Shown here one piece after another: positions 1 to 64,000 of a stretch of DNA of 64,000 nucleotides. Numbering within the stretch: position 1 is the stretch's first letter; each line of letters opens with the position of its first letter. The translations under genes and the position numbers were made by a program. The notes beneath the pieces are model-generated. The model ran no database searches. It worked only from the letters and a program-made list of their open reading frames with translations, and was not told where the DNA came from. The DNA is from a virus, in IMG/VR virus record IMGVR_UViG_3300031952_000005, positions 1 to 64,000 of that record; one strand, 5' to 3'.

Positions 1-2
1 TA

Positions 3-776
3 TTACCAACATCACAACCAAGTAGGTTAGTTAAGCAAAAATATGATACACTTGATAGACTATGTTTAGCTGATATAGCCACAAAAAGAACTGAATATAA
101 AAGATTTAACATCTACATCACTTCTGATGAAGAAATTAAAGAAGGTGATTGGTTTATTACAGACAAAAACACAATTTGTAAATGTGTTAGAGTAGATTGG
201 AAATATGCTTACTCTATTGAAGCAGGAAGTAGAAGTAAAAACAATTGTAAAAAAATCATCCTAACAACAGACCAAGACCTTATCAAAGATGGCGTAGAAG
301 TTATTAACGATGATTTTTTAGAATGGTTTGTGAAAAATCCAAGTTGTGAGGAAGTTGTTATAGACTTTGATTACAATTCTTACAAATTAGGTAAGTCAAA
401 ATCTAAATGCTACAAAATCATCATTCCAAAAGAAGAACCTACTCTTAAAGAACTGTATTTAAAAAATAATCCTGAAAGAAATATTGTTATAGAAGAAAGA
501 GTTAATAATTTTATGAAACAATTAGAACCTAAACAAGAAACAATTGAAGAAGCTTCTGAAAATTATAGTAAAACATTTATAGAAGATGATGGAACAGCAG
601 AAGTAGATTTTATAGCAGGTGCTAAATGGCAAGCTAAAAGAAGTTATAGTGAAGAAGAAGTTTTAGAAATATTAAAACATCATACCTCTTATTTTGAAAG
701 TTTTATATATCAATATATTGATAAAAATGATATGGAAGAAAATAAAGAATGGTTTGAACAATTTAAAAAGAAATAA
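3..776 (+). CDS. Hypothetical early protein, 5'-truncated by window edge
   Basis: The frame is open from base 3 without a stop, so the gene starts left of the window. The GTG at 330 is an internal codon, not the start. At least 257 residues are visible. The N-terminal part (EEIKEGDWFITDKNTICKC, then KKIILTTDQDLIKDGV) resembles a conserved hypothetical family common in Bacteroidota phages and prophages. The C-terminus carries an RSYSEEEVLEIL stretch followed by an aromatic, Lys-rich end (WFEQFKKK) that recurs in the next gene. Function unknown. It is the first visible gene of an early operon; the next gene starts one base after its stop. Confidence 0.75.
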   Translation, partial: LPTSQPSRLVKQKYDTLDRLCLADIATKRTEYKRFNIYITSDEEIKEGDWFITDKNTICKCVRVDWKYAYSIEAGSRSKNNCKKIILTTDQDLIKDGVEVINDDFLEWFVKNPSCEEVVIDFDYNSYKLGKSKSKCYKIIIPKEEPTLKELYLKNNPERNIVIEERVNNFMKQLEPKQETIEEASENYSKTFIEDDGTAEVDFIAGAKWQAKRSYSEEEVLEILKHHTSYFESFIYQYIDKNDMEENKEWFEQFKKK

Positions 777-777
777 G

Positions 778-1026
778 ATGAAAACAACAGAAATAAAAGA
801 TTTAGCATATTGGAAAGCAAATGCGGAAGAAGATTATTTACAAGTTCCAATTAGTGTATTAAAATATATTTCTCAATTAGAACAACAAGAAAAAAGTTAT
901 AGTGAGGAAGAAGTTGAATTAATTGCTAATGAAATGGTTAATTGGGCAATTGATAATATTGGCAATACAAACCCTCAAAGTGGTAAAAAGTTTGATGAGG
1001 TTATGGCAAAATTTAAAAATAAATAA
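778..1026 (+). CDS. Small hypothetical protein with SYSEEEV module
   Basis: 82 residues beginning MKTTEIKDLAYWKANAEED. The ATG at 778 directly follows the upstream TAA, so I prefer it to the in-frame ATG at 694 inside the previous gene. It shares the KSYSEEEVELIANEMV element with the C-terminus of the preceding protein, suggesting a duplicated short helical module. Acidic and probably cytoplasmic. Function unknown. Confidence 0.7.
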   Translation: MKTTEIKDLAYWKANAEEDYLQVPISVLKYISQLEQQEKSYSEEEVELIANEMVNWAIDNIGNTNPQSGKKFDEVMAKFKNK

Positions 1027-1063
1027 AAATGAAAAAAGTATTAATAATGAAAAACAATAAATT

Positions 1064-1390
1064 ATGAGTGGAGGACACTGGGAATACTTGCAGTATAGGT
1101 TTACAGATGTATCTAATGATATAGAAAAACTTATAGAAAATAATGGTAAGCAAAAGAGCGCCGAGGAAATAAAAGAAAATCATTGGCATGATGATGATTG
1201 GTATAATAAGTACCCTGAGGATAGGTATCATTATGAATACCCTAAAGAAGTAATCGAAGAGTTTAGAATAGGTGCTAATATAATTAAGTTAGCCCAAATC
1301 TATATGCATCGTATAGACTGGTTATTATCTGGTGATGATGGAGAAGAACAATTTTTAATAAGATTAAAAAAAGAATTAGAAAACAAATAA
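1064..1390 (+). CDS. Hypothetical protein, MSGGHWEY family
   Basis: 108 residues. The N-terminus MSGGHWEYLQYRFTDV is typical of a small conserved phage family (MSGGHF(D/E)Y...) known from many Bacteroidota phages, without assigned function. It is rich in His, Trp and acidic residues (HWHDDDWY near residue 42) and has a helical C-terminus. It lies in the early operon; the next small gene starts 4 bases after its stop. Confidence 0.65.
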   Translation: MSGGHWEYLQYRFTDVSNDIEKLIENNGKQKSAEEIKENHWHDDDWYNKYPEDRYHYEYPKEVIEEFRIGANIIKLAQIYMHRIDWLLSGDDGEEQFLIRLKKELENK

Positions 1391-1393
1391 GAT

Positions 1394-1492
1394 ATGGAGA
1401 CATTTGGAGCACTTGCAGGAATAGCATTAATTATATTAGCAGTATCTATTCTATTTAATGGTGGTATCACAATAACAATTAAAAAGAAATAA
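1394..1492 (+). CDS. Single-pass small membrane protein (32 residues)
   Basis: ATG at 1394, TAA at 1490-1492. Nearly all of the translation is one hydrophobic segment (FGALAGIALIILAVSILF) followed by a short polar tail ending KKK, consistent with an inner-membrane miniprotein with a cytoplasmic basic end. It fills the gap between two operon genes with short spacing. Its reality rests on position and composition only. Confidence 0.5.
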   Translation: METFGALAGIALIILAVSILFNGGITITIKKK

Positions 1493-1497
1493 GAGTT

Positions 1498-1689
1498 ATG
1501 GAAAAAGGAAATACATACACAGAAAATGAGTTAGAAGAAAAAGCTCATCTTGAAGAAGAAATAAGATTTATCCTTAACCTAGACTATATATCTAATGTTT
1601 CAGTTACAGTAGGTAATATGTTAATAAAAAGATGGAAACAATTAGTAGAATGGAAAGAAGATGATACCCCTCCTCATGAAACAACCTAA
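1498..1689 (+). CDS. Small acidic hypothetical protein
   Basis: 63 residues, beginning MEKGNTYTENELEEKAHLEEE. Mostly helical and acidic, with a possible short coiled coil at residues 10-25. It ends DDTPPHETT and overlaps the start of the next gene by 14 bases. No family recognised. Confidence 0.55.
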   Translation: MEKGNTYTENELEEKAHLEEEIRFILNLDYISNVSVTVGNMLIKRWKQLVEWKEDDTPPHETT

Positions 1690-1858
1690 GAAAAAAGAAT
1701 CTGTTATACCTGAGTATACTATTGGTCAAGTAATAAGACATACTAAATGGGGTACAGGAGAAGTTATCAATGTTATTCCTGGCGAAGCAATAAAAGTACA
1801 ATTTGGTAAAACACAAAGAATACTTTTGTTACAATACAATAAAACTACAATATTATGA
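1676..1858 (+). CDS. DUF3553-like small Tudor/KOW-type protein
   Basis: 60 residues from the ATG at 1676 (MKQPKKKESV). An in-frame ATG at 1661 would lengthen the overlap with the upstream gene. The core IGQVIRHTKWGTGEVINV followed by a VQFG strand matches the pattern of DUF3553/UvrD-tail-like beta barrels (hydrophobic-V-x-H-x-x-W-G-x-G-x-V). These small folds usually bind nucleic acid or protein partners. It overlaps the next gene as ATGA. Role in the phage unknown. Confidence 0.6.
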   Translation: MKQPKKKESVIPEYTIGQVIRHTKWGTGEVINVIPGEAIKVQFGKTQRILLLQYNKTTIL

Positions 1859-2331
1859 GTGCATATGTATTTAGTGATCCACATTTTCATCATGAAAATA
1901 TGGCAAAACATCGAGGTTTTTCTTGTGCAGAAGAAATGAATGAACACATTGTAAAGAACTGGAATAACTATGTATCAAAAAGAGATGCAGTGTATCTACT
2001 AGGTGATATTACAATGGAAAAAAATAACTACGCAATTCTTGATAGACTCAACGGTGTTATAAACGTAGTTCTGGGAAACCATGACCAGCGTCAACATGTT
2101 AAATATCTTGCAGAACATGTAAATTCAGTAGCAGGAATGATTGACTATAAAGACAAGTGTATACTAACACACTGTCCAGTGCATCCAAGTCAGTTAGCAT
2201 TCAGATATTCATATAATATTCATGGACATGTTCATGAAAACAGTATTGATGATGAAAGATACGTTAACGTGTGTGCAGAAGTTATTGATTACAGACCTAG
2301 ATTAATAATGAACTTGGTTCCTTATATGTAA
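1855..2331 (+). CDS. Calcineurin-like metallophosphoesterase
   Basis: 158 residues, with all signature blocks of a compact metallophosphoesterase: D8-P-H10 (DPHFHH), D51 in LLGDI, G-N75-H76-D77, H106 in THCPVH, and H123-G-H125-V-H127. These ligate a two-metal centre that hydrolyses phosphoesters. Small single-domain relatives are common in phage early regions and are often annotated as phosphohydrolases; the substrate cannot be told from sequence. It overlaps the upstream DUF3553-like gene by 4 bases (ATGA), which implies translational coupling. A second, larger phosphatase is encoded at 22775. Confidence 0.9.
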   Translation: MSAYVFSDPHFHHENMAKHRGFSCAEEMNEHIVKNWNNYVSKRDAVYLLGDITMEKNNYAILDRLNGVINVVLGNHDQRQHVKYLAEHVNSVAGMIDYKDKCILTHCPVHPSQLAFRYSYNIHGHVHENSIDDERYVNVCAEVIDYRPRLIMNLVPYM

Positions 2332-2335
2332 ATGT

Positions 2336-2602
2336 ATGAGAAAAAGAATCCCTTACAGAAAAAAAACCAGAAAAGAAAAATCAGTTATGCAAAAGTATTT
2401 TGAACATGCGTTAATTGCAGATGTTAAGTATGGTTTGTTAAAACCTGCTAAAAAACTAGTAGAATATTGTAAAGAAAATGACAAAATCATCATTAAAGAA
2501 CATGATGTAAAACATGTGCAAGATCATCTTACACCTGACTTTTTTAAATCTAAAATAGAAATTAAAAACTTTATTAGTTATGAACTACGAGGAGCATATT
2601 AA
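2336..2602 (+). CDS. Basic hypothetical protein
   Basis: 88 residues with a strongly basic N-terminus (MRKRIPYRKKTRKEK), Lys-rich throughout. The C-terminus overlaps the next gene by 23 bases. Composition suggests nucleic-acid contact, but no family is recognised. Confidence 0.6.
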   Translation: MRKRIPYRKKTRKEKSVMQKYFEHALIADVKYGLLKPAKKLVEYCKENDKIIIKEHDVKHVQDHLTPDFFKSKIEIKNFISYELRGAY

Positions 2603-3140
2603 GAATTTTAAAGTAGCAAATACAGAGTTAATGTCATATTTGCTAAGTAAACAAGGAGGTTTTGCACCTATGGTAACAGTTCTTGTGAAAAAGAATGAAG
2701 AGGTTAATGTTATGGCAATTCCTATTCCAGAACAGTTTTTAGATTCAGAACTTTCAAAAGACATGTTGGCAAAAACATTACCAAGTTTGTTTGATCATGT
2801 TGTAAAACAAGGTATGGAACCTATGTGTTTTTCATTTTCATCTGAAGCGTGGTTACGCAAAACACCAGAAGGTGTAAAAGAACTACCAGATGACTGGAAA
2901 GATTTACCTAAAATAGAATGTTTAATTTCTACTTATGAATCTAAAAATGATTCATCAATGGATATACACGAGATTGTAAGAGAAGGTAAGCTTGCAAATG
3001 AAAATGGTGAATTAATTGACGCAATTGTATTAAAACCTTATGATACAGGTGAAAAACAACTTGTATCCATAGAAGGCAGATTTACAGGATTATTTGATAA
3101 TTATTTAAAAAGTAAAAAAGATGAACAAACAGATTGTTAG
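2580..3140 (+). CDS. Conserved-looking hypothetical protein (186 residues)
   Basis: Begins MNYEEHIKNFKVANTELMSY. It has alternating strands and helices, a SFSSEAWLRKTPEG block in the middle and a Lys-rich C-terminus. No motif recognised. It overlaps both neighbours (23 bases upstream, 20 downstream), typical of this compact operon. It looks soluble and cytoplasmic. Confidence 0.65.
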   Translation: MNYEEHIKNFKVANTELMSYLLSKQGGFAPMVTVLVKKNEEVNVMAIPIPEQFLDSELSKDMLAKTLPSLFDHVVKQGMEPMCFSFSSEAWLRKTPEGVKELPDDWKDLPKIECLISTYESKNDSSMDIHEIVREGKLANENGELIDAIVLKPYDTGEKQLVSIEGRFTGLFDNYLKSKKDEQTDC

Positions 3141-3387
3141 TGTAAATTTTGATTTTTCAGAAAAGTATATAGATAGTAGTTTTAGAACATTACATGCAAC
3201 AGTAAGATTGAGTATAGATGTAAAAAGTAAATCTTTTAACATTACACCAAATGAAACAAAACAAGATTTTGTGTTTATTAATACTTCAAAACATAATTGG
3301 CAAATGTGGATTGCAATAGCAAAAGCAATTCAAACAGCAACTGAGTTTGGAGTACAGTTTTTAGAAGATGTTGATTTAAAAGTATAA
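3121..3387 (+). CDS. Small hypothetical protein
   Basis: 88 residues, MNKQIVSVNFDFSEKYIDS. Mixed beta pattern followed by a helix (MWIAIAKAIQTATEF). Overlaps the upstream gene by 20 bases; the next gene follows 3 bases after the stop. No family recognised. Confidence 0.6.
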   Translation: MNKQIVSVNFDFSEKYIDSSFRTLHATVRLSIDVKSKSFNITPNETKQDFVFINTSKHNWQMWIAIAKAIQTATEFGVQFLEDVDLKV

Positions 3388-3390
3388 ACA

Positions 3391-3591
3391 ATGGCACATC
3401 ATAGTGAAGATTTAGTAGGTAAACGTGTAGAGTTAATATACATGAATGACAATCAAGCACCTGAACCTGGTACAAAAGGTACAGTTACAAAAATAGATGG
3501 CATAGGTACAATACATGTCAACTGGGATAATGGTAGTTCTCTTGGATTGATTAAAGATGAAGATATATTTAAAGTAATACACGATGAGTAA
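3391..3591 (+). CDS. DUF4314-like small protein
   Basis: 66 residues. The sequence GKRVELIYMNDNQAPEPGTK followed by TVTKIDGIGTIHVNWDNGSS fits the DUF4314 pattern (GxRVELxxMxDxxAPxPGTxGTV-x-D-x-G-x-hxWDNGSSL), a small SH3-like barrel known from phages, plasmids and conjugative elements. Function of the family is unknown. It overlaps the next small gene by 8 bases. Confidence 0.8.
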   Translation: MAHHSEDLVGKRVELIYMNDNQAPEPGTKGTVTKIDGIGTIHVNWDNGSSLGLIKDEDIFKVIHDE

Positions 3592-3763
3592 TTTTAAAAA
3601 ACTAGTTGTACTTGATCATGGTGAACAAACTGTTACAGTATATTCTTATGATGAAGATATATGGGAATCTCCTGAAGATTTTACAGATGAAGATGGCAAT
3701 TGTTTACTAGACAGCAACTGTCAATGGATGGTTGTAAAAAATCTTAATATAAAAATAGTATGA
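3584..3763 (+). CDS. Small acidic hypothetical protein (59 residues)
   Basis: ATG at 3584, TGA at 3761-3763. The translation starts MSNFKKLVVLDHGEQTVTVY and continues with an acidic stretch and a Cys-containing turn (NCLLDSNCQW). It overlaps the DUF4314-like gene by 8 bases and fills what would otherwise be a gap. No homolog recognised. Confidence 0.55.
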   Translation: MSNFKKLVVLDHGEQTVTVYSYDEDIWESPEDFTDEDGNCLLDSNCQWMVVKNLNIKIV

Positions 3764-3789
3764 TTATAACAATTTAAAATTAAAAGATT

Positions 3790-4197
3790 ATGTCGCACCC
3801 TTTATATCATAGTATAAGCAGCGTTAAGAAATTTGGCGGAAAAATTGATGATTACATTTGCTTGCATTCGTGGTTCGATGAGACCAAGAAGCACTATCCA
3901 GACATGCGTCATAGAGCATTACGACATCATTCAGAAGGTATTTTCTGGTGTGAAGAGAAGTTTGGCACTTATATCATTAACTCTGAAGGAAAAATGGTTC
4001 CTGTAAGAGCACTTGGTGAGCAGCATATTATGGAAGATATTGGTTTTATTCCAACTATTAAAGATTACCTTGACAACATGACTCAAGTAAACTGGATGTA
4101 TAAACCAGGTGAAGGTCGAAAAGTATTAAAAGCAATACAAGAAGAAAAATTAGATAATGTATTTAGTAACAAAGCAAAATTAGAAAATCATGAGTAA
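3790..4197 (+). CDS. DUF6915-like conserved phage protein
   Basis: 135 residues. The sequence has the very regular conserved pattern HPLYHSISSVKKFGGKIDDY, HSWFDETK, RHRALRHHSEGIFWCEEKFG, and VRALGEQHIMEDIGFIPT. This matches a widespread family of short phage and bacterial proteins (I believe DUF6915). The dense His, Asp and Glu conservation (RHRALRHH, GEQHIMED) suggests a metal site, which is inference only. It overlaps the next gene as ATGA-type coupling. Confidence 0.75.
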   Translation: MSHPLYHSISSVKKFGGKIDDYICLHSWFDETKKHYPDMRHRALRHHSEGIFWCEEKFGTYIINSEGKMVPVRALGEQHIMEDIGFIPTIKDYLDNMTQVNWMYKPGEGRKVLKAIQEEKLDNVFSNKAKLENHE

Positions 4198-4873
4198 AAC
4201 ACTTAGTATAAAAGAGATTGTTGCATGGTGTGACAAACAAACTGAAGAAGGTAAATTACTTGAACTTTGCTGGGAAGGTGGAGGTGACTCTGGATGGGCA
4301 TTCTTTAAGATTGATGGTGACAATGCTGAGACAGAAGAAACAACTGCATTAGTAGACATGATCTATAATGAACTTGACTATGGTTCATGGGCAGGTGAAT
4401 TTTCTGCAAATGGTAGAGCAACATATGATCCAATGACTAAATGTTTTGAAGGTATTGATCACTATTCAGAAGATGATTTCGATACACTTACATTGGCAGA
4501 ACCAATTCAAGTGCTTATTCCAAAATCATTAGGTTTTGACAGTATTGAATATAATATTAAAGGAGATGATAGTGATGAAGTGAGAGTAGAAATTACTTTT
4601 AATATTGTAAATGGTTTTATTAGACCAGAATTACATGAACTTGAAGAAAAAATGTCAAAAGAAATTAAAGAAGAACTCAACAATGTATTTGAAAACATTG
4701 ATGTAAACTACTTTAATACACATGTGTTTGTAGAAAGACATGAAATGAACATGCAAAATGATAATGTTGTGTTTCAAATTAATCACGTTGAATATTTAAC
4801 ATGGAATAGTCAAAAAAATACAATATGTTTAGATTTACAAGAACGATTAGAAAACGAAAAAGAAAATGAATAA
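4190..4873 (+). CDS. Hypothetical protein with WEGGGDSGW motif
   Basis: 227 residues. The N-terminal half contains ELCWEGGGDSGWAFFKIDGD and a DYGSWAGEFSANGRATYD block, seen in a conserved hypothetical phage/bacterial family (DUF6878-like, low confidence). The C-terminal half is acidic and helical. No catalytic motif is evident. It overlaps both neighbours by 8 bases. Confidence 0.65.
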   Translation: MSKTLSIKEIVAWCDKQTEEGKLLELCWEGGGDSGWAFFKIDGDNAETEETTALVDMIYNELDYGSWAGEFSANGRATYDPMTKCFEGIDHYSEDDFDTLTLAEPIQVLIPKSLGFDSIEYNIKGDDSDEVRVEITFNIVNGFIRPELHELEEKMSKEIKEELNNVFENIDVNYFNTHVFVERHEMNMQNDNVVFQINHVEYLTWNSQKNTICLDLQERLENEKENE

Positions 4874-5564
4874 ATTTGAAAATTATACATTCACAGTAAG
4901 GAATGTAAGAGGTGTATCATTAGATGAAGCACTAAGATTGTGGAAAACAACATACTCTTCTTTTAACGAGTTTCTGAAAAATGTGATTATCTATGAATCA
5001 CTTGAAGAATTTGGCGATTACGTGTCAACTATATGGTCTGACATTAAAACTATTGAAGTATCAGAAGCGTTTGAACAGATTAATACAGAAAGAAGAAGAT
5101 TGTATTTTGACATAATAGGTGTAGATAATGTCTTTGAAAGTGTAGATCCTGATCTAATAGACATGAAAAGCATCGCGTTAAACAACAGAAGATGGGATGC
5201 TGATGGAAAAGAATATCTACAAACAGGTATTGACACCTATAAACTTTACAAAATTGATAGTTACAAGTTATTTGGTAGTACCATCAGTGAGTGGCAACGC
5301 AAAAACAGTGCTGTATATGCAGTAAACTGTACTTGTACTTCAACTGGTAAAAGTTATTGGTTGTATGTACCACGTGAGGTAGGAATAAAAGAATCTGCGT
5401 TAGAAGCAATCGCATGGACTTGCAGAATTGGTATTACCAATCCAAAAGCAATTTACAGACAAGGTGATATTTTTATTGTTGCTGCAAATGCAGACTCAGA
5501 AGAATGTACACCATATCATTTAGACTATGCAACATACAGTAAACTAATCCAATCTCAAACATAA
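4866..5564 (+). CDS. Hypothetical protein (232 residues)
   Basis: Begins MNKFENYTFTVRNVRGVSLDEAL. The C-terminal half (VNCTCTSTGKSYWLYVPREV, then AIAWTCRIGITNPKAIYRQGD) has regular beta strands with three Cys residues and looks like a compact conserved domain found in flavobacterial phages. Function unknown. It overlaps the preceding gene by 8 bases and the following one by a single base (TAATG). Confidence 0.65.
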   Translation: MNKFENYTFTVRNVRGVSLDEALRLWKTTYSSFNEFLKNVIIYESLEEFGDYVSTIWSDIKTIEVSEAFEQINTERRRLYFDIIGVDNVFESVDPDLIDMKSIALNNRRWDADGKEYLQTGIDTYKLYKIDSYKLFGSTISEWQRKNSAVYAVNCTCTSTGKSYWLYVPREVGIKESALEAIAWTCRIGITNPKAIYRQGDIFIVAANADSEECTPYHLDYATYSKLIQSQT

Positions 5565-5818
5565 TGGCAACACAACTAAAATCCAATCGAATTGTACTAG
5601 CATTAGGTGATTTTGCTAATACACATGCAGTTGTTTCTGACAAACAAATGCAGTATGAACACTTAGACAACAGTGTTATTAAATTTAACGTTGCAAAAGA
5701 AGCAACTATTACACATGAGGAACATGATATAATCAAAATTCCTGGTGATGTATATTATAAATTCAATCAACTTGAGTTTAATCCATTTAATAATACAGTA
5801 TCATTTGTATTTGATTAA
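5564..5818 (+). CDS. Small hypothetical protein, last gene before terminator
   Basis: 84 residues, MATQLKSNRIVLALGDFANT. Predominantly beta. Last gene of the first early operon: a strong hairpin terminator begins 7 bases after its stop. No family recognised. Confidence 0.6.
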   Translation: MATQLKSNRIVLALGDFANTHAVVSDKQMQYEHLDNSVIKFNVAKEATITHEEHDIIKIPGDVYYKFNQLEFNPFNNTVSFVFD

Positions 5819-5824
5819 GTAATT

Positions 5825-5873
5825 AGTAACGCGGATTCAAATATTTATTATAGCGAATCCGTGTTACTTTTTA
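5825..5873 (+). terminator. Strong rho-independent terminator
   Basis: Fourteen-base arms AGTAACGCGGATTC (5825-5838) and GAATCCGTGTTACT (5855-5868) pair with a single G-T wobble across a 16-base loop, followed by a T-rich tract. It closes the 1-5.8 kb operon. Confidence 0.85.
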
Positions 5874-5891
5874 AAATTTTTTGTAATATTG
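5860..5891 (+). promoter_or_regulatory. Weak candidate promoter after terminator
   Basis: CGTG (5860-5863), a 20-base spacer and TAATATTG (5884-5891) resemble the Bacteroidota TTTG-N20-TAnnTTTG form with two mismatches in the first element and one in the second. It sits just downstream of the terminator stem and 12 bases before an ATG, which suits restarting transcription. Weak match. Confidence 0.3.
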
Positions 5892-5902
5892 TAAAAAAAA
5901 CC

Positions 5903-6160
5903 ATGATGCACATTATTGTACTTTTATTGATAATTTTATTATTTATAGTGTTCATAGTACTTGAAATATGTACTGTATCCTATACTTTTATATTTGATTT
6001 TGTTAAAGGTTTTGTAATTGGCGCTCTTTACAATGAAGATGAATATCCAGAAGAAAATTTAGTAGAACACGTCATACAAATTGGATTGGTGTTTTGTACT
6101 TTTTCTTTCATTTGGGAAACAAATAATAACAATAATTCAAATAATAATTATGCAAGTTAA
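5903..6160 (+). CDS. Small membrane protein with Asn-rich tail
   Basis: 85 residues from the ATG at 5903. A GTG start at 5861 would lie inside the terminator stem and is rejected. One strong transmembrane segment occupies residues 3-25 (IIVLLLIILLFIVFIVLEI), a second hydrophobic stretch lies near residues 55-72, and the tail is Asn-rich (NNNNNSNNNYAS). It overlaps the dUTPase start by 11 bases. Role unknown. Confidence 0.55.
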   Translation: MMHIIVLLLIILLFIVFIVLEICTVSYTFIFDFVKGFVIGALYNEDEYPEENLVEHVIQIGLVFCTFSFIWETNNNNNSNNNYAS

Positions 6161-6593
6161 AATAAAAAAACTACACGATTTAGTAGAAATACTTACTTAC
6201 GCAAAAGAAGGAGACGCTGGAATGGATCTTACAGCAGTTAAAATTGAAAAAGATGCATATGGTAATGCAGTGATTTACACAGGATTAGCATTAGAAATTC
6301 CAAAAGGATATGTTGGATTAGTTTTTCCTAGAAGTAGTATATCAAAATACGACATGCATTTACGAAATAGTGTTGGTGTTATTGATAGTGGTTACAGAGG
6401 AGAAATTATGCTAAAGTTTAGTTTCTTGGAAGATGGTAATCTGTATCAAATGGGTGACAAGGTTGCTCAATTAATTATAATGCCTTATCCTCAAATTACT
6501 TTTGAAGAAGTTGATGAATTATCAGAAACAGAAAGAGGAGAAGGTGGTTTTGGATCAACTACAATGCAAGATGAAGTTACAACTAATTTGTAA
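6150..6593 (+). CDS. dut: dUTP diphosphatase (dUTPase)
   Basis: 147 residues from the ATG at 6150; the longer frame from 6081 runs inside the upstream gene. All five trimeric-dUTPase motifs are present: GDAGMDL (21-27), PRSS (60-63), NSVGVIDSGYRGE (73-85, with the catalytic Asp in VIDSGY), GDKVAQL (102-108) and the C-terminal P-loop-like RGEGGFGST (129-137). It hydrolyses dUTP to dUMP and diphosphate, limiting uracil incorporation and supplying dUMP. Together with the uracil-DNA glycosylase at 10797 it points to active control of uracil in phage or host DNA. Confidence 0.96.
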   Translation: MQVKIKKLHDLVEILTYAKEGDAGMDLTAVKIEKDAYGNAVIYTGLALEIPKGYVGLVFPRSSISKYDMHLRNSVGVIDSGYRGEIMLKFSFLEDGNLYQMGDKVAQLIIMPYPQITFEEVDELSETERGEGGFGSTTMQDEVTTNL

Positions 6594-6726
6594 CATATCA
6601 GAAGATTTTGGAGCAGGTTTTTTTATTATGAAAGAACCTGTTTTATCATCTACTTGTTACAGCGTGTATGTAAAAATACTTTGGTTTAAAATTGGTTTTG
6701 GTATAAAATATGGAAACAAATTATGA
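6571..6726 (+). CDS. Possible small hydrophobic protein
   Basis: 51 residues from the ATG at 6571 (MKLQLICNISEDFGAGFFIM, ending KIGFGIKYGNKL). It overlaps the dUTPase end by 23 bases and the next gene start by 17, so it would fill the only gap between them. An upstream TTG start is unlikely. Hydrophobic and aromatic composition; no homolog recognised. It could be a chance frame. Confidence 0.35.
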   Translation: MKLQLICNISEDFGAGFFIMKEPVLSSTCYSVYVKILWFKIGFGIKYGNKL

Positions 6727-7084
6727 TACAGGACAAATAGAAATTGTTGGTCCATACGGTAGAGTTTTTTTATATACACATAAAACTGCAAGCGATTTAA
6801 TCAATGTTGTTAGTGATGTTTTGTGCAGAGTAGTAAGATGGGATGATCCTGATTATCTTGCAAGAATGATTTTTTGCAGAATGATTCCTAAAAGCAAATG
6901 GGATAGTGAATTAGGATTTGGTATTGGTACTCAAATGTACAAAGATGTCAATATATTAATAACACTTGATACTGTTCATGCTACAGTTAAAATATTTTCT
7001 TATTTTGATACAAGTGCTACACGCGGTGTAGCAATGTCTTTTGCAGATTTTATAAATAAATATGCAGATAATGCTAATTTATAA
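6710..7084 (+). CDS. Hypothetical protein (124 residues)
   Basis: METNYDTGQIEIVGPYGRVF. Mixed alpha/beta, with VVRWDDPDYLARMIFCRMIP in the middle and a FADFINKYADN helix at the end. Soluble. No motif recognised. Last gene before a 125-base non-coding promoter region. Confidence 0.6.
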   Translation: METNYDTGQIEIVGPYGRVFLYTHKTASDLINVVSDVLCRVVRWDDPDYLARMIFCRMIPKSKWDSELGFGIGTQMYKDVNILITLDTVHATVKIFSYFDTSATRGVAMSFADFINKYADNANL

Positions 7085-7148
7085 AAGTAATAGAAAATAA
7101 AGTTAAGTCATAGCGTTATAGTCGAAAAAACTTTTTCATAAATATCAA

Positions 7149-7184
7149 TTTGTCATTTTTAGTGAAAAATATGTATTATTTTAG
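7149..7184 (+). promoter_or_regulatory. Candidate promoter upstream of 7210 gene
   Basis: The 125-base gap 7085-7209 has no gene. TTTG at 7149-7152 is followed 21 bases later by TATTATTTTAG (7174-7184), a partial match to the Bacteroidota minus-7 TAnnTTTG. A short inverted repeat GAAAAA-AC-TTTTTC lies just upstream, near 7121-7134. Moderate to weak evidence. Confidence 0.4.
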
Positions 7185-7209
7185 TACGTAAAATTAATAA
7201 TCAACTAAA

Positions 7210-7494
7210 ATGATATACCAGTTGCCCAATGGTAAAAGTATAGAAATGTCAATAGAACAGTATTTAAGAATGTCTGATGATGAACTTAAAAACATGGTTG
7301 CTTACAATTTTGGTGAAGAATTTAATGATCCTTTTATTTTTAGTGTATTAAGACACGGTCTTGCAAAAGAAGACGTTGAAGAAGAATTAGAAAATGATTT
7401 TTCTGAAGAAGAAATAGAAGATCTACTAGATGTTGCACCAGAAGATAAGATATTTGATGAAGACTATATTGACTACGATAATTTAGAACAATAA
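7210..7494 (+). CDS. Acidic conserved hypothetical protein
   Basis: 94 residues, MIYQLPNGKSIEMSIEQYLR followed by MSDDELKNMVAYNFGEE. The N-terminal NGKSIEMSxEQYLxMSDxEL pattern is familiar from small proteins of crAss-like and other Bacteroidota phages. The C-terminal third is extremely acidic (EDVEEELENDFSEEEIEDLL). The next start codon follows its stop directly. Function unknown; the charge could suit a DNA mimic or a protein-binding adaptor, which is inference only. Confidence 0.7.
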   Translation: MIYQLPNGKSIEMSIEQYLRMSDDELKNMVAYNFGEEFNDPFIFSVLRHGLAKEDVEEELENDFSEEEIEDLLDVAPEDKIFDEDYIDYDNLEQ

Positions 7495-7914
7495 ATGATT
7501 CAAGTAAAAAAAAAGGTTTGTGATAGTTGTAAAACAGAACAAATCATATGGAAAAACCACAATGGCAATAAGTGTTGCAGACAGTGTTGGTTAAAGGAAC
7601 ACTTGTCACCACTTCTTAAAAAACTACCAAAACCTATTAAACCAAAATCTGACAAAAAAAGTATACAAGATCAATTATATACTGTTTTGAGAAACAAGTT
7701 TTTTCAAAATGATAATAACAAGTCTTGTAAAGCAAAATTACAAGGGTGTATGTTAATTGCTTGTGACGTACATCATTTATATTCAGGTAGCAGTAGATCA
7801 GAACATTACTTAAATGTAAAAGAATGGATACCAGTTTGTAGAAACTGCCATTCTGTAATTCATAATAAAATGACAAAAGAAGAACTTATTAGTTTGAATT
7901 TAAAAAAAATATGA
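7495..7914 (+). CDS. HNH-type zinc-finger endonuclease (NinG-like context)
   Basis: 139 residues. The N-terminal zinc ribbon has C9-x2-C12 and a second Cys pair in NKCCRQCW; then comes a Lys-rich linker (KPIKPKSDKKS), then an HNH-like core with KAKLQGC, CDVHHLYSG and WIPVCRNCHSVIH. The paired His and CxxCH knuckle fit a beta-beta-alpha-metal nuclease. Similar small proteins sit in phage recombination modules (NinG-like) or act as nicking enzymes. It starts at the stop of the preceding gene, so it is probably a resident operon gene and not a mobile insertion. Confidence 0.75.
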   Translation: MIQVKKKVCDSCKTEQIIWKNHNGNKCCRQCWLKEHLSPLLKKLPKPIKPKSDKKSIQDQLYTVLRNKFFQNDNNKSCKAKLQGCMLIACDVHHLYSGSSRSEHYLNVKEWIPVCRNCHSVIHNKMTKEELISLNLKKI

Positions 7915-7924
7915 TGTATATTTG
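7893..7924 (+). promoter_or_regulatory. Consensus Bacteroidota promoter for GIY-YIG gene
   Basis: TTTG at 7893-7896, a 20-base spacer, and TATATTTG at 7917-7924 match the Bacteroidota primary-sigma consensus exactly. It overlaps the end of the HNH gene and lies 18 bases before the ATG of the homing endonuclease at 7943. Confidence 0.7.
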
Positions 7925-7942
7925 TAGTATAATACTAAAGAT

Positions 7943-8668
7943 ATGCATCATAATAATTTTTATGTTTATTTACACAGACGTTTAGATACAAATGAAATAT
8001 TTTATGTTGGAATTGGTAAAACACCACCTCCACATAAAGTTTGGAAACATAACACAAAATATTCCAGAGCTTTTGAAAAAACTAAAAGAACTCAATTTTG
8101 GAAAAATATTATTTGTAAAACAGATTATTTTGTTGAAATATATTTTGAATCTGAAAGTGAAGCAGAAGTTAAATTAAAAGAACAAGAGTTAATATTGTTA
8201 TATGGTAGAAAATGTTGTGACAAAAATGGAACTCTTGTTAATTTTACATCAGGTGGTGACAGAAATGATGGTCCTAAAAATTATAACATAAAGATTATTC
8301 AAAAAGATCTAAACAATAATGTTGTAAAAATATGGGAACAACTAAAAGATATTGAATTAGAATTAGGTTATTTAAAAACTAATATTGTAAAATGTTGTAG
8401 AAAAAAACAAATTACAGCGTATGGATATTTTTGGGAATATGATAATGAATTGTATAAAGATAAATATTCTAGTACAGCAAGAAAAAAAACAACAAACAAT
8501 GGTGTGGGAATTGAACTTTTTGACAAAAATAATAAGTTATTAAAAACTTTTAGATCACAACAAGAAGTTGCTGATTACTTAAATATACACAGAACAACTG
8601 TTAACAGGTATTTAAACAATAAAAACAATAAAAATAAATACTTTACATTAAAGTATAGAAAATGGTAA
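7943..8668 (+). CDS. GIY-YIG homing endonuclease with NUMOD1 repeats
   Basis: 241 residues. The N-terminal GIY-YIG-type nuclease spans about residues 5-110: FYVYLHRRLDTNEIFYVGIGK for the paired motif, RTQFWKNI for the Arg block, and a catalytic Glu in SEAEVKLKEQELILLYGR, followed by LVNFTSGGD. Two NUMOD1-type DNA-binding modules follow: KIIQKDLNNNVVKIWEQ to YGYFWEY, and IELFDKNNKLLKTFRSQ with the helix-turn-helix EVADYLNIHRTTVNRYL. This architecture is that of free-standing homing endonucleases, which cut and spread into alleles lacking them. It has its own consensus host promoter and breaks the overlap pattern of neighbouring genes, both signs of an inserted selfish gene. Confidence 0.9.
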   Translation: MHHNNFYVYLHRRLDTNEIFYVGIGKTPPPHKVWKHNTKYSRAFEKTKRTQFWKNIICKTDYFVEIYFESESEAEVKLKEQELILLYGRKCCDKNGTLVNFTSGGDRNDGPKNYNIKIIQKDLNNNVVKIWEQLKDIELELGYLKTNIVKCCRKKQITAYGYFWEYDNELYKDKYSSTARKKTTNNGVGIELFDKNNKLLKTFRSQQEVADYLNIHRTTVNRYLNNKNNKNKYFTLKYRKW

Positions 8669-8688
8669 AATTTTAAAAAACAAAGAAA

Positions 8689-8946
8689 ATGGATAACAAG
8701 AAGTTTGTTGGTTATTACATCATTGGCGCGTACAATGAAGAAGAAGCACAGAAAGGTGCTGGATTATTATTATGGTCACAACAAAAACCAAATTGTGTGA
8801 CAAAATTCTTTAGTAAATTATTGTTAAATATCTACTGGATTGATAAAGAAAATTACACACCGGTAGAAAAGGTATTACAAGTAAGTAAAGCTGAGTTTCC
8901 TAAACATAGAGTTTACAAAAAGAAAAAAACTGATGAAACAAAATAA
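8689..8946 (+). CDS. Small hypothetical protein before helicase
   Basis: 85 residues, MDNKKFVGYYIIGAYNEEEA, then GAGLLLWSQQKPNCVTKFFS and a Lys-rich end. The pattern (G-Y-x-h-x-x-A-x-x-x-E-E-A, then FxxxLLxIYWID) is typical of a short conserved protein encoded next to helicases in flavobacterial phages. It overlaps the helicase start by 14 bases. Function unknown. Confidence 0.6.
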   Translation: MDNKKFVGYYIIGAYNEEEAQKGAGLLLWSQQKPNCVTKFFSKLLLNIYWIDKENYTPVEKVLQVSKAEFPKHRVYKKKKTDETK

Positions 8947-10042
8947 ACGAGAAGAAATCCAGAGTGAAGCACTTGCTGCTACACAAGGAATCAATCGTTG
9001 TACATTAGGTGTCAGTATTGGTGTTGGTAAAACTTACATAGGTTTACAACACATGCAAAAAGAGTTTGATAATGGTGCAAGAAACTTTATGGTTGTTGCA
9101 CCAAAACTTTCTATATTTACTTCATGGAAAGATGATGCACTAAAGTTTGGTGTAGAACATTTGTTACCTTGTATTACATTTACTACATACTTATCGTTGA
9201 CAAAACAAAATGTAGCATACGATTGTTTGTATTTAGATGAGTGTCATAACTTACTGTATACTCACGAAAATTATCTTCTTTTCTATCATGGTAAGATTGT
9301 AGGTCTTTCTGGTACACCTCCTCGTCATGCTATTTCAGAAAAAGGTATAATGGTTAGTAGATATTGTCCTATTGTGTATTCGTACATAACAGATGATGCT
9401 ATTGATGATAACATACTTAATGATTATCGTATTATAGTACATTTATTACCATTATCAACCTATAAAAACTTTAAAGTTTCTACTAAAGCAGGTGGGGGAT
9501 TCATGACTTCAGAAAAAGATCATTATACTTACTGGACAAGTAGAATAGAAAAAGAGTTTTCTATTGGTTCTAAACAAAAATTACGCATCATGCGCATGCA
9601 AGGACTAATGCAATATCCTACAAAAGAAAGATACGCAAAAAAGTTACTTGAAAATCTAGATGACAAGTGCATAGTGTTTTGTAATAACACTGATCAAGCT
9701 GATCGTGTTTGTGACAACAGTTACCATAGTAAGAATGTAAACAGCGAGGATAACCTCAATGCATTTAAACAAGGATTGTTTAACTGTCTGTCATCAGTGC
9801 AGCAACTAAATGAAGGTGTAAACATTCCAAATTTAAAGTATGGAATAATATTACACGCATATAGTAACGAACGTAAGAGTAATCAACGTATTGGTAGATT
9901 ACTGCGACTTAATCCAGATCAAGAATCAATTATACATATTCTTGCATATAAAGACACTGTTGATACTGAATGGGTATTGAGTGCGTTAAGTGATTTAGAT
10001 CAATCAAAAATAACATGGAAAGATGCAGAATATAACAGTTAA
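8933..10042 (+). CDS. Superfamily 2 DEAD/DEAH-box helicase
   Basis: 369 residues. Motif I is SIGVGKTY (K33), motif II is D102-E-C-H105, motif III-like is LSGTPP, and the C-terminal RecA fold contains CIVFCNNTDQADRV, LNEGVNIPN (motif V) and QRIGRLLRL (motif VI). This is a minimal two-RecA-domain SF2 translocase like the UvsW- and SNF2-type helicases of phage replication modules. It probably acts on branched or stalled DNA intermediates. The genes on both sides overlap it, so it is part of an operon. Confidence 0.92.
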   Translation: MKQNKREEIQSEALAATQGINRCTLGVSIGVGKTYIGLQHMQKEFDNGARNFMVVAPKLSIFTSWKDDALKFGVEHLLPCITFTTYLSLTKQNVAYDCLYLDECHNLLYTHENYLLFYHGKIVGLSGTPPRHAISEKGIMVSRYCPIVYSYITDDAIDDNILNDYRIIVHLLPLSTYKNFKVSTKAGGGFMTSEKDHYTYWTSRIEKEFSIGSKQKLRIMRMQGLMQYPTKERYAKKLLENLDDKCIVFCNNTDQADRVCDNSYHSKNVNSEDNLNAFKQGLFNCLSSVQQLNEGVNIPNLKYGIILHAYSNERKSNQRIGRLLRLNPDQESIIHILAYKDTVDTEWVLSALSDLDQSKITWKDAEYNS

Positions 10043-10400
10043 ATTTGGTAAACATAATGGTGAACTAAAACCATTAACTCCTGAAGATGGCGCAAAATTC
10101 TTTGAATTTAGAAGACAATTGTCTGAAGGAGAAACAGTAGAATATTATATTACAAAAATTACTGACGAAAATGACCATACACTAGGTCAATTGGCAAAAG
10201 TGCATGCTATGATTAAAGAATTAGCAAGAGAAACAGGACATGGTTTTCAAGAAATGAAAGATACTGTAAAAGAAAAAGCAGGACTTGTCGATCCTGCTTC
10301 TAAAGAATATAAAAGTTTTTCTGTATGTTCTAAAAAAGAATTGTCTGACGCAATTCAAGTGTGCATTGAAATTGGTTCACTAGTAGGATACTACTTTTGA
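10023..10400 (+). CDS. Hypothetical recombination-module protein
   Basis: 125 residues. The C-terminal two thirds, GQLAKVHAMIKELARETGHG followed by FQEMKDTVKEKAGL and FSVCSKKELSDAIQVCIEIG, show the conserved helical layout of a common phage family with weak resemblance to NinB-like proteins (ssDNA-binding recombination mediators). It overlaps the helicase end by 20 bases. Its 3' end overlaps the convergent - strand gene by 10 bases. Confidence 0.65.
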   Translation: MQNITVKFGKHNGELKPLTPEDGAKFFEFRRQLSEGETVEYYITKITDENDHTLGQLAKVHAMIKELARETGHGFQEMKDTVKEKAGLVDPASKEYKSFSVCSKKELSDAIQVCIEIGSLVGYYF

Positions 10401-10756
10401 GTTTCTTCAGCAACTGGTTCTTGAGACATTCTTTCTTCATTCAGTTTCTTCAGTTCTTCAGGAGATACTGATTTAGTAAAACCTTCAGTTTTTGCATTTT
10501 TTTGAAACTCTGACAAAATGATTAACAAAGTTTCAACATGAAAATCTTCTTCACTGTCAATTGTTTGTAGTTTTACTTTTTCAAGAAACTTTTCAATTTC
10601 TTCAGGTTTTTTATCTTTTATCATAGAAAGATAAATCATTTGTAATCTTTGAAAAAAGGTTGTACTTATTTTAATATTTACAATCGCTTTTTTATCAATA
10701 ACCTCAATTTGTTGAGGTGGTACTACAGGAGCTTTGTCTGCTTTTGTTTTTGCCAT
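10391..10756 (-). CDS. Lone minus-strand hypothetical protein
   Basis: 121 residues. It starts MAKTKADKAPVVPPQQIEVI (flexible, basic, Pro-rich), then VNIKISTTFFQRLQMIYLSM and a helical acidic C-terminus (PEELKKLNEERMSQEPVAEE). It is the only - strand gene in the 23 kb replication arm. Its 3' end overlaps the preceding + gene by 10 bases, and a consensus promoter of its own lies just upstream. The flexible ends and amphipathic core could suit a virion or regulatory protein that must be expressed separately from the early operon. No family recognised with certainty. Confidence 0.7.
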   Translation of the reverse strand: MAKTKADKAPVVPPQQIEVIDKKAIVNIKISTTFFQRLQMIYLSMIKDKKPEEIEKFLEKVKLQTIDSEEDFHVETLLIILSEFQKNAKTEGFTKSVSPEELKKLNEERMSQEPVAEETQK

Positions 10757-10782
10757 TACGTTATAATTAATTAATTAATACA

Positions 10783-10813
10783 CAAATATATACAAAATGT
10801 CCAACATACCAAA
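10783..10813 (-). promoter_or_regulatory. Consensus Bacteroidota promoter, minus strand
   Basis: Read on the - strand: TTTG (10813-10810), a 19-base spacer, TATATTTG (10790-10783), then 26 bases to the ATG at 10756. The upstream element lies inside the first codons of the divergent uracil-DNA glycosylase gene. Confidence 0.65.
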
Positions 10814-11534
10814 TAAATTATTACCAGAAGAGTACGCTACTAAGATGTACGAGATGTTGAAACCTTCTGGTTGGCACAATGTTCTAAAAGGATTTTTACT
10901 ATCAGAAGATTTTGTACACATTATAAAAGTACTTGAAAATTGTGTTGCAGATGGTCTAAGATTTACTCCACCATTGAAACAAGTCTTTAGAGCATTTATG
11001 GAATGTCCTTTTGATAGTACCAATGTGATAATGGTAGGACAGGATCCTTATCCAAATTTAGGTATTGCCGATGGTATTGCTTTTTCATGTGGTAACACTA
11101 AAAAACCAGAGGCATCACTACGTTATATATTTAAAAATATAAACAAAACTGTTTACGATGACAAGAAAGATGTATTAGCATTTGATCCAGACTTATCAAG
11201 ATGGTCACAACAAGGAGTACTTATGTTAAATACATCACTTACAACAGAAATTGGTAAAATTGGTAAACACATTCCTATATGGGATCCTTTTAACAAGTAT
11301 CTTATAGATATGCTTAACGCAAATGACAAAGATTATGTGTGGGTGCTGATGGGTAAACAAGCACAATCTAATGAAGATTTGATTGATAACATACTCTGTA
11401 ACACGCAGATACTAAAATGTTCACACCCAGCATCAGCAGCATATCAAAAAGCATCTGAATGGAATAGTAATGACATTTTTAATCAAGTAAATGACGCATT
11501 ACAGTTGACAAATAAACCAAAAATAGTTTGGTAA
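10797..11534 (+). CDS. ung: Uracil-DNA glycosylase, family 1
   Basis: 245 residues. The water-activating loop is G81-Q-D83-P-Y-P86 (GQDPYP, with D83 catalytic). SRWSQQGVLMLNTSLT is the conserved QGVLLLN motif, VWVLMGKQAQ is the strand before the active site, and SHPASA (H210) is the leucine/minor-groove loop. It excises uracil from DNA to start base-excision repair. It pairs with the phage dUTPase, so together they keep uracil out of phage DNA or degrade uracil-containing DNA. Start chosen at the first ATG, immediately after the divergent promoter region. Confidence 0.95.
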   Translation: MSNIPNKLLPEEYATKMYEMLKPSGWHNVLKGFLLSEDFVHIIKVLENCVADGLRFTPPLKQVFRAFMECPFDSTNVIMVGQDPYPNLGIADGIAFSCGNTKKPEASLRYIFKNINKTVYDDKKDVLAFDPDLSRWSQQGVLMLNTSLTTEIGKIGKHIPIWDPFNKYLIDMLNANDKDYVWVLMGKQAQSNEDLIDNILCNTQILKCSHPASAAYQKASEWNSNDIFNQVNDALQLTNKPKIVW

Positions 11535-11537
11535 ATA

Positions 11538-11569
11538 CTTGCGTAACTTTCAAAAGTTTACTATATTCG
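11538..11569 (+). promoter_or_regulatory. Promoter with internal operator-like inverted repeat
   Basis: CTTG (11538-11541), a 20-base spacer and TATATTCG (11562-11569) match the Bacteroidota promoter with one mismatch per element. The spacer holds GTAACTTT-CA-AAAGTTTAC (11543-11561), an inverted repeat with one unpaired base, in the position expected for an operator. It precedes the replicative helicase gene by 32 bases and would drive the replication operon. Confidence 0.6.
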
Positions 11570-11601
11570 TATTTTAATTTAAACTTTATATATTTATTTC
11601 C

Positions 11602-12585
11602 ATGGGTGATGAACCAAAAAAAATAGAATGGAAACAATATGGTGAAGTGATGGATGAAGGTATAGTATACATTCACTCAAGAGCAAGTGGAAGTATAAAA
11701 TCTTTAAAAACTCAATGGAAACAGTTTAATAAAATTGGACTGAACGGTATTGAGTGGCAATCACTATATGTTATTGCTGCAAGACCAGGAGTTGGTAAAA
11801 CTCTTATTGCAGCATCTTTAACACGAGAATTACAGCGTTTGAATCCTGAACAGGAGTTTGCTGTACTGCATTTTCAATTTGAGATGCTTGGAAGAAACAT
11901 GGCGTTGCGTGAGTTATCAGCAACCAGTGGGTTAAATATTAGATATTTACAATCTGCACAAGATGATGGAATGCCTCCATTGACAAGTGCTGATTTTAAT
12001 AAGTTAAAAGATTATGCGAGTAAACAAAAAACAAGAAAAGAATACATCATTGATACTGCATTAACAGTAAATGAAATGCGTAGTGCTATTTTTAGTTTCT
12101 ACAACACAATGAAAAAACCTTTTGTTATTACGTTAGACCATACTCTTTTGGTTAAACAATCTGGTAGTGAGAACAATAAGCAAGCAACCTTGCAAAATCT
12201 TGCTATCATGATGACAGAAATGAAAAATAAATTGCCAGTAACTTTCATTATACTGACGCAATTGAATAGAGATATTGACGATCCAGAACGTCAGAAACCG
12301 ACAGGAAGAGGCGAAGGTCACTATCCTACTGAGTCTGATGTTTATGGTAGCGACTTCTTACTTCAATGTGCAGACGTTATGATTGCTTTTAACAGACCAG
12401 CAAAGTATAACTTAGGACTTTATGGACCAAACAAGTATATCATAGATGACAAGTTCTTATTGGCAATGCATATTTTGAAGAATCGTTTTGGTGAAGTGGG
12501 AATACAATGGTATAGAGCAGAATATGCAAAAATGACCATTGTGGAAGCACCTACTCCATCAACACGAATAATTAGTAGTTCGTAA
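11602..12585 (+). CDS. Replicative DNA helicase, DnaB-type (SF4)
   Basis: 327 residues, RecA-like core only. Walker A is ARPGVGKT (K66); a HFQFEM block follows (equivalent of the SLEM motif of DnaB). Walker B is FVITLDHTLL, and the TFIILTQLNRDID segment followed by DVYGSDFLLQCADVMIAFNR matches the sensor (Q-L-N-R) and arginine-finger region of DnaB. It lacks the N-terminal primase-interaction domain of bacterial DnaB, as phage-encoded forms often do. It would unwind DNA at the phage fork together with the primase at 14866. Confidence 0.93.
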   Translation: MGDEPKKIEWKQYGEVMDEGIVYIHSRASGSIKSLKTQWKQFNKIGLNGIEWQSLYVIAARPGVGKTLIAASLTRELQRLNPEQEFAVLHFQFEMLGRNMALRELSATSGLNIRYLQSAQDDGMPPLTSADFNKLKDYASKQKTRKEYIIDTALTVNEMRSAIFSFYNTMKKPFVITLDHTLLVKQSGSENNKQATLQNLAIMMTEMKNKLPVTFIILTQLNRDIDDPERQKPTGRGEGHYPTESDVYGSDFLLQCADVMIAFNRPAKYNLGLYGPNKYIIDDKFLLAMHILKNRFGEVGIQWYRAEYAKMTIVEAPTPSTRIISSS

Positions 12586-12626
12586 AGTTAAATGTAAAAA
12601 ATGTAAAATTAAAAAATGTAATTAGT

Positions 12627-13268
12627 ATGTCAACAACAACAAAGAGAAAACACATTAATGAATTAACAGAAGAGTTCAGACCTTTTTGGGAACCTTTGTT
12701 TAAAGAAATGGATATTGAAAATCCATTATTTTTTGCAAAATTATGTTACAATGGTAATGAATTTGGAGTACTTCCTGTAGAAACATTGCGTTTCTATGCT
12801 GAACAAATTTCTAAAAATCAAGACGTATACGTAGAACTGTTTGATTGGTATGATAAACCATATCATGAAGGAGAACGCGTGTTATACAGATTTAAGAACA
12901 CACCTGACTGGAGAAATAATCTAGCAGATTATGTAGAAGTTACAAGAAAAAAAGATGGATCAATGCTTCCTTATCCTTCTTATGCTTTTAAACTTACTTC
13001 ATTTGAAAGATTGAATACTACAAATGTAAAATTTAGTATTCCTGCAACTACAAAAACATCAGAAGAACCAGAACTTTCGCTTCCAAAGTATGGTGAAATT
13101 GATAATGAGATTTTTGATGACAATTTTCTCGAAAAAGATGATAATCATTATGCACAAATGACTATTAGAGATATTTATTGTATTGTACAAAATACTCCTA
13201 TGTCAAACAAAAAGTGGTTAAACAATTTAATAAAAGATGGTAAACAATGGCAAGTACAACAGAAGTAA
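12627..13268 (+). CDS. Hypothetical replication-module protein
   Basis: 213 residues, MSTTTKRKHINELTEEFRPF. Aromatic-rich N-terminal half (LFDWYDKPYHEGERVLYRF), acidic middle and a helical C-terminus (CIVQNTPMSNKKWLNNLIKD). It overlaps the Sak4-like gene by 22 bases. It lies between the helicase and recombinase genes, so a role as accessory or loader is possible. No family recognised. Confidence 0.65.
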   Translation: MSTTTKRKHINELTEEFRPFWEPLFKEMDIENPLFFAKLCYNGNEFGVLPVETLRFYAEQISKNQDVYVELFDWYDKPYHEGERVLYRFKNTPDWRNNLADYVEVTRKKDGSMLPYPSYAFKLTSFERLNTTNVKFSIPATTKTSEEPELSLPKYGEIDNEIFDDNFLEKDDNHYAQMTIRDIYCIVQNTPMSNKKWLNNLIKDGKQWQVQQK

Positions 13269-14014
13269 AAGAAGGTTTGGTATTACCAACTGCAACAGTA
13301 AAAGCAGTAATTAAAAGTCCAAAGAATTTGATTATATTTAGTAAACCAAAAACTGGTAAGACAACATTGTTGTCACAATTACCAAATTGTTTATTAATAG
13401 ATCTAGAAGGTGGTTCTGATTATGTTGACGCAATGAAAATCAAAGCAAATAACATCAAAGAACTTATGGATATAGAAGCTGCTATTATAAAAGCTGGTAA
13501 ACCATACAAGTATATTGCTTTAGATACTATTACAGCATTAGAAGATATGTGTATTCCATACGCAGAACATTTGTATTCACTGTCCCCTATGGGTTCTAAT
13601 TGGAAAACAACTGGTAAAGCAAAACATGGTAGTATATTAAATCTTGCTAATGGTGCAGGGTATCCATGGTTGCGTCAAGCATTTAATGATATGACAACAA
13701 GAATTAAAAATCTTGCTCCTCATATTATTTTGTGTGGTCACGTAAAAGATACTCTTCTTTCAAAAAATGGAAATGATTTTAGTTCGTTGGATCTTAATCT
13801 TACAGGTAAACTGAAAGATATTACCACTTCTAAATCAGATGCCATTGGTTACTTAGTTAGAAAAGATGACAAAAATATCTTGAGTTTTAAGACACAAGAT
13901 GATATTTTGTGTGGTGCAAGACCAGAACACTTGAGAAACAAGGAGATAATTATTTCTGAAACTCTTGAAGATGGTACTATTATATCACACTGGAATGAAA
14001 TATTTATAGATTAA
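13247..14014 (+). CDS. Sak4-like RecA-fold ATPase
   Basis: 255 residues. Walker A is SKPKTGKTT (K38), preceded by NLIIF; LLIDLEGGSDY follows, Walker B is YKYIALDTIT, and IKNLAPHIILCGHVKDTLL is a sensor-like strand. This is the layout of short RecA/RadA-like phage ATPases (AAA_24/Sak4 type) that promote single-strand annealing with an SSB partner. The next gene encodes a possible ssDNA-binding protein, in keeping with that pairing. Confidence 0.88.
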   Translation: MASTTEVKEGLVLPTATVKAVIKSPKNLIIFSKPKTGKTTLLSQLPNCLLIDLEGGSDYVDAMKIKANNIKELMDIEAAIIKAGKPYKYIALDTITALEDMCIPYAEHLYSLSPMGSNWKTTGKAKHGSILNLANGAGYPWLRQAFNDMTTRIKNLAPHIILCGHVKDTLLSKNGNDFSSLDLNLTGKLKDITTSKSDAIGYLVRKDDKNILSFKTQDDILCGARPEHLRNKEIIISETLEDGTIISHWNEIFID

Positions 14015-14051
14015 TTAAAAATTATTACTTAACAAATTAAAATTAGAAAAA

Positions 14052-14792
14052 ATGAAATCATTTAGTTTAAACAATTACACACCATCAGAAGGAAATTACG
14101 TATCTAAAATTCTATTACCTGGTACACATAAATGTAAAATTATTGACTTAAAATTGGAAAGACCACCTTATGACAAGGATCAATACAATTTGATTTTTGT
14201 ATTAGAAGGTGAACCAATGGGTAATGATTTTGAAGGTATCCAGATTAACAGACTAGATCCTTCTAAAGGAAACTATAAAGGTCAGATTGCTTCTGTAAGA
14301 AGTGGACAGTTTGGTTTTAAAGACTGGGTATATAAAGGTAAAACTATATCAAGAGATGAATCAATTCAGAATTTTGCAGGAAGTTTCTTGAAACAAATTG
14401 GTATGTTAGACAAGTTTAAAGCACTTAATATTCAATGTGATACAATTGAAGAATTAGTAATTGCTATTAAGAATTTTGTATGTAGACCTGACTTCTGGTT
14501 GTTTTTTACAATTGGTGGACAAAAATATTACAAAGATGGTTCTGAATATGCAAACTATTCTTTATTTTTACCAAAAAGAACTGAAGGTAAATATGCATAT
14601 GCATTAACAGAAGATGATGCTACCTTTTTACCATTCAATGAAGCTGTTCATATTTATGAGAAAAAAGTTTCTGATGACAATTCTGAAAGTATCAGTGAAT
14701 TTTCACCAGCTCCAGTTTCTGAGGATGTTTTTAATCCTGCAAATAGTTCACCTGTTTTTGAAGACAACGTTAGCGACTTGCAACTACCATAA
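14052..14792 (+). CDS. Putative ssDNA-binding protein
   Basis: 246 residues. The N-terminal two thirds is a beta-rich, OB-like pattern (GTHKCKIIDLKLERPPYDKD, YNLIFVLEGEPMGNDFEG), and the last 60 residues are an acidic disordered tail (VSDDNSESISEFSPAPVSED) ending VSDLQLP. This layout, between the Sak4-like ATPase and the primase, is that of a phage SSB. The tip is not the canonical DD(I/L)PF; that tip occurs instead in the protein at 20341. A terminator follows the gene. Confidence 0.6.
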   Translation: MKSFSLNNYTPSEGNYVSKILLPGTHKCKIIDLKLERPPYDKDQYNLIFVLEGEPMGNDFEGIQINRLDPSKGNYKGQIASVRSGQFGFKDWVYKGKTISRDESIQNFAGSFLKQIGMLDKFKALNIQCDTIEELVIAIKNFVCRPDFWLFFTIGGQKYYKDGSEYANYSLFLPKRTEGKYAYALTEDDATFLPFNEAVHIYEKKVSDDNSESISEFSPAPVSEDVFNPANSSPVFEDNVSDLQLP

Positions 14793-14817
14793 TTAAAATG
14801 TTTTATTTTTAAGATGA

Positions 14818-14843
14818 GGGTAGATGTAATGTCTACCCTTTTC
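14818..14843 (+). terminator. Rho-independent terminator
   Basis: GGGTAGA (14818-14824), loop TGTAATG, TCTACCC (14832-14838), then TTTTC. It ends the helicase-to-SSB transcript 25 bases after the stop codon. Confidence 0.85.
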
Positions 14844-14865
14844 ATTTTAATATAAAATAGTAATT

Positions 14866-15897
14866 ATGTTTAGTTTAAATAACTATGTTTCTTCACTAGA
14901 AGATGTTCCATCAGATTGGATACTTGAACATTATTTACAGTTACCTGAAAAGTTAACAGGTCAAAATGTAAGAATGAAAAGTTTATTTAATCCAGATGAT
15001 AGAGATCCTTCTATGTATTTGTACTATGTAAAAGGAACTAATACGTACAAGTATAAATGTTTTTCAACAGGTAAATCTGGAAGTCCTTCTGATTTAATGA
15101 CAAAATTGTGGGGAATTGACTATGGTTCTGCTGTTTCTAAGATCATGCAAGACTATAAAGTTTATTTAAAAACTGGTGTTAAACCAATAAAAAAAAATTT
15201 TGTAGAAACTAAATGGATAGTATCTGATTATTTTATCAGAGGCTGGACTAAAGATGATGCAGATTATTGGTTACAGTTCAACATTGGTAGTAAACTGCTT
15301 GAACAGTACAATGTGATTCCTATTCGTAGTTATACAATGACTAAGCAAATAGGTAACGTTGATACAAAAGAGATGTTTACTGTACAGAAAAAGAACATTT
15401 ACATGTACACTACAAAGTACAACGAGATGTACAAAATATATCAACCAAAAAGTGCAACAAAAAAGTTTTTCAAATTAATGGACCACACTCAAGGTATTGA
15501 TCAGCTAGAAGGTAAGCGATTCATGGTAATTGCATCTTCTCTAAAAGATTGTATGGCAATCAAAAGTATTCCAGGTCTTGACGTTGATGTTATTGCACCA
15601 GATAGTGAGAATACAAAACTAGATCCAGAGTTGATAGATGCTCTAAAAAATGATTACGAAGCTGTTGTTACTTATATGGATAGTGACGCTGCAGGTATTG
15701 CGAGTATGAAATATTACTTAGAGACTCACAATTTACCATTTTGTTATATATCATTGGAAAAAGACTTTAGTGACATTGTCAAAGTACATGGTATTAAAAA
15801 AGCAGTGTATGCTTTTGTTCCAGTTTTAGATAAAGCAATTGCAAAATATAAAGAATTAAATCTAGAATATGTTGACAATAGTGATTTAGTTTACTAG
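14866..15897 (+). CDS. DnaG-like primase with TOPRIM domain
   Basis: 343 residues. The N-terminal part (residues 30-90) has the layout of a CHC2-type primase domain: RDPSMYLYYVKGTNTYKYKC, FSTGKSGSPSDLM. The TOPRIM fold follows: FMVIASSLKDCMAIKSI, IAPDSENTKLD, and VVTYMDSDAAGIASMKYY with metal-binding D272 and D274, then KDFSD. The usual Glu of TOPRIM motif 1 is replaced by Ser (SSLKD), a variant I associate with Bacteroidota phage primases. It makes RNA primers for the phage polymerase. It ends in TAG and starts after a terminator. Confidence 0.88.
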   Translation: MFSLNNYVSSLEDVPSDWILEHYLQLPEKLTGQNVRMKSLFNPDDRDPSMYLYYVKGTNTYKYKCFSTGKSGSPSDLMTKLWGIDYGSAVSKIMQDYKVYLKTGVKPIKKNFVETKWIVSDYFIRGWTKDDADYWLQFNIGSKLLEQYNVIPIRSYTMTKQIGNVDTKEMFTVQKKNIYMYTTKYNEMYKIYQPKSATKKFFKLMDHTQGIDQLEGKRFMVIASSLKDCMAIKSIPGLDVDVIAPDSENTKLDPELIDALKNDYEAVVTYMDSDAAGIASMKYYLETHNLPFCYISLEKDFSDIVKVHGIKKAVYAFVPVLDKAIAKYKELNLEYVDNSDLVY

Positions 15898-15918
15898 ATT
15901 TGTAAAAAAATCAAAACT

Positions 15919-16374
15919 ATGAGCAATTGGATTCTTACTAAAAGTAGCAACAAAGTAATTACAAAATTAGAAGATCTACCTGATAATGAACATGTTATAG
16001 GTTTTGTTTACAAAATAACACATGTTGAAACTGGTAAGTTTTACATTGGCAAAAAAAGTCTGTTCTCTTCAAGAAAAACAGCAATAAGTAAAAAGGAAAA
16101 AGCAACTACTGGTACAAGGAAGCGTGTAAAAACAGTAGTTAAACAATCAAATTGGTTGTCATATTTTGGTAGTTGTAAAGAACTATCTGAAGAAGTGTTA
16201 AGAAATGGAGCACATAATTATAAACGCGAAATTCTTGAATTGTGTTGCACTAAGAAATATCTTAATTATTGTGAGTTAGCATATCAAGTAAAAATGGATG
16301 TGCTAACAAACAATAGTTATAATGGTAATATATTAGGAAGATACTTTGCAAGAGATATGCAAAATTGTAAATAA
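15919..16374 (+). CDS. GIY-YIG nuclease (short, resident type)
   Basis: 151 residues. GFVYKITHVETGKFYIGKKS carries the GIY-YIG pair; NWLSYFGSCKEL and YKREILELCCTKKYLNYCEL carry the Arg and catalytic-Glu blocks, followed by NSYNGNILGRY. There is no NUMOD or other DNA-binding repeat. This short form is often found inside replication operons of phages as a resident nuclease. It overlaps the following exonuclease gene by one base, which suggests stable operon membership. Confidence 0.85.
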   Translation: MSNWILTKSSNKVITKLEDLPDNEHVIGFVYKITHVETGKFYIGKKSLFSSRKTAISKKEKATTGTRKRVKTVVKQSNWLSYFGSCKELSEEVLRNGAHNYKREILELCCTKKYLNYCELAYQVKMDVLTNNSYNGNILGRYFARDMQNCK

Positions 16375-17417
16375 TGAAAGTAACTAATTTACTACCGACA
16401 GTAGCAGAACGTCTACAAAAAGAAGAAGAGTTTTTTGACAAAAATTTTATGATGTCTTATTCAGGTTTGAATAAGTTATTGTACAGTCCTAGATTATTTT
16501 ACATGCATTATGTATTAGGACAACGTGATGATTCTACTGACAAATTTGCAATAGAGGGTAAACTTATCCACTGTTTGTTTCTAAAACCTGAAGATTTTGA
16601 CAAAGAATTTGCATTAAGTATTGCTGATGTACCAAGTGATAATCCAAAAACATTATTGGATAGATTATTTGTGCATTATAAAGAACTTAACGCTGCTGGT
16701 GATCCACGAGAAAATCTAGAACATTTTGAATATGCAATACTAGATATTCTACAAGATATGAGTTTATATCAGACATTAAAAACTGATAAACAACGTATTG
16801 AGAAAATTATCACAGAAAGACATGTTGCTTACTGGGACCACTTAAAAAATGGTCAAGGTAAAATACTTGTAGATCCAGATATATTTGCGCAGTGTACAGC
16901 AATTGTAGAAGAAATTAAATCAAAAGATAATGTTATGTCTGTAATGGGGTATAGACCTCAGTTTGGTGATAACATTAAATTGCAAAATGAAGTTGCACTT
17001 GCTGCATTTGATGATAAGTATCCATTGTTTGGATTAAGAGGATTTATTGACAACTTGGTAATTGATCATACTAACAAGGTAATCCGTGTTAATGATTTAA
17101 AGAAATCAAGTAAAGACATATCTTCTTTTCCAGAATCAATTGAATACTACAAATATTGGATGCAAGCGTCTATGTATTACATGTTAGTGTGTAATGTGTA
17201 TTTGTTTAAACCAGAGTATGCTGATTACAAATTTGAATTTAGATTTATTGTAATTGACAACTATCTGCAGATTGCACCGATTAGAGTTTCAAATGAAACT
17301 TTAAAAGAATGGGTAAAGAAAACCCAAGCGTTATTAGATCAAGCAAATTATCATTTTGATAATAGATGTTTTGATCTACCTTATGAATTTTTAATAAACA
17401 AAGAAGTTGTACTATGA
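16374..17417 (+). CDS. PD-(D/E)XK exonuclease, RecB/Cas4-like
   Basis: 347 residues. Early block YSGLNKLLYSPRLFYMHYVL and EGKLIHCLFL (near residue 60); then QNEVALAA, GLRGFIDNLVI (Asp near 226), IRVNDLKKSSK (Asp-x-Lys near 240) and YYKYWMQASMYYMLV (QxxxY-type motif near 265). These are the ordered motifs of the RecB/RecE family. It would resect DNA ends in phage recombination or degrade host DNA, acting with the Sak4-like ATPase. It overlaps both neighbours by 1-4 bases. Confidence 0.88.
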   Translation: MKVTNLLPTVAERLQKEEEFFDKNFMMSYSGLNKLLYSPRLFYMHYVLGQRDDSTDKFAIEGKLIHCLFLKPEDFDKEFALSIADVPSDNPKTLLDRLFVHYKELNAAGDPRENLEHFEYAILDILQDMSLYQTLKTDKQRIEKIITERHVAYWDHLKNGQGKILVDPDIFAQCTAIVEEIKSKDNVMSVMGYRPQFGDNIKLQNEVALAAFDDKYPLFGLRGFIDNLVIDHTNKVIRVNDLKKSSKDISSFPESIEYYKYWMQASMYYMLVCNVYLFKPEYADYKFEFRFIVIDNYLQIAPIRVSNETLKEWVKKTQALLDQANYHFDNRCFDLPYEFLINKEVVL

Positions 17418-17962
17418 TAACTGATATTTATAGAAAATATTTTCAGAAGTCTTACAATTTTTTATATCCTCTTTTAGGATTTAAAAAACACAATAACCAC
17501 AAACCTTTTCAGACTTATATTGCATGGGAAGGTGTTTGTGATACAAAATCAAAGAGATTAGTATGCATGTACAAAAAACTTGATACACCAGAATGGAACC
17601 ATTTTGAAAAAGAGTATTTGATTACGCATACAATGCTTGATTATTGTATACCAATAGACAATAACACAATTGCATACATATTTAGTTTTGATTCTAAAGC
17701 TGATGATTATGATGCTTTTTGTAATGGAAAATATTCAACATTTTGTCAACAATCAAAAAAACTATTAAGTACTTATTATGGTGTTCATACACCAGAGTGG
17801 ATTTTTATGGAGTCTTATTTATATCCTGAAAAGTATTATAAAAAATACGCAGACATACTAGGTGTAGATATAGAACTTCTTAGAATTACAGTAGAACTTT
17901 GTGAGAAATATGATGAGGTAAAAGAAACATGTCAGATATCTCATCCAGAACATACAATTTAA
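17414..17962 (+). CDS. Conserved-looking hypothetical protein
   Basis: 182 residues, MITDIYRKYFQKSYNFLYPL. Rich in Tyr, Phe and Cys, with a repeated TPEW motif: KKLDTPEWNHFEKEYLI and GVHTPEWIFMESYLYPEKYY. It sits between the exonuclease and DNA polymerase genes, with ATGA overlap upstream. Proteins of this type are a constant feature of crAss-like replication modules in my recollection, but I can assign no function. Confidence 0.65.
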   Translation: MITDIYRKYFQKSYNFLYPLLGFKKHNNHKPFQTYIAWEGVCDTKSKRLVCMYKKLDTPEWNHFEKEYLITHTMLDYCIPIDNNTIAYIFSFDSKADDYDAFCNGKYSTFCQQSKKLLSTYYGVHTPEWIFMESYLYPEKYYKKYADILGVDIELLRITVELCEKYDEVKETCQISHPEHTI

Positions 17963-17974
17963 TAAAACAAAAAA

Positions 17975-18340
17975 ATGAATAGTACAAAAAGTATGTTTAT
18001 ATACTCTGCTGACTGGCACGGTAAAAAAACATTTAGAATGTTACCAGTAGTAGAATCATGTCCATTTAACGAGGTTATTTATGATCCTGAAACAAAAGTT
18101 CTTGCTGTAATAAGTAAAGAATTTAAGGAAAAACCTCATATGTTTGCTAAACTTAACAATGCTGGTAAACCTATGCGAGGAAATGGAGATAGTGCTCTGG
18201 AAGAACGTGTCTTTATGGATACTTATTTTGAGTATTATATTGACAATAAAGCAGACATCAAAAATTTTATTTCTGAGTTTGCATTAAATCCTGCACATAG
18301 TTCTGTTAATGTAATAGATGATGTAACAACAGAAGAATAA
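17975..18340 (+). CDS. Hypothetical protein upstream of DNA polymerase
   Basis: 121 residues, MNSTKSMFIYSADWHGKKTF. A beta-rich N-terminal half (MLPVVESCPFNEVIYDPETK, LAVISKEFKEK) is followed by a helical EYYIDNKADIKNFISEFALN and an acidic tail. No motif recognised. Possibly a polymerase accessory, judging from position only. Confidence 0.65.
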   Translation: MNSTKSMFIYSADWHGKKTFRMLPVVESCPFNEVIYDPETKVLAVISKEFKEKPHMFAKLNNAGKPMRGNGDSALEERVFMDTYFEYYIDNKADIKNFISEFALNPAHSSVNVIDDVTTEE

Positions 18341-18357
18341 TTCTGTATAAATAATTA

Positions 18358-20340
18358 ATGTCAATGGATTCACGTACAAAAAAGTTTTGGATTTACGACT
18401 ACGAAACAATTCAAAATTGTTTTGTTGCAGTGTTTACTGGATATTCTTCTAGTGATACACGAATCTTTGTAGTAAATAGAGATAGAAATGATTTGCCTGA
18501 CTTTCTTGATTTTTTAGATGATAACATTGCATATAAAGATTGGCATTTAGGATACAATAATCTTGCATTTGACGCTCAGATAACTGAATTTATATTAGAA
18601 AACAGAGATGAGTTATATCATTTATCATCTGATGATTTTACAGCAACAATTGCACAGTATGCAAGTTCTGTAATAGGAAAATCAAACAGAGGAGAGTGGT
18701 TAGATTATCCAGAATTTAAGTTATCTATTCCATGTCTTGACATATTCAAATTGAATCACTGGGATAGTATGGCAAAAAGATGTTCTCTGAAGTGGATACA
18801 GTTCTCAATGGATTGGTTTAGTGTAGAAGAAATGCCTCATCATTATACAGAACCAGTTCTTACTGATACAGTACTAGATTCTATTATTAGATATTGTATC
18901 AATGATGTTAGGTCTACTAAACAAATATTTGTTCTTAAAAATCCAAAAGGAGAACAAGTAATGGCAAGTCAAATTAATTTACGTGCTCAACTGAGTGCAG
19001 ATTATAACTTAAACTTGTATTCTGCTAGTGAACCACGTATTAGTAAAGAGATGTTTCTACACTTTTTGTCTCAGAAACTAGGAAAAGACAAGAAAGAAAT
19101 CAGAGTGATGAAGACAGAACGTGATAACGTGGTTGTCAGAAACATTATTTTACCAAGCATTGCATTTACAACACCAGAATTTACGGGTGTATTCAATTGG
19201 TTTAAAAGTCAAATAGTAAACACTACAATTGACATCGAACAAACAGAAACAAAAGGTCCTAAGTATAGAATGATGTACAAAGGAGTACCAACTGATTATG
19301 GTTTAGGTGGTCTGCATGGATGTATCAAATCTGGTATATACACTGCAGGTCATGGTAAAAAGATTTTATCTGCTGACGTTACTTCTTTTTATCCAAATCT
19401 TGCTATCAAAAACGAGTGGTCTCCTTTGCATATACCTAAGAAAGACTTTTGTGAATTGTACGAATGGTTCTTTGAAGAGAGAAAGAAATATCCAAAAACT
19501 TCTCCTTTGAATTACTTGTTCAAAATTATATTAAATTCTACTTATGGATTAAGTAAGCATAAGTATTCATTTTTGTATGATCCTGAATTTACTTTTAGAA
19601 TCACCATCAATGGTCAACTGCAACTGTCTATGCTGTATGAAATGATTGCCACTAGAATACCTAATGCGCAACCACTAATGCAAAATACAGATGGTTTGGA
19701 GTTCATTGTAGATGAAAAAGATGAAAAGTTATTTTATGAAATCTGTAAAGAGTGGGAAGAGTTGACATCTTTACAACTTGAAACAGTAGAATATGACAAA
19801 ATGATTATTGGCGATGTAAACAATTACATTGCAGTGTATACAGATGGAAAAACAAAATGCAAAGGTCGTTTTGAATTTGAAGAGTTGGCACTTCATAAGA
19901 ATAAATCTCATCTAATAATACCAAAAGCATTGCATGCCTATTTTATATATGGAAAAGAACCTCGAGAATTTCTACAAGAAAATAGAAACATCTTTGATTA
20001 CTGTGCTGGAGCAAAACTAAAAGGTAACTGGTTCTTTGAAAAAAGAGGAGTTATAGATGGTAAGTATACTGCAGAAAAGCTGCAGAAACTTGTTAGATAT
20101 TTTGTTTCTAATACAGGAGTAAAACTGATTAAGTGTAATCCAGATGGTCGCGAGATTCAACTAGAAAGTGGTAAACACATGCAAACAATATTTAATCTGT
20201 ATGAAAAAAAACCATGGGAGCAGTATGATGTAAATGAAAAGTATTATTTAAATAAGATCTATGATGAAATCCAAAAGATAGAAAAGTCATCTATCGTATT
20301 ACCTCAAGATAAATTAAATCAACAATTAAGTCTCTTTTAA
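18358..20340 (+). CDS. Family B DNA polymerase
   Basis: 660 residues, with a DEDDy proofreading exonuclease: Exo I D14-Y-E16, Exo II YNNLAFD72, Exo III Y179-C-I-N-D183. The polymerase domain has motif A SADVTSFYPNL (D340), motif B K389-x3-N-S-T-Y-G and motif C QNTDGLEF (N443, D445). The first Asp of the usual DTD in motif C is Asn, a form I associate with some phage PolB lineages; the catalytic D445 is kept. It is compact for a PolB. The next gene starts directly after its TAA. It is the replicative polymerase of the phage. crAss-like phages use either family A or family B enzymes; this one has B. Confidence 0.94.
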   Translation: MSMDSRTKKFWIYDYETIQNCFVAVFTGYSSSDTRIFVVNRDRNDLPDFLDFLDDNIAYKDWHLGYNNLAFDAQITEFILENRDELYHLSSDDFTATIAQYASSVIGKSNRGEWLDYPEFKLSIPCLDIFKLNHWDSMAKRCSLKWIQFSMDWFSVEEMPHHYTEPVLTDTVLDSIIRYCINDVRSTKQIFVLKNPKGEQVMASQINLRAQLSADYNLNLYSASEPRISKEMFLHFLSQKLGKDKKEIRVMKTERDNVVVRNIILPSIAFTTPEFTGVFNWFKSQIVNTTIDIEQTETKGPKYRMMYKGVPTDYGLGGLHGCIKSGIYTAGHGKKILSADVTSFYPNLAIKNEWSPLHIPKKDFCELYEWFFEERKKYPKTSPLNYLFKIILNSTYGLSKHKYSFLYDPEFTFRITINGQLQLSMLYEMIATRIPNAQPLMQNTDGLEFIVDEKDEKLFYEICKEWEELTSLQLETVEYDKMIIGDVNNYIAVYTDGKTKCKGRFEFEELALHKNKSHLIIPKALHAYFIYGKEPREFLQENRNIFDYCAGAKLKGNWFFEKRGVIDGKYTAEKLQKLVRYFVSNTGVKLIKCNPDGREIQLESGKHMQTIFNLYEKKPWEQYDVNEKYYLNKIYDEIQKIEKSSIVLPQDKLNQQLSLF

Positions 20341-21144
20341 ATGAAAAGAACAGTAAATGGCATGATTGCCTATGGTAAAATGTTAAGTACAAAATTACCA
20401 GAAAGAACAAAAACGTATACTCCTATTTCTCACAAAGACGTTGTCAGTCGTGTGAGAACAGAAATTACTGCAGCAGGATATGTTATTACTGGCGAAGATT
20501 ACAAGTGCACTCAAGATGGCACTGTAGCAATTGGAAATTTTAAACTGAATTATAAAGCAGATCCAGATATTGAGTTGTCTGCAAACTTTATGAATTCATA
20601 TAATAAACAATATGCATTTAGATTCTCTCTAGGAGGATTGGTAAAAGTATGTATGAACGGTATGATGTTGTCAAACAGTAAGTTTGGTGCATATAAACGC
20701 GTTCACAAAGGAGCTGCAGATATACTTGCTGCTGGTAAAATAGCAGAGTTTATTAAAGATTCAGATGAATACTGGTCAACTTTAGTAGAACACAAAGAAA
20801 TGTTGAAAAGTCGCACTGTTACAAAACCAATTGCTTACATAATTCTTGGTAGATTATTCTTTGAACATGAACTATTAACTACTATGCAGTTAAACATGAT
20901 TAAGAAAGAAATAGAAAAACCAAGTTTTGAGTATAACGCAGATCTTGATAGTGCATGGGTGTTATATAATCACATCACTCTTGCATTAAAAGAAGCACAT
21001 CCTTCTACCTGGATGGATGATCAAGTAAAAATGCATGATGTATTTTGTGAAACATTTGGTATTAATACTTCTGATGGAGAAGATGAAGAAGACATATTGA
21101 TGGATATTTTAGAAGAAGAACTTGTAGATGATTTACCATTTTAA
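20341..21144 (+). CDS. DUF932-like protein with SSB-type acidic tip
   Basis: 267 residues. The core (ELSANFMNSYNKQYAFRFSL, VKVCMNGMMLSNSKFGAYKR, VHKGAADI) matches the pattern of the DUF932 phage/plasmid family (N-S-x-(N/D)-K-x-x-A-x-x, V-C-x-N-x-M, VHKG). The last 30 residues are acidic and end EELVDDLPF, identical in form to the C-terminal tip of bacterial SSB (DD(I/L)PF), which recruits repair and replication proteins. It starts at the polymerase stop, so it is translationally linked. It may serve as an ssDNA-coating protein or as an SSB mimic that captures host SSB-interacting proteins. Confidence 0.8.
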   Translation: MKRTVNGMIAYGKMLSTKLPERTKTYTPISHKDVVSRVRTEITAAGYVITGEDYKCTQDGTVAIGNFKLNYKADPDIELSANFMNSYNKQYAFRFSLGGLVKVCMNGMMLSNSKFGAYKRVHKGAADILAAGKIAEFIKDSDEYWSTLVEHKEMLKSRTVTKPIAYIILGRLFFEHELLTTMQLNMIKKEIEKPSFEYNADLDSAWVLYNHITLALKEAHPSTWMDDQVKMHDVFCETFGINTSDGEDEEDILMDILEEELVDDLPF

Positions 21145-21150
21145 ATTAAT

Positions 21151-21172
21151 TGGGGAGTGTAAAAGCTCCCCA
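21151..21172 (+). terminator. Hairpin after DUF932-like gene, weak terminator
   Basis: TGGGGAG (21151-21157) pairs with CTCCCCA (21166-21172) across an 8-base loop. The tail (TAAATTAT) is only partly T-rich, so it may attenuate or stabilise the 3' end instead of terminating fully. Confidence 0.6.
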
Positions 21173-21186
21173 TAAATTATATTACT

Positions 21187-21342
21187 ATGAAAGATTTTAT
21201 AACCATTCAGTATGCTAAAATCTGTGTAAGATTTAGTAATTCAGAACTTGACAAAAAAGAGATACTAAGAAGGTATCTTAAACGTTACCACAATATAAAC
21301 ATTAGTAAAACATGTATTAACAATAGATTTAGAGAATCATGA
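21187..21342 (+). CDS. Small basic hypothetical protein (51 residues)
   Basis: ATG 21187, TGA 21340-21342. Translation MKDFITIQYAKICVRFSNSE, then basic helices (ILRRYLKRYHNINISKTCIN). Its stop overlaps, as ATGA, the abandoned start codon of the kinase remnant at 21339, showing the original operon junction before the endonuclease insertion. Confidence 0.55.
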   Translation: MKDFITIQYAKICVRFSNSELDKKEILRRYLKRYHNINISKTCINNRFRES

Positions 21343-21348
21343 TAATAG
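21338..21348 (+). repeat. Direct repeat, left copy (11 bp)
   Basis: CATGATAATAG here and again at 21989-21999, 651 bases apart (a multiple of three). Each copy holds the stop of one gene and the ATG of the next. The repeats bracket the HNH endonuclease gene. Confidence 0.8.
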
Positions 21349-21389
21349 GTATTAACGGTAAAATTGGGAGTGGTAAGTTTGCATATTAG
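21339..21389 (+). pseudogene. Remnant 5' end of dNMP kinase
   Basis: A 16-codon reading frame, MIIGINGKIGSGKFAY followed by TAG. The first 13 residues match the start of the intact kinase at 21990 (MIIAIGGKIASGK) at 10 of 13 positions and contain a full nucleotide-binding P-loop. After the second Gly-Lys of the P-loop the frame runs into non-kinase sequence. This is best explained as the original kinase start cut off by insertion of the HNH endonuclease gene. Confidence 0.75.
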
Positions 21390-21408
21390 ATGTATATTTT
21401 AGTTTTAA

Positions 21409-21440
21409 TTTGCATTTTTAAATTTTTATATTTAAGTTTG
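21409..21440 (+). promoter_or_regulatory. Consensus Bacteroidota promoter for HNH gene
   Basis: TTTG (21409-21412), a 20-base spacer, and TAAGTTTG (21433-21440) fit the consensus exactly. The start codon of the endonuclease is 19 bases downstream. The minus-7 element lies within a perfect inverted repeat (21431-21449). Confidence 0.7.
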
Positions 21441-21449
21441 AAACTTAAA
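21431..21449 (+). repeat. Perfect inverted repeat over minus-7 element
   Basis: TTTAAGTTT-G-AAACTTAAA, nine-base arms around a single G, covering the promoter minus-7 box and likely start site. It could be a repressor operator or a homing recognition sequence. Confidence 0.7.
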
Positions 21450-21459
21450 CATAAGTATT

Positions 21460-21993
21460 ATGAAAGAACAATGGAAAGATATACCTGGACATGAAGGTGT
21501 TTATCAAATAAGTAACTTAAGTAAAGTAAAAAGATTAAAAGGAAAATGTTTAGCAAAAGCTGGTAAGTATAGAAATATTTCTGAAAATATACTTACTGCT
21601 TTTCCTAATAAAGCTAGATACAATTATTTATATATTAACTTAAATAATAATGGATTAAAACAATTTAGATTACATAGATTAGTTGCTCTAGTTTTTATAC
21701 CTAATCCTGATAATTTACCAGAAGTAAACCACATTGATGGTAATAAAGAAAACAATTGTATAACAAATTTAGAATGGTGTACTAATTTAGAAAATATAAA
21801 ACATTCCTATAAAATAGGAACTCATAAAATTAGAAAGAATGATGATGCGCCAAATACTAAATTAAATAGTAAACAAGTTATGGAAATAAGAAAAAAACTT
21901 CAAGAAGGATCTTCAGGTAGAAGTTTATCTAAAGAATATAATATAAGTGAAGGAATGATTTCATTAATTAAAAATAATAAATACTGGACATGA
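21460..21993 (+). CDS. NUMOD4-HNH homing endonuclease
   Basis: 177 residues. The NUMOD4 domain (residues 3-60) reads EQWKDIPGHEGVYQISNLSK, VKRL. The HNH core (about 65-125) is FRLHRLVALVFIPNP, EVNHIDGNKENNCITNLEWC and NLENIKHSY, with the paired His and Asn of the nuclease knuckle. The C-terminus (KLNSKQVMEIRKKLQEGSSG, SLSKEYNISEGMISLIKNNK) is a helix-turn-helix. This is a classic free-standing homing endonuclease. It is inserted at the 5' end of the dNMP kinase gene, is flanked by 11-base direct repeats and has its own host-type promoter. Its TGA overlaps the kinase ATG (ATGA), re-creating the original coupling. Confidence 0.93.
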   Translation: MKEQWKDIPGHEGVYQISNLSKVKRLKGKCLAKAGKYRNISENILTAFPNKARYNYLYINLNNNGLKQFRLHRLVALVFIPNPDNLPEVNHIDGNKENNCITNLEWCTNLENIKHSYKIGTHKIRKNDDAPNTKLNSKQVMEIRKKLQEGSSGRSLSKEYNISEGMISLIKNNKYWT

Positions 21994-21999
21994 TAATAG
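21989..21999 (+). repeat. Direct repeat, right copy (11 bp)
   Basis: CATGATAATAG, identical to 21338-21348. It contains the end of the HNH gene and the active kinase start codon. Confidence 0.8.
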
Positions 22000-22778
22000 C
22001 AATTGGAGGCAAAATTGCTTCAGGAAAAAATAATGTATGTGAGATTATACAGGATTTATGTAAAAAACACAAAGGACCATCTTTTGAACAAAAAGCTTTT
22101 GCAGGAAAGTTAAAAACAATTGCATCTTTACTTACAGGTATTCCTGTAGAGAGTTTTGAAGACCAAGAGTTTAAGAAAGCATTGTTAGGACCTGAATGGG
22201 GAACTGTAAGAACTAATCCTCTTAACGCAATTCCTGTGTTTGGAGATGTAAAGTTTCTTCATATGATGTCTGTAAGAGAATTTCTTCAAAAACTAGGCAC
22301 AGAGGCAATGCGTGATGGATTACATAAAAATGTATGGGTGAATGCTTTGTTTGCTGATTATACAAAACGTATTGTACATTATCCTTTAACAGAGGAACAA
22401 ATTGAATATAATAATAAACAAACAGGTCCTGTACCAAGCGTAAATGAAAAATTAGATTATCCTAACTGGGTTATTACAGACATGAGATTTCCTAATGAAA
22501 TGGATGCTGTAGAAGAAAGAAAAGGTATTACTATTAGAGTGGTACGTTACCCAGAAACAATAGAACAATCAAGAGGTCCAAAAAATGTTGAGACTATTTT
22601 ATTTGATCCAACAAATCAAAAACATATGGATTTATGGAAAGCAAATTGTTTAAGAATGCATCCCTCAGAAACAGCTTTAGATGATGCTAAGTTTGATTAT
22701 GAAATAATCAATGATGGTACAATGGAAAAACTTGTACATAAAGTGCGAGAAATTCTTATAAAAGAAAATATAATATGA
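21990..22778 (+). CDS. Deoxynucleoside monophosphate kinase
   Basis: 262 residues. P-loop region MIIAIGGKIASGKNNV; then FLHMMSVREFLQKLGTEAMR, HKNVWVNALFADY, NWVITDMRFPNEMDAVEERK (the DxRFxNE block of T4 gp1-like kinases), HPSETALDD and FDYEIINDGT. It phosphorylates dNMPs to dNDPs for phage DNA synthesis. The P-loop has Asn-Asn after GK where relatives usually have Asp-Thr or Ser/Thr, which may reflect recoding after endonuclease insertion. ATGA overlap upstream; 4-base overlap with the phosphatase gene. Confidence 0.9.
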   Translation: MIIAIGGKIASGKNNVCEIIQDLCKKHKGPSFEQKAFAGKLKTIASLLTGIPVESFEDQEFKKALLGPEWGTVRTNPLNAIPVFGDVKFLHMMSVREFLQKLGTEAMRDGLHKNVWVNALFADYTKRIVHYPLTEEQIEYNNKQTGPVPSVNEKLDYPNWVITDMRFPNEMDAVEERKGITIRVVRYPETIEQSRGPKNVETILFDPTNQKHMDLWKANCLRMHPSETALDDAKFDYEIINDGTMEKLVHKVREILIKENII

Positions 22779-23572
22779 AAAAAGAAAAAAATAATAAAAA
22801 AAGACGTACTTTTTGTGTTGGTGACATTCACGGTAATTATCGTGCACTCTTACAATGTCTTGAGAGATCAGGATTTGATAAAGAAAATGACAAACTAATA
22901 TCACTTGGTGATATTGCAGATGGTTGGAGCGAAGTTTCTGAGTGTGTTGACACTTTGCTATCAATTAAAAATTTAGTTGCCATACGAGGCAACCATGATG
23001 TTTGGTGTTATGACTGGTTTGAATATGGTAGAACACCTCTTATTTGGACAGAACAAGGTGGTAAAGCAACTATGTCAGGTTATGTACGTACAGGTAAACT
23101 AGTAGAACAATCACATAAAGATTTTTGGAAAAATCAAATCGATTGGTACATAGATGATGAAAACAGATTGTTCATACATGCTGGATGGGGTTATACATTA
23201 AGACCAATTGAGCTTAGTATTGGAGATGTTTCTGACAGAAAATTATTTGAACTACAAGCAAAAACTTCAGTTAATGCAGGAAGTATTGCAAAAGAATGTC
23301 ACTGGGACAGAAGTTTACTAATGGGTGCAAAATTTGCATTTGGTAACAAGATGACAAAAAATGGTAAGTTCAAAGCACTAGAAGAGTTTAAAGAAGTGTA
23401 CATTGGACATACTGCAGAAAATGATGGTCCTAACCAGTATGGTAATCTATGGAATCTAGATACAGGAGCTGGATGGAATGGTAAACTTACAATAATGGAT
23501 GTTGACACAAAAGAGTTTTGGCAATCTGACTTTGCTACTCTGTTGTATCTAGATGAACGAGGAAGAGGATAA
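22775..23572 (+). CDS. PPP-type metallophosphatase
   Basis: 265 residues. Signature blocks of PPP Ser/Thr phosphatases: GDIHG (16-20), SLGDIADG (43-50), RGNHD (71-75), a conserved His in LFIHAGWG, and YIGHTAEND near the C-terminus, plus NLDTGAGWNGKLTIMD. Phage relatives such as lambda phosphatase remove phosphate from proteins or small substrates. Last gene of the + strand arm; a two-way terminator follows. It may counter host kinase signalling or hydrolyse a nucleotide, which cannot be told from sequence. Confidence 0.9.
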   Translation: MKKEKNNKKRRTFCVGDIHGNYRALLQCLERSGFDKENDKLISLGDIADGWSEVSECVDTLLSIKNLVAIRGNHDVWCYDWFEYGRTPLIWTEQGGKATMSGYVRTGKLVEQSHKDFWKNQIDWYIDDENRLFIHAGWGYTLRPIELSIGDVSDRKLFELQAKTSVNAGSIAKECHWDRSLLMGAKFAFGNKMTKNGKFKALEEFKEVYIGHTAENDGPNQYGNLWNLDTGAGWNGKLTIMDVDTKEFWQSDFATLLYLDERGRG

Positions 23573-23579
23573 ATAGAAA

Positions 23580-23603
23580 AACCCCCAGGAATGGGGGTCT
23601 TTC
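23580..23603. terminator. Bidirectional terminator between + and - arms
   Basis: ACCCCC (23581-23586), loop AGGAAT, then GGGGGT (23593-23598) and CTTT; the other strand reads ACCCCC...GGGGGT followed by TTTTT. It separates the convergent replication and lysis transcripts. Confidence 0.85.
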
Positions 23604-23646
23604 AACAGAAGAGAGAAGAAATCAACTAATTAAAAAAACAGTTGTT

Positions 23647-24066
23647 TTATATTTTCGCAAGTTGGAAGTGCATAGGATCAGTTCTACCTTTCCAAGATCC
23701 ACCCCAGTCAAACCCTGCATCTGTAAAACATTTAACAAAACCAGGTGTTAGTTTTGGTATTTGATTGAGTTGGTTCTCAAAAGCATTAATATCTACTGCA
23801 ATACCCCATGAGTGTAATGACATAGAAGTGAGTGCTCTCTTTTTTCTTATGTTAAAACAACCATCCCATGTTTTTATTTCTTTTACATATCCTGTTGCAA
23901 TAAGATTTTTAAATGCTTGTCCAAGAGGAGCAACCATGTCTTTGTTACAATAAATTCTTTTAGGTATCAAACCTATTTCCAATTCACTTGGTACATCCCA
24001 TACAATCATACTACGTTCTAATGTTGGATCACCATACTTTTTTAATGCTTGTGCACTTGTTACCAT
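23647..24066 (-). CDS. Endolysin, M15-family peptidase
   Basis: 139 residues from the ATG at 24066; an upstream in-frame ATG at 24090 lies inside the glycosyltransferase gene. The zinc site is MSLHSWGIAVDIN (H85, D92) and DPMHFQL (H133), the S-x-H-x6-D...H pattern of M15 (VanY/L-Ala-D-Glu) peptidases. WDGCFNIRKKRALTSMS is the substrate-binding strand. It cuts the stem peptide of peptidoglycan to release progeny. Last gene of the lysis transcript; TAATG overlap with the gene before it. Confidence 0.93.
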   Translation of the reverse strand: MVTSAQALKKYGDPTLERSMIVWDVPSELEIGLIPKRIYCNKDMVAPLGQAFKNLIATGYVKEIKTWDGCFNIRKKRALTSMSLHSWGIAVDINAFENQLNQIPKLTPGFVKCFTDAGFDWGGSWKGRTDPMHFQLAKI

Positions 24067-25085
24067 TATTTCTTTAAGTATTTTACCCACACTGCTTCAG
24101 ATGCTTTTGAATTTTTAGAAAGTAGGTGTTTATTAATAAATTTTAATGTTGTAGCAATTCTTAATGTAGTTTTAATTGTATCTTTTATTTCCTTTGCATC
24201 TTTAGTTACATTTACTTGTGAAAGTGAACTTACAAAAGAAATTTCTTTACAAGTAACAATAGGAATTTCTTGATTTACAAAATCTGCAGCTACTATATTG
24301 TATGTTTCTGACAAAGATACTTGTAATCCAATGTCCATTTTGGATACCAGATAAATAAATTCACTGTGATTTAACCACCCATGTTCTACAAGAGTGTGTT
24401 TTGTATCTTTGAATAACGCTTTTATATTTTTAAGACCATTCTGACCATCTTGTTCTACTCTACTAGAGTTAATATGAAAATTTAAAACTTTGTTTTTTTC
24501 ATTTGCATATATTATAGCAGCAACTGTTTGTGTTAAACCATTTTTCAGTGGTCTGATTGCTCCAAATAGTCCAATATTAATAACTTTATCATTTTTAACT
24601 TTACAGTTACCTCCAACAGGTTTACTAATAGGATAGTAATTTGGTAAATAATCTATTTTACCAATTAATGGCGTCATAGACTCTATAAAATATTTAGAAT
24701 TAGAACTTATAATAACATTAGAATACTTAATATATTCTCTTAACCATTCCATTGCAACACCTTCGTTTGCTATAAAAGGAAGTTCAGAATGTAATCTAAT
24801 AATCCATTTTACTTTTGGATGTAATTTTTGCAATACTTCAAATTTACTAGGTACTACCCATAGTGCCTCAATTATGACAATATCAGGTTTGTTCTCAGTA
24901 ACATGTTTATTAATTTCATTATTATCTAGTACTTCAATAATCTTTGTGTCAATGCAATTTTTTAAAAGCATGTCATTTACAAAATTTGCAGAGTTAAACA
25001 ATCCACTACTTGTAGTAGAATAACTAGTGTTAGAATAAATCTGTCTTTTTTTAAGAATGAATAAAACTTTTTTTGCAGTTTTCAT
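24066..25085 (-). CDS. GT-B glycosyltransferase
   Basis: 339 residues from MKTAKKVLFILKKRQ at 25085, one base after the upstream stop; the earlier in-frame ATG at 25151 lies in that gene. The N-terminal Rossmann half has KPDIVIIEALWVVPSK and WIIRLHSELPF; the C-terminal half has VINIGLFGAIRPLKNGLTQT, VEHGWLNHSEFIYLVSKMDI and LQVSLSETYNIVAADFVNQE, the pattern of GT4-like retaining transferases. It transfers a sugar from a nucleotide-sugar. It is unusual between spanin-like and endolysin genes; possible targets are the host surface (superinfection exclusion) or a virion protein. Confidence 0.85.
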   Translation of the reverse strand: MKTAKKVLFILKKRQIYSNTSYSTTSSGLFNSANFVNDMLLKNCIDTKIIEVLDNNEINKHVTENKPDIVIIEALWVVPSKFEVLQKLHPKVKWIIRLHSELPFIANEGVAMEWLREYIKYSNVIISSNSKYFIESMTPLIGKIDYLPNYYPISKPVGGNCKVKNDKVINIGLFGAIRPLKNGLTQTVAAIIYANEKNKVLNFHINSSRVEQDGQNGLKNIKALFKDTKHTLVEHGWLNHSEFIYLVSKMDIGLQVSLSETYNIVAADFVNQEIPIVTCKEISFVSSLSQVNVTKDAKEIKDTIKTTLRIATTLKFINKHLLSKNSKASEAVWVKYLKK

Positions 25086-25086
25086 A

Positions 25087-25716
25087 TTATTGTTGTTTTC
25101 TAAATGATATTTTCCAATATGCTCCAACACCATAAGTAAATGTACCATCAAAGTTAATTCCTATATTTGCTTGGTATATCTGATCTTTTTTAGTCTTGTA
25201 TAATATTCCAGGAGTCAATAATTGCAAAGCGTTTTTATTACCAAATAAATTGCCTCCTACATAAAACTGACGTACAGGATCTTTTTCTTTTGTTATTACC
25301 ACTGTTTTTGTGACAGTAGGTATTTTTATGTTTGTAGTGTATGTTCTTTTACCAAGTTTGTTTAACCATACAGTGTCTATTACTGTTACAGTACCAAGAC
25401 TATCTATTTTTAATGTGTCTTGATATACTCTTCTTGCAATATGTTGTTTAAGTAAGTAACCAAATCTTGCATTACAAGTGTCTATATCACTACTTTGAGT
25501 GTATTGTGGACCCTTTGGTTTTATATAAACAAATGTTTTTACTGGTACTTTTTTAATGACAGTATCAATAACATTTTTATATACAGTGTCAATCTGTATG
25601 ATAACTTCTGGTTTATTATCAATTATTATTGGACTATTACATGATCTTTGTAATACAATAATTGCTATTAAAATTCCAATAACTATTAAATTAAAAAAAG
25701 ATTTTATTTGTTTCAT
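25087..25716 (-). CDS. Membrane-anchored spanin-like protein
   Basis: 209 residues. An N-terminal transmembrane anchor (FFNLIVIGILIAIIVLQ) is followed by a Cys (RSCNSP), a long periplasmic stretch of strand-rich repeats (VIIQIDTVYKNVIDTVIKKV, TVTVIDTVWLN), and a C-terminal region with strands like outer-membrane beta-barrel proteins (QFYVGGNLFGNKNALQLLTP, ANIGINFDGTFTYGVGAYWK). Position just after the holin suggests a role in outer-membrane disruption (unimolecular spanin-like). This is inference from context and topology. Confidence 0.65.
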   Translation of the reverse strand: MKQIKSFFNLIVIGILIAIIVLQRSCNSPIIIDNKPEVIIQIDTVYKNVIDTVIKKVPVKTFVYIKPKGPQYTQSSDIDTCNARFGYLLKQHIARRVYQDTLKIDSLGTVTVIDTVWLNKLGKRTYTTNIKIPTVTKTVVITKEKDPVRQFYVGGNLFGNKNALQLLTPGILYKTKKDQIYQANIGINFDGTFTYGVGAYWKISFRKQQ

Positions 25717-25720
25717 TGTG

Positions 25721-26158
25721 TTATATTTTTATTTCATCAATATCATGTCTGACTTCTTTTGCTCTGCTTAATACATTTTTTACAATACGCCATATTTTTA
25801 TTTTAAGTGCTGCTTCTACATTTTCTTTAATTGAAGTTCCTTCTATTAAAATTATTACAATACATGCAAGTTTTGTTGCAAAATAAGTAACTGATATTAA
25901 TTCCAGTAACAAATCATTTAACAAAAACTTGTCTATTGGAAACAATAATAAAATACACATTTCATACAGTAACATTTTACTAATTATGTTAGAAAGAGTT
26001 CTGCTTCTTATGGAAGACCATCCTTGCAATTTTACAGATTTAAAAACTCCTGTAAAAGTATCTAACATTACAATTAATCCAACCGCAATCACCAGTCCTT
26101 GAATAGGTGTAAAAAAAAGTAATAACCCTGCAAAAGCATTTAGTAAATACGTTTTCAT
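25721..26158 (-). CDS. Holin, phage_holin_4-like
   Basis: 145 residues with three or four hydrophobic segments: residues 3-30 (LLNAFAGLLLFFTPIQGLVI), 60-80 (MLLYEMCILLLFPIDKF) and 85-105 (YFATKLACIVIILIEG), and a charged, amphipathic C-terminus. MLDTFTGVFKSVKLQGWSSI matches the D-x-x-(T/L)-G block of the phage_holin_4/TcdE-like family. It forms the timed inner-membrane lesion that lets the M15 endolysin reach peptidoglycan. First gene of the lysis cassette. Confidence 0.85.
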   Translation of the reverse strand: MKTYLLNAFAGLLLFFTPIQGLVIAVGLIVMLDTFTGVFKSVKLQGWSSIRSRTLSNIISKMLLYEMCILLLFPIDKFLLNDLLLELISVTYFATKLACIVIILIEGTSIKENVEAALKIKIWRIVKNVLSRAKEVRHDIDEIKI

Positions 26159-26313
26159 GAATAAAAATATTAATATATAATAAAAAGTAACTTATTGTCT
26201 TCATTATTAATATACTAAAAACTTTAAAATTATCCTTACAATTAACTAAATATTTAATTTTTATTTTTGATATTTGTAGTCCTTCTTGAAAAATTAACTA
26301 ATCTAGTAATTAT
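26159..26313. promoter_or_regulatory. Divergent intergenic region
   Basis: 155 bases of very AT-rich sequence between the divergent holin (-) and the + strand island. The best + element is GATATTTG near 26269-26276 (one mismatch to TAnnTTTG), with no convincing upstream TTTG. No clear - strand promoter was found. It presumably holds promoters for both units. Confidence 0.4.
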
Positions 26314-26553
26314 ATGAAAAAAATATTTGAACAATTTAAAAATATGTTAGTAGTGCATCCTAAATACAAAGGATATGTATGTGGATATACTGATTCGCAT
26401 GTTATTCTAGCAGTAGAAACAGATGACAAAAATTTCTTTAGAAAAATGCAAAATCCAACTATCATGGATGAGTATAAAGATGTAAAATACAGATATGTAT
26501 TTGAAGATGAACGTGAACTAATAAAACAATTTAACAATGACATACCCCAGTAA
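26314..26553 (+). CDS. Small hypothetical protein of + strand island
   Basis: 79 residues, MKKIFEQFKNMLVVHPKYKG, then YVCGYTDSHVILAVETDDKN and an acidic helix. A compact beta-rich domain. It overlaps the next gene by 17 bases. No family recognised. Confidence 0.65.
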   Translation: MKKIFEQFKNMLVVHPKYKGYVCGYTDSHVILAVETDDKNFFRKMQNPTIMDEYKDVKYRYVFEDERELIKQFNNDIPQ

Positions 26554-26731
26554 AAGATTAACATTGCAAACTAAACTTTTGATATGCGAATTTAAAGAAA
26601 AGTATCCATCAGTACCCGATGAACTTATTTCAGAAATATTACAACTTGAAATTCCATCTTTAAAAAAGTTTTTTAATGATGAGTACATTGTTGTACCATC
26701 AAAAATGAATAACACAAAAAATAAAATATGA
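26537..26731 (+). CDS. Small helical hypothetical protein
   Basis: 64 residues, MTYPSKRLTLQTKLLICEFK, then EKYPSVPDELISEILQLEIP. The helical layout with a short turn could be a helix-turn-helix-like fold, but the evidence is weak. It overlaps both neighbours (17 and 4 bases). Confidence 0.6.
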   Translation: MTYPSKRLTLQTKLLICEFKEKYPSVPDELISEILQLEIPSLKKFFNDEYIVVPSKMNNTKNKI

Positions 26732-27348
26732 AAGACTTTTATGATCATCTTGTCAAGAATGAAATAACTCCAAATGGATTATTTGTATTACATTGCATTT
26801 ATAAAAATTATAGTTATTTAAACTATATCAATACAGCAACAGAATTGTACAGATTACAATTACATGACTATGTTGCTAAAAAGGAAAATGAGTTTGGTAG
26901 TTCTTATTTAATTACTACTAAAGGATTACATCTTCTAAAAGAATCAGAAGACATTATACTTCGTAACAAAAGAATTAAAAAGAATGAAGTTCCATTCGAA
27001 GACTGGCAGGAAAAAATTATTGCATACAATAACCATTTTCCAAAAGGTAAGAAAGAAGGTTCTTCGGTAAGTTTCAGAGCAAATCCAAAAGAACTGTACG
27101 ACAAATTTAAATGGTTTTTTGCAGAATATTCCGATTATGACTGGGACATGGTGTTTAAAGCAGTTGCAGAATATGTAAAACCATTTGATGAAACATCTGA
27201 TTATCAGTACATGCAAACTTCTAAATATTTTATCAAGAAAGAAGACAAAAATAGAACTACTACTTCTACATTAGGCACAATGTGTTATAATATAACAGAA
27301 GGTAACCTTGAACAAGTTTCTGACAACTACAAATACTTTGGTGACTAA
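26728..27348 (+). CDS. Winged-helix-like protein, possible late regulator
   Basis: 206 residues. The N-terminal 80 residues fit a winged helix: EITPNGLFVLHCIYKNYSYL, then a recognition-like helix NTATELYRLQLHDYV, then the wing SSYLITTKGLHLLKESE. The C-terminal half is helical and aromatic (YDKFKWFFAEYSDYDWDMVF, VKPFDETSDYQYMQTSKYF). It lies on the opposite strand to the genes on both sides and ends at a two-way terminator, so it is expressed separately from the late operon. A DNA-binding regulator or packaging-related protein is possible. Confidence 0.65.
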   Translation: MKDFYDHLVKNEITPNGLFVLHCIYKNYSYLNYINTATELYRLQLHDYVAKKENEFGSSYLITTKGLHLLKESEDIILRNKRIKKNEVPFEDWQEKIIAYNNHFPKGKKEGSSVSFRANPKELYDKFKWFFAEYSDYDWDMVFKAVAEYVKPFDETSDYQYMQTSKYFIKKEDKNRTTTSTLGTMCYNITEGNLEQVSDNYKYFGD

Positions 27349-27358
27349 TAAAAAATAT

Positions 27359-27385
27359 AAGGGGGTTATTACACCCCCTTTATTC
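27359..27385. terminator. Bidirectional terminator
   Basis: AAGGGGGT (27359-27366), loop TATTAC, ACCCCCTT (27373-27380), followed by TATTC; preceded on the left by an A-rich stretch that gives T's on the other strand. It separates the + strand island from the convergent - strand tail region. Confidence 0.88.
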
Positions 27386-27387
27386 TT

Positions 27388-27525
27388 TTACTTACCCTGT
27401 CCTCTGTACAATTTCTTGTAATTCTTTGAAGATTTTAAAAGAGAAGATTTAGTTTTAGAATGCACACCTGGTCTAGATACTTTCTCTTTAACTTTTATTG
27501 TTGTTGTTTGTGATATTTTTGCCAT
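27388..27525 (-). CDS. Small basic conserved protein (45 residues)
   Basis: ATG at 27525, TAA at 27388-27390. MAKISQTTTIKVKEKVSRPG is followed by VHSKTKSSLLKSSKNYKKLY and RGQGK. The RPG(V/I)H(S/A)KTK...SKNYKKxYRGQG block is one I recall from many Bacteroidota phages, always as a tiny basic protein. It is highly charged and ribosomal-protein-like in composition; likely binds nucleic acid. It starts one base after the stop of the next upstream gene. Confidence 0.75.
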   Translation of the reverse strand: MAKISQTTTIKVKEKVSRPGVHSKTKSSLLKSSKNYKKLYRGQGK

Positions 27526-27526
27526 C

Positions 27527-27892
27527 TTACGTTATTAATAAAATTGTATAAATAATTATTCCTATTATAGAAGATATAAACCAAGAAGCAACTACATCTT
27601 TGTCACTTTCAAATTGATTAGGTCTGCTCTTTCCTTTATAACTTGCATACATACCTTGTGCTCTTTCAAACCCCCAATATAAAGCAAGTGGTACAGCTAG
27701 TAATACAAAGTATTGAAACCACAATGCTTCATTAAGTTTAAAAGATAATTTTAATAATGGAGCAAATCCTATTATAAAAAACACACTTACAAAAATGTGT
27801 TCAATCCAATTGCTTGCTACAATTTTCTTCTTACTTTTCATATCTTGAAAATAAGCAGCAAATACTGATTTCCAATAATTTAATTTTTCCAT
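27527..27892 (-). CDS. Multi-pass membrane protein
   Basis: 121 residues. Three transmembrane segments: IEHIFVSVFFIIGFAPLLKL, WFQYFVLLAVPLALYWGFE, and WFISSIIGIIIYTILLIT at the C-terminus. Basic cytoplasmic loops (KSKKKIV, KGKSRPNQ). Similar small proteins occur near tail and lysis genes of flavobacterial phages. Function unknown. Confidence 0.65.
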   Translation of the reverse strand: MEKLNYWKSVFAAYFQDMKSKKKIVASNWIEHIFVSVFFIIGFAPLLKLSFKLNEALWFQYFVLLAVPLALYWGFERAQGMYASYKGKSRPNQFESDKDVVASWFISSIIGIIIYTILLIT

Positions 27893-27905
27893 TTTGTTTT
27901 TGTTT

Positions 27906-29387
27906 TTAAATTTTATAATATTTTAATGTGTAAACTATTCCTGTAAATGTATCTGTTACTTTTATAATATACCAACGACTTTTTAGTGTGGTTAAATTAT
28001 TGCTAGTTGATTTTAGTATTCCTGATAAATTATAAACACCTATTGTATATGAAAATAAATTAGTAACTTTAATTATATTGTTCTCAACGTAAACTGTAAC
28101 AACTGGTTTTGGGGGTGATACAGTTCCTATTGTTACTGTTTGATTTAATTTGTTATACCCTATTACTGAATTGTATATGTTTATATTAGCAAATCTTATT
28201 GAGTATGCTGGATTAGTTAATGTCTTATCTGGTATGTTTAAGCATATTTCATAGAATCCAAAAGGTACATTATGAGAGAGTAAATCATCAGAGATTGTTA
28301 TTGTTGTACCTGCATCCCATCTTCTAATATCAGTGTTTAATTTAAAGGAATACACTAAACCATCTGCTGTATTTTTTAAAACTATGTATGCATCTCTTTG
28401 ATTATAAATATTTGCAAAACCTACATTTTTTATATTTAAAGTAATAACATTATTTGTTATATTTGAACTAACTAACTCAAATCTATAACCAAGTCTGTTT
28501 TGAATTTCATTATAACATTCTTGTGTTCTCCATAAATCCAACGTTGCAGGGTAGTATCCAAAGTTTAAATAATTATAATGAAACCTTGTTAACCAACCAA
28601 ACACTACTGCACAATCTTGTTTTGTAGCAAATAGTGCATTTGATTCTCCCCCACAAAAAGTATATTTTGATTGAGAATCTAAATAAGTATATTCAGTTGT
28701 TGTATTTTTAAATGTACCTGAATCAGAGTTACTAGATAAAAAAGCATCGTTATGCAAACCTATTCTTGAACTGTTAGTTCCTTCAACCATTTGTTGAAAA
28801 TAAGGAGTTCTAAGCATTACCAATCTTTCAGGTGCTAGTTCCATTATTTTTAATCCTATTTCTTTTCTATCTGCTATATTTTGAGTTGTTAGCACACCTT
28901 TATCCCCATAATTAGATGTATAATACCATTCTCCATATTGACCTATAAAACCAGCCTCAACTACATGAATAACATCTTGATTAGGAATAGTAATTACTTT
29001 TAATTGTTCTATGTGGTTTAGCAATATAATTTTACTAGCATCTACGTTGTCAGCTTCAGTATATCTAAATCTAAGAATACATTTAACACCTGAAGCTCTT
29101 AATGTGTTAAAATCAGTTTGAATATTATCTAAAAAAGTTTGAGAAATTGGGGTATTCTTAAACGCTCCTAAATCATAAATTCTAAGTATTAGTGTTATGT
29201 TTTCTGAAGTCCTCATTGTAGTTAATGAAGATTGAGATAGAAATGAATAAGTGCCTATACTATTTGATTTACTATACTTATACCAACCTCTTTCAGGATT
29301 GGCAAAATTGGTGTTGTCAGAAACATACGTAACTGATTGGCTAAAAGATAGTGTAGTGAATAATAATAATAAAAATAATTTTTTCAT
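27906..29387 (-). CDS. Secreted DUF4874/DUF4832-like protein with T9SS-like C-terminus
   Basis: 493 residues. It starts with a signal peptide typical of flavobacteria (MKKLFLLLLFTTLSFSQ, cleavage before Gln). DUF4874-like barrel: NFANPERGWYKYSKS, LILRIYDLGAF, CILRFRYTEADN and HVVEAGFIGQYGEWYYTSNY, which recall glycoside-hydrolase (TIM-barrel) strands with candidate acidic residues. DUF4832-like second half: RLVMLRTPYFQQ, GLHNDAFLSSNSD. The last 65 residues (VTVYVENNIIKVTNLFSYTI, GVYNLSGILKS, WYIIKVTDTF) resemble the type IX secretion sorting domain of Bacteroidota. Likely exported by the infected host and possibly acting on cell-surface glycans; could be a cargo gene acquired from a flavobacterium. 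Confidence 0.8.
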   Translation of the reverse strand: MKKLFLLLLFTTLSFSQSVTYVSDNTNFANPERGWYKYSKSNSIGTYSFLSQSSLTTMRTSENITLILRIYDLGAFKNTPISQTFLDNIQTDFNTLRASGVKCILRFRYTEADNVDASKIILLNHIEQLKVITIPNQDVIHVVEAGFIGQYGEWYYTSNYGDKGVLTTQNIADRKEIGLKIMELAPERLVMLRTPYFQQMVEGTNSSRIGLHNDAFLSSNSDSGTFKNTTTEYTYLDSQSKYTFCGGESNALFATKQDCAVVFGWLTRFHYNYLNFGYYPATLDLWRTQECYNEIQNRLGYRFELVSSNITNNVITLNIKNVGFANIYNQRDAYIVLKNTADGLVYSFKLNTDIRRWDAGTTITISDDLLSHNVPFGFYEICLNIPDKTLTNPAYSIRFANINIYNSVIGYNKLNQTVTIGTVSPPKPVVTVYVENNIIKVTNLFSYTIGVYNLSGILKSTSNNLTTLKSRWYIIKVTDTFTGIVYTLKYYKI

Positions 29388-29713
29388 AATTTAATTGCAT
29401 CTATACAATGCTTCTCGGTTAATATCCACACAAGAACTTTTCCTGTATTTGTTAAATTGTTAGTTAATATGTTCTTTCCTAATACACTTGATATTGTTTC
29501 TCCTTGTAATCCAAATGGATAAGATATTTTATTTTTAATAAGATGGTTATTCCAAAAGGTCCTAAACTCTACATTTCCCCAAACATCTAGATTAATAGCT
29601 GTGCTTCTGAAATAACCCTTCTTGTTTTTTACTTCAATAAAATTTACAATAGTCATTACAAAAATAAGAATTAATGCTATTACAAATAATAAAAATCCGA
29701 TTATCTGTTTCAT
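29384..29713 (-). CDS. Single-pass membrane protein
   Basis: 109 residues. N-terminal transmembrane segment IIGFLLFVIALILIFVMTIV, then a soluble domain with FRSTAINLDVWGNVEFRTFW and LTNNLTNTGKVLVWILTEKH. It overlaps the secreted protein gene as ATGA, so both are probably co-translated and may act together. No family recognised. Confidence 0.65.
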   Translation of the reverse strand: MKQIIGFLLFVIALILIFVMTIVNFIEVKNKKGYFRSTAINLDVWGNVEFRTFWNNHLIKNKISYPFGLQGETISSVLGKNILTNNLTNTGKVLVWILTEKHCIDAIKL

Positions 29714-29714
29714 C

Positions 29715-30989
29715 TTATACTCCGTAACTAGCTACTTGACTACCTGTTGAATCAACTGTTGCACAATTTTGCAACCTAACTGCAACAGCTGTTGAACTTG
29801 TTCCTAATTCTGTAACAAACTGAGCTGGCGTCATAAGTAAACTTCCTACAGTTGCATCAGTCAAAGTACCTAAAAGAACTGTATTAGGATTAGGAACTCT
29901 AAGAGTACCAGTGAATTCACTTGCAGCACCATATACTGTTCCAAATCTAACATTATTAGTGGTTGGTTGTCCCAATGCACCTGATGAACCAATATACATT
30001 ATTTGATTACCACTTGCAAAAGTCTGATAAGTTATTGATGTAGTAGTTGGTTCTATTGTTATTTTAGGTGCAAACACTGCTTGCCATTGATTATGATTAA
30101 ATAATAAACCACTCACCTTAACTAAACCTTGTGTACTAGCAACTCCATTACCAGCACCATTTGGTGATAAAACAGATATTGGACCACTAACTGTAACACC
30201 ACCTGTAGTTGTACTAACACCAGCGCCAGTATTATTAACATTGATAGCTCCTGTTACACTTACAGTTGCTGTAGGTGAATTAATTGCAGCACCTACACCA
30301 GTATTATTTATATCTCCAATAACATTTACTTGTGTTCCACCAGCAATATTTGCATTACCACTTGTATTTATCTGTCCTGTAATATTTATTGTTCCACTAG
30401 CTGAAATAATCCCACCACCAGCAGCACCACCACCACTAACTATTCCGTTGATATTTAATGTTCCACCAGCTACAAGAATACAAGCATTTCCAGATGAAGC
30501 ACCAGCACCTGTTGTTGATACAATACCATTTATAGTTAAGATACCTGTTGATGTTCCTTGAATATGATATCTACCACTAAACGTACCTGTATTATAAGTA
30601 ATATCTCCATTAATTGTTAATGAACCTGTATTAGAATGTAATACACTAACTTGACTTGCTGTATTAGATATTGTTGCTGGTAATGTAACATTAAGAGTTG
30701 CTGTAGTTCCACTACCACCAGCAAATTGAACTGGTGGTGTAGTAGAACCTATATAGATACCTTGACTTGATGTGCAAGTTAAATTACTACCATTATTTAA
30801 GTTAAATAGTCCACCAGCTACTATTGGTGCAGCAGCTGTACTTCTAACAGATAATACAGTAAAAGCTCCATTTACTTGAACAGTAAAATTATTTGAGAAT
30901 ACATCATCAGCAGCAGTTGGTACAGTACCAGTATTCCAAGTTGAACCACTTGACCAGTTTCCATTTGCTATTGCATATACATTTGCCAT
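29715..30989 (-). CDS. Beta-helix tail-fibre or adhesin-like protein
   Basis: 424 residues. The start MANVYAIANGNWSSGSTWNT, GTVPTAADDV is the typical opening of flavobacterial G8-like/right-handed beta-helix surface proteins. The middle is a string of imperfect repeats of the form (V/I)-x-(I/V)-x-G-x-I-(N/S)-x-(T/S)-G: ITGQINTSGNANI, VIGDINNTGVGAAI, VTGAINVNNTGAGV, VSGPISVLS. The C-terminus is compact (LGTSSTAVAVRLQNCATVDS). In this place, next to the tail-fibre gene, it is likely a receptor-binding or fibre-tip protein. Confidence 0.75.
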   Translation of the reverse strand: MANVYAIANGNWSSGSTWNTGTVPTAADDVFSNNFTVQVNGAFTVLSVRSTAAAPIVAGGLFNLNNGSNLTCTSSQGIYIGSTTPPVQFAGGSGTTATLNVTLPATISNTASQVSVLHSNTGSLTINGDITYNTGTFSGRYHIQGTSTGILTINGIVSTTGAGASSGNACILVAGGTLNINGIVSGGGAAGGGIISASGTINITGQINTSGNANIAGGTQVNVIGDINNTGVGAAINSPTATVSVTGAINVNNTGAGVSTTTGGVTVSGPISVLSPNGAGNGVASTQGLVKVSGLLFNHNQWQAVFAPKITIEPTTTSITYQTFASGNQIMYIGSSGALGQPTTNNVRFGTVYGAASEFTGTLRVPNPNTVLLGTLTDATVGSLLMTPAQFVTELGTSSTAVAVRLQNCATVDSTGSQVASYGV

Positions 30990-30995
30990 ATCTTA

Positions 30996-31304
30996 TTAAA
31001 GTTGTTTTGTATTTATAAAGTATTGAATACCTGTTATGATATATCCCATTGCCTGAGCTAAATCTGCATCATTTTCTGCTTCTTTGTAAATGTCAGTCAT
31101 ATAGATAGAATACCTACCATCAGTATATACATCCATTAAACCATTAGGTAAAACTCTATAAGGTGTTAAAAGCATTGATACATTACCTTCAATGTCTGCT
31201 GCTGGTGTTGTCTCATCATATTTAGGTGAGATAGCTAAATTTACTAGTAAGTATGGATATGTAAATCCATTATTTTCTATTACTCTTGTTGTTGAAATTG
31301 GCAT
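30996..31304 (-). CDS. Small tail-region protein
   Basis: 102 residues, MPISTTRVIENNGFTYPYLL, then VNLAISPKYDETTPAADIEG, VSMLLTPYRVLPNGLM and a C-terminal helix. The pattern suits a small structural adaptor; it lies between two fibre-type genes with short gaps. No family recognised with certainty. Confidence 0.65.
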   Translation of the reverse strand: MPISTTRVIENNGFTYPYLLVNLAISPKYDETTPAADIEGNVSMLLTPYRVLPNGLMDVYTDGRYSIYMTDIYKEAENDADLAQAMGYIITGIQYFINTKQL

Positions 31305-31332
31305 ATTATTTTTTTTATATTTTGTTATTTTA

Positions 31333-33258
31333 TTATGTGTATATTACTGTTACTCTGTCTGTCCAAGCAACATTTGTTGCAACACCTTTTGTTACAGAAC
31401 CAAAAGCATTTATAGTTAATCTTGTTATTGTCCAAACATTAGCTGATTCAGAACTTCCTTGAACAGCATAACCATTATATGAATAACTATTACTACCATC
31501 AAAGTTAGTAAAAGAATGTCTTCTAATAAATGATGAACCAGGTGTAACATTCAATGGAATTGGAACAAATGTTCTTACAGGTGTAGTACCACCAAATTGA
31601 AACTGATAACTTGGGTTTGAACCACCAGCTATTCTATTAGCATAAAATTTTAATACTATTCTATCTGTTGATAGAAAATTACCATCATTCCATAAACCAA
31701 TTGCAAAAAACTCAGAATAGGTACCATTACCAATAGGTAAAGTATTATCAGATGTTGCTACAAGTGTTTCTGTTCCACCACTAGTTCTTTTATAAGCTTG
31801 AAAATAAAAAGTAGCATCACCACTACCACTTACTCTTCTTATGTTACCAACAGTTGTAATGTTAAATACACCAGGGTTGCCAATTATAATATTTACTGGT
31901 GATGCTAATGCAGAAATAAATTGTGATGTACCAGTAATAGCACCTGTTGATACATCTGTAGCACCAGTGTTATAACTTGGGTCTGTTATACTAGTAACTA
32001 ATTTAGAATAACCACTAATATCACTAGCAGCAGTTGTTGGATATAAAATTAAGTTACTTGGTAAATCTTGTAAAGATATAAAATGTGTGCTACCATTATC
32101 ACCATCGTTTATTAATTCTGATGTTTTGGTTACCGTTGTACCCAATGTACCATCACCTTTTACATATTGAGCTGTTGTACCTGCACCTGTTATAGCAAAT
32201 GTTCCTGATGAAGTTATAGGAGTAGTAGGTGTAACATTAAATGCTGAAGGTAAAGTTAGTCCAACAGAAGTTACTGTTCCTGAACCTGAAGATATTGTCC
32301 AACTTCTATCAGCAGTTAAATCATAAGTAACGCCATTAATAGTTAATGTTCTTGCATTTGTTACAGGAGTATACCCAAGAGCTGTTGTTACATCTGAAGA
32401 TGTTATTCCTGTTAAGTATATAGATGTATCAAGAGTGAATACGCCTGCGGCTGTCATTTTTACAAATGGTGTACCGCTAGTCCATGTAGGATAGTTTAAC
32501 GCTCCCCAAGTACCTACAGTTGGTATTGTAGGTTTATTTAATATCTGATTGTTACCAGTTGCTGAGTTCCAATTCATAGGTTGTTGAACAATTGGAAATC
32601 CTGTACCAATATTTGTCCAATATAGTGTACTAGTAGGTATTATAGAATCGTTACTAGCTATGCATCTGTAAACATCTCCAAGATAATATACAATATCACC
32701 TATTACATATTCATTATTTGTTGCTGCTAAGTGGTCTGTTGAAAATGGTAAAGCTGAAAGTATAGTTGGTGGTGGACTTACAATACTTGACCAGTTATAT
32801 GACACACCATCTATATTAATTGTATCAAGATCAATAGTTAAATTATGTGCAGCATTTAAATTATCAACTATTTTTATAGTTGCAAATGCATCATTATTTA
32901 AATAAAGTGTTCTGTTATTTACAAAATTTGTAGATTGAATATCTGCAGTACTAGTACCACCAAAGTTAGAAATAGCATTTCCCGCATTAACAACTAACTG
33001 TAAAGATTGTTGTGGATTAATATTACTAATAGCATAATCTAATTTTTCAAGTGCTGATAGTACAGTATCATTTGCAGTAATTACGCCTGGAAGAGGTGTA
33101 AAGTTATCAAGTGGTCTATCTAATACTACATCAGAAATAGTTGTACCATCAAATAGTTTAAAATATCCATCTTTTAAATAAAATTTTTTAAAACCAGTTT
33201 GTACACCTCCAGGTGCTCCTGTATAATTAATAACATGTATAGGTGCAATAAATTTCAT
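31333..33258 (-). CDS. Tail fibre protein
   Basis: 641 residues. The N-terminal part (FKKFYLKDGYFKLFDGTTIS, NDTVLSALEKLDYAISN) looks like the attachment section. The middle contains typical fibre repeats: LGYTPVTNARTLTINGVTYD, GSGTVTSVGLTLPSAFNVTP, GTTAQYVKGDGTLGTTVTKT and STHFISLQDLPSN. The C-terminal 200 residues are a distinct beta domain (PVNIIIGNPGVFNITTVGNI, STDRIVLKFYANRI), probably the receptor-binding tip. These composition and repeat features are common to Bacteroidota phage tail fibres. Confidence 0.82.
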   Translation of the reverse strand: MKFIAPIHVINYTGAPGGVQTGFKKFYLKDGYFKLFDGTTISDVVLDRPLDNFTPLPGVITANDTVLSALEKLDYAISNINPQQSLQLVVNAGNAISNFGGTSTADIQSTNFVNNRTLYLNNDAFATIKIVDNLNAAHNLTIDLDTINIDGVSYNWSSIVSPPPTILSALPFSTDHLAATNNEYVIGDIVYYLGDVYRCIASNDSIIPTSTLYWTNIGTGFPIVQQPMNWNSATGNNQILNKPTIPTVGTWGALNYPTWTSGTPFVKMTAAGVFTLDTSIYLTGITSSDVTTALGYTPVTNARTLTINGVTYDLTADRSWTISSGSGTVTSVGLTLPSAFNVTPTTPITSSGTFAITGAGTTAQYVKGDGTLGTTVTKTSELINDGDNGSTHFISLQDLPSNLILYPTTAASDISGYSKLVTSITDPSYNTGATDVSTGAITGTSQFISALASPVNIIIGNPGVFNITTVGNIRRVSGSGDATFYFQAYKRTSGGTETLVATSDNTLPIGNGTYSEFFAIGLWNDGNFLSTDRIVLKFYANRIAGGSNPSYQFQFGGTTPVRTFVPIPLNVTPGSSFIRRHSFTNFDGSNSYSYNGYAVQGSSESANVWTITRLTINAFGSVTKGVATNVAWTDRVTVIYT

Positions 33259-33286
33259 AGTAAATAATATGTTACACTATAATATA

Positions 33287-33294
33287 CAAAATTA
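33287..33294 (-). promoter_or_regulatory. Candidate late minus-7 element
   Basis: TAATTTTG on the - strand (33294-33287), 28 bases before the tail fibre ATG at 33258, in the 44-base gap. It fits TAnnTTTG, but no TTTG lies 19-21 bases upstream. Could be a late-type or chance element. Confidence 0.3.
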
Positions 33295-33302
33295 TATACA
33301 AA

Positions 33303-36300
33303 TTATTGATTACGTTTCATAATATCTATTCTCCAATTTGGATCTGCAATGTCTCTAAAGTTTTTAATACCAGTAAGATCGTAAAAATCTTTCATGATTT
33401 TTGCATCACCTTTCTCGTAACCACCAGCTTGTCTCATGTAGTGAGAATCTTTCCAGATTTCATATTTCCATCCACCATCATCTTCATCTGGTTCTTCTGA
33501 ACCATTAATTATCATTGATAGCATTAAGTTTAACATGTGACTACTTGTTGCCATTATTGCGTTTAACTCTCGAGTGTATGCAGTAAATGTTGTAAAGTTT
33601 TTAATATATTCTTTAGAACCTCCTCCAACAGGAAACATTGAGTTTGTTTCACCTTGCACACCCCATAAAACTCTGATTGCATTACCTTCTAAGAAAGAAA
33701 GTTCTTCATCATCATCATCTTTTTTACGAACATATACTAGTGCCATCATACTTAATACAGTAAATAACGCCATCATTATTGCATCGCGTTTTGCTTGATT
33801 AACTTTTCTACTATAAAAGTCATTCATTTTACTTTTGTTAGAACGCATTATGTGTTTGCTACCTAGTACTACATGTTTTGCAACTTCTCCTGGACCATAG
33901 TATTTTACTGCAGTAGCAAATGCTCTCCAGTATCCAACAGCAACTTCGCCTGCTTCATAGTTAGGTCTAAGATATCCAAATCTATTTAACATCTGAGGTA
34001 TTACATATTTTCTAAAGAAAAATACAAGTTTACCAGTTACAGTTTCTTCAAATGCAGTTTGATCTGATTTAGCATAGTTACCCTGTGCTCTACGCATTTC
34101 AGAATAAATAGTATTTCGCAATCTGTTTTCATCTTCTTGTGTATATTCTACATCAGCACGTCTTACAATAGCACCACTGGTATCTTTAATATATACTTCA
34201 TGTGCAGGTATAACTTCCTCTTCTCCTTCTGCATTCTTTCTGTATACTTTTTGACCATTTGCATCAATATCAAATGTTTTATATTTGTAACGATTTAGTA
34301 TAGCATACATTACTGTTACACCTATTTCAGTGTCACCTTTATCTTGTAATAAATATCCAAGTTCTTGTACATTCATTGCTTTTGCTAATAATCTTCTTGA
34401 GCTGTCACCAGTAACTTCATCAACGTATTTTAGATAATCTTTTTGCATTGGATTAAATAATCTGTACATCATGGTAGATTTACTAATGTCACTAACTCTA
34501 CCCCAGTCACCAAAATAGTTTTTGATAAATGCGTTTTCACCAAGTCCATATACTTGTCCTTTTGCCCACATGTAGTCTTCTTGACTGTAGTGATCACTTT
34601 CTAATCCACCTGCAGCAATGAATGCTTGTACATTACCAGATACGTAGTTCTTAGTCTGGTTAACAACATCAAATCCAATTCTGATAAAACTGGTATACGA
34701 CATTACATTATTTACAATCTTGGTAAGTTTTCTATTAAGATATGTAAGTGACTGATCTTGTGCATTAATAAACTTTCTCCTTTCAAATTTAAGTATAGAA
34801 ACCACATTATCAAGTTCTTTAAGACGTTTGTTCATATCAATAGGTCTACCATCTTTATCTGTTACAACTGCTTTGTTTTGAATAGACTTTTTTAAATCTT
34901 CAGATAGTAATTCTATACCTGCAATAAATATATCTCCTACTGGTGCAATTTCTTGCATTGCAATATTATAATGTGCTTCAGTAGTCCATTTAATTAAACA
35001 TCCTATTGCGTCTTTTGATTGCATGTTCTCAGGAAGTTGATCATTAAATCGCTGTCTAATTCTACCACCATTATCACCAAATGTATTATTTACAGTATCT
35101 TGTACACTATGCGTTTTCCATGCTTTGTCAATGTATTGCTCCCATCTATTTTTTGCACCTTCAATTACACCTTCTCTTGAGAAGTTCTGCATTGTAGTTG
35201 ACGCAAATCCAGGAACCATGTATCCAATTTTTTTACCATCTGTTCTTACTTGCAGGTCAAAAAACATCTTAGTTAGTTTATTATAGAAATTGAACAACTG
35301 TGGATCTTGCATTATGTTCATGTATTTACCACTAATATTTTCTGCTTTATAAGCAGAACGATCAATTTGATACACATCATCAGCATCTTTGTATATACCT
35401 TTTGGCATTGGTATACCATCAGGTGATTTTAAAAAGTCTGGATTATAAGATGATTCCTTAAGTTTTTTGATTTTGTATTTTGGATGAGGCAATGTTTCCA
35501 TAAATTCAGCAGCAGCACTAGGTGCAGGAAGTCTCTGATAGTTAAATGATTTTGCAACCATTCTTTTATAAATGTCTTCTTCAGTATCTAGTATACTTTT
35601 ATACGCTTCTTCATGAGTTAGATTGTACCATTTTTGAAATTCTTTTTCGTGTATGTCAAACTGATTTTCTTGGTCAATAACAGCTTTTGTTGCTTCAGTA
35701 ATTAAAGCAGCATCTTTTAAATCTTTTGCTTTTTCTAATGTTAGTTTTGCATTTACTAGTAATTTCTTAGAACTATACAATGCTTTTATTTTTACATCTC
35801 TTATTCTAAGATATGATTTAGTCAACTGCATTGACGCAATTCTGTTAATCTGTTCTTTTATAGAAGTAGATCTTTGTTTTTCTTCTGGAGTTAACTTACT
35901 CATATCAAAAGTCTTACCTTCAAATATAGACTCAAGTTGTGCTTCTATATCAGCAATGTTTTCAGCATCTTCTTCTGTAACAAATTGTGATTGAAGTATA
36001 CCTGCTACTTTGTGAGGTTTTAATATTTCTGAACGCTGTTTTATTAAATCAGCAACAGCAGAATCAGAACCAAATATTTCTGCGCGTTGTTCGTATAAAT
36101 CTGATAATACAGTGTACCATCCTTTTACCAGTTGACCATTAACTTCTTTGTCAGAAGTAGGAACAGTAACCTGGTTATCTTCAAACCATTTTTTAAGTAA
36201 CTCAGGATGCTCTTGAAACTTTGCAATTGCATCTGCTTTTTTTCTTTCAAAGTATGCTATACTTGTATCAAAATCAAAAAGATTATTAAACTCTTCCATG

Positions 36301-39215
36301 TATACAGCATACTGTGGATTAATCTTTTTTGCTTTGTTTCTTAATACACGAATGTCATCTTCTAATTCTTGCAGTCTATCAAAGTCATTGTCATCAAGTA
36401 ACACTTCATTTCCTTTTCCTACTTGGAATGTAATTTGTTGAATTTCAAAATATTTTTCCTGCAGTTCATTTCTAATGTCTTCAGGCATTAACTCTTGCAG
36501 TTTATAAAATGATTCATTAAATGGTAAAGATGTATTATATATTAACCATCTAATTCTTTCTGTATTAAACGCTTCTTTTTCTTTATACTTGTCAAACAAC
36601 TGTTGTTTAGCAGCATCATGTTCAGGAGTGCCAAATTTAGTATTTACCTCACTTACAAGAACACGTATATCAGCATTTAATTCTCTTAGTTTTGAAGTGT
36701 ATTCTTTATAGGTGTTTTCATATTGCTGACTGTATGGTTTATTAAAAGTAAGATTTCTTCTATCTTCATATTCACCAGTGTCTTTATTGAAAACTTTATA
36801 ATCTCTCCACTCAGATATTGCATCATTTAATTCATCAACAGTAAATCTTTTTAATAACTCATCTCTGTCTTTATCAAATTGCATAACAGCAAGGTCATTT
36901 TGCATATTGTATACAGCACGTGCTTGTCCATTTTTGTACATTTGTGTCATTGCAGATATTGCAAGGTCACTATTAGATGCAGATGCAATACCTTGGTCTA
37001 ATAATAATCCTGAAAATAATGATGTACTATTATAAATATCTTGTGAACCAATGTACACTTGTGAATTTGGATCAGTAACAGCATTAATATATTTCTTTAA
37101 TGCTTCTACGTTAAATTCTATTCCAGTAGTAACATACGCGCGTAAACGTAATAACTCAAGTTCTTTACGTTGTATATTGTCTAGTAGATTTTTATTAGTA
37201 ACATTACCTTTTGTAACTTTTTCTACAAACTCAGGTGATATTAATGATATTAAACTTCCTTTTAATTGCTTGAATAATCCTGCTGCTTTACCAGCTTTCA
37301 TATCCTCTAGTTCTTTTTCTAGTTGTGCAATTTTTGGTAAAAGTGCTTCACGTGTTTGTTTATTTACAGAAGAAAACACTGCTTCACCTGGAGTCATAAG
37401 TATCTTTACACCGTTTAGTAAAAATGCCTCTCTAAAATTAGACTCAATAGTTAAGTGATTTAATTCTAGCCGAGTTAATTTCTGATATACAGGACTGCTT
37501 AATGAAATATTATTTTCTGGATTTTTACTTGCGTCGTTAATAATGTTTTTTAATATTTCAACAATATCGCGTAGACCTTTGGATCTTGAAAATGCTTGAT
37601 GTATTTGTGTAGTATCTGTAGTAAAAAAATCTAGTGTGCCATTTCTAAATGATTTAATTGCTTCTTCTGACAAATCAGATAACTTTTGTAAGTCTTCTTC
37701 AGCAGCTGCTAGTATATTAAAAAAGTTATTTTGATATGCTTTATCTGTATTAGATGACTTTTCAACATACTGATTAAACGTTGTAAGAGTTTGTCTTCTT
37801 GTTGCAAGTAACTCGCGTAATGGTGTAGTGTTCTTACCTTGAGAATCTAACTCGTTAATTCTATTACGAATTTCTTCAATCTGTTGTTTATACGCTTCTT
37901 TTAATGCATCCATTATTCTCTGGTTTTCTTCTGCAGTAGGAGTAAACTCTAGAGTCTGAAAGTTTTTTAAAAGTTTATCTTCAACTTCTTTGTTACCAAT
38001 TGGTATTTCTTTATCGATGGCATCACGATATTCTTTTAATCTTCTAGCAGTTTCTAGTGGTTGTGTAACCCAGAATCCTGTAGTATTAGATGGAGTTACT
38101 GCGTATGTTGCATAGTCCCAGTAGTTATTACCTTGAAATATATGTAAAACCTCGCCTAAGAATTTGTTGTTAGCATCTGTCTGATACATAAGAGCAACAA
38201 TCTTACTTTCTTCTGTAACAAGTCCTATTTGACCAAGCATGTTTTCATATGCTTTTAACTGCAGTGTCCAGTTATCGTATGCTGTTCTATTTAAATTTAC
38301 ATTTTCTAATTCACCAGCCATTCCTTTCTGACCTTTTACAAGATAAGAAGTATTAGCAAGATTTTCAAATGCTCTATCTCTATCTACTTCAACACCAAAT
38401 GGTGTAACAGTGACCATGTTGTGAACTTTTTTAGTCTTAAAGTCAAACACTTTTACTTTACCAGAGTTACTGATAAGAAGTAAATCTAAACGACCAACTA
38501 CAAAGTTACCATTAGCATCTTTACCAGCAAGTGTAATTTCAGGTAATATAATATAACCTTCATCTTTGTTTATAGATACATGTTTTGCAACGCGTGTTGC
38601 CATGTCAAATATCTTTTCTTTAGATAGTTCTTCAATATAAAATGGAGTTCTTTCTAAATACTTCTTGTATGTTTCATCAAAAAATTCTTCAGTAAGTACA
38701 ACTTCAATACTTGAGTTTTTCTTTAATGCTTCTATCTGTGCTTTCTCTAACACATTATGCATAAATGTACCAAACAATTTAAATGCTTCATACTTTAAAG
38801 GATCACCTTTAAACTCAGAAGAACCAATAAATGATGTTACAGAATAAGAAGGTAGTGTATTTCGACCATCTTTGCGTAATTCAATATTCTTTTCTAGAAA
38901 CGCTTGATAGTCTCTGTTGTTTTGCATTAACTTGCCAATTGCCTCACGTTGTGCATTGTTTGCAAATAAACTAATATTTGCTAGAGTAGCTGCTTGTTCT
39001 TTAGTTCTTTCCAGTTTAAATTCATCAGAGTGTCGAACATGTCGCTCATCAGTTTCTTCAACTTTCATACCAGCAATAAGAGCTTTTGCTTCATCAACTG
39101 ATGGAATAATATCTTGATTTAATGTAACAGCAGTTCTTGCAAGAGCTTCATTACCTTCAAATGCAGCAACAAGTGCTTTGAACATTGGATCATTTATGTT
39201 AATACAATTTGTCAT
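33303..39215 (-). CDS. Virion megaprotein with N-terminal RecB-like nuclease
   Basis: 1970 residues, the second giant gene downstream of the RNA polymerase-type protein. An N-terminal segment shows RecB-like nuclease motifs in order: FMHNVLEKA (H153), a conserved Glu in ILPEITLAG, VGRLDLLLI (D244), VKVFDFKTKK (D258-x-K260) and LQLKAYENML (Q319-x3-Y323). The middle 1000 residues are mostly coiled, charged helices. The C-terminal third has compact blocks (MNVQELGYLLQDKGDTEIGV, GKLVFFFRKYVIPQMLNRFG) and one membrane-like segment near residue 1815 (MMALFTVLSMMALVYV) followed by KKDDDDEE. Probably packaged in the virion and ejected with DNA. Confidence 0.8.
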   Translation of the reverse strand: MTNCININDPMFKALVAAFEGNEALARTAVTLNQDIIPSVDEAKALIAGMKVEETDERHVRHSDEFKLERTKEQAATLANISLFANNAQREAIGKLMQNNRDYQAFLEKNIELRKDGRNTLPSYSVTSFIGSSEFKGDPLKYEAFKLFGTFMHNVLEKAQIEALKKNSSIEVVLTEEFFDETYKKYLERTPFYIEELSKEKIFDMATRVAKHVSINKDEGYIILPEITLAGKDANGNFVVGRLDLLLISNSGKVKVFDFKTKKVHNMVTVTPFGVEVDRDRAFENLANTSYLVKGQKGMAGELENVNLNRTAYDNWTLQLKAYENMLGQIGLVTEESKIVALMYQTDANNKFLGEVLHIFQGNNYWDYATYAVTPSNTTGFWVTQPLETARRLKEYRDAIDKEIPIGNKEVEDKLLKNFQTLEFTPTAEENQRIMDALKEAYKQQIEEIRNRINELDSQGKNTTPLRELLATRRQTLTTFNQYVEKSSNTDKAYQNNFFNILAAAEEDLQKLSDLSEEAIKSFRNGTLDFFTTDTTQIHQAFSRSKGLRDIVEILKNIINDASKNPENNISLSSPVYQKLTRLELNHLTIESNFREAFLLNGVKILMTPGEAVFSSVNKQTREALLPKIAQLEKELEDMKAGKAAGLFKQLKGSLISLISPEFVEKVTKGNVTNKNLLDNIQRKELELLRLRAYVTTGIEFNVEALKKYINAVTDPNSQVYIGSQDIYNSTSLFSGLLLDQGIASASNSDLAISAMTQMYKNGQARAVYNMQNDLAVMQFDKDRDELLKRFTVDELNDAISEWRDYKVFNKDTGEYEDRRNLTFNKPYSQQYENTYKEYTSKLRELNADIRVLVSEVNTKFGTPEHDAAKQQLFDKYKEKEAFNTERIRWLIYNTSLPFNESFYKLQELMPEDIRNELQEKYFEIQQITFQVGKGNEVLLDDNDFDRLQELEDDIRVLRNKAKKINPQYAVYMEEFNNLFDFDTSIAYFERKKADAIAKFQEHPELLKKWFEDNQVTVPTSDKEVNGQLVKGWYTVLSDLYEQRAEIFGSDSAVADLIKQRSEILKPHKVAGILQSQFVTEEDAENIADIEAQLESIFEGKTFDMSKLTPEEKQRSTSIKEQINRIASMQLTKSYLRIRDVKIKALYSSKKLLVNAKLTLEKAKDLKDAALITEATKAVIDQENQFDIHEKEFQKWYNLTHEEAYKSILDTEEDIYKRMVAKSFNYQRLPAPSAAAEFMETLPHPKYKIKKLKESSYNPDFLKSPDGIPMPKGIYKDADDVYQIDRSAYKAENISGKYMNIMQDPQLFNFYNKLTKMFFDLQVRTDGKKIGYMVPGFASTTMQNFSREGVIEGAKNRWEQYIDKAWKTHSVQDTVNNTFGDNGGRIRQRFNDQLPENMQSKDAIGCLIKWTTEAHYNIAMQEIAPVGDIFIAGIELLSEDLKKSIQNKAVVTDKDGRPIDMNKRLKELDNVVSILKFERRKFINAQDQSLTYLNRKLTKIVNNVMSYTSFIRIGFDVVNQTKNYVSGNVQAFIAAGGLESDHYSQEDYMWAKGQVYGLGENAFIKNYFGDWGRVSDISKSTMMYRLFNPMQKDYLKYVDEVTGDSSRRLLAKAMNVQELGYLLQDKGDTEIGVTVMYAILNRYKYKTFDIDANGQKVYRKNAEGEEEVIPAHEVYIKDTSGAIVRRADVEYTQEDENRLRNTIYSEMRRAQGNYAKSDQTAFEETVTGKLVFFFRKYVIPQMLNRFGYLRPNYEAGEVAVGYWRAFATAVKYYGPGEVAKHVVLGSKHIMRSNKSKMNDFYSRKVNQAKRDAIMMALFTVLSMMALVYVRKKDDDDEELSFLEGNAIRVLWGVQGETNSMFPVGGGSKEYIKNFTTFTAYTRELNAIMATSSHMLNLMLSMIINGSEEPDEDDGGWKYEIWKDSHYMRQAGGYEKGDAKIMKDFYDLTGIKNFRDIADPNWRIDIMKRNQ

Positions 39216-39218
39216 ATC

Positions 39219-42200
39219 TTATAAACATTTAAGTTTTTCTATAATTTCTTGATTTGTCATTCCTGTTGTTTTCAAATTAGCAGCATAAGCAGCAAACTCA
39301 GTAGAGTAAGTATCAAATGATTTACCAGTAGCACTCTGATCATAAAAATATTTTACCATATCAAAGGTAACATTAATATTCTGAATATCTAAATCCAATT
39401 TTGATGGTGTAGTTGTTTCAAAATAATCAACATAATAATCAGTAGGATCACTTTTTAAAGTTTCTAATGATGTTTTTAAGTTGTTTATTTTAGTTATAAT
39501 ATTTTGTTTTTCTGCAGCATTAACAGCTTTAAAAACAAAGTTATCTACAGAACCTGTTTTTGTGTAACCATCTTTATCTATTTTAATAGTGTATTCTTTA
39601 TTTTTAGCTGCTCTACCTTTTACAATTGCATAATCAGTATATCTTTCAATTTCTAAAACTTTAATTTTATATTCAGAAGAATTATCATCATTGTAAACTG
39701 TAAGAATGCTACCCACAGTAGTTTCAGTTGCTCCTGTAAGTTGTTGTCTTAATGATTCAAGTTCTTTATTAATTTTTTCATTATTAGATTTAACAGTATT
39801 ATATTTTTCTTCAGCTTTTAAAAAATTATACGCTTGTTTAATAGTGTCAAAATCTTTTTGTTCAATTTTATCTTGTAGACTTCTTAATGAAACACCTTGT
39901 TTTAATTGATCTATTGTATATTCTTTAAAAATGCTTTCTAAAGTTAAAATAACAGGTGTTTTAGGTTTAACAGAATAATCTTCAAACATGTCTGCAGTTA
40001 AACCTTGAGTCATTTCTTCTGCAACATCTACTTCTGACACATCAAGTCTTGCTTTTTTATTAACCAAACTTGTGTAGCGTTTTGATTCTGCAACACTGAA
40101 TCCAATAGGACTTATTGTATTTACTGCAAGTTCCATTGGAAGTGCCACATATTTTGCAGCATTACCTACTGTTTTAAATTCACCAGTACCAGATATTGAA
40201 TTGATAACAGATTTACCAAAACTTTGATTATAAATTTGACTGTCTACACCTTGTAACAAAAATGTAGTTTTACCCATTCTTAACATAATAGGAAACTTGT
40301 ACTTGTTCTTTTCATCTTTGTCTTTAAAGATATTTAGTTTTTCACCAATTGCTGCAATAGCACCACTTGTTGTTTCTTCCATCTCATTAGCACCTTTCAT
40401 GTTAATGATAATTTCTTCAAGTTTTTGATCAGCTCCAAATATAGTATCTGTTAGTAAGAAAGATTTTTGTGTTGGACTTAGTGTAAGACCTAATACTTTA
40501 CCAACTATTTCATTTGCAATTGCTGTACGTTCATTAACATCAGTAGTTTTAAAATTAATATTTTTCATAAGTTTAGAAGAAAACCCTTCTGACTGATTGA
40601 ATGAAATAGTATTACTCTTTTTATTAGATGTAGATTTTATCTTTTTATTACCAACTTCTTTTGATGCACCATATGCCATCAGTACAAACAAGTCATCAAA
40701 TAACTTGTACACATCTTCTTGTGTAGCAGGATTGTCAGGAGTACTAATGTAATCTTGTATTGCATCAACTAATTCTTTTTTATTACCTTGTGCATTATCG
40801 AGTATTTTAATAAACTCTTCTATGTTTTTAGATAATGGTATTTGTAAATCTGCTGGCAAATACTGTAAGAATGAACCTGATTTATATTGCAAACCTGTTC
40901 TAGCAAGTTCATGATAAAATAATTTTTTCATAAACAAGTTCTCTTGTTGCAATAAGAAATAAGCATCATCAGCTATGTTATCAGCTAACTCACCAGCAAT
41001 CTTTGCTTTACTTACCATCTCTAAAGTTTTTTCTTGAATGTTTTCTCCATCAGTAGTAAGTACTGTTGATTTACTATTAGACACTTTTAAGAACTGTAAA
41101 AACCTATTTTCAGGATATTCAGTCTTCATTGCATCTAGTTCTTTCTCAATTGAATTTGTAAACCATTGATCTGCTTTAAATGTATTAATTAAGTTTTTAT
41201 CATCTTCATCAAAACTTGCTTGCATAGATGGATTAGTACTTTTTCTACTACCAGGTACAGATATCTGATACTTACGTATAGCAATAAAACTTGTAATAAG
41301 TCTTGCAATATTTGATGAGTCTGTATATACAGTTTCAAATGCATTTTTAATTGGTTGAAAGAAAAGAGTTCTTTCTAAAAATATTTTACCTGCTTGTTCA
41401 TCTAAATCATTCATTGCATCTGCTAATGGAACCCATGCTTGTTTACCATCAAATAATTTATCACTTGATTCTTTAGTAAACATAGACTCACCATTACGTA
41501 GTTCATTGATACTTCTTTGTAATTTATCAAATGATATAAAAGTTGGATTAATTTTCTTATACAAGTTTACTAATGAACCTGCGTTTCTAATACCCCATGT
41601 TTGCTGTGTTTGTTCTTTATATAACTGTAATAATATTACTTTCTGTGCTTCATTAGATAATAGAGTAGTTACACCTTTTATATGAGAAGATACAGTAAAT
41701 CCAATATCTTCAACAGTAAGGGTGTTACTTTCTAGTCTACTTTCATTAAGAGCATTCTGTTGAAAATCAATCATCAAGTTTTCCTTGTTGATTTTAACAT
41801 TACCAGGAAATGAATCTTGTGTAATTAATCCTGCATCTTTTAGTTCATTTAATAATGCTGCATTACCATTGTTTTTGATAAAGTCTTCCATTTCAGTTTT
41901 TAACTCATTAGTCAAAAACTTGAACTCAGTTGATATAGAGTCACTTACTGCAAAACGAGATGCTTGTACTTTATTAATTGCATTGTTAATTTCTGGAATA
42001 AAGTTAAATCCAAATGCAAATGCGGGATCTAATCCAATACCTATCATTGCAAGAGTAACTCCTGTATTTATTTCATTCATTCCAAGTGCTGCTGGAATAG
42101 GTTTTTTCATACCATCTGCAGCAATACCTAATACAACACCATTTAACATGATTACTCGTTGTCCATTTTTGTTTATTACACCAAATTTAAAAAGATTATT

Positions 42201-45200
42201 TTGTGTAACAACTGTACTACCATCTGATTGTAAATCATTACTTGCATATTTCCAAATTACATTATCAGAATTAAGTTCTAATTCATACTGACTTGCAAGT
42301 GCCAAGAACTTCTGCAATGATGCAGCAATACCAATCATGTCTTTGTATGCAGCACCTAATGCTTTAGATTCAATAACTGATGTAATTGTGTTGGGATCAG
42401 ACTTAGGTCCAAAGTTATCAAGATCTCTACCATATCCTGTTACAATACTTTCAAAATATTCTGTAGAAGAAGTCTCGTGTATATACAAGTTTTTAAATAC
42501 TGCTTCGTTAGATAGTATATCTATTTTTGCTTGTAAGTTTTTATTTTGATGTATTGGTAGTACTGACAAATGATTTACAATATTACTATCAAAGTTTGCT
42601 TGGTCTACTGGTAAACCATATTTTTCAAATACTTGCAGTGCTGCTTCTATACGTAATGAACCATTTGCAAAAGTTCTTAATCTACGTTTTTCATCACGTG
42701 TCTTTTTAAGATCTTGATATGTTTCATCAAGTTCAGTTTTTAAATCAAAATGTTCTTTACCAAATTTTCTACGATTTGCTTTTGCAAGATAATCATCAGG
42801 ATCATTTTCTGTATCTTCAATAGATTGAACAAATGCTTGTTTAACTACTTTTTTTTCAGATTTTATTTGTTTAATATCATCTTGTAAATCTTCTTCATAA
42901 CTTTCGAGTTCTTCATATATACCTGAAGTCATTGCTTTAATATAGTCTTCTTGAGTGTATCCCATTGCATACATAACTTCTAGAGCATTTGCACTTACAG
43001 AAAAATTATTTGTTTCAGTTAATGCTTTTCTTTTTGCACTGATCAACTTTCTAAAGTTTTCATCATCTGCCCTGTAATGTATGTACTCAATAAACTTACC
43101 TTGTGCAGGAGATTTATAAATGTTATAGTTACCATATTTTGCGTAGTCACCAACAGCATTTACATAATGAGCAAATGTTTGACCATAAAGTGAGTCAACG
43201 TCAAAGTCAGATCCAGCAAGTAAGTGTATAAATTGTGGTACAATAATACTATTTATGTGAGAACTATCTATATAATCTACCACTTTTAATACAATCATAG
43301 AACGTTTATCCTCAGTAGGAATACGTAATGCAAACATTTCACGAAGATTTTCCATAAAAAAATCTTCTTGTTGTTGACTTCTAAAAAATTGTTTTGGTAA
43401 TATACATTCTACAAAGTATTTTTTACTAACCAGTTCTCCTGCATCATCATATTCTGCTTCTATACGTACACCTAATGGTCTTACTTTTGTATTACGATAT
43501 TTTCCTGGATTATTTCTGTATTCTTCAGTTGTTATTACTTCACCATTTTCATCTTCTCTTACATCATAACCAAATGATGATACGTGAATGTTTTTAAATC
43601 CAGAACCTTTTTCATCTGTTATATGCTTACTATAAAGCGAAAAGAAATAATATTCTAGCATACTTCTTATTCCAGGTAAGTTAGGACTATGAACTGGTTT
43701 ACCAAAAGCATCAACATCAAATAGTTTTAATACTGAAGATGGTGCATTCTGTTGCTCAAGATTTTCTCTTATTAAATCAAATACTTTACCTAAATCAAAG
43801 TCTTCACCTTTACGTAAAAAGTGCTGTAACGACTGCAGATTAGAATCAGAAATATCATAAAGTGACTCTTGATATTTAAGAAGACTGTCACCTAATTCAT
43901 TCATTGCTTTTCTTTCAGTAGAAGACATAATTGTACCCGCCTCTGCATGACGTTTGTTTGCAAGTTCTTCTATGTAATTTAAATCTGCAGGTAATAATAT
44001 TTTACCTTGTACAGAGAATCGTGCAGTGTCATGTACACCAGAAGTTTCTACTTGAAGATACTTGTCTTCATTGTTTACTTTTAATGATGATATATTTAAT
44101 GGTAAGTAGTCATTATCAGCATGTGCAAAATAATCAACAGGAAGTTTTGTAGCATTTTTAGATGCTTCAGTATCCATGATTTGATCAATATTATGATACT
44201 CCATAGAATTTAAAATTTTATGCAATTTTATTCTATTTGGTTCATATTTTGCATGTATCTCAAGATATGTTTTTTGAATTTGTTGTTCTAATTCTTCAAT
44301 ATTACTGCTTACACTACCATCTTTGTTTATCTTATGATGTTCTTGTATTTGTTTACGTAAGGCGTATATAGTCATGTATTTGTCATGCAAATTATCATAT
44401 ACTTGATCACGAGTCATTCCTTCAGGTATAATTAATATACTTACATCATTTCTATCAATGTAACTTTCTGATTGTTTGTGATAAATATTACGAGAAGCAG
44501 TAACAGTCTTTTTAGGATTGTTTACTACTTTGTTTTTTTCCATTTTGAGTACTTCTTCTTCAGTAAGTTCACGATAATGTTTTGCAATTATAGAATGCAA
44601 TATCTCAGGAGTAAGTCTTCCTAATGATTCATGCATATCTGCTTGATGAAACAATGATGAAATACTCTGACCATCAAATACTTTTTGATTTAGTTTAAAG
44701 TTCTCATAGATTGTTTTACGTATTGTTTCATCTGGAATTTGAATATCATCTAGTACTTCTTGTGGAGAATAAAATGGACCATAATTAGGATGTTCTTCAT
44801 TAATATATCCAAACAATGTGTTAAGATAAGCAACTGTGTGTTTACCTTCTTTCATTGTACTACCAGATGCAAGAAACTTTTTATTACGTTTAGTAGAATC
44901 AATACCATCTTTAACGTTCATTGCTTTATCACCTGTATACAATTCATTTACCATTAGTGAATTATACCACTGATTGAAAAAGAAATCTGCTAGTAATCCA
45001 TTTAAATCAGCACGAGATTCTAATACACCTTGTACATTATAGTTTGGTTTTGTATTTGCATAAACAGAAGTAGTACTTACTGCAAGATTGTTATCAATTT
45101 TTAAAGTATCAGCAATAAGAGAAGATGTTAAGTATCTTAACGATGGTTGTTTTGTTTCAAACACTACAGGATACCCTTCTTCTTCAATAACTTTTCCTGT

Positions 45201-48200
45201 TGCAGGATCTTTCTTAATTGCTTTTACAGATTCTTCTTTTTCATTTACAACACCAAGTTTTTTTAAAGTGTTAATGTATGTGTTTAGTTCTTCTAACGCA
45301 AAATCATTTAATCCTTGACGTAAATCTGCAAGTGTACTTTCATCAATGTCTTCAAAGGATGCTTTGTCATCTTTAGCATACTCTAGTAATTTACTAGTAA
45401 GTAACTCATTTTTAGCATTTGCAAAAAAGTATGGTAAGTAATTAAAGTTATATGCTCTTAAATTTTCACTATCAACAGTTGCTCTTGTTTTATCATCCTT
45501 GCTTAGTACACCATTGTAGTTATTAATAAGTTTGTTAGAACTACCATCATCAAAGTTTTTTTTGTTAACCTCTCTTCTGTTCCATTCTTTTTTGATTCTG
45601 TTAAATTCTTGTTTTACTTTTCCTTCTAAATCATTTACAATTTTTAAATTCTTACCATCTTTTACAAGACCATTTTTATCAGCGTATGTTTGATAAAGAG
45701 ATGTAATTAAAAAGTTTGTTTGAGATGCCTCAAGAGTATCAAATGTACGAAGGAATGTCTGGATACTTGTTTTAGGAGTAGTTATGTTACCATCTTCATC
45801 AACAACAGTTTCATATGAAGAAACAGTTGTTCTTTGTAAAAATGATAGTATACTCATTACATGGAATGATTGTTTATCAAGTTTACCAAAAGTTTTACCT
45901 TCCTTGTATGTCTGGTTATTCATCTGAGCAACTCCACCAAACAATGATATGTTAGTATTGTCTAATAGTAACTTAGCAATTGTTGCTTGTTTACTAGTTT
46001 TGTCTTTTAACAAGTCGCCAAATAATGGATTGTCATTATAAAAGTCTTCTAAGAAATCATCATAGTATGGATCAGTTCTTAATGTATCTTTTAATCCTTC
46101 TCTTCTTAATGATTGACCTGTTAAAATTAATGGTGTATATTTCGTATAACGATACACAGGTTTACCAGCAGCATTACGAAATACACTTGGTAAATCAGTT
46201 GCATCATATTTTAATATGTATTTAGCAAATCTAGTAGAGATGTTAAAGAATGCACCTAAGTTTTTATTATTTTCATCAAGTGTTTTTCCAAATGCGTTTG
46301 AACTAATAGACTCATTTATTACTGGATCATATATTGATTTTATACTTCTAAAAAATTGTTTTTCAAGATACGCTTTATCAGCAATCATTGCAGAATTTGT
46401 AGCGTAATGATCTAGTGTCTTCTTGTCTATGTTTTCAAGAGCACCGTTAAGATTGTCAATTTTATCTATTGCAAGAATAGACATTCTGATTAATGATTTT
46501 GGTAATGTAATGCCTACATCTTTAAATGCATTATACAATTCAAATGTCATAGTTTCCAATACTGTATTTGCATTTAATAAACTACCTATAAGTATTTTTT
46601 TATTAATAATGTTTTCAGATAAAGTAACAAGTCTTTTTACTGCAGTTACATATTCAGGATCAGTTCTTTTTTTAGCGTGTGTTGTTATCATAGATGATAC
46701 CATGTCACGTCTTTTCTTTAATGCATCTGCTTGAAGAACTCTATCTGTTAATGTAAAACTTTCAATATTATTACCTGCTTCTTCAATTTCTGCAGTTTTT
46801 AAACGAGCATTTAACATTACATATTCTATTTCAGTACCATGAAGTACATCTATAAACATATTATATAATTCTTTGTTTGTTGATGGATTACCATTGGTAT
46901 CCATTCCTGTGTACTCTTTTAACTGATTGTAAATTGCTTGTAAATCAGCAGCTGCATCAAAATTACCATCTTCTTTATAGATTTTAGCAGTAACTTGCAT
47001 ATTGTTTATAATCTCATCTACTTTGACATCAGCTGATATTTTTAGTAATGAACCAAAAATACTTTCTCCATCAATTACTCTTGGAAATAGTATACCAGAT
47101 TCTGTATCTTCTTTCTCATAACTTATAATACCAAGAAATCTTCTTAATTGTCTTGGAGCTGAGTCAAGTCTGTTGTGCTCACCAAATCCTTCATCAATAT
47201 TTATATCATCAGAAATTTCTTCACCATCTTCAAAGTCTTCATCAACTTGTGACTTTTTTTCATTTTCACCTGCTAATTCTTTTAACAGTGTATTTTTATC
47301 AATTGCTGTACCAGTACCATCCAGTAATGAATATAACTCTTGAGTTTTTTTCTTAACTAGTTTTTTTAATACTTCAACAGATACTTGTCCAAGATTATTA
47401 TCTAAAGGATCTGCTTCATATTGTTTTACTTTATTTGGTAATACTTTACCCTTGTATGCAGCATTGCCTGAGTTATTTATATCATTAACAGTTTCATTAT
47501 TTAACCTTGCTCCTAACATAAATCTATATTGAGAAACAAGATTGCTATATTGTTCAAGAACTTGTTTTTCTTTACCAGGATTCTTTTTAATCAATTCATC
47601 AAGATTATATACTTTTTCAAGTAACAATGTTTGCGCTGTTTTAAATTTTGCATCAAAAGTTTGTCCAGATGTATTTTCAATAACATATTTTGTCATCATA
47701 TATACCAACTGATTTTGTTCAGCTTTTAATAATGTTGTAGGTGATTGACTAACGCCAGATGATGAATACTTGTCGTTAATAATTTTTTTCAATCCAGGTA
47801 TTAACTCATATGCTGCTTGTCCATCATATAATTCAGATTGTATTTGTTCTGATTTATAGTATCCTCTTTTGATATTCTTGTATGTACTGTCAACTAGATT
47901 ACTTCTTTGAGTAAACATGTCAATCAGTTTTTTTAGTAACTCAAATAATTTTGCTACAAGACCTTGTGGTTTTGTATTTTTATTCATGTAGTTTTGAAAA
48001 CCATCTGCAAGAATTTCTTCTGCTTGTAACTGAAACATTTTATCATACTCATACACATAGTTTTTTTCACTTGCAAATTTCTTTAATGCTGCAGGTGTAA
48101 ATGCACTCTTGTGTTTTTTATTAGATGATACTGCATCAATTAATCTTGAACGTTGTTCTGGTGTCATCAAGTATCTAAACACACCATGAAATGCCTCGTG

Positions 48201-51200
48201 AAATACTACACCTTTTGACAAGATAGAGTTATTCAAATAGATAACTTTGTCTTTAAACATTCCTAGTACGTTACCATCAATACTTGACAAATCAATTATA
48301 CTTGCAATTTCTTCTTGACTGATACCAAACTGAGGAAGATTTTCTTGTAACCATTGTACAGCATTCTGTCTTTCTGCTTCTGTTTCTGTTTGTACTTCTG
48401 TATTAGAAATAGAAAACATTTCATTTTCAGGAATATCATCTATAGTAACATTATTACTGTCTGTTACAATAATAGGTTGAGCTTGTACAACAACAACGTT
48501 TTCTACAGGGTGCTGTGTAACTTCTAATGGACTTTTATTAGATAAAGGTATTCCAGCAGCAGTTGGAGATTTTGAAGTGATTACAAGACGATTTCTTGGT
48601 ACATCTGATATATTAAAACTATTTACATTTCTTTCATAATCTTTTTTTGCTTGTGTGTCATTTAAATCTGAAAATACAACACGAGAAACTTGTTTACCTT
48701 CATCATCAATATCTACTACTAAATGTTTTGGTTCTGGATAGTCATTCATAAAGTTTTCAATAAATCCAGGATATTTTTTACCATTTTCTAGTAACTGTCC
48801 AATAACTTTATTAATTATTAATTTTGAAAACCCTTCTTGTTGTTCTTTTATTGCATCAATTAATTTTACTACATTAGGAGAAGAATTTGTATTACTATAC
48901 ATTTCATTTACCATGGAGTAAAACTTTGCAAGATCTTTTTGTTTGTTTAAATCTAATTTAGAAAATGCAATATTTTCTGCAACAACATCTGCTACTAATG
49001 AAGCATTGCCTCTTAGTGTACTTGCAAATGCTATTATTTTTCCTTCTTCACCATTAACAATTTTACCATCTACTACTCTTGGACCAAACGTAAAGTTAAA
49101 ATCTGATTTGTTATCTTCTATAAAACCATACTTACTATCTTTTGATTTATTAGATGGTCGTACTTCAATTTGCAAATGTCCATTTTGATCACTTGCAAAA
49201 TTTATAAATAATTCTACTTTTTTATTTGCTGATGCAAACGCTTTAAATTTGTAAACTTTTCTATCAAATGATTGTAATTGTAATTTTCTATCAGCAGCAT
49301 TTAATACATCAGATAACGTAGTTATAAATGTAGCAAACCCTTCTACTTGTGATAATACATTTACAGGAGATACTGCTCGCCATCCATATGTACCATTATT
49401 ATTAAACCTTATAATAATATGTCTCTGCGTATTATAACTACTACCTTTAAATATTTGATCTTTAATGTATGAATCATCAAGTTTTATTCTAGAATCAAAA
49501 TGTGAATTTACGTATTCTTCCTGTGTAACAATATCTTGTACATTACCTTGATTATCTTTTACAACAATTCTTTCATTAGAATTTAGTGTATTTAATAATC
49601 TAAATTTACTTTGTTTTGCTTTTTCAGGATAGTTTCCATCCTTATTTTTTTTGTCAGAAAACTTAGTAAATGCAAATACTACATTACGCTCTTCTTCTTT
49701 TATAGTTTTACCAACCTGGTCAATAGTGGCAATAGTTAATTTACGTGATAAATTTGTTTCTTCTTCTATTACTTCAGAAAGATTTTTAATTTTTGTGTCA
49801 CCTGTTTTTTGAGAACCAATGTTGTACTGAGAAAAGAATTGTTCTGTTACATCAACAGAATTTACATCATCAGTAAACTGAGGTTCTACAATTGCTGATA
49901 GTTGCTCTTTAAAGTCATTGTATAACTCATAAGCGTTTTTCATTGTGTTAATATCGTTCTCATCTAAACTATCTGTAGTATTATCATTTAATCTTTTGAT
50001 AGACAGTTCTTTAACTTTTTCAAGATGTACAGGATTTGAAAAATCTATTTTTTGTGAAGTGTTATCACTATTTAAAAATACATAGTTATCTAATGGATAC
50101 AAGTAAAATTTTTCACCAGTACCAATTATCTCACCAACTAATGCAAATTTACTTTCAGATTGTTGTGGTCTAGCAACTGTAATAACAGTTCCTTTTGAAG
50201 TTGATTTTAAATATTTTATTTGAGTTTCATTTTCAAATGTTTCATGTGTTCTGTTTGCAAGTCCTTTATATTTTGGATTAGTTGCAGCAAGTCCTTGTAT
50301 TCTACTGATACGATCATCACCAACAGTACTTAATGAAACAGCATGTATTCTTACACCTGCTGATGGAAAACCTGTTTTAGCAAGATTCTTTAATGCATCT
50401 TCAACTTTTTGTTGTAAACCAATTTCACTTCTTATAGGTTTAATAGTAAAGTTAGATGATATTCTATCCTGATAAAATTCTTGTTGTCCTTTGTTACTAT
50501 TAGATGTATCATCATTACGTGCAGGTCTTTCTGTTAAAATATCTTCAGCATCAAGTTTAAATTCATCACCATTTTCAGTTGTTATAAATAATCCTTCAGG
50601 TTTACTTGTTGCTTCAACCATGTTATTATCCTTAAATGTAACAAGAACAGTTTTTAATTCAGCAAGATCTGATATATCTCGTATTGCAATAAAATCAGAT
50701 TGTTTATTTAAAGATTCTATAACAGAGGTCATTCGACTTAATAAAAAACTTTTGTTATCAAAATTATTTATAACATCTCTTAGTTCAGATGTAATATAAA
50801 TTAATATAGTATTTTTTGTTTCAAGATCTTCAAAATCATTTGTGTTAAAATAGTTATTAATCATTGTGAGTACTTCTGTAAGATCATCACCAGTTATAAC
50901 TTTTTTATTTTCAAGATTTAGTATTGCTCTTTGAATTGCTTCAACTTTTCCAATAGGTGTTTTCTTAACAGTATATAATGGAGATATTGAAGAAAGAAAA
51001 TTATCAGCATCAGATAATAATATTTTTGCATCAATGATTTTTTCTGCATTTCCTACTTCATAAAATGATTGATCTAATCCATTTAAACCAACATATATTT
51101 CTGCAATAGAAAATAAAGAAAGTGATTTTTCATAATTAGAAAGACCACTTTTTAAAATAAACTTTGCAGTATTGTCAAAGTTCTTATATGTTTCAGGATT

Positions 51201-51263
51201 TAGTTTGATTAAATTTCTTACAACTGATACAAATTTGTCAGTTGATAATTCACATTGTTTCAT
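39219..51263 (-). CDS. Putative virion RNA polymerase with zincin domain
   Basis: 4014 residues. The double-psi-barrel active-site motif is GSD2686-F-D2688-V-D2690-S, preceded by FALR2647-I-P-T2650; this is the spacing of the NRAPT and NADFDGD motifs of cellular beta-prime subunits (35 residues apart there, 39 here). crAss-like phage phi14:2 gp66 is an experimentally shown single-chain virion polymerase of this type. A second domain upstream is a zincin: VVFH1022-E1023-A-F-H1026, with AEEILADGFQNY about 70 residues later as likely third ligand. N- and C-terminal regions, about 900 and 1200 residues, are unassigned. Likely packaged, injected, and responsible for early transcription. Confidence 0.88.
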   Translation of the reverse strand: MKQCELSTDKFVSVVRNLIKLNPETYKNFDNTAKFILKSGLSNYEKSLSLFSIAEIYVGLNGLDQSFYEVGNAEKIIDAKILLSDADNFLSSISPLYTVKKTPIGKVEAIQRAILNLENKKVITGDDLTEVLTMINNYFNTNDFEDLETKNTILIYITSELRDVINNFDNKSFLLSRMTSVIESLNKQSDFIAIRDISDLAELKTVLVTFKDNNMVEATSKPEGLFITTENGDEFKLDAEDILTERPARNDDTSNSNKGQQEFYQDRISSNFTIKPIRSEIGLQQKVEDALKNLAKTGFPSAGVRIHAVSLSTVGDDRISRIQGLAATNPKYKGLANRTHETFENETQIKYLKSTSKGTVITVARPQQSESKFALVGEIIGTGEKFYLYPLDNYVFLNSDNTSQKIDFSNPVHLEKVKELSIKRLNDNTTDSLDENDINTMKNAYELYNDFKEQLSAIVEPQFTDDVNSVDVTEQFFSQYNIGSQKTGDTKIKNLSEVIEEETNLSRKLTIATIDQVGKTIKEEERNVVFAFTKFSDKKNKDGNYPEKAKQSKFRLLNTLNSNERIVVKDNQGNVQDIVTQEEYVNSHFDSRIKLDDSYIKDQIFKGSSYNTQRHIIIRFNNNGTYGWRAVSPVNVLSQVEGFATFITTLSDVLNAADRKLQLQSFDRKVYKFKAFASANKKVELFINFASDQNGHLQIEVRPSNKSKDSKYGFIEDNKSDFNFTFGPRVVDGKIVNGEEGKIIAFASTLRGNASLVADVVAENIAFSKLDLNKQKDLAKFYSMVNEMYSNTNSSPNVVKLIDAIKEQQEGFSKLIINKVIGQLLENGKKYPGFIENFMNDYPEPKHLVVDIDDEGKQVSRVVFSDLNDTQAKKDYERNVNSFNISDVPRNRLVITSKSPTAAGIPLSNKSPLEVTQHPVENVVVVQAQPIIVTDSNNVTIDDIPENEMFSISNTEVQTETEAERQNAVQWLQENLPQFGISQEEIASIIDLSSIDGNVLGMFKDKVIYLNNSILSKGVVFHEAFHGVFRYLMTPEQRSRLIDAVSSNKKHKSAFTPAALKKFASEKNYVYEYDKMFQLQAEEILADGFQNYMNKNTKPQGLVAKLFELLKKLIDMFTQRSNLVDSTYKNIKRGYYKSEQIQSELYDGQAAYELIPGLKKIINDKYSSSGVSQSPTTLLKAEQNQLVYMMTKYVIENTSGQTFDAKFKTAQTLLLEKVYNLDELIKKNPGKEKQVLEQYSNLVSQYRFMLGARLNNETVNDINNSGNAAYKGKVLPNKVKQYEADPLDNNLGQVSVEVLKKLVKKKTQELYSLLDGTGTAIDKNTLLKELAGENEKKSQVDEDFEDGEEISDDINIDEGFGEHNRLDSAPRQLRRFLGIISYEKEDTESGILFPRVIDGESIFGSLLKISADVKVDEIINNMQVTAKIYKEDGNFDAAADLQAIYNQLKEYTGMDTNGNPSTNKELYNMFIDVLHGTEIEYVMLNARLKTAEIEEAGNNIESFTLTDRVLQADALKKRRDMVSSMITTHAKKRTDPEYVTAVKRLVTLSENIINKKILIGSLLNANTVLETMTFELYNAFKDVGITLPKSLIRMSILAIDKIDNLNGALENIDKKTLDHYATNSAMIADKAYLEKQFFRSIKSIYDPVINESISSNAFGKTLDENNKNLGAFFNISTRFAKYILKYDATDLPSVFRNAAGKPVYRYTKYTPLILTGQSLRREGLKDTLRTDPYYDDFLEDFYNDNPLFGDLLKDKTSKQATIAKLLLDNTNISLFGGVAQMNNQTYKEGKTFGKLDKQSFHVMSILSFLQRTTVSSYETVVDEDGNITTPKTSIQTFLRTFDTLEASQTNFLITSLYQTYADKNGLVKDGKNLKIVNDLEGKVKQEFNRIKKEWNRREVNKKNFDDGSSNKLINNYNGVLSKDDKTRATVDSENLRAYNFNYLPYFFANAKNELLTSKLLEYAKDDKASFEDIDESTLADLRQGLNDFALEELNTYINTLKKLGVVNEKEESVKAIKKDPATGKVIEEEGYPVVFETKQPSLRYLTSSLIADTLKIDNNLAVSTTSVYANTKPNYNVQGVLESRADLNGLLADFFFNQWYNSLMVNELYTGDKAMNVKDGIDSTKRNKKFLASGSTMKEGKHTVAYLNTLFGYINEEHPNYGPFYSPQEVLDDIQIPDETIRKTIYENFKLNQKVFDGQSISSLFHQADMHESLGRLTPEILHSIIAKHYRELTEEEVLKMEKNKVVNNPKKTVTASRNIYHKQSESYIDRNDVSILIIPEGMTRDQVYDNLHDKYMTIYALRKQIQEHHKINKDGSVSSNIEELEQQIQKTYLEIHAKYEPNRIKLHKILNSMEYHNIDQIMDTEASKNATKLPVDYFAHADNDYLPLNISSLKVNNEDKYLQVETSGVHDTARFSVQGKILLPADLNYIEELANKRHAEAGTIMSSTERKAMNELGDSLLKYQESLYDISDSNLQSLQHFLRKGEDFDLGKVFDLIRENLEQQNAPSSVLKLFDVDAFGKPVHSPNLPGIRSMLEYYFFSLYSKHITDEKGSGFKNIHVSSFGYDVREDENGEVITTEEYRNNPGKYRNTKVRPLGVRIEAEYDDAGELVSKKYFVECILPKQFFRSQQQEDFFMENLREMFALRIPTEDKRSMIVLKVVDYIDSSHINSIIVPQFIHLLAGSDFDVDSLYGQTFAHYVNAVGDYAKYGNYNIYKSPAQGKFIEYIHYRADDENFRKLISAKRKALTETNNFSVSANALEVMYAMGYTQEDYIKAMTSGIYEELESYEEDLQDDIKQIKSEKKVVKQAFVQSIEDTENDPDDYLAKANRRKFGKEHFDLKTELDETYQDLKKTRDEKRRLRTFANGSLRIEAALQVFEKYGLPVDQANFDSNIVNHLSVLPIHQNKNLQAKIDILSNEAVFKNLYIHETSSTEYFESIVTGYGRDLDNFGPKSDPNTITSVIESKALGAAYKDMIGIAASLQKFLALASQYELELNSDNVIWKYASNDLQSDGSTVVTQNNLFKFGVINKNGQRVIMLNGVVLGIAADGMKKPIPAALGMNEINTGVTLAMIGIGLDPAFAFGFNFIPEINNAINKVQASRFAVSDSISTEFKFLTNELKTEMEDFIKNNGNAALLNELKDAGLITQDSFPGNVKINKENLMIDFQQNALNESRLESNTLTVEDIGFTVSSHIKGVTTLLSNEAQKVILLQLYKEQTQQTWGIRNAGSLVNLYKKINPTFISFDKLQRSINELRNGESMFTKESSDKLFDGKQAWVPLADAMNDLDEQAGKIFLERTLFFQPIKNAFETVYTDSSNIARLITSFIAIRKYQISVPGSRKSTNPSMQASFDEDDKNLINTFKADQWFTNSIEKELDAMKTEYPENRFLQFLKVSNSKSTVLTTDGENIQEKTLEMVSKAKIAGELADNIADDAYFLLQQENLFMKKLFYHELARTGLQYKSGSFLQYLPADLQIPLSKNIEEFIKILDNAQGNKKELVDAIQDYISTPDNPATQEDVYKLFDDLFVLMAYGASKEVGNKKIKSTSNKKSNTISFNQSEGFSSKLMKNINFKTTDVNERTAIANEIVGKVLGLTLSPTQKSFLLTDTIFGADQKLEEIIINMKGANEMEETTSGAIAAIGEKLNIFKDKDEKNKYKFPIMLRMGKTTFLLQGVDSQIYNQSFGKSVINSISGTGEFKTVGNAAKYVALPMELAVNTISPIGFSVAESKRYTSLVNKKARLDVSEVDVAEEMTQGLTADMFEDYSVKPKTPVILTLESIFKEYTIDQLKQGVSLRSLQDKIEQKDFDTIKQAYNFLKAEEKYNTVKSNNEKINKELESLRQQLTGATETTVGSILTVYNDDNSSEYKIKVLEIERYTDYAIVKGRAAKNKEYTIKIDKDGYTKTGSVDNFVFKAVNAAEKQNIITKINNLKTSLETLKSDPTDYYVDYFETTTPSKLDLDIQNINVTFDMVKYFYDQSATGKSFDTYSTEFAAYAANLKTTGMTNQEIIEKLKCL

Positions 51264-51281
51264 AAGAATAATTTTTTTTAA

Positions 51282-54200
51282 TTATTTGAAGCAAGAAAGA
51301 GCATCTTTCAGTTGGTCAATTATTGAGGCGTCAGTAATAATGTCCTCCTTTACAAATTTACTAATTTCTTTTGACTTTTCTGCATTTACAGTTTTGAAAT
51401 CTTTAAGTTCCTCATTTAATGATTCTAACATGTTGCGATTAGTTGACAATACATTAGGAGTATTTACTACATCAAACAAATCAATTTGTTGTTCTTTACC
51501 AGCAGTAGGTGCTTTTTTCTTTGGTGCATACTTGATTGGTTTACCAGTTATAACAGATTCACGTATTCCTTCAAGTTTAGTTTTACCTTCTTTTATTGAT
51601 GCATATTCTTGTAATGTTTTAAAGTCAGTACCATTTTTACTATTATGCACTTTCATAGATTTTTCACCACGCGCTTGCATACTACTATACATCATAGTAT
51701 CTAGTTTGTCTTCTGGATTAGTCAATGCACTATCCATAAATGTTTTTACAAACTCAATATCCTTTCTAGTATTATTAGCAGAATCTACAATTTCCTGTGC
51801 TTTTACTTCTGTCTCAACAGTTTGTACTACATTATCATTTTTATCTTTTACATCAAATGTTTGTTGAGTATTTGTTTGAACAACAAAAGATTCTTTAGTC
51901 ACTGGTTCAACAGCAGGTAAATCCATCATTTGACGAAGTAAAGCACTTTGATCTAATGCATTTTCATTTTCTTCAGGAGCAGCATTTACATTTGGAGTAG
52001 GAGCTGGCGTAGGTGCAGGAGTTACAATTGGTGCAGGTTGTGGTGGTGTAGGTGGTTCTTCTTCTTCTACATTAACAACAGGTTCTTCAGGTATTTCTTC
52101 TACTGGTACAACAGGTGCACTTGATGCAGAAGTTTTATTTATTATTTTATTTAACGCTGCAAGTATATATTGTTTTTCAAGTAATATATCATCAATTTGT
52201 TCTTGAGTACCGTCGATAGTTAATTCATCATAAATTTCATTTACCTCAGTAAGTTCATGTCGTAACTCAAGTTCTGACATATCCAAGTATTGTTGTCCAG
52301 GTGTTGTCTCAGGAATTTCGTGTACAGGATCTTCAGATGTATTTAGTAAACCATTAGCTGCAGCAACTGCTTCTTCTTCAGTTGCATGTCCTTGTGTAAT
52401 AACTGTTTTGTTACTATCCATAACACCAAATGTACCATCAGGATCTTGAAAAGTTTGATTATCTAAATTTACTGGAGTAATATTTTGTTTAGCAATTTCT
52501 ACAAGTGCTTCAATTGATTGTTTAAATTGTGATGAGTTTACAAGTTTTTCTTCATTAGGACCTAGTGCAATTTCACCACGAGCAATTTTATCTACAAGTA
52601 ATTGTTCTTTAACTGGTTCAATTTTACCAGTAGCAATCATTTGATCATACTCTTCATCTGTAATGTCTTCTACATACTCGTTTGGTGCATACTTTTTAGT
52701 TATGTCAGCAAACTTTGCAATCATGTTATCTTTAAGATCATCAAACAACTTTTGTGCATACTCACCATTTGCAATACCAAGATTTGGATCAAGTGATATG
52801 GTCAATAAGTTTTTATAGTTTTCATCTTCATACAGCATGTTTATTACTTCAAAACCAATTTGCACTTTATCTGATTGATTAAATGCACCATTTACTTCTT
52901 CTAAACTATCAAGTAATCCACCTTGACCATATACACTTGCGTATATATCAAGTTGAAATCTATTTAAAAATGATATAATTTGAAACTTCATTTTACCATC
53001 AGACATTTTGCTAATAGCATACTTAAAGTTTTTAGGATTCATCAATGTATCAACAGCACTCATGTAATCTTTTGTGTCTTTATCAAGTTTCATATAATCT
53101 ACTAACTTGTTATGCACATCACGCATTGCTGTTTCAGATATTTCAGTATCAACACCTGCCTGTTTATTTTTTACATTTAATAGTTTTCTAAATACTTCGA
53201 TTACTTCTGCATCATGTGAGTCAAATGTAGTATTAGTACTTGCAACATCTTCACCATCTTCATTAGTAACTGTTTGTACTTTATCTAATCGTTTACCAAC
53301 AAATGTATCTAGTACAACATTATCTCTTGTTACAACTTCTCCTTCTTCGTTTAAAGCAATACCTACATCAGTACGTTTACTAAAGTAAGACTGCCACTTT
53401 TGTAAATTTTCTAGTTCATCTTTCTTATCTTCAATTTGCTTTTTAATTTTAGGTGTCAGTGATGCATCAGTATTTTGTTGTAAGTTATTTTCATATATTC
53501 TTAATTCAGACATGATGTTACCTAATTCATCATTAAGTATTTTAGGATCTGTTAATACACGTATAACATAATCTGAACTAGTAGCAATACTTGAGTTGCT
53601 TAATAACTCTTGTGATATTTGACTAGCACGTTTTGCAGTCATATCACCTTTGACAGCATTCATTGCAATTATATGAACAGCATCTTCTTCTGCAGAACGA
53701 GCAATCATTGCTGTATAATGTTCTTTACTACCTGGAGTATATAAACTAGGTTCTGTAAAATTCTTTATCTTATTTCTCAGACCATCTGTTACGTCAGAAT
53801 ATTTTTTAATATCATTTGCCAGATTCTTAGAAAAGTCTAATGGTGTTGCATACTTAGTATCTTCTAGTTTAACACCAAATGATTTTTCAAAATCCTCATT
53901 ACTCATGTCCACACCCATCTCACGAACAGCTCTTTGCAATACATCGATAGAATCTGTACGTTTAGCGGCAGATATTGCAGATACTAATGCATTATCTCTA
54001 CTATTTTCAAATTCATATTGTAAACCTTTTGCTGCAGCTTCTGCTTGATTCTGTCCTTCTTGTACTTGATTAACAAAATTTACTATTTTATGTTTAAAGT
54101 TTCTTTCTTCTGTTTGTTTGAAGAAAGTATTTAAATATTCTATGTCTTTATCAAACTGTTTTTTAACAGCAAGTACAGGATTATCTCCAGGAGTTTTTGC

Positions 54201-56096
54201 ATATTGACGCTCACTCATTTTGTCAGAGATACCTTCTAATGCTTTTGTTGTAACATGTACAGGTAATCTAACAAGTGTTCCTGTTAATGCACCCATCAAG
54301 AATGTTTTTAATCCTTGTTTACTTATCTCATCTTCAAATGCTTTACCAAATGATTCACTTAGTATAGAATTAGATTTCTGATACTGACCAACATAATAGT
54401 CTTTCCAACCATTTGCTGATATACCTTGCATGTTTTCTTGTAAACCTTCTACAAGTTCAAACCTTGCCATGTCTTTAAAGAATGCTTTACCTACTTGATA
54501 GGTTGCTTCTTTTTTACCAAAGTCTTTTGCTATTTGTCCAGTTACACCATACGCTCCAGCAAATCCTTTTTTGTAAAATTTCTTTAATCCATTCTTTTCT
54601 ACTAGTAATAAGTTATCTTTTGTTGCTTCTACCAACTCACGCATAGTTTTGTTTGCTGGTATAAACTTATTAAACATATTACCAAACTGTAACTTGTTAG
54701 TTGCCAGTAAGATAGCCATGTTTGTTTTGTAATTAGCTCCACTTGAATCCATTGAGATTTTTCTCATTTCTTCAAACTGAACTTCATTAGGATCATCACC
54801 ATTATTACTATTACGATGATCTTCAATAAGTTTGTTTAATGTATCACCATAAGAAGACACTGCTTCAAAAGATGATTCTGTCGCAGACATATTTAGTTCT
54901 TGTGCAACACGTCTAAGACCTTGTGCACCTATACCAATAAGTTTACCAGTAGAAAGTCCTGCTTCTACACCAGCTGCAACTCTTTCACCATATCGTATAC
55001 CACTACCTAGTAATGGTAATCCTCTTGCAACATTGCCAGTTAACTCAGCAATGCTTTTTGATTTCATTATACCTGGCAAATTACCACTAAATACAGTAAA
55101 CGTATCATTTAATGCTTGACGTGCAACAGAACCAGATACATTTGCAATTTCTGATGCTTCTCCTATTTTGTTTAATAATCTGATTTCTTCTGCAGATTTA
55201 TTACCTAACGTAAATCCTTGTGCAACATCTCTAAAAATATTTGTTTTTGTTGCAAGTGCTTCTGCAGATTCTCTTGCACCAACTTCTAGTGCATCCTTTC
55301 CCATCATTCTTCCAAATCCTGCACCAATTTTTGCAAAGGTAGGAGCAAATAATGCTGCGCCCGCACCACCTTCAGGAAGTGTTAATCCTGTAATTAATAT
55401 GTCTGCTGCAATTTCTAATGATAATGCACCAAATGTTCCAAGCATAAATCCACTACTACCTATAAATTCTGATATGGTTCCTTTAGTAAATATGCTATCT
55501 TGATCTTCAGGTGTTTGAAATACAAAGTTTTTTTGTGCATCTTTTTGGTCTTGATAATACTGTTGCATCATCTCATCTTCAGATGGCATAAGTAATGACA
55601 TATCCATGTTTGCTATTGCAGAACCTATTCTACCATAACCAATAAAGTTTTCTTTAAATGCTGCACCAAACTTACTTGACATAGAATCAAATCCTTTTGC
55701 AAGAGCAGTACCCCATGTTTCTTCTTTTAATGCTCTGTCAAAATTGGTAGAATCTAATGGGTTAAATCCACTAGCATTAAATGATTCTTGTTGTGTAAAA
55801 TTTGCAATAGTATCTGCATCCTGATATCTTACCCCAGGTGACTCTTGATAAGTCATAGAATCAATAAGAGACTTTCCAGGATTTATTTCTCGCGCAAGTT
55901 GTTGGGCACTTGCATTTTGTGCGTTACGCATTGTTTCTGCAAATGATCCATCACCAGGACCAGTAGGTATATTTTCTGGTACTATATTGGTGTTATTTGC
56001 TTGACTTTGTGATGACATTATTGAGGCAAAATCCTGTTGTTGATTTGCATCTGTAGCGTTTAATGATGCTGCTTCTAATTCTGTATTTTCTGCCAT
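51282..56096 (-). CDS. Virion megaprotein with membrane-like and Pro-rich regions
   Basis: 1604 residues. The N-terminal 130 are Gln/Asn-rich and flexible (NQQQDFASIMSSQSQANNTN). Residues about 215-255 hold hydrophobic, Gly/Ala-rich segments (SSGFMLGTFGALSLEIAADI, GAGAALFAPTFAKIGAGFG) suitable for membrane insertion. Long helical region follows, then a Pro-rich linker near 1350-1420 (PPTPPQPAPIVTPAPTPAP), then a C-terminal helical domain ending LKDALSCFK. The layout recalls internal virion proteins that open a path through the host envelope. It sits directly upstream of the RNA polymerase gene; no enzyme motif seen. Confidence 0.7.
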   Translation of the reverse strand: MAENTELEAASLNATDANQQQDFASIMSSQSQANNTNIVPENIPTGPGDGSFAETMRNAQNASAQQLAREINPGKSLIDSMTYQESPGVRYQDADTIANFTQQESFNASGFNPLDSTNFDRALKEETWGTALAKGFDSMSSKFGAAFKENFIGYGRIGSAIANMDMSLLMPSEDEMMQQYYQDQKDAQKNFVFQTPEDQDSIFTKGTISEFIGSSGFMLGTFGALSLEIAADILITGLTLPEGGAGAALFAPTFAKIGAGFGRMMGKDALEVGARESAEALATKTNIFRDVAQGFTLGNKSAEEIRLLNKIGEASEIANVSGSVARQALNDTFTVFSGNLPGIMKSKSIAELTGNVARGLPLLGSGIRYGERVAAGVEAGLSTGKLIGIGAQGLRRVAQELNMSATESSFEAVSSYGDTLNKLIEDHRNSNNGDDPNEVQFEEMRKISMDSSGANYKTNMAILLATNKLQFGNMFNKFIPANKTMRELVEATKDNLLLVEKNGLKKFYKKGFAGAYGVTGQIAKDFGKKEATYQVGKAFFKDMARFELVEGLQENMQGISANGWKDYYVGQYQKSNSILSESFGKAFEDEISKQGLKTFLMGALTGTLVRLPVHVTTKALEGISDKMSERQYAKTPGDNPVLAVKKQFDKDIEYLNTFFKQTEERNFKHKIVNFVNQVQEGQNQAEAAAKGLQYEFENSRDNALVSAISAAKRTDSIDVLQRAVREMGVDMSNEDFEKSFGVKLEDTKYATPLDFSKNLANDIKKYSDVTDGLRNKIKNFTEPSLYTPGSKEHYTAMIARSAEEDAVHIIAMNAVKGDMTAKRASQISQELLSNSSIATSSDYVIRVLTDPKILNDELGNIMSELRIYENNLQQNTDASLTPKIKKQIEDKKDELENLQKWQSYFSKRTDVGIALNEEGEVVTRDNVVLDTFVGKRLDKVQTVTNEDGEDVASTNTTFDSHDAEVIEVFRKLLNVKNKQAGVDTEISETAMRDVHNKLVDYMKLDKDTKDYMSAVDTLMNPKNFKYAISKMSDGKMKFQIISFLNRFQLDIYASVYGQGGLLDSLEEVNGAFNQSDKVQIGFEVINMLYEDENYKNLLTISLDPNLGIANGEYAQKLFDDLKDNMIAKFADITKKYAPNEYVEDITDEEYDQMIATGKIEPVKEQLLVDKIARGEIALGPNEEKLVNSSQFKQSIEALVEIAKQNITPVNLDNQTFQDPDGTFGVMDSNKTVITQGHATEEEAVAAANGLLNTSEDPVHEIPETTPGQQYLDMSELELRHELTEVNEIYDELTIDGTQEQIDDILLEKQYILAALNKIINKTSASSAPVVPVEEIPEEPVVNVEEEEPPTPPQPAPIVTPAPTPAPTPNVNAAPEENENALDQSALLRQMMDLPAVEPVTKESFVVQTNTQQTFDVKDKNDNVVQTVETEVKAQEIVDSANNTRKDIEFVKTFMDSALTNPEDKLDTMMYSSMQARGEKSMKVHNSKNGTDFKTLQEYASIKEGKTKLEGIRESVITGKPIKYAPKKKAPTAGKEQQIDLFDVVNTPNVLSTNRNMLESLNEELKDFKTVNAEKSKEISKFVKEDIITDASIIDQLKDALSCFK

Positions 56097-56099
56097 GAT

Positions 56100-58745
56100 T
56101 TATTTTTTCTTTTTTTGATCATCATAATATGCTTTTAAAAAACCCAAGTAATTATTGTAATCTGTTTTAATGTTTTTATCAAGTGCTAAAATACTATCAA
56201 TATCATCAGGTCCTGTCATTGGTAAAAACTCAACATTTGAACTAACCCACTTGTCTGTTTGAGGATCCTGAAATTTTGTACTATATGAAACAGAGTAGTT
56301 ACCATATTTGTCATAATTACCAGTAGCAGTAAAATCAAATCCTGCATCTTTGTATACCTTTTTAGCATTAATAGTAGTAGTTGGATTTTGAAACAAAGAA
56401 TTAAAATCTCCAATAGAAGTATTATTCATTGTAGATTCACTTACATTTTTCTTAAGTCTTGACAATGCTGGATTTGTGTTTATAGTATTGTAAGGTAATG
56501 TAATTACTAATGGTACTGTTGCAGTTTTAGGATTATCATTTTTATTTCTAACAGTAATTGTAACAACCTTTGCAGCAGGATTACTACTAATTTCATATTC
56601 ATTTCCTAATGCGTCTGCTTTTGCTGTGTTATTCATAGAAGCAAACTTGGTAAATACTTCAGGATTATTTGAATTTTTTGCAGCAACTGAACCAAATATG
56701 TTACCCCATTCATCTGGAGTTACACCAGTATTCATTCTTGTAAAAGTAGTACCTGCTGTTCTACCTTTAAACTCTGGTGTTATTATGCGATCTAATCCTG
56801 CTCTTTGTTGTACTGATAATCTAGATAAATCAAATATTGGATAATTTTTACTTGTTTTTCCCATTACTTTTACTTTACCTTCATACATCTCTTTTACAGT
56901 TCCATCAGGATTCATTATTGCTTTTGCAATATTTTCATAATTCTTTTCTAACTGTGCTTTCTGAGAAATTGTTTGATCAAATTTACCTAACATATTACTA
57001 AGCGTATATATCTGGTCTTTATAATTCTGAGCACTTCCTTGTTTTGAAAGTGTTGGAAGTAATTTTCTTGCTTTGTTATGTATACCAAGAGCAACAGCAT
57101 CAATCATTGTTTGTGCAACTTGTGCTGTTTTAGGATCAACTACTTGTACACCAGCGTGTCCACCAAGAATACCAAATAATTTTTTATCAGGTTCAGTAAG
57201 TTTTTCTTGACTGCCATTAGCAATTCTTTTTACTTTATCCATTACTGAATAAAACTTACCAGAATTTGCAGCACCTACAACAATGTTTAATACACCTTCT
57301 TTAGGATCAAATGCATCAGAAAATATTTCATTACGATTTTTGTTTAATGAATCTAATACAATATCTACACCAGGAACAGCATCTGCTTGTGGAGTACTAG
57401 GATCAAAATCTGCTTGACTAGTACCTATAATACTACTACTAGGTAATTCACCTTTTGCAACTGCTTGTTTAATTTTTAATTGCATATCATCTACATGAAA
57501 TCTTTCATCTTGTGCCATTTTTTTTGCAGCAAGATCTGCTTCTTGATTCATTTTTGCATATGCAAGACTCTGATCCATTTTGATTTTGTACAAACTCATC
57601 TGAACATCATCTTGGTCAATCTCAACTTTTGCAGTTACATTTGCATAATTCTTACCCCAGTCTAATGCAGTTTTTATCATTGCATTATTCTTATAAAGAT
57701 TGTGTAAATTATTAGCAATATATTCATAACCACCATTAGTTACATCAGCAACATCTTTATCAGCATTTGCACTAATCTTTTCAAGTTCTTCTTTTTGTTT
57801 CATCAAATCATCATAGTACACTTTTTTTATTGCAGGAACTCCATCAGGATATTCTCTGTCAAATACTTCAAGTTTTTCTTTAACGTCTGACAATCCTAAG
57901 TTTGTTTGTGTTTGCACTTTTGTTGCTTCTGCAACAGTAGGTTGTTCAATTTTTTTTGCAAGATTCTGTAACGCTTGGTCTCTAGAAACTTTAGTAGTTT
58001 CCATTTCCTGTTGTATATCATTTTCAGCATTCATAAAACCCATTACCTGCATTTGGTCATTAAATCTGCCATCATTTTTTATTTCTGACATTGCCCATTG
58101 TGCAAATGATGGAGCAACATCTGCTCCATTAGTTTTTTTAATTTTGTAAAAACCATGTAGTTCATCTCTAACAATTATAGCATCTATCTTTTTTGCACGT
58201 TCATCAAGAAAACCCATCACATCTTCAAATGGTACAAAGTTTCTTGGTTGTGCTTTTAGTATACTACCATCACCACGTTTTGAATTCTTTAGTTCATTAA
58301 TACCATAGTTCATGTACGCCATACTATAATCATTTGCAAGTGCTCTCTGTTTAGGATCATCACTTGCTTTTAAATTATTATACTTGCCTATTTCAGTACC
58401 ATAGTATTTTGTAAGTGCAATATCGCGACCAAACTCTTTATCTTGTGTAATAGGATCTACAATAGAATTTGCAGTACTAATGTTTGCAGGATTTGATAAA
58501 TCTAGATTTGAAATGTCTTTTAATGAACCTTGTATTTTTTTAAATACTTGTTTACGATATTCTTCATTAGAAGTAGAAGTCAATGGGTCATTTAATGCAG
58601 AGTTAACTATGTTTTTTACATAACTAAATCCACGATCATATTCACCTTGTTTGGTTCCTAGTACTTGTGTAAGAAAACCATAATCTGGTTTGAACATATT
58701 TCCCTGTGGAAACTCATCAGTAACTCCCTTTATAAATGTTGCCAT
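56100..58745 (-). CDS. Structural/cargo protein, crAss-like
   Basis: 881 residues, MATFIKGVTDEFPQGNMFKP. Largely helical with a long coiled-coil-like centre (NQEADLAAKKMAQDERFHVD) and a beta-rich C-terminal 200 residues (KVVTITVRNKNDNPKTATVP, YDKYGNYSVSYSTKFQDPQT). A poly-Lys end (DDQKKKK). Close to the genes of megaproteins with 3-base spacing, so part of the same late operon. A virion role is inferred from position only. Confidence 0.65.
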   Translation of the reverse strand: MATFIKGVTDEFPQGNMFKPDYGFLTQVLGTKQGEYDRGFSYVKNIVNSALNDPLTSTSNEEYRKQVFKKIQGSLKDISNLDLSNPANISTANSIVDPITQDKEFGRDIALTKYYGTEIGKYNNLKASDDPKQRALANDYSMAYMNYGINELKNSKRGDGSILKAQPRNFVPFEDVMGFLDERAKKIDAIIVRDELHGFYKIKKTNGADVAPSFAQWAMSEIKNDGRFNDQMQVMGFMNAENDIQQEMETTKVSRDQALQNLAKKIEQPTVAEATKVQTQTNLGLSDVKEKLEVFDREYPDGVPAIKKVYYDDLMKQKEELEKISANADKDVADVTNGGYEYIANNLHNLYKNNAMIKTALDWGKNYANVTAKVEIDQDDVQMSLYKIKMDQSLAYAKMNQEADLAAKKMAQDERFHVDDMQLKIKQAVAKGELPSSSIIGTSQADFDPSTPQADAVPGVDIVLDSLNKNRNEIFSDAFDPKEGVLNIVVGAANSGKFYSVMDKVKRIANGSQEKLTEPDKKLFGILGGHAGVQVVDPKTAQVAQTMIDAVALGIHNKARKLLPTLSKQGSAQNYKDQIYTLSNMLGKFDQTISQKAQLEKNYENIAKAIMNPDGTVKEMYEGKVKVMGKTSKNYPIFDLSRLSVQQRAGLDRIITPEFKGRTAGTTFTRMNTGVTPDEWGNIFGSVAAKNSNNPEVFTKFASMNNTAKADALGNEYEISSNPAAKVVTITVRNKNDNPKTATVPLVITLPYNTINTNPALSRLKKNVSESTMNNTSIGDFNSLFQNPTTTINAKKVYKDAGFDFTATGNYDKYGNYSVSYSTKFQDPQTDKWVSSNVEFLPMTGPDDIDSILALDKNIKTDYNNYLGFLKAYYDDQKKKK

Positions 58746-58766
58746 GTTTATCTATTATATAAAATA

Positions 58767-61700
58767 TTAATCTTCAAAAAAGTACAATGGTAATGCACCA
58801 AAATCAACTACTGTTCCACCATATTTTTTTATGTATCCACCGTATTTTCCTACTCTTTGTGGTATTGCTTGTCCTGCTGCAACTATATCACGCATATTAT
58901 TTCTTTGTGATGAACCTGTTCCAGAACCTGATTTACCAAGTTGACGTAACACTGCTTCGTGCGCTTGGTCAGAAGTCATTCCATTATTCATGTAGTCTTT
59001 TTTCATTGCTGCAAATTGAGGACCTGTAACATAACCATTACCAGATGCTACATCATTTGGATATGCAGCATTTTGATATGGATCATATAAAAGATTACCA
59101 TTCTCATCGTATGCCTCTCTACCTTGAGTAAAGTTAACATTACCATTTATACGATTAAATGCATACTGAGGAAACATACTTTCTAATTGATTAGTACGTT
59201 GCATATTAGTTGTACCATTATTAAACGCATCTATTACACCCCATTTTAAATCTCTACGTGCATTGTCGTATTGTTGATTTGCTGTTGCAGATTCTGCAAG
59301 ATATTTTTGTTGAGCATTTGCATTCAAAAGTCTTTCTTGATTTACAATTTGCGCATTTCTTGGAAGTGCTTGATTAACAGTATTAACATTTCTATTTTCT
59401 ACAGTACCAATAGTATTTGCAATTTGTCCAAGTCTTTGATTGGATTGTCCTACCATAGATGCACCTGCAACATTACCAGCAGTTGAGTTATAAGCACCTT
59501 CTCTTGTAGCTGCTGCATCTTCTTGTAGTGCTGCAATTTGTCTAGCAGGATCTTCTAATACGTAAGGAGAAGTTTCAAGATTTACTTTTGCTAATCCTGG
59601 ACCATACTTGCGCGCATCATCAGTCATTTTACCAGCAAAATAAACCTGGTCTTGTAACCACCATGGTTTTCTTTCTTGTGGTCCCATCTGATTTTCCATA
59701 ACAGGAATATCAAACTCTTGTTCTGCAGCAGGAGTGGTTTTTACAACTGGTGCAGGTTTTTTACTGATACCTGGTAAGTTATAATTTTCAACACCTGGTA
59801 CTAACGCACCTTCAATACCCATGTCAATGTACGGTTTGTTTCCAGAAACTGTTCCGATAGCAGCATTTTCATATTCTAACAAATGTGTCATTGCTGGATT
59901 TGCTTTACCTTTTCCTGCAATCTGATCTTGTCTCCATTTAGCAGCACCACCTGGATATGCATTAATTGCATCTGCGTGAATCTTCATGTATTCATCTAGT
60001 CCTCTTGTACCAGGTTTTATATCTTTATATAAAAATCCTGATTCTGGATCTATTTTATAACCTGTCTGAGAAGTTTGTGGTCCAACTGTTTTTTCTTTGT
60101 ATCTAAGATCTTCTGGTAGATAACCAAAGTTATAACCTTTGTCTTGAACAGTTTTTGTCAGGTCAGCATCTTCAACATCATATAAAATTACTTGTCCTTT
60201 TGTACCATCACTATACACAGGTCTTTTGTTACCTGTCTTATTAGAGTACTCATATCCTACAACTGTTTTACCAGAACCTTGTACAGTACTTGGTACACCA
60301 GGTTGTGTTCCTTGATGTTTAGGTAAATACAATCCACCATCTGCAAACTCTTCATCTGTATAAATAATATTATTATTAGGATTTGATGATTGCGCAGCTG
60401 CTTTTACTGGTACTTTAGATGCAACAGGTTTAACAGCATTGGTTACAACAGGTGCAGAAGCAACTACTACTTGTGGTTGTTTTACAGTGGGAGCATTTTC
60501 TTTTACAACAGTTCTGACATTTCTTTCTTGTGCTGTACGAGTTGTATCAATTGGTGTTGGAGCATAAACACTTTTAACTTTTGGTTGTGGTGTTACTTCA
60601 ACATTTGTATTTTCATTTTCATCAACTGCATGTAGTCCTGCTTGACCAATTCTACTTGCAATTGAATACCCTTTTGATAAAAGTTGTTCAAATGGTATTT
60701 TACCAATATATTGTGCTAGAAATTTACCAGCTTGTTTTCCATATTTTGCAGTTAATTCAGCAGCTTGTGCAACGTATGGGGCTGCTACTTGTACTGCTTT
60801 ACCAGTAAGTTTTACTGCACCTTTTCCTAATGCTACAGGTATTTCTGGATATATCATTGGATCTGTTGCAACATCTCCCCAGAAATGTTGAGTATCAGAT
60901 ACTGGTGAGTATCTTGATTTAGTATCCATGGGAGACTCATAGTAACCAGTTAACAACGAGTTAATACCTTTTTGAGGAAGAGTAAACATGTTAGCAGCAT
61001 AATCAAGTACACCACTAGAACCATTAAAAGGAATAAGTTCTTTTAATGCTTGTTTCATTCTTGGATCATCATCAGGATTATTAAGACTCTTTTTGAAATC
61101 AACACTACTCCAGTTTTCTCCAACTCTATCCCAATATCCTGTTGATGTATCTGGACCAACTTTATATGTATTTGTTGGTATGTATGGTTTTTCTTTTGCT
61201 ACTTTTTTCTTACCAGGTAATTTTTTAGTTTGTGGTTGTTTGGTTGTACCAGCTCTCTGATAGTATGCACTACCACCATAACGCATCTGACCTTCTTCTG
61301 CAGCTTCTTGTCCTTCCATCATTTCTTCTGGAGCACCTTGTTCTTGACCAGGTGCTTGTTGTCCTTGTAATCCTGCCATAACAGATTCTGCAATTGCAGG
61401 TATACCATCAGGAAATCCTTTCATAGATTCTTGTACCAATGCAAGCATACCAAGTTTCTCTAAATTGTTTTCTAACATTTTAGATGCAGTACGTTTACTT
61501 ATTTGATCATAATTATTATCCTTTAGAATATTCATATAGTTATTCATAGGATACTTATTTGCAATTTTTGCAGGAGTTACACCACCTTTGTCAAAACTAG
61601 TAATACCAAATATAGAAAGTACTTCTGGATCTTTAATTTTTAACTTCTTTGTATCAGAGAATATAAAAGAACCTGGTGCAACATTAAGAGGTACTCCACC

Positions 61701-61949
61701 TCCAGTATGTCTTTTACCAACAATTTTATTATGTTCTAAAAAACCATCATTGTTTATATCACCAATTACAGTTTCACCACCTTCAGCTTCTATATTTGCT
61801 TCTTCACGTGGTACTGCACTGATAGTGTTTTTGACATTACTATCTTGGTTAATTGGATTTACTTTAATGTATAAATCATTTCTATCAACTAAACTATAGT
61901 TACGTTGATCACCATTTTTTGGTAGTTGTTTTATTCTAATGTTGTACAT
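58767..61949 (-). CDS. Repetitive cargo-like virion protein
   Basis: 1060 residues. The N-terminal domain (EAEGGETVIGDINNDGFLEH, VGKRHTGGGVPLNVAPGSFI, FSDTKKLKIKDPEVLSIFG) is a conserved block I recognise from crAss-like virion proteins. The rest is low-complexity and Gln-rich with recurring short motifs: RYGGSAYYQRAG (61248-61283), DGGLYLPKHQG (60309-60341), YGGYIKKYGG (58815-58844). A central Pro/Ala/Val-rich linker lies near residues 470-540. Probably packaged within the capsid together with the RNA polymerase. Confidence 0.75.
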   Translation of the reverse strand: MYNIRIKQLPKNGDQRNYSLVDRNDLYIKVNPINQDSNVKNTISAVPREEANIEAEGGETVIGDINNDGFLEHNKIVGKRHTGGGVPLNVAPGSFIFSDTKKLKIKDPEVLSIFGITSFDKGGVTPAKIANKYPMNNYMNILKDNNYDQISKRTASKMLENNLEKLGMLALVQESMKGFPDGIPAIAESVMAGLQGQQAPGQEQGAPEEMMEGQEAAEEGQMRYGGSAYYQRAGTTKQPQTKKLPGKKKVAKEKPYIPTNTYKVGPDTSTGYWDRVGENWSSVDFKKSLNNPDDDPRMKQALKELIPFNGSSGVLDYAANMFTLPQKGINSLLTGYYESPMDTKSRYSPVSDTQHFWGDVATDPMIYPEIPVALGKGAVKLTGKAVQVAAPYVAQAAELTAKYGKQAGKFLAQYIGKIPFEQLLSKGYSIASRIGQAGLHAVDENENTNVEVTPQPKVKSVYAPTPIDTTRTAQERNVRTVVKENAPTVKQPQVVVASAPVVTNAVKPVASKVPVKAAAQSSNPNNNIIYTDEEFADGGLYLPKHQGTQPGVPSTVQGSGKTVVGYEYSNKTGNKRPVYSDGTKGQVILYDVEDADLTKTVQDKGYNFGYLPEDLRYKEKTVGPQTSQTGYKIDPESGFLYKDIKPGTRGLDEYMKIHADAINAYPGGAAKWRQDQIAGKGKANPAMTHLLEYENAAIGTVSGNKPYIDMGIEGALVPGVENYNLPGISKKPAPVVKTTPAAEQEFDIPVMENQMGPQERKPWWLQDQVYFAGKMTDDARKYGPGLAKVNLETSPYVLEDPARQIAALQEDAAATREGAYNSTAGNVAGASMVGQSNQRLGQIANTIGTVENRNVNTVNQALPRNAQIVNQERLLNANAQQKYLAESATANQQYDNARRDLKWGVIDAFNNGTTNMQRTNQLESMFPQYAFNRINGNVNFTQGREAYDENGNLLYDPYQNAAYPNDVASGNGYVTGPQFAAMKKDYMNNGMTSDQAHEAVLRQLGKSGSGTGSSQRNNMRDIVAAGQAIPQRVGKYGGYIKKYGGTVVDFGALPLYFFED

Positions 61950-62002
61950 AAACTTTTGAAGTTTAAAGTTAAAAATGATAAATCTCTTACATTTAGAATT
62001 TA

Positions 62003-62010
62003 CAAATATA
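62003..62010 (-). promoter_or_regulatory. Candidate late minus-7 element
   Basis: TATATTTG on the - strand (62010-62003) lies in the 96-base gap 61950-62045, 53 bases before the ATG at 61949. No matching TTTG is found 19-21 bases upstream. A partial inverted repeat AAACTTTTGAAGTT sits at 61950-61963, close to the start codon. Confidence 0.35.
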
Positions 62011-62045
62011 ATTTGTTTTTTCCTATTTTGTTACAGAGTTTGTTA

Positions 62046-63659
62046 TTAATTGATGAATTCAATTTCTGCACCATCTTGCATAAGTTGCAATAGTTCATCT
62101 TCTGATACTTGATATTCACCACCTTGTGCAAATGACTTTTTCATAAAACCACCATATCTGGCACTTTGAATAGGTGTTGTCATACCTGGTTGGAAATTTT
62201 GAGATGGTCCAACATTAAGTGTGTAATCACCAAATGGATTTGGACTATTATACGCCATACCAAAATCAGTATTTCCAGTACGTCTTAACATGTCTTCATA
62301 TTCTCTTTGTTGTTTTTCCGCTTCTCTTGAACGAATAGTATTGGCAAATGCACCTAACCCTGCTAGTGATTTTTGTGCATACTCCATTCCATTAAAAGAG
62401 TTGTTATTTATGTTATTATTTCTTCTTGCATCACGAATATATTTTTTCTCTAAAGGATTTGTCTCATAAAGATCATTAGGTTCTTCTGTAATTAATTGCT
62501 GTTCATCTAACATGTATTGGTCAGGTACATTATTATTTCCTTGCATTGGCGCAAATTGTGATTCATCAATAGTAGAATCTTCATTAGCAGGAATTGCAGG
62601 TTTTGGAAATTGTATTTTATTGTTATTAAAAGCATTCAATTGATTGCTGGTCATGTTATCTGTATTGAACGGTTGTCCAAAAGAACGTATAGCATTATTA
62701 TATTGATTATATGCATCAGCACCTTGCGCTCTTGCAGAAGCATCTACTGTTGTATTTTGTGGATATTCATTTGGATCAGGTGTGTTATTTTGTTGTGCGT
62801 ATGGTGGTCCTTGAGGATTACTAAATCCAAACTGTGCTTGTGGTAAAACACCACCATAAGCAGCAACCATAGAATCATACTCACCATTGTACTGTGGTTG
62901 TTTTGTAAAATCAGTATTTCTAATTTTGTTATAGTTTATTGAAGGAGCAGGTGTAAGGTTTGGAGCAGGAATATTATTCATATTATTAATATTTCTATTT
63001 CTGTTATAACCTAAGTCAGTACTAAAGTCCACAACATTTCCTAAACTGTTATTTGTATTTTGTAAAATATTACTACCAGGTTTTATTTTGTTACCAATCC
63101 ATTGTGCAGCTTTACCATATCCTAAAGCAGCACCTGCTGTAGCACCTACAAGTCCTAGTACACCAGAAGCGTCATTTAACAGTTTTCCAAATGGTCCTTT
63201 TCTTTCTGAAGTAAGCGCGTTGATTGTAGGATTAATATATGGAATACCTTGTCCAAATCCAACTGCACCACGTGCACCATAAGCACCACCACCTTGATAA
63301 GACTCCATCTCTTGAGACTCATCATTATCTGCATATGACATTGGAGCTTCTTGTTGCTGAGGTTCTTGCATTTGTTGTTGTTGCATTTGTCCAGCACCTT
63401 GTTGCACTTCAGCAACCATAGTCTGAATTGCTTGTTGCTGACCATTCTCATCAAGTTCCTGTAATTTTTGTACAATCATTTTGGGATCAACACCATGTAT
63501 CTTTGCATACATAGTAATTAACTGCATGATCTGTTCTTGCTCTCCTCCTTGTTGTGCTTTATGTAAACCACCATGTTCTAAAACAGTTAATGGATTAGTA
63601 AAGTATTCGTATGGTAATACAAATTTATTTTTTTCGCATTCTGTACACTTCTTATTCAT
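62046..63659 (-). CDS. Gln/Gly/Asn-rich cargo-like virion protein
   Basis: 537 residues. A short zinc-finger-like start (MNKKCTECEKNKFVLPYEYF), then LEHGGLHKAQQGG, a Gln-rich stretch (GAGQMQQQQMQEPQQQEAPM), a Gly/Ala hydrophobic segment (SGVLGLVGATAGAALGYGKA) and an Asn-rich region. The C-terminus RYGGFMKKSFAQGGEYQVSE, ELLQLMQDGAEIEFIN is a conserved ending of crAss-like virion proteins. Motif copies shared with the next gene: 63543-63575, 62826-62858, 62118-62159. Probably a capsid cargo protein; stop and start are well isolated by non-coding gaps on both sides. Confidence 0.75.
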   Translation of the reverse strand: MNKKCTECEKNKFVLPYEYFTNPLTVLEHGGLHKAQQGGEQEQIMQLITMYAKIHGVDPKMIVQKLQELDENGQQQAIQTMVAEVQQGAGQMQQQQMQEPQQQEAPMSYADNDESQEMESYQGGGAYGARGAVGFGQGIPYINPTINALTSERKGPFGKLLNDASGVLGLVGATAGAALGYGKAAQWIGNKIKPGSNILQNTNNSLGNVVDFSTDLGYNRNRNINNMNNIPAPNLTPAPSINYNKIRNTDFTKQPQYNGEYDSMVAAYGGVLPQAQFGFSNPQGPPYAQQNNTPDPNEYPQNTTVDASARAQGADAYNQYNNAIRSFGQPFNTDNMTSNQLNAFNNNKIQFPKPAIPANEDSTIDESQFAPMQGNNNVPDQYMLDEQQLITEEPNDLYETNPLEKKYIRDARRNNNINNNSFNGMEYAQKSLAGLGAFANTIRSREAEKQQREYEDMLRRTGNTDFGMAYNSPNPFGDYTLNVGPSQNFQPGMTTPIQSARYGGFMKKSFAQGGEYQVSEDELLQLMQDGAEIEFIN

Positions 63660-63709
63660 AACACAAATTTTTAGTTACATGTTTATTATCACATGATTAC
63701 ATTACTAAT

Positions 63710-64000
63710 TTACAATTTATTTCTTGGATTTATTATGTTTTCTCTATAATATTCATCAAAGGGTACAGGACCTCCTACCACTTTTCTTTTCATAAAATCT
63801 ATAACAGTTTTACCAGGTGCAAGATATTTTGCCATTGATTGTTCATGTGGTAACTTGTTATTGACATTTGCATATAACATTCCTCCTAGTTCTTGTATTG
63901 CCATTCTATCAAATCCTGTCATATCACTGTAAGGACTTGACAAGTCACCACCATTTTTTTGTTGTTGTAATGTTGCTGCTCCTACTGCTGCAGGAACCAT
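63710..64000 (-). CDS. C-terminal part of a late gene, cut by window edge
   Basis: At least 97 codons open to the right edge; the ATG at 63998-64000 may be internal. Ala/Gln-rich beginning (VPAAVGAATLQQQKNGGDLS), then FDRMAIQELGGMLYANVNNK and VIDFMKRKVVGGPVPFDEYY, ending NPRNKL. Presumably the C-terminus of another virion protein of the same operon. Function cannot be assigned. Confidence 0.6.
   Translation of the reverse strand: MVPAAVGAATLQQQKNGGDLSSPYSDMTGFDRMAIQELGGMLYANVNNKLPHEQSMAKYLAPGKTVIDFMKRKVVGGPVPFDEYYRENIINPRNKL

Follow-up and report, generated by a model that had tools for sequence, protein, structure and literature searches.

A homing endonuclease gene within the start of a phage dNMP-kinase gene and a replacement gene end that appears to travel with it

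The interrupted kinase start of a crAss-like phage

The window analysed here is a stretch of 64,000 nucleotides from a 105,464-base (105-kb) viral record, IMGVR_UViG_3300031952_000005. The terminase, portal and major head protein of this virus match PHROG profiles, the terminase being nearest to those of crAss-like phages, and an HNH homing endonuclease gene (HEG) lies within the start of its dNMP-kinase gene. The locus comprises the following features:

21187..21342, + strand: small upstream open reading frame (51 aa), whose TGA stop overlaps the fossil kinase ATG
21339..21377, + strand: fossil native kinase 5' end, MIIGINGKIGSGK, followed by FAY and TAG; resembles native starts
21378..21404, + strand: left end of the insert (TTTGCATATTA...-like), resembling the left ends of GIY-YIG cassettes
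21409..21440, + strand: HEG promoter of Bacteroidota type, presumably, TTTG-N20-TAAGTTTG; the same motif occurs in eight of nine 5'-kinase cassettes
21460..21993, + strand: free-standing HEG of 177 aa with NUMOD4 and HNH_3 domains (Pfam, PHROG)
21990..22028, + strand: replacement kinase 5' end, MIIAIGGKIASGK, with Walker A kept and a 4-nt overlap with the HEG stop
22029..22124, + strand: likely co-converted tract, kinase residues 14-45, nearest to the HNH carrier L015
21990..22778, + strand: functional dNMP kinase of 262 aa (Pfam DNMK, phrog_139)

The HEG scored above the Pfam gathering cut-offs for both NUMOD4 (4.6e-11) and HNH_3 (7.5e-8) and matched phrog_59 (3e-50), while the kinase read from 21990 matched DNMK (1.6e-9) and phrog_139 (3e-41). 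The stop codon of the HEG, at 21991-21993, overlaps the kinase ATG at 21990. The equivalent TGA/ATG overlap at the end of the small upstream frame is the original translational coupling, and comparable upstream frames terminate at the kinase ATG in relatives too. A first-pass annotation of this DNA had placed the ATG of the abandoned start at 21339, its 13 codons at 21339-21377 before FAY-TAG, and the active start at 21990, and all of these coordinates proved correct. It had also reported that the two starts agree at 10 of 13 residues despite many base differences, and that two copies of the repeat CATGATAATAG, at 21338 and 21989, are separated by 651 bases and each contain an ATGA stop/start overlap. 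Both statements hold, and a direct count gives 13/39 differing and 26/39 shared bases. Its further inference that the operon coupling had been rebuilt exactly stands for the window but does not extend to other carriers, in which the overlap ranges from none (a 1-nt gap) to 53 nt. The flank-similarity score of the window duplication (47) exceeded those of all 1500 mismatched upstream/downstream pairs (maximum 45) and the same fossil layout is met independently in other phages, so the duplication is not due to chance.

The motif TTTG-N20-TAnnTTTG, which we take to be the Bacteroidota-type promoter consensus, has a chance expectation of about 0.05 per kb (Markov simulation) and was seen in eight of the nine cassettes examined. 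At 21378-21404 the HNH insert of the window opens with the kind of left end seen in the unrelated GIY-YIG cassettes of L117-L122, although the HNH cassette of L015, which is 90% identical, does not have it; possibly, one HEG family has taken the place of another at this kinase site. Elsewhere in the window, the start of the frame at 7943-8668, FYVYLHRRLDTNEIFYVGIGK, resembles a GIY-YIG endonuclease, and an ORF-by-ORF search of the window revealed no significant nearby duplicate for this frame and its neighbours. Two huge frames on the minus strand (33303-39215 and 39219-51263; 1970 and 4014 aa) have no PHROG match, and their sizes are within the range of crAss-like virion RNA polymerase proteins.

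Empty sites, repeated insertion and the source of the new gene end

The kinase comparison set consisted of 80 related loci from IMG/VR. Approximately 70 insert-free relatives have a single kinase start that reads like the fossil, most commonly as MIIGINGKIGSGKDT, and the downstream-type start is not the norm. A second P-loop start was detected, besides the window, only in L014 and L046, both carriers of GIY-YIG endonucleases, and no HEG-less relative in this set has a second short upstream start. The first-pass annotation had named two findings that would refute it, namely the same short upstream frame in phages without the HNH gene, or kinases that normally begin as the downstream copy. Since HEG-less kinases begin fossil-like and second starts are confined to carriers, both fail. 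Presence/absence polymorphism of the HEG at one exact site is thus met among related genomes. In L015 the same HNH gene occupies the same junction with the fossil shrunk to ATGATAA, and in L066 the last 36 HNH codons, a C-terminal remnant, precede an intact kinase and represent the scar of a cassette loss.

Pattern and protein scans located GIY-YIG HEGs at the identical nucleotide in L116, L117, L118, L119, L120, L121 and L122/L123, that is, in at least seven phages other than that of the window; HNH and GIY-YIG enzymes together occupy this site in at least eight phages. All of these GIY-YIG carriers have the recipient's own P-loop codons stranded upstream, each ending with AAG-TTTGCA. Of 41 distinct natives, 35 encode the P-loop lysine as AAA and 6 as AAG, in contrast to AAG in 8/8 distinct fossils, which places the insertion boundary inside GGNAA^. 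The upstream DNA of L118 and L120 is 99% identical, yet their fossil P-loops are only 85% identical and their cassette variants differ, suggesting that these close relatives acquired their inserts separately. In the GIY-YIG cassettes of L014 (2990-3004) and L129 (3230-3253), the restored ATG lies inside the C-terminal Ile-Trp codons of the endonuclease (ATATGG), in another frame.

Comparison of diverged carriers indicates where the new kinase start came from. Identities over the upstream 200 nt, fossil, HEG, replacement P-loop and next 60 nt were 57/64/95/97/62% for L117-L119, 55/74/93/100/63% for L121-L122 and 54/74/97/90/66% for L118-L119. Overall, identity is 90-100% in the HEG and in the replacement P-loop, whereas the fossil and both flanks are at 54-74%; high identity starts past the fossil and ends directly after the replacement P-loop. 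Because the HEG and the replacement are near-identical between carriers with diverged fossils and flanks, we conclude that the replacement codons travel with the HEG. For the HNH cassette only two full carriers are known (the window and L015), with replacement P-loops just ~70% identical, so that the GIY-YIG types and the phage UPF_BP1 give the stronger evidence of P-loop transfer. The window kinase itself is a mosaic, with residues 1-45 nearest to L015 and residues 161-262 81% identical to L001/L002, the kind of mosaic that co-conversion is expected to leave.

In Salmonella phage UPF_BP1 (L274), P22 gene 10 is interrupted by a NUMOD4/HNH gene, and P22 (L281) represents the empty allele. The two phages are identical over 300/300 nt upstream and over all 93 nt of the 31 fossil codons. 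The new gene 10 start is located within the HEG 3' end (53-nt overlap), and from there the gene 10 5' end is 70% identical to P22 over the first 93 nt, then ~80%, and 100% from nt 270. The foreign segment is nearest to E. coli P22-like phages (~84%), and the restored gene 10 has 472 codons, the same number as in P22. Such a pattern is the signature that a cut at codon 31, repair from a foreign donor and rightward co-conversion would leave, although cutting data are lacking. The claim that the cassette brings its own replacement exon, made originally from the window alone, is thus borne out by both the diverged-carrier comparison and this empty-site comparison. The deposited start of UPF_BP1 gene 10 appears to be 108 nt too far downstream (record positions 20965-21073), the true start being inside the HNH gene.

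Homing model and rival explanations

We consider it very probable, in the absence of cutting, co-infection or expression data, that these loci carry an intron-less homing cassette in which the HEG comes with a replacement 5' end for the gene that it targets. The encoded nuclease is inferred to cut an uninterrupted dNMP-kinase gene at its conserved P-loop codons, and repair off the carrier genome would place the HEG at the cut. The recipient's first 13 codons are left upstream as a fossil, and a divergent 5' end is supplied with its ATG at or inside the last codons of the HEG, both of which are seen directly in the carriers. Because the supplied end brings a new ATG, a full-length kinase would be made from it, presumably by translational coupling to the HEG. 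The split fossil half-site and the divergent replacement would no longer be cut, which implies self-immunity, while homology of the fossil left flank and kinase body to new recipients would allow re-homing to the same nucleotide. Such re-homing is shown by repeated insertion in diverged backgrounds, and the L066 scar shows what cassette loss leaves behind. Mirror-image cassettes bring a replacement 3' end instead.

The first-pass annotation had further proposed that recoding of the downstream copy destroys the cut site. Replacement P-loops differ from the nearest native at 9-12 of 39 nt, as outliers with respect to natives, which differ from each other at 1-8. Over the last 21 nt before the insertion point, the replacement is no more divergent than natives are from one another. 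Immunity through recoding is therefore plausible and only partly supported, since these 21 nt beside the junction show nothing out of the ordinary; it has not been demonstrated, and cutting itself is inferred. Splitting of the native site by the insertion may matter more.

HEGs commonly ride introns, and a spliced intron- or intein-like element could in principle join the native start to the kinase body, leaving the downstream P-loop incidental. However, in searches for a group I intron neither the window region nor any of 11 related loci had an Rfam intron match, in agreement with the intron-less insertion proposed earlier. The fossil frame stops at TAG three codons past the insertion point, and the downstream copy is a complete in-frame start onto which splicing would double the P-loop. 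We regard a spliced element as practically discounted. The duplicated stretch in the window is just 39 nt, with 26/39 bases shared, and this would suit an ordinary free-standing HEG whose arrival by illegitimate recombination also duplicated a little of the kinase start in tandem, followed by drift and without any travelling exon. Against it, replacement and HEG alike are 90-100% identical in diverged phages, in contrast to a fossil that tracks the recipient. In UPF_BP1 the fossil matches P22 at 93/93 positions, whereas the new copy is 70% identical and the DNA is foreign up to nt 270; a fossil that is identical beside a new copy that is foreign rules out drift after duplication. What remains of this explanation is very unlikely.

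Homologous exchange between phages could also have ended near the HEG, which would then have no causal role, the fossil being a by-product. Phage nuclease genes do occupy exchange boundaries (PMC10448857), and the mosaic kinase of the window points in the same direction. On the other hand, one insertion nucleotide shared by many backgrounds and two nuclease families is not predicted by passive exchange, and we find this account no less improbable than the tandem duplication. The homing cassette thus remains the preferred reading.

Related cassettes and known systems

In L007 and L008 (HNH) and in L029 (GIY-YIG), the cassette is located at the kinase 3' end, with the replacement tail 5' of the HEG and what is left of the native tail 3' of it. 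In other genes, the 5' form was found in an IMP dehydrogenase/GMP reductase (IMPDH) gene (L232) and in a gene without a Pfam match (L129), and the 3' form in a DUF1064 gene (L109) and a PriCT_1 primase-like gene (L223). Among 123 distinct HEG neighbourhoods, nine including the window outscored all 1500 mismatched pairs. Of the genes other than the kinase, those of L232, L129 and L223 lie beyond this null. The L109 duplication comes from the first neighbourhood test and was absent among the leading matches of the mismatched-pair test, which served as a permutation null. These counts give no frequency estimate, because the searches over-sampled kinase carriers and GIY-YIG relatives.

A variant termed type B was observed in L121, L122 and L123, representing two phage backgrounds, and a search for more yielded none. 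Its replacement P-loop contains a stop codon and a 5-nt insertion (L121:3084-3160, with the same position in L122 and L123). The leader MKKENKKHP(I/V)NLIGINGRIGSG reads into TAG and the kinase frame picks up 5 nt later, with no ATG, GTG or TTG start in that frame ahead of codon 22. At the junction, GGT-TAG-GT-AAA, the take-off codon GGT equals the landing codon GGT and the stop occupies the A site. The leader, hairpin and GGTTAGGTAAAGAC form a 65-nt stretch, in which a 16-bp hairpin ends 2 nt 5' of the take-off codon. Hairpin energies are -20.2 and -22.0 kcal/mol (z -3.8 and -4.3), and 0/5000 synonymous recodings fold as stably (z -7.2); the hairpin is built with codons that the window phage seldom employs, CTC (0.6%), GGG (1.2%, twice) and AGG (2.2%). 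Matched take-off and landing codons, a stop after take-off and a 5' stem-loop, as in T4 gene 60, are met in all three loci. A hop would produce NLIGINGRIGSGKDT, whose IGINGRIGSGKDT part is the native sequence of L050. A -1 frameshift was considered and is disfavoured, since it would add Leu-Gly and break GxxxxGK, in contrast to the native sequence yielded by the hop. Hop-pattern matches in bacterial genomes had no kinase nearby.

Type B appears to depend on a 5-nt hop of the ribosome across TAG with a selected hairpin before it, the bypass being inferred, and the extra 5 nt at the insertion site could also block cutting. It remains possible that these phages merely have a dead kinase. A wider reading is that replacement-end homing is general and largely unrecognised in phage genes, and that type B independently evolved a gene-60-like 5-nt hop (GGT over TAG to GGT, with a rare-codon hairpin) whose extra nucleotides would disrupt the cleavage site, with the native protein recovered through the hop; this we offer tentatively, as a possibility that falls somewhat short of what we would assert.

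The closest precedents are the fungal mitochondrial mORFs (Allomyces atp6; Glomus atp6/atp9/cox2/nad3), in which an intron-less HEG comes with a foreign replacement C-terminus (PMC3630166). As in those, the HEG of the window lies in a host gene without an intron, between a relic of the native terminus and a foreign replacement terminus, and the replacement DNA is diverged while the protein is conserved. Unlike the mORFs, the window cassette replaces the N-terminus (the C-terminal form occurs at the same kinase in L007, L008 and L029), the phage cassettes are mostly N-terminal and place the new start codon at or within the final codons of the HEG, and HNH and GIY-YIG enzymes share one site. The T4 MobA/gene 60 insertion is likewise a coding-region HEG insertion compensated at translation, by a 50-nt bypass (PMC5009743; PMC2988022), whereas the type B gap is 5 nt, the gene end is replaced without splitting the protein, and the window cassette involves no bypass. 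T4 free-standing HEGs such as SegF achieve resistance through co-conversion of flanking sequence (PMC12724721); the phage cassettes also swap the recipient flank for presumably resistant donor sequence without an intron, although their HEG is inside the target coding sequence and leaves a fossil gene end. In Aeh1, mobE similarly interrupts the enzyme gene nrdA without splicing and the protein is made in two pieces (PMC2988022), in contrast to the single full-length protein restored here through a replaced end. Searches of open PMC full text brought up no account of phage N-terminal replacement cassettes, subscription literature being outside the scope. The principle is already known for C-termini in fungal mitochondria, and the phage-wide 5' form and the hop variant appear to be new.

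If correct, the model means that a selfish endonuclease with neither intron nor intein can settle in the codons of a gene that are most conserved and keep this gene alive via a replacement end. It would account for HEGs abutting genes, for mis-called gene starts such as that of UPF_BP1 gene 10, and for mosaic phage gene ends. The layout recurs in phages that are not related to each other, one of them close to the classic laboratory phage P22, and with P22 and UPF_BP1 as a pair the idea can be tested directly in a well-established system. Type B is a possible second case of an HEG combined with ribosomal bypass and bears on the origin of the T4 gene 60 arrangement.

HEG neighbourhoods were also inspected in 16 phage-collection records, with clear flank duplication only in UPF_BP1. 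The kinase/HNH cluster of Enterococcus AL2 (L265), and likewise Polaribacter Danklef (L266), had suggestive annotation, but neither has a duplication; Escherichia phage HZ41 has an HNH gene downstream of gene 10 with no evident duplication. In Staphylococcus phage IME1318_01 (L272), the protein encoded at 2495-3418 is annotated as a dUTPase, yet its N-terminus includes an in-frame HNH endonuclease region.

Follow-up and report, generated by a model that had tools for sequence, protein, structure and literature searches.

A predicted glycosidase with a type IX secretion-derived tail in a crAss-like phage, probably captured from Flavobacterium

Results

The window analysed here comprises 64,000 nucleotides, positions 1 to 64,000, of the 105,464-bp virus record IMGVR_UViG_3300031952_000005. 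The gene under study is a complete open reading frame on the minus strand (27906..29387, coordinates that we confirmed) that starts with ATG and encodes a DUF4874-DUF4832 protein of 493 amino acids; its start codon overlaps the stop codon of the upstream phage gene (29384..29713, minus strand) in an ATGA. The N-terminus, MKKLFLLLLFTTLSFSQ, is by inspection a textbook Sec signal peptide and the bacterial homologues begin likewise, which bears out the signal peptide that an earlier note on this DNA had claimed. It occupies residues 1-18 (MKKLFLLLLFTTLSFSQS; 29334..29387, minus strand) and is probably cleaved before Gln. The body, described in the same note as DUF4874/DUF4832-like, was confirmed by two Pfam matches far above their cut-offs: DUF4874 (PF16173) covers residues 30-196 (28800..29300, minus strand) with 129.9 bits (E 8e-38; gathering cut-off 30.1) and DUF4832 (PF16116) covers residues 208-401 (28185..28766, minus strand) with 174.8 bits (E 3e-51; gathering cut-off 29.2).

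A model of the whole protein (pLDDT 77; its loops at 195-254 are weak) contains a TIM barrel, to which DUF4874 contributes the N-terminal part and DUF4832 the remainder as well as a beta domain. The closest PDB structures to the modelled body are GH5 enzymes and beta-amylase, at Z values of 10-11.6 over about 220 residues and 4 Å, and the predicted body looks like a GH-A-like glycosidase. Two glutamates, E153 in a GxxGEW motif (28929..28931, minus strand) and E248 in a GGE motif (28644..28646, minus strand), are identical in 43/43 homologues and are the likely catalytic pair, as candidates for the two carboxylates that clan GH-A enzymes bear on strands beta4 and beta7.

Residues 424-493 (70 residues; 27909..28118, minus strand) form a C-terminal domain (CTD) that we assign as derived from a type A cargo tail of the type IX secretion system (T9SS), based on homology to host tails and on an Ig-like model. 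The earlier note had likened this C-terminus to T9SS tails and proposed a TIGR04183/TIGR04131 profile search, which failed to match: NCBIfam returned nothing for the whole protein or for the tail alone, even at E≤10, and a direct assignment of the tail to these families was rejected on that account. TIGR04183, for which the curated cut-off is 23 bits, also gave no match at E≤1 across the whole phage genome, and no T9SS tail was found elsewhere in the carrier phage or its relatives. A local HMM made from 30 Flavobacterium T9SS tails gave the phage tail 7.2 bits, and 6 of 1000 shuffled sequences scored as high. TIGR04183 does recognise the tails of the closest bacterial homologues, at 26.7-31.9 bits, and with the tails of its closest Flavobacterium homologues the phage tail shares 43-48% identity. 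The likeness to T9SS tails thus held by homology, with a modelled fold that agrees with it, and did not hold by profile, the local HMM score being near shuffle level. The note had further taken the lack of a profile match together with a location solely in virions as speaking against its reading; of this pair, only the lack of a profile match was found.

The alignment of homologues shows which sorting-related positions survive. The glycine of motif B (G456 in VYNLSG, loop L-beta3-beta4; 28020..28022, minus strand) is retained, the position at which a change to arginine in RgpB blocks secretion (PMC11285876). Also retained is K489 (27921..27923, minus strand), four residues from the C-terminus and at the same offset as RemZ K1110, the near-invariant lysine near the C-terminus of T9SS CTDs (PMC10994853). 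The glycine of motif D is replaced by arginine, R471 (27975..27977, minus strand). Each of the 30 unrelated Flavobacterium tails that we aligned has this glycine, as do 31/31 family members with an intact tail, a count that leaves out the 7 remaining alignment rows, which have no T9SS-type tail. Since type A motifs chiefly specify the fold while the binding pocket and recognition are plastic (PMC10994853), loss of this glycine need not abolish export.

Modelled alone, the tail adopts an Ig-like beta-sandwich (pLDDT 93) with six DSSP strands, T9SS type A domains being seven-stranded. A Foldseek search of 350,542 PDB chains placed the mirolase CTD at the top and the CTDs of RgpB, PorZ and FspA, the last being the translocon-bound CTD of F. 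johnsoniae, within the top 20; all are weak matches, with E-values from 0.068 to 0.94. VIA-align matched the tail to the F. johnsoniae RemZ, NucA, FspA and RemA CTDs at Z 6.6-7.1 (T9SS CTDs taken together, 6.5-7.1), tied with unrelated Ig folds. A PDB sequence search with the tail profile gave fibronectin-type noise and mirolase at E 0.12, and one with the whole phage protein gave no match. The predicted fold therefore agrees with a T9SS CTD assignment, proof of which does not come from fold alone.

The sequence comparisons point to the origin of the gene. Its nearest bacterial relatives, the DUF4874-DUF4832-T9SS type A proteins of Flavobacterium luteum and two MAGs, are 60-62% identical to it end to end, and those of F. 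luteum and L004 (L numbers are our handles for compared sequences) share its domain order, signal peptide and CTD; the phage copy differs from them by a shorter linker, a longer branch and the missing motif-D glycine. Homologues are present in 54 of 398 Flavobacterium genomes. In a maximum-likelihood tree of 43 homologues the phage protein falls within a T9SS-tailed Flavobacterium clade, where it is the sister of the F. luteum group (support 100/99) and has a long branch of 0.5. Every residue that is invariant throughout the 43 homologues is retained in the phage protein. Synonymous divergence between phage and host copies is near-saturated, dN/dS is far below 1 for both body and tail, and the GC3 of the gene is phage-like. 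These comparisons give good support to the capture of a gene for T9SS type A cargo from Flavobacterium.

The ratio of tail dN to body dN is 1.6-2.0 between phage and hosts and 2.5-3.2 between one host and another, and because it is lower than between hosts the phage tail shows no unusual relaxation; the argument is limited in that the divergence may partly predate capture, via an unsampled donor. The resemblance of the tail to T9SS CTDs is real and due to descent, with a signal too diverged for the profile, and continued T9SS export directed by this tail is plausible.

Among phages the gene is confined, in the data searched, to a single genome. No homologue of the protein was found among 50,697 deposited phages and it has no match in PHROGs. 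A single-sequence query of IMG/VR contigs found no close homologue, and a profile query found two distant ones, in L040 and L041, whose DUF4874-DUF4832 regions are only 33-39% identical to the phage protein and lack both signal peptide and T9SS tail. The two share the enzyme domains and differ by their fusion into long tail or tail-region ORFs. In L040, an unrelated phage contig, a tail-tip-like protein is fused to DUF4874-DUF4832 (6681-9290), and the matches to its tail-tip-like N-terminal region are tail proteins from phages of Rhodobacter, Alteromonas and Caulobacter; in L041 the same enzyme domain is fused into a long tail-region ORF. Two single-sequence queries for T9SS tails in deposited phages returned 0 and 3 records, a result of low sensitivity by which rarity is not established. 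Unannotated T9SS-tail-like segments were seen at LR745206.1:298450-298605 (E 3e-4) and MT836089.1:10943-11146 (E 8e-7).

Judged by its homologous portal and large terminase, the carrier is a crAss-like phage (Crassvirales). The portal matches a PHROG at E 2e-85 and the terminase at E 5e-63, and a tblastn search with the portal matched 131 records, many of them crAss-like, that include Bacteroides, Cellulophaga and Flavobacterium phages. Upstream of the gene and its left flank lies a 424-aa beta-rich repeat protein, a probable tail appendage (29715..30989, minus strand), that is absent from the crAss-like relatives and for which no viral relatives were found. Farther upstream is a tail-fibre-like gene (31333..33258, minus strand) of which the first 80 or so residues are 65-70% identical in relatives and most of the rest is replaced; a conserved N-terminus with a swapped remainder is typical of receptor-binding modules. 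On the other side lie a holin (Phage_holin_4_1 by Pfam; 25721..26158, minus strand), a late protein conserved in relatives that has an N-terminal membrane anchor and may be spanin-like by position (25087..25716, minus strand), and an M15 peptidase endolysin recognised by Pfam and PHROG (23647..24090, minus strand). A 361-aa gene (24066-25151, minus strand) separates the spanin-like gene from the endolysin. It is glycosyltransferase-like by eye only; Pfam placed it in no family above cut-off, and nothing in the PDB matched it clearly. As its two neighbours are only a few bases apart in the relatives L042, L045 and L046, it is a second accessory insertion. In two relatives, L042 (19726-21585) and L043 (10553-12418), a ribonucleotide-reductase-like gene, again by eye, adjoins the conserved convergent gene (26728-27348 in the window); neither the window nor L047 has it at that place.

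The DUF gene itself sits between two small genes. The left flank (29384..29713, minus strand) codes for a conserved protein of 109 aa that has a hydrophobic segment at its N-terminus and homologues in other flavophages. The right flank (27527..27892, minus strand) encodes a 121-aa membrane protein, to which homologues from L103 and L104 are 78-81% identical. We compared this region, from the fibre gene to the conserved convergent gene at 26728-27348, in crAss-like relatives that share 72-80% identity in a neighbouring 1970-aa protein. Where it is covered, the DUF gene and both flanks are missing, and PF16116 is absent from the records of these relatives. In L105 the two flanking genes are 5 bp apart, and the DNA matches the window at 90.5% and 81% identity as far as the DUF gene boundaries; since the flanks touch and the match runs to those boundaries, L105 represents an empty site. 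The flanking genes are likewise adjacent in L108. By these comparisons the DUF gene is an exchangeable accessory cargo at the fibre-lysis boundary.

Other cargo was seen at the same place. A CAP-domain (PF00188) protein with a hydrophobic N-terminus fills the slot of the DUF4832 gene in L107 (6342-6812), and the same CAP-domain gene is located after the left flank in L106 (1485-1955). A similarity of about 29 bp between window positions 27896-27924 and L107 from 6794 extends into the final codons of the two cargo genes, which are unrelated and whose proteins both end in KYY plus two residues; this may be a recombination edge or chance. In deposited phages, the left flank has homologues only in those of Flavobacterium and Olleya (46/46 records), which belong to the T9SS-bearing Flavobacteriaceae, and this confinement favours a flavobacterial host. 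The left-flank homologue of Flavobacterium phage mumin6-1 lies directly upstream of a holin and an amidase, and in other phages the slot cassette adjoins lectin-like genes. An assembly chimera was considered and rejected on the ATGA overlap, on the flanking phage genes with matching DNA in other phages and on the phage-like GC3.

Discussion

Our comparisons place the descent, domain make-up, accessory status and slot of the gene on sequence evidence. The earlier note had regarded use of the T9SS by a phage as unusual, a view that does not stand since T9SS type A cargo encoded by a phage, with glycoside hydrolases (an endoglucanase and a GH39) among it, was reported in Cryophage (PMC7468147) and a crAss-BACON survey noted T9SS sorting domains in phage contigs (PMC6949934). 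Taken by its published description, Cryophage resembles the present phage in being a Bacteroidetes phage with carbohydrate-active enzymes that bear T9SS type A domains at variable gene positions, for which use of the host system was proposed (PMC7468147). Cryophage has a 76-kb genome and tails that were recognised by annotation (PMC7468147), whereas the present phage is crAss-like, its enzyme is DUF4874-DUF4832 and its tail is too diverged for TIGR04183 while being traceable to a host clade. What is new here relative to the Cryophage kind is the traceable host ancestor, the empty site and the shared slot; the weakness of the case is that it consists of one genome and a diverged sorting signal.

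The likely activity of the protein is suggested by bacterial DUF4832 proteins. Genes of this family are sited in exopolysaccharide loci (PMC7112168), and SIR_1591 of Streptococcus intermedius, which by its description shares a TIM barrel and a DUF4832 beta domain with the phage protein, is extracellular and dissolves polysaccharide aggregates: added from outside, it disperses those that depend on Pel (PMC12345266). It differs from the phage protein in being Gram-positive and membrane-anchored and in having no T9SS tail, and DUF4874 is unmentioned in its description (PMC12345266).

The reading that we favour, with somewhat better than even confidence, is that of an accessory T9SS-cargo glycosidase, captured from the host and made late, that the T9SS carries to the cell surface or into the medium, where it cuts exopolysaccharide. 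Late timing, catalysis, passage through the T9SS and a benefit to the phage are steps that we infer. The protein would be expressed late, together with the tail-fibre and lysis genes, and would leave the cytoplasm via Sec; its type A-derived CTD would most likely carry it through the host SprA/PorV translocon to the surface or medium. There the enzyme would cut exopolysaccharide, which would probably let progeny escape the matrix or avoid sticking to debris.

The step most exposed to doubt is the passage through the outer membrane, and the main rival departs from our reading at this point. It holds that the signal peptide functions and that the T9SS has ceased to recognise the worn tail, so that a periplasmic glycosidase is freed at lysis and loosens the matrix round the burst cell. 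The absence of a TIGR04183 match, the weak local HMM score and the arginine in motif D all fit this, as does the place of the gene beside the lysis genes. The tail is, however, full-length, open and confidently folded in its model, keeps the motif-B glycine and the near-terminal lysine, and shows no relaxation beyond the host-host level, and the plasticity of type A recognition (PMC10994853) also tells against a dead signal; we consider a periplasmic enzyme a doubtful explanation that deserves to be kept in mind. An enzyme exposed on the surface before lysis could instead strip or trim a glycan receptor and thereby prevent adsorption by competing phages or by the progeny of this phage. The gene does share its region with a variable fibre gene, lectin-like genes stand beside the slot cassette in other phages, and superinfection exclusion was proposed for Cryophage T9SS cargo (PMC7468147). 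A lytic phage that expresses the enzyme late would have little time for exclusion to pay, and the computed evidence fits matrix clearing equally well; receptor trimming seems to us unlikely.

Two further explanations have little probability. That the gene is a recently acquired passenger with no function in the phage would accord with its occurrence in a single genome and its absence from relatives, yet all 493 codons stay open despite near-saturated synonymous divergence, part of which may predate capture, dN/dS is far below 1 in both parts of the protein, the invariant residues are retained and GC3 is phage-like; we hold this to be very improbable. Slightly less probable still is a virion-borne tail depolymerase of which the signal peptide is a relic. 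Its appeal lies in the position of the gene in the fibre cluster and in L040, where the same domains are fused to a tail-tip-like protein. A virion role is nonetheless unlikely because of the signal peptide, which, being cleavable, would take the protein out of the cytoplasm where virions are assembled; moreover L040 and L041 have neither signal peptide nor T9SS tail, and the phage protein has no tail-anchoring domain.

At the level of the phage group we can offer a broader and more tentative proposal, which we regard as possible rather than probable: several lineages of Flavobacteriaceae phages may have a common exchangeable slot for host-derived exported proteins, flanked by two small membrane-protein genes where the fibre and lysis regions meet, that is occupied here by a T9SS-addressed glycosidase displayed or released before burst.

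If the captured tail works, a lytic phage would be redirecting the outer-membrane secretion system of its host to deliver a matrix-cutting enzyme during infection, a mode unlike that of the usual virion-bound depolymerases. The gene would then provide a tractable test of T9SS exploitation by phages, a question that was raised in Cryophage by annotation alone. Having lost the motif-D glycine, it also serves as a natural experiment on which CTD residues can be spared, and the slot in which it lies offers a route to further exported phage effectors in flavophages.

Follow-up and report, generated by a model that had tools for sequence, protein, structure and literature searches.

Background

CrAss-like phages occur in extremely high abundance, and the way in which the cargo proteins of their virions take over the cell is largely obscure. 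The main text of Yutin et al. 2021 (PMC7886860) describes PD-(D/E)XK (PDDEXK) domains in large proteins of the transcription block of these phages, many of which are said there to possess two to three PDDEXK nucleases; a 2023 review repeats the report and terms the function unclear. MS has detected gp47, gp49 and gp50 of crAss001 in virions (PMC10172136). Polyvalent proteins are also relevant here, which the main text of Iyer et al. 2017 (PMC5512222) presents as giant, multidomain and presumed to accompany the phage DNA into the cell, alongside N4-like vRNAPs fused to zincin-like peptidases; that main text mentions neither crAss phages nor RecB-type nucleases.

The window analysed here is the whole of a 64,000-nucleotide stretch (positions 1 to 64,000 of IMG/VR record IMGVR_UViG_3300031952_000005), which is part of a 105,464-base virus record. 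As in the phages covered by the main text of Yutin et al. 2021, it encodes, beside a crAss-like RNA polymerase, a giant protein that contains a PD-(D/E)XK domain, and the record has three PDDEXK genes. Since such domains were already reported from the crAss-like transcription block in 2021, the one in the window does not represent a new system and its novelty is limited; what is new here is that a previously uncharacterised lineage has the active site complete and conserved. The placement also differs, the domain lying near the N-terminus of a gp65/gp49-type protein in the window, whereas in crAss001, cr116_1 and cr128_1 it belongs to a gp47-type protein and its active-site His is replaced by Asp.

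Genomic context

Judged by its capsid, ring, portal and terminase genes, the record is a Crassvirales-type phage: the part beyond the window contains genes for a Crassvirus major capsid protein, crass ring protein 2, and a crass-related portal and terminase, and within the window a replication block comprises helicases, a primase, a DNA polymerase and an exonuclease. The gene of interest (33303-39215, minus strand) is a single unbroken ORF of 1970 codons running from 39215 to 33303, and its full-length relatives encode 1961-2038 aa at 72-81% identity and lower. A search of the phage collection with the 1970-aa protein returned nothing from the window's lineage above ~25% identity. The first-pass annotation, which gave coordinates without a strand, had put this gene right after an RNA polymerase, and this is indeed where it lies, starting, in transcription order, 3 nt past the stop of a gene for a 4014-aa virion-type RNA polymerase (39219-51263, minus strand). 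The latter carries DFDVD at residues 2686-2690 (window 43194-43208) and matches a crAss-like "RNA-polymerase subunit" by tblastn (E=6e-9); used as a query for relatives, it found none. A DFDxD polymerase adjoins the nuclease-bearing gene in the window and in the relatives L001, L003-L006, L055-L057 and L061, among others. In one relative (L059:196-9999) the nuclease-bearing gene is preceded by a giant polymerase gene that is broken up into two ORFs, of 2595 and 665 aa. Upstream of the polymerase, a 1604-aa protein (51282-56096, minus strand) occupies, by gene order, the position of gp67 in Cellulophaga phage phi14:2, and has a weak match (E=7e-7) in the same order in Leptolyngbya phage Lbo-JY46.

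The other two PDDEXK genes of the record are a stand-alone exonuclease in the replication block (16374-17417, plus strand; PDDEXK_1 E=1.1e-7, PHROG exonuclease VIII E=7e-20) and a gene near the terminase (record 98282-98809). Against these two the profile of the nuclease domain scored only 4.4 and -0.8 bits, which rules out their recent duplication as the origin of the domain.

The predicted nuclease domain

The domain spans residues ~105-405 (38001-38903, minus strand), on the evidence of Pfam, AlphaFold2 and structural alignment. H153, D244, D258-x-K260 and Q319-x3-Y323, from which a Cas4/RecB-type nuclease had been proposed, are present at exactly those positions; to them should be added E226, equally invariant yet missing from that motif list, so that the active-site span reads H153, E226, G241xxD244, D258xK260, Q319xxxY323 (38247-38759, minus strand). 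Pfam PDDEXK_1 matches the whole 1970-aa protein above its cut-off of 22 bits (26.5 bits, E=7.3e-6, residues 147-265), matches the isolated domain with 29.2 bits, and is matched individually by all 19 relatives.

The relatives found initially were 72-81% identical, too close for testing whether the motif is conserved, and the first alignment queries recovered only the same six contigs. A degenerate C-terminal alignment used as query gave 23 loci, and an N-terminal nuclease alignment gave 24. Across 19 sequences, H153, E226, G241, D244, D258, K260, Q319 and Y323 are unchanged in every one, at identities down to 22%, and the same holds for G149, L224, G252, F257-K262 and L327. The two most divergent sequences are ~22% identical. 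For L064 and L065 the search pattern itself had partly selected for the FDFKTK stretch (D258/K260), and only the remaining residues count as independent evidence in these two; their full proteins also score above the PDDEXK_1 cut-off. The domain is under purifying selection: when the window is compared with the three relatives L001, L002 and L003, dN/dS comes to about 0.15-0.2.

When AlphaFold2 was given only five close relatives the domain was modelled with a pLDDT of 43, whereas the 19-row alignment raised the mean to 84.8 (pTM 0.83). The predicted core follows the alpha-beta-beta-beta-alpha-beta order expected for PD-(D/E)XK (model numbering H40-61, E118-128, E134-144, E150-159, H208-225, E230-242), and in the model the first long helix carries H153, strand 1 E226, strand 2 D244, strand 3 both D258 and K260, and the next helix Q319 and Y323. 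The best structural match (VIA-align; Foldseek) is AddA (Z 12.8, rmsd 6.2, 176 aligned), and RecE matches with Z 10.1 (rmsd 4.0, 176 aligned), although the large rmsd values limit these matches to the common core. Further matches are AdnA (Z 10.7), RecB (10.0), MGME1 (9.4), Dna2 (8.8) and Cas4 (8.7), and sequence identity in the alignments to AddA, RecB, RecE and MGME1 is only 12-18%. The viral models that match best come from crAss-like phages, cr116_1 and cr108_1 among them, and represent either giant proteins or separate exonucleases.

The PDDEXK_1 match, the invariant active site, the confident fold and the matches to AddA, RecE and RecB are independent lines of support, by which we take the domain to be real; that it is a RecB-type PD-(D/E)XK core with an apparently intact active site is a solid prediction. 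Structure prediction thus returned the nuclease fold, and the motif residues proved invariant among homologs, so that the earlier assignment of a RecB-type core withstood both checks. It was too wide in one respect. Cas4 and AddB-like Fe-S nucleases carry a four-cysteine Fe-S cluster around the nuclease core, whereas the translation has no cysteine in residues 105-405; there can therefore be no such cluster, which leaves the domain AddA/RecB/RecE-like and rules out Cas4. To the exonuclease domains of AddA, RecB, RecE and MGME1 it is similar in predicted fold and in modelled active-site arrangement; it differs from them in that no helicase partner was found within the 1970-aa protein.

Neither PHROGs nor NCBIfam names a family in the domain, and the one hit from PADLOC, to another PDDEXK nuclease, is weak (E=0.03). 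When phages were searched by tblastn with the isolated domain, all matches had E>0.1, and a PDB sequence search with the nuclease profile gave no meaningful match. In one pair of relatives (L026:5357-11431 and L027:2962-9036) identity is 69-83% in the nuclease domain but 92-99% over most of the remainder. For this pair, the sequences may be read as recombination or as faster change in the nuclease module; a low-identity module of this kind was not seen in other close pairs.

Homology to virion proteins of crass-like phages

Residues 1490-1846 (33678-34748, minus strand) form a conserved C-terminal region, which hhalign connects to the C-terminus of phi14:2 gp65 (E=8.6e-7), to crAss001 gp49 (E=5.2e-5) and to a protein of Leptolyngbya phage Lbo-JY46 (E=7.1e-9), and which cr116_1 QOR59395 matches by tblastn (E=1e-8) and hmmsearch (E=2.8e-13). 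The place after the polymerase gene is likewise shared with gp65 and gp49, gp65 lying directly after the catalytic gp66, and the phi14:2 record annotates gp65 from MS/MS proteomics. The 1970-aa protein is, from its sequence, best explained as the crAss-like counterpart of this vRNAP-associated protein, and we infer on good grounds that it would be located in the virion and injected. However, gp65 and gp49 differ from it in that no PDDEXK domain is detectable in either, gp65 having a HExxH zincin-like region instead, and their presence in virions consequently does not prove that a nuclease-bearing form is packaged. The earlier description of a virion protein has partial support, from C-terminal homology and gene order; the crAss001 PDDEXK protein detected in virions is gp47, with its His-to-Asp replacement.

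The most hydrophobic segment of the protein, its Kyte-Doolittle maximum at residues 1811-1829 (33729-33785, minus strand), is followed by DDDDEE, and in 13 of 14 homologs, very distant ones included, the maximum falls at 89-94% of the length, usually with an acidic stretch after it. This segment could possibly be a membrane-interacting helix that makes contact with the membrane during ejection.

Lbo-JY46 (L009, PP438436.1) is recorded on a cyanobacterium and has a crass-type portal (30.6% identity over 97%, E=3e-102). Since crass-like phages are as a rule associated with Bacteroidota, it would be worth checking either the recorded host or how wide a range of hosts the group has.

Variable N-terminal domains

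Among the closest known counterparts, both ends of the protein are combined in cr108_1 QOR58988 and cr55_1 QOR58154, from human gut Crassvirales, which are large RNAP-block proteins with a C-terminal hmmsearch match to the 1970-aa protein and, by eye, a complete H/E/D/DxK/QxxxY set; cr55_1 QOR58154 is encoded directly after a 4551-aa protein. They differ from the window protein in their very low sequence identity to it, and cr55_1 further in having a zincin-like HExxH upstream of the nuclease, a motif of which the 1970-aa protein has none.

Elsewhere other combinations are found. In the proteins phi14:2 gp65 (L019:10998-15263) and L041:7157-11329 the zincin-like HExxH region is present and PDDEXK was not detected; cr55_1 (L082:10238-16261) and L065:8072-13765 have both, and in the clade of the window PDDEXK occurs alone. 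The HExxH regions of these four proteins lie near the N-terminus and have a common downstream N-(V/I)-(H/D)-EF motif; the zincin assignment is by motif and local similarity only, Pfam naming none, and each single HExxH has a 1-4% probability by shuffling. In the Lbo-JY46 protein a GNAT acetyltransferase domain occurs together with two HExxH motifs. In the gp47-type proteins of crAss001 (L018:16120-23145), cr128_1 (L081:13910-21073) and cr116_1 (L008:21342-29012) the PDDEXK domain is the one with Asp in place of His. These sequences suggest that the N-terminal enzymatic domains may be an exchangeable set on a shared crass-like vRNAP-associated scaffold. In the main text of Yutin et al. 2021 we found no description of a gp65/gp49 scaffold with variable N-terminal enzymatic domains, and we do not claim it as new. 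The zincin peptidase is one of the domains known from polyvalent proteins; a zincin-like HExxH occurs in the relatives phi14:2 gp65, L041, cr55_1 and L065, and Pfam recognised in the 1970-aa protein none of the accessory domains listed for polyvalent proteins by Iyer et al. 2017.

Possible role of the nuclease

Taking together the domain, its predicted fold and conserved active site, the pairing with the polymerase gene and the C-terminal homology to reported virion proteins, the explanation that accounts best for the locus, and the one we hold to be probable, is an early, metal-dependent DNA exonuclease that accompanies the polymerase. The 1970-aa protein would be packed in the virion together with the polymerase encoded next to it, leave the virion at the same time as the phage DNA or before it, and refold inside the cell, where the nuclease would act early at DNA ends, presumably as an exo- rather than an endonuclease; its putative targets are host DNA, competing DNA or the end of the incoming genome. 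Of the roles suggested in the first-pass annotation, an attack on host DNA, plasmids or defence nucleic acids and a processing of the incoming genome would be equally conceivable. The replaced His of crAss001 gp47, whose PDDEXK domain is the virion-detected one, counts against this explanation, and packaging poses a problem, in that a nuclease which is active would have to be restrained while it is kept beside the genome. The stored enzyme could be kept harmless by its need for DNA ends, by metal limitation, or by partial unfolding in the capsid, the last having been discussed for crassvirus cargo (PMC10172136). A conserved, complete active site beside a virion polymerase is in any case a concrete, testable enzyme (K260A, D258A), whose significance would be greater if it proves to be injected and to work within minutes of the start of infection.

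One may also consider that the nuclease serves the cell in which the virions are produced, in late replication, concatemer or end processing, or packaging, and is dispensable in the newly infected cell. This is the main rival, which we regard as unlikely though deserving serious attention: the gene sits in a late structural or cargo-type gene order, and RecB-type exonucleases typically process DNA ends, but the nuclease is fused to a vRNAP-associated protein whose homologs are virion components, and two other PDDEXK genes already reside in the replication and structural blocks. A catalytically dead fold, retained for DNA binding or structure, would be in line with the loss of His in the gp47-type domains of crAss001, cr128_1 and cr116_1, which indicates that degeneration does occur within the crass-like group; we nevertheless find it improbable here, since all 19 sequences keep every catalytic residue although identity falls to 22-50% in the remainder.

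The genetic link to an RNA polymerase raises yet another alternative, in which the domain cuts RNA for transcription, by transcript trimming or primer production. PD-(D/E)XK domains of some RNA-virus polymerases cleave RNA, and lower-ranked structural matches do include the RNA nucleases Rai1/DXO (Z 7-8). Such values below 8, however, may reflect merely a shared arrangement, and both Q-x3-Y and the top matches (AddA, AdnA, RecE, RecB and MGME1, all DNA exonucleases) make RNA cleavage very improbable. As for the possibility that residues of a helical megaprotein line up by chance, the bare motif, if its spacing is left loose, does occur in ~25% of residue shuffles of the 1970-aa protein, for which reason it was dropped as sole evidence for a nuclease; a stricter version (GxxD, hydrophobic-D-hydrophobic-K and Q-x3-Y) occurs in none of 2000, and this reading, refuted by the Pfam match, the fold and the conservation, has a likelihood close to nil.

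The preferred reading, an injected early exonuclease, has a more daring extension, to which we give little credence, whereby nuclease and virion polymerase would be parts of one injected machine, end resection exposing a single-stranded template to the adjacent polymerase and the N-terminal domain (zincin, nuclease) being an exchangeable payload of the vRNAP-associated protein. Were this true, genome entry, end-processing and first transcription would be coupled, and the resected end could belong to the phage DNA as it enters or to the DNA of the host.

Two minor observations concern other genes of the record. The next gene downstream (window 31333-33258) has a match to the carbohydrate-binding family CBM_5_12 that falls under the cut-off (E=2e-4), and the structural block includes a protein with a Fib_succ_major domain (L011:1139-2794, record 81139-82794; E=3e-31).
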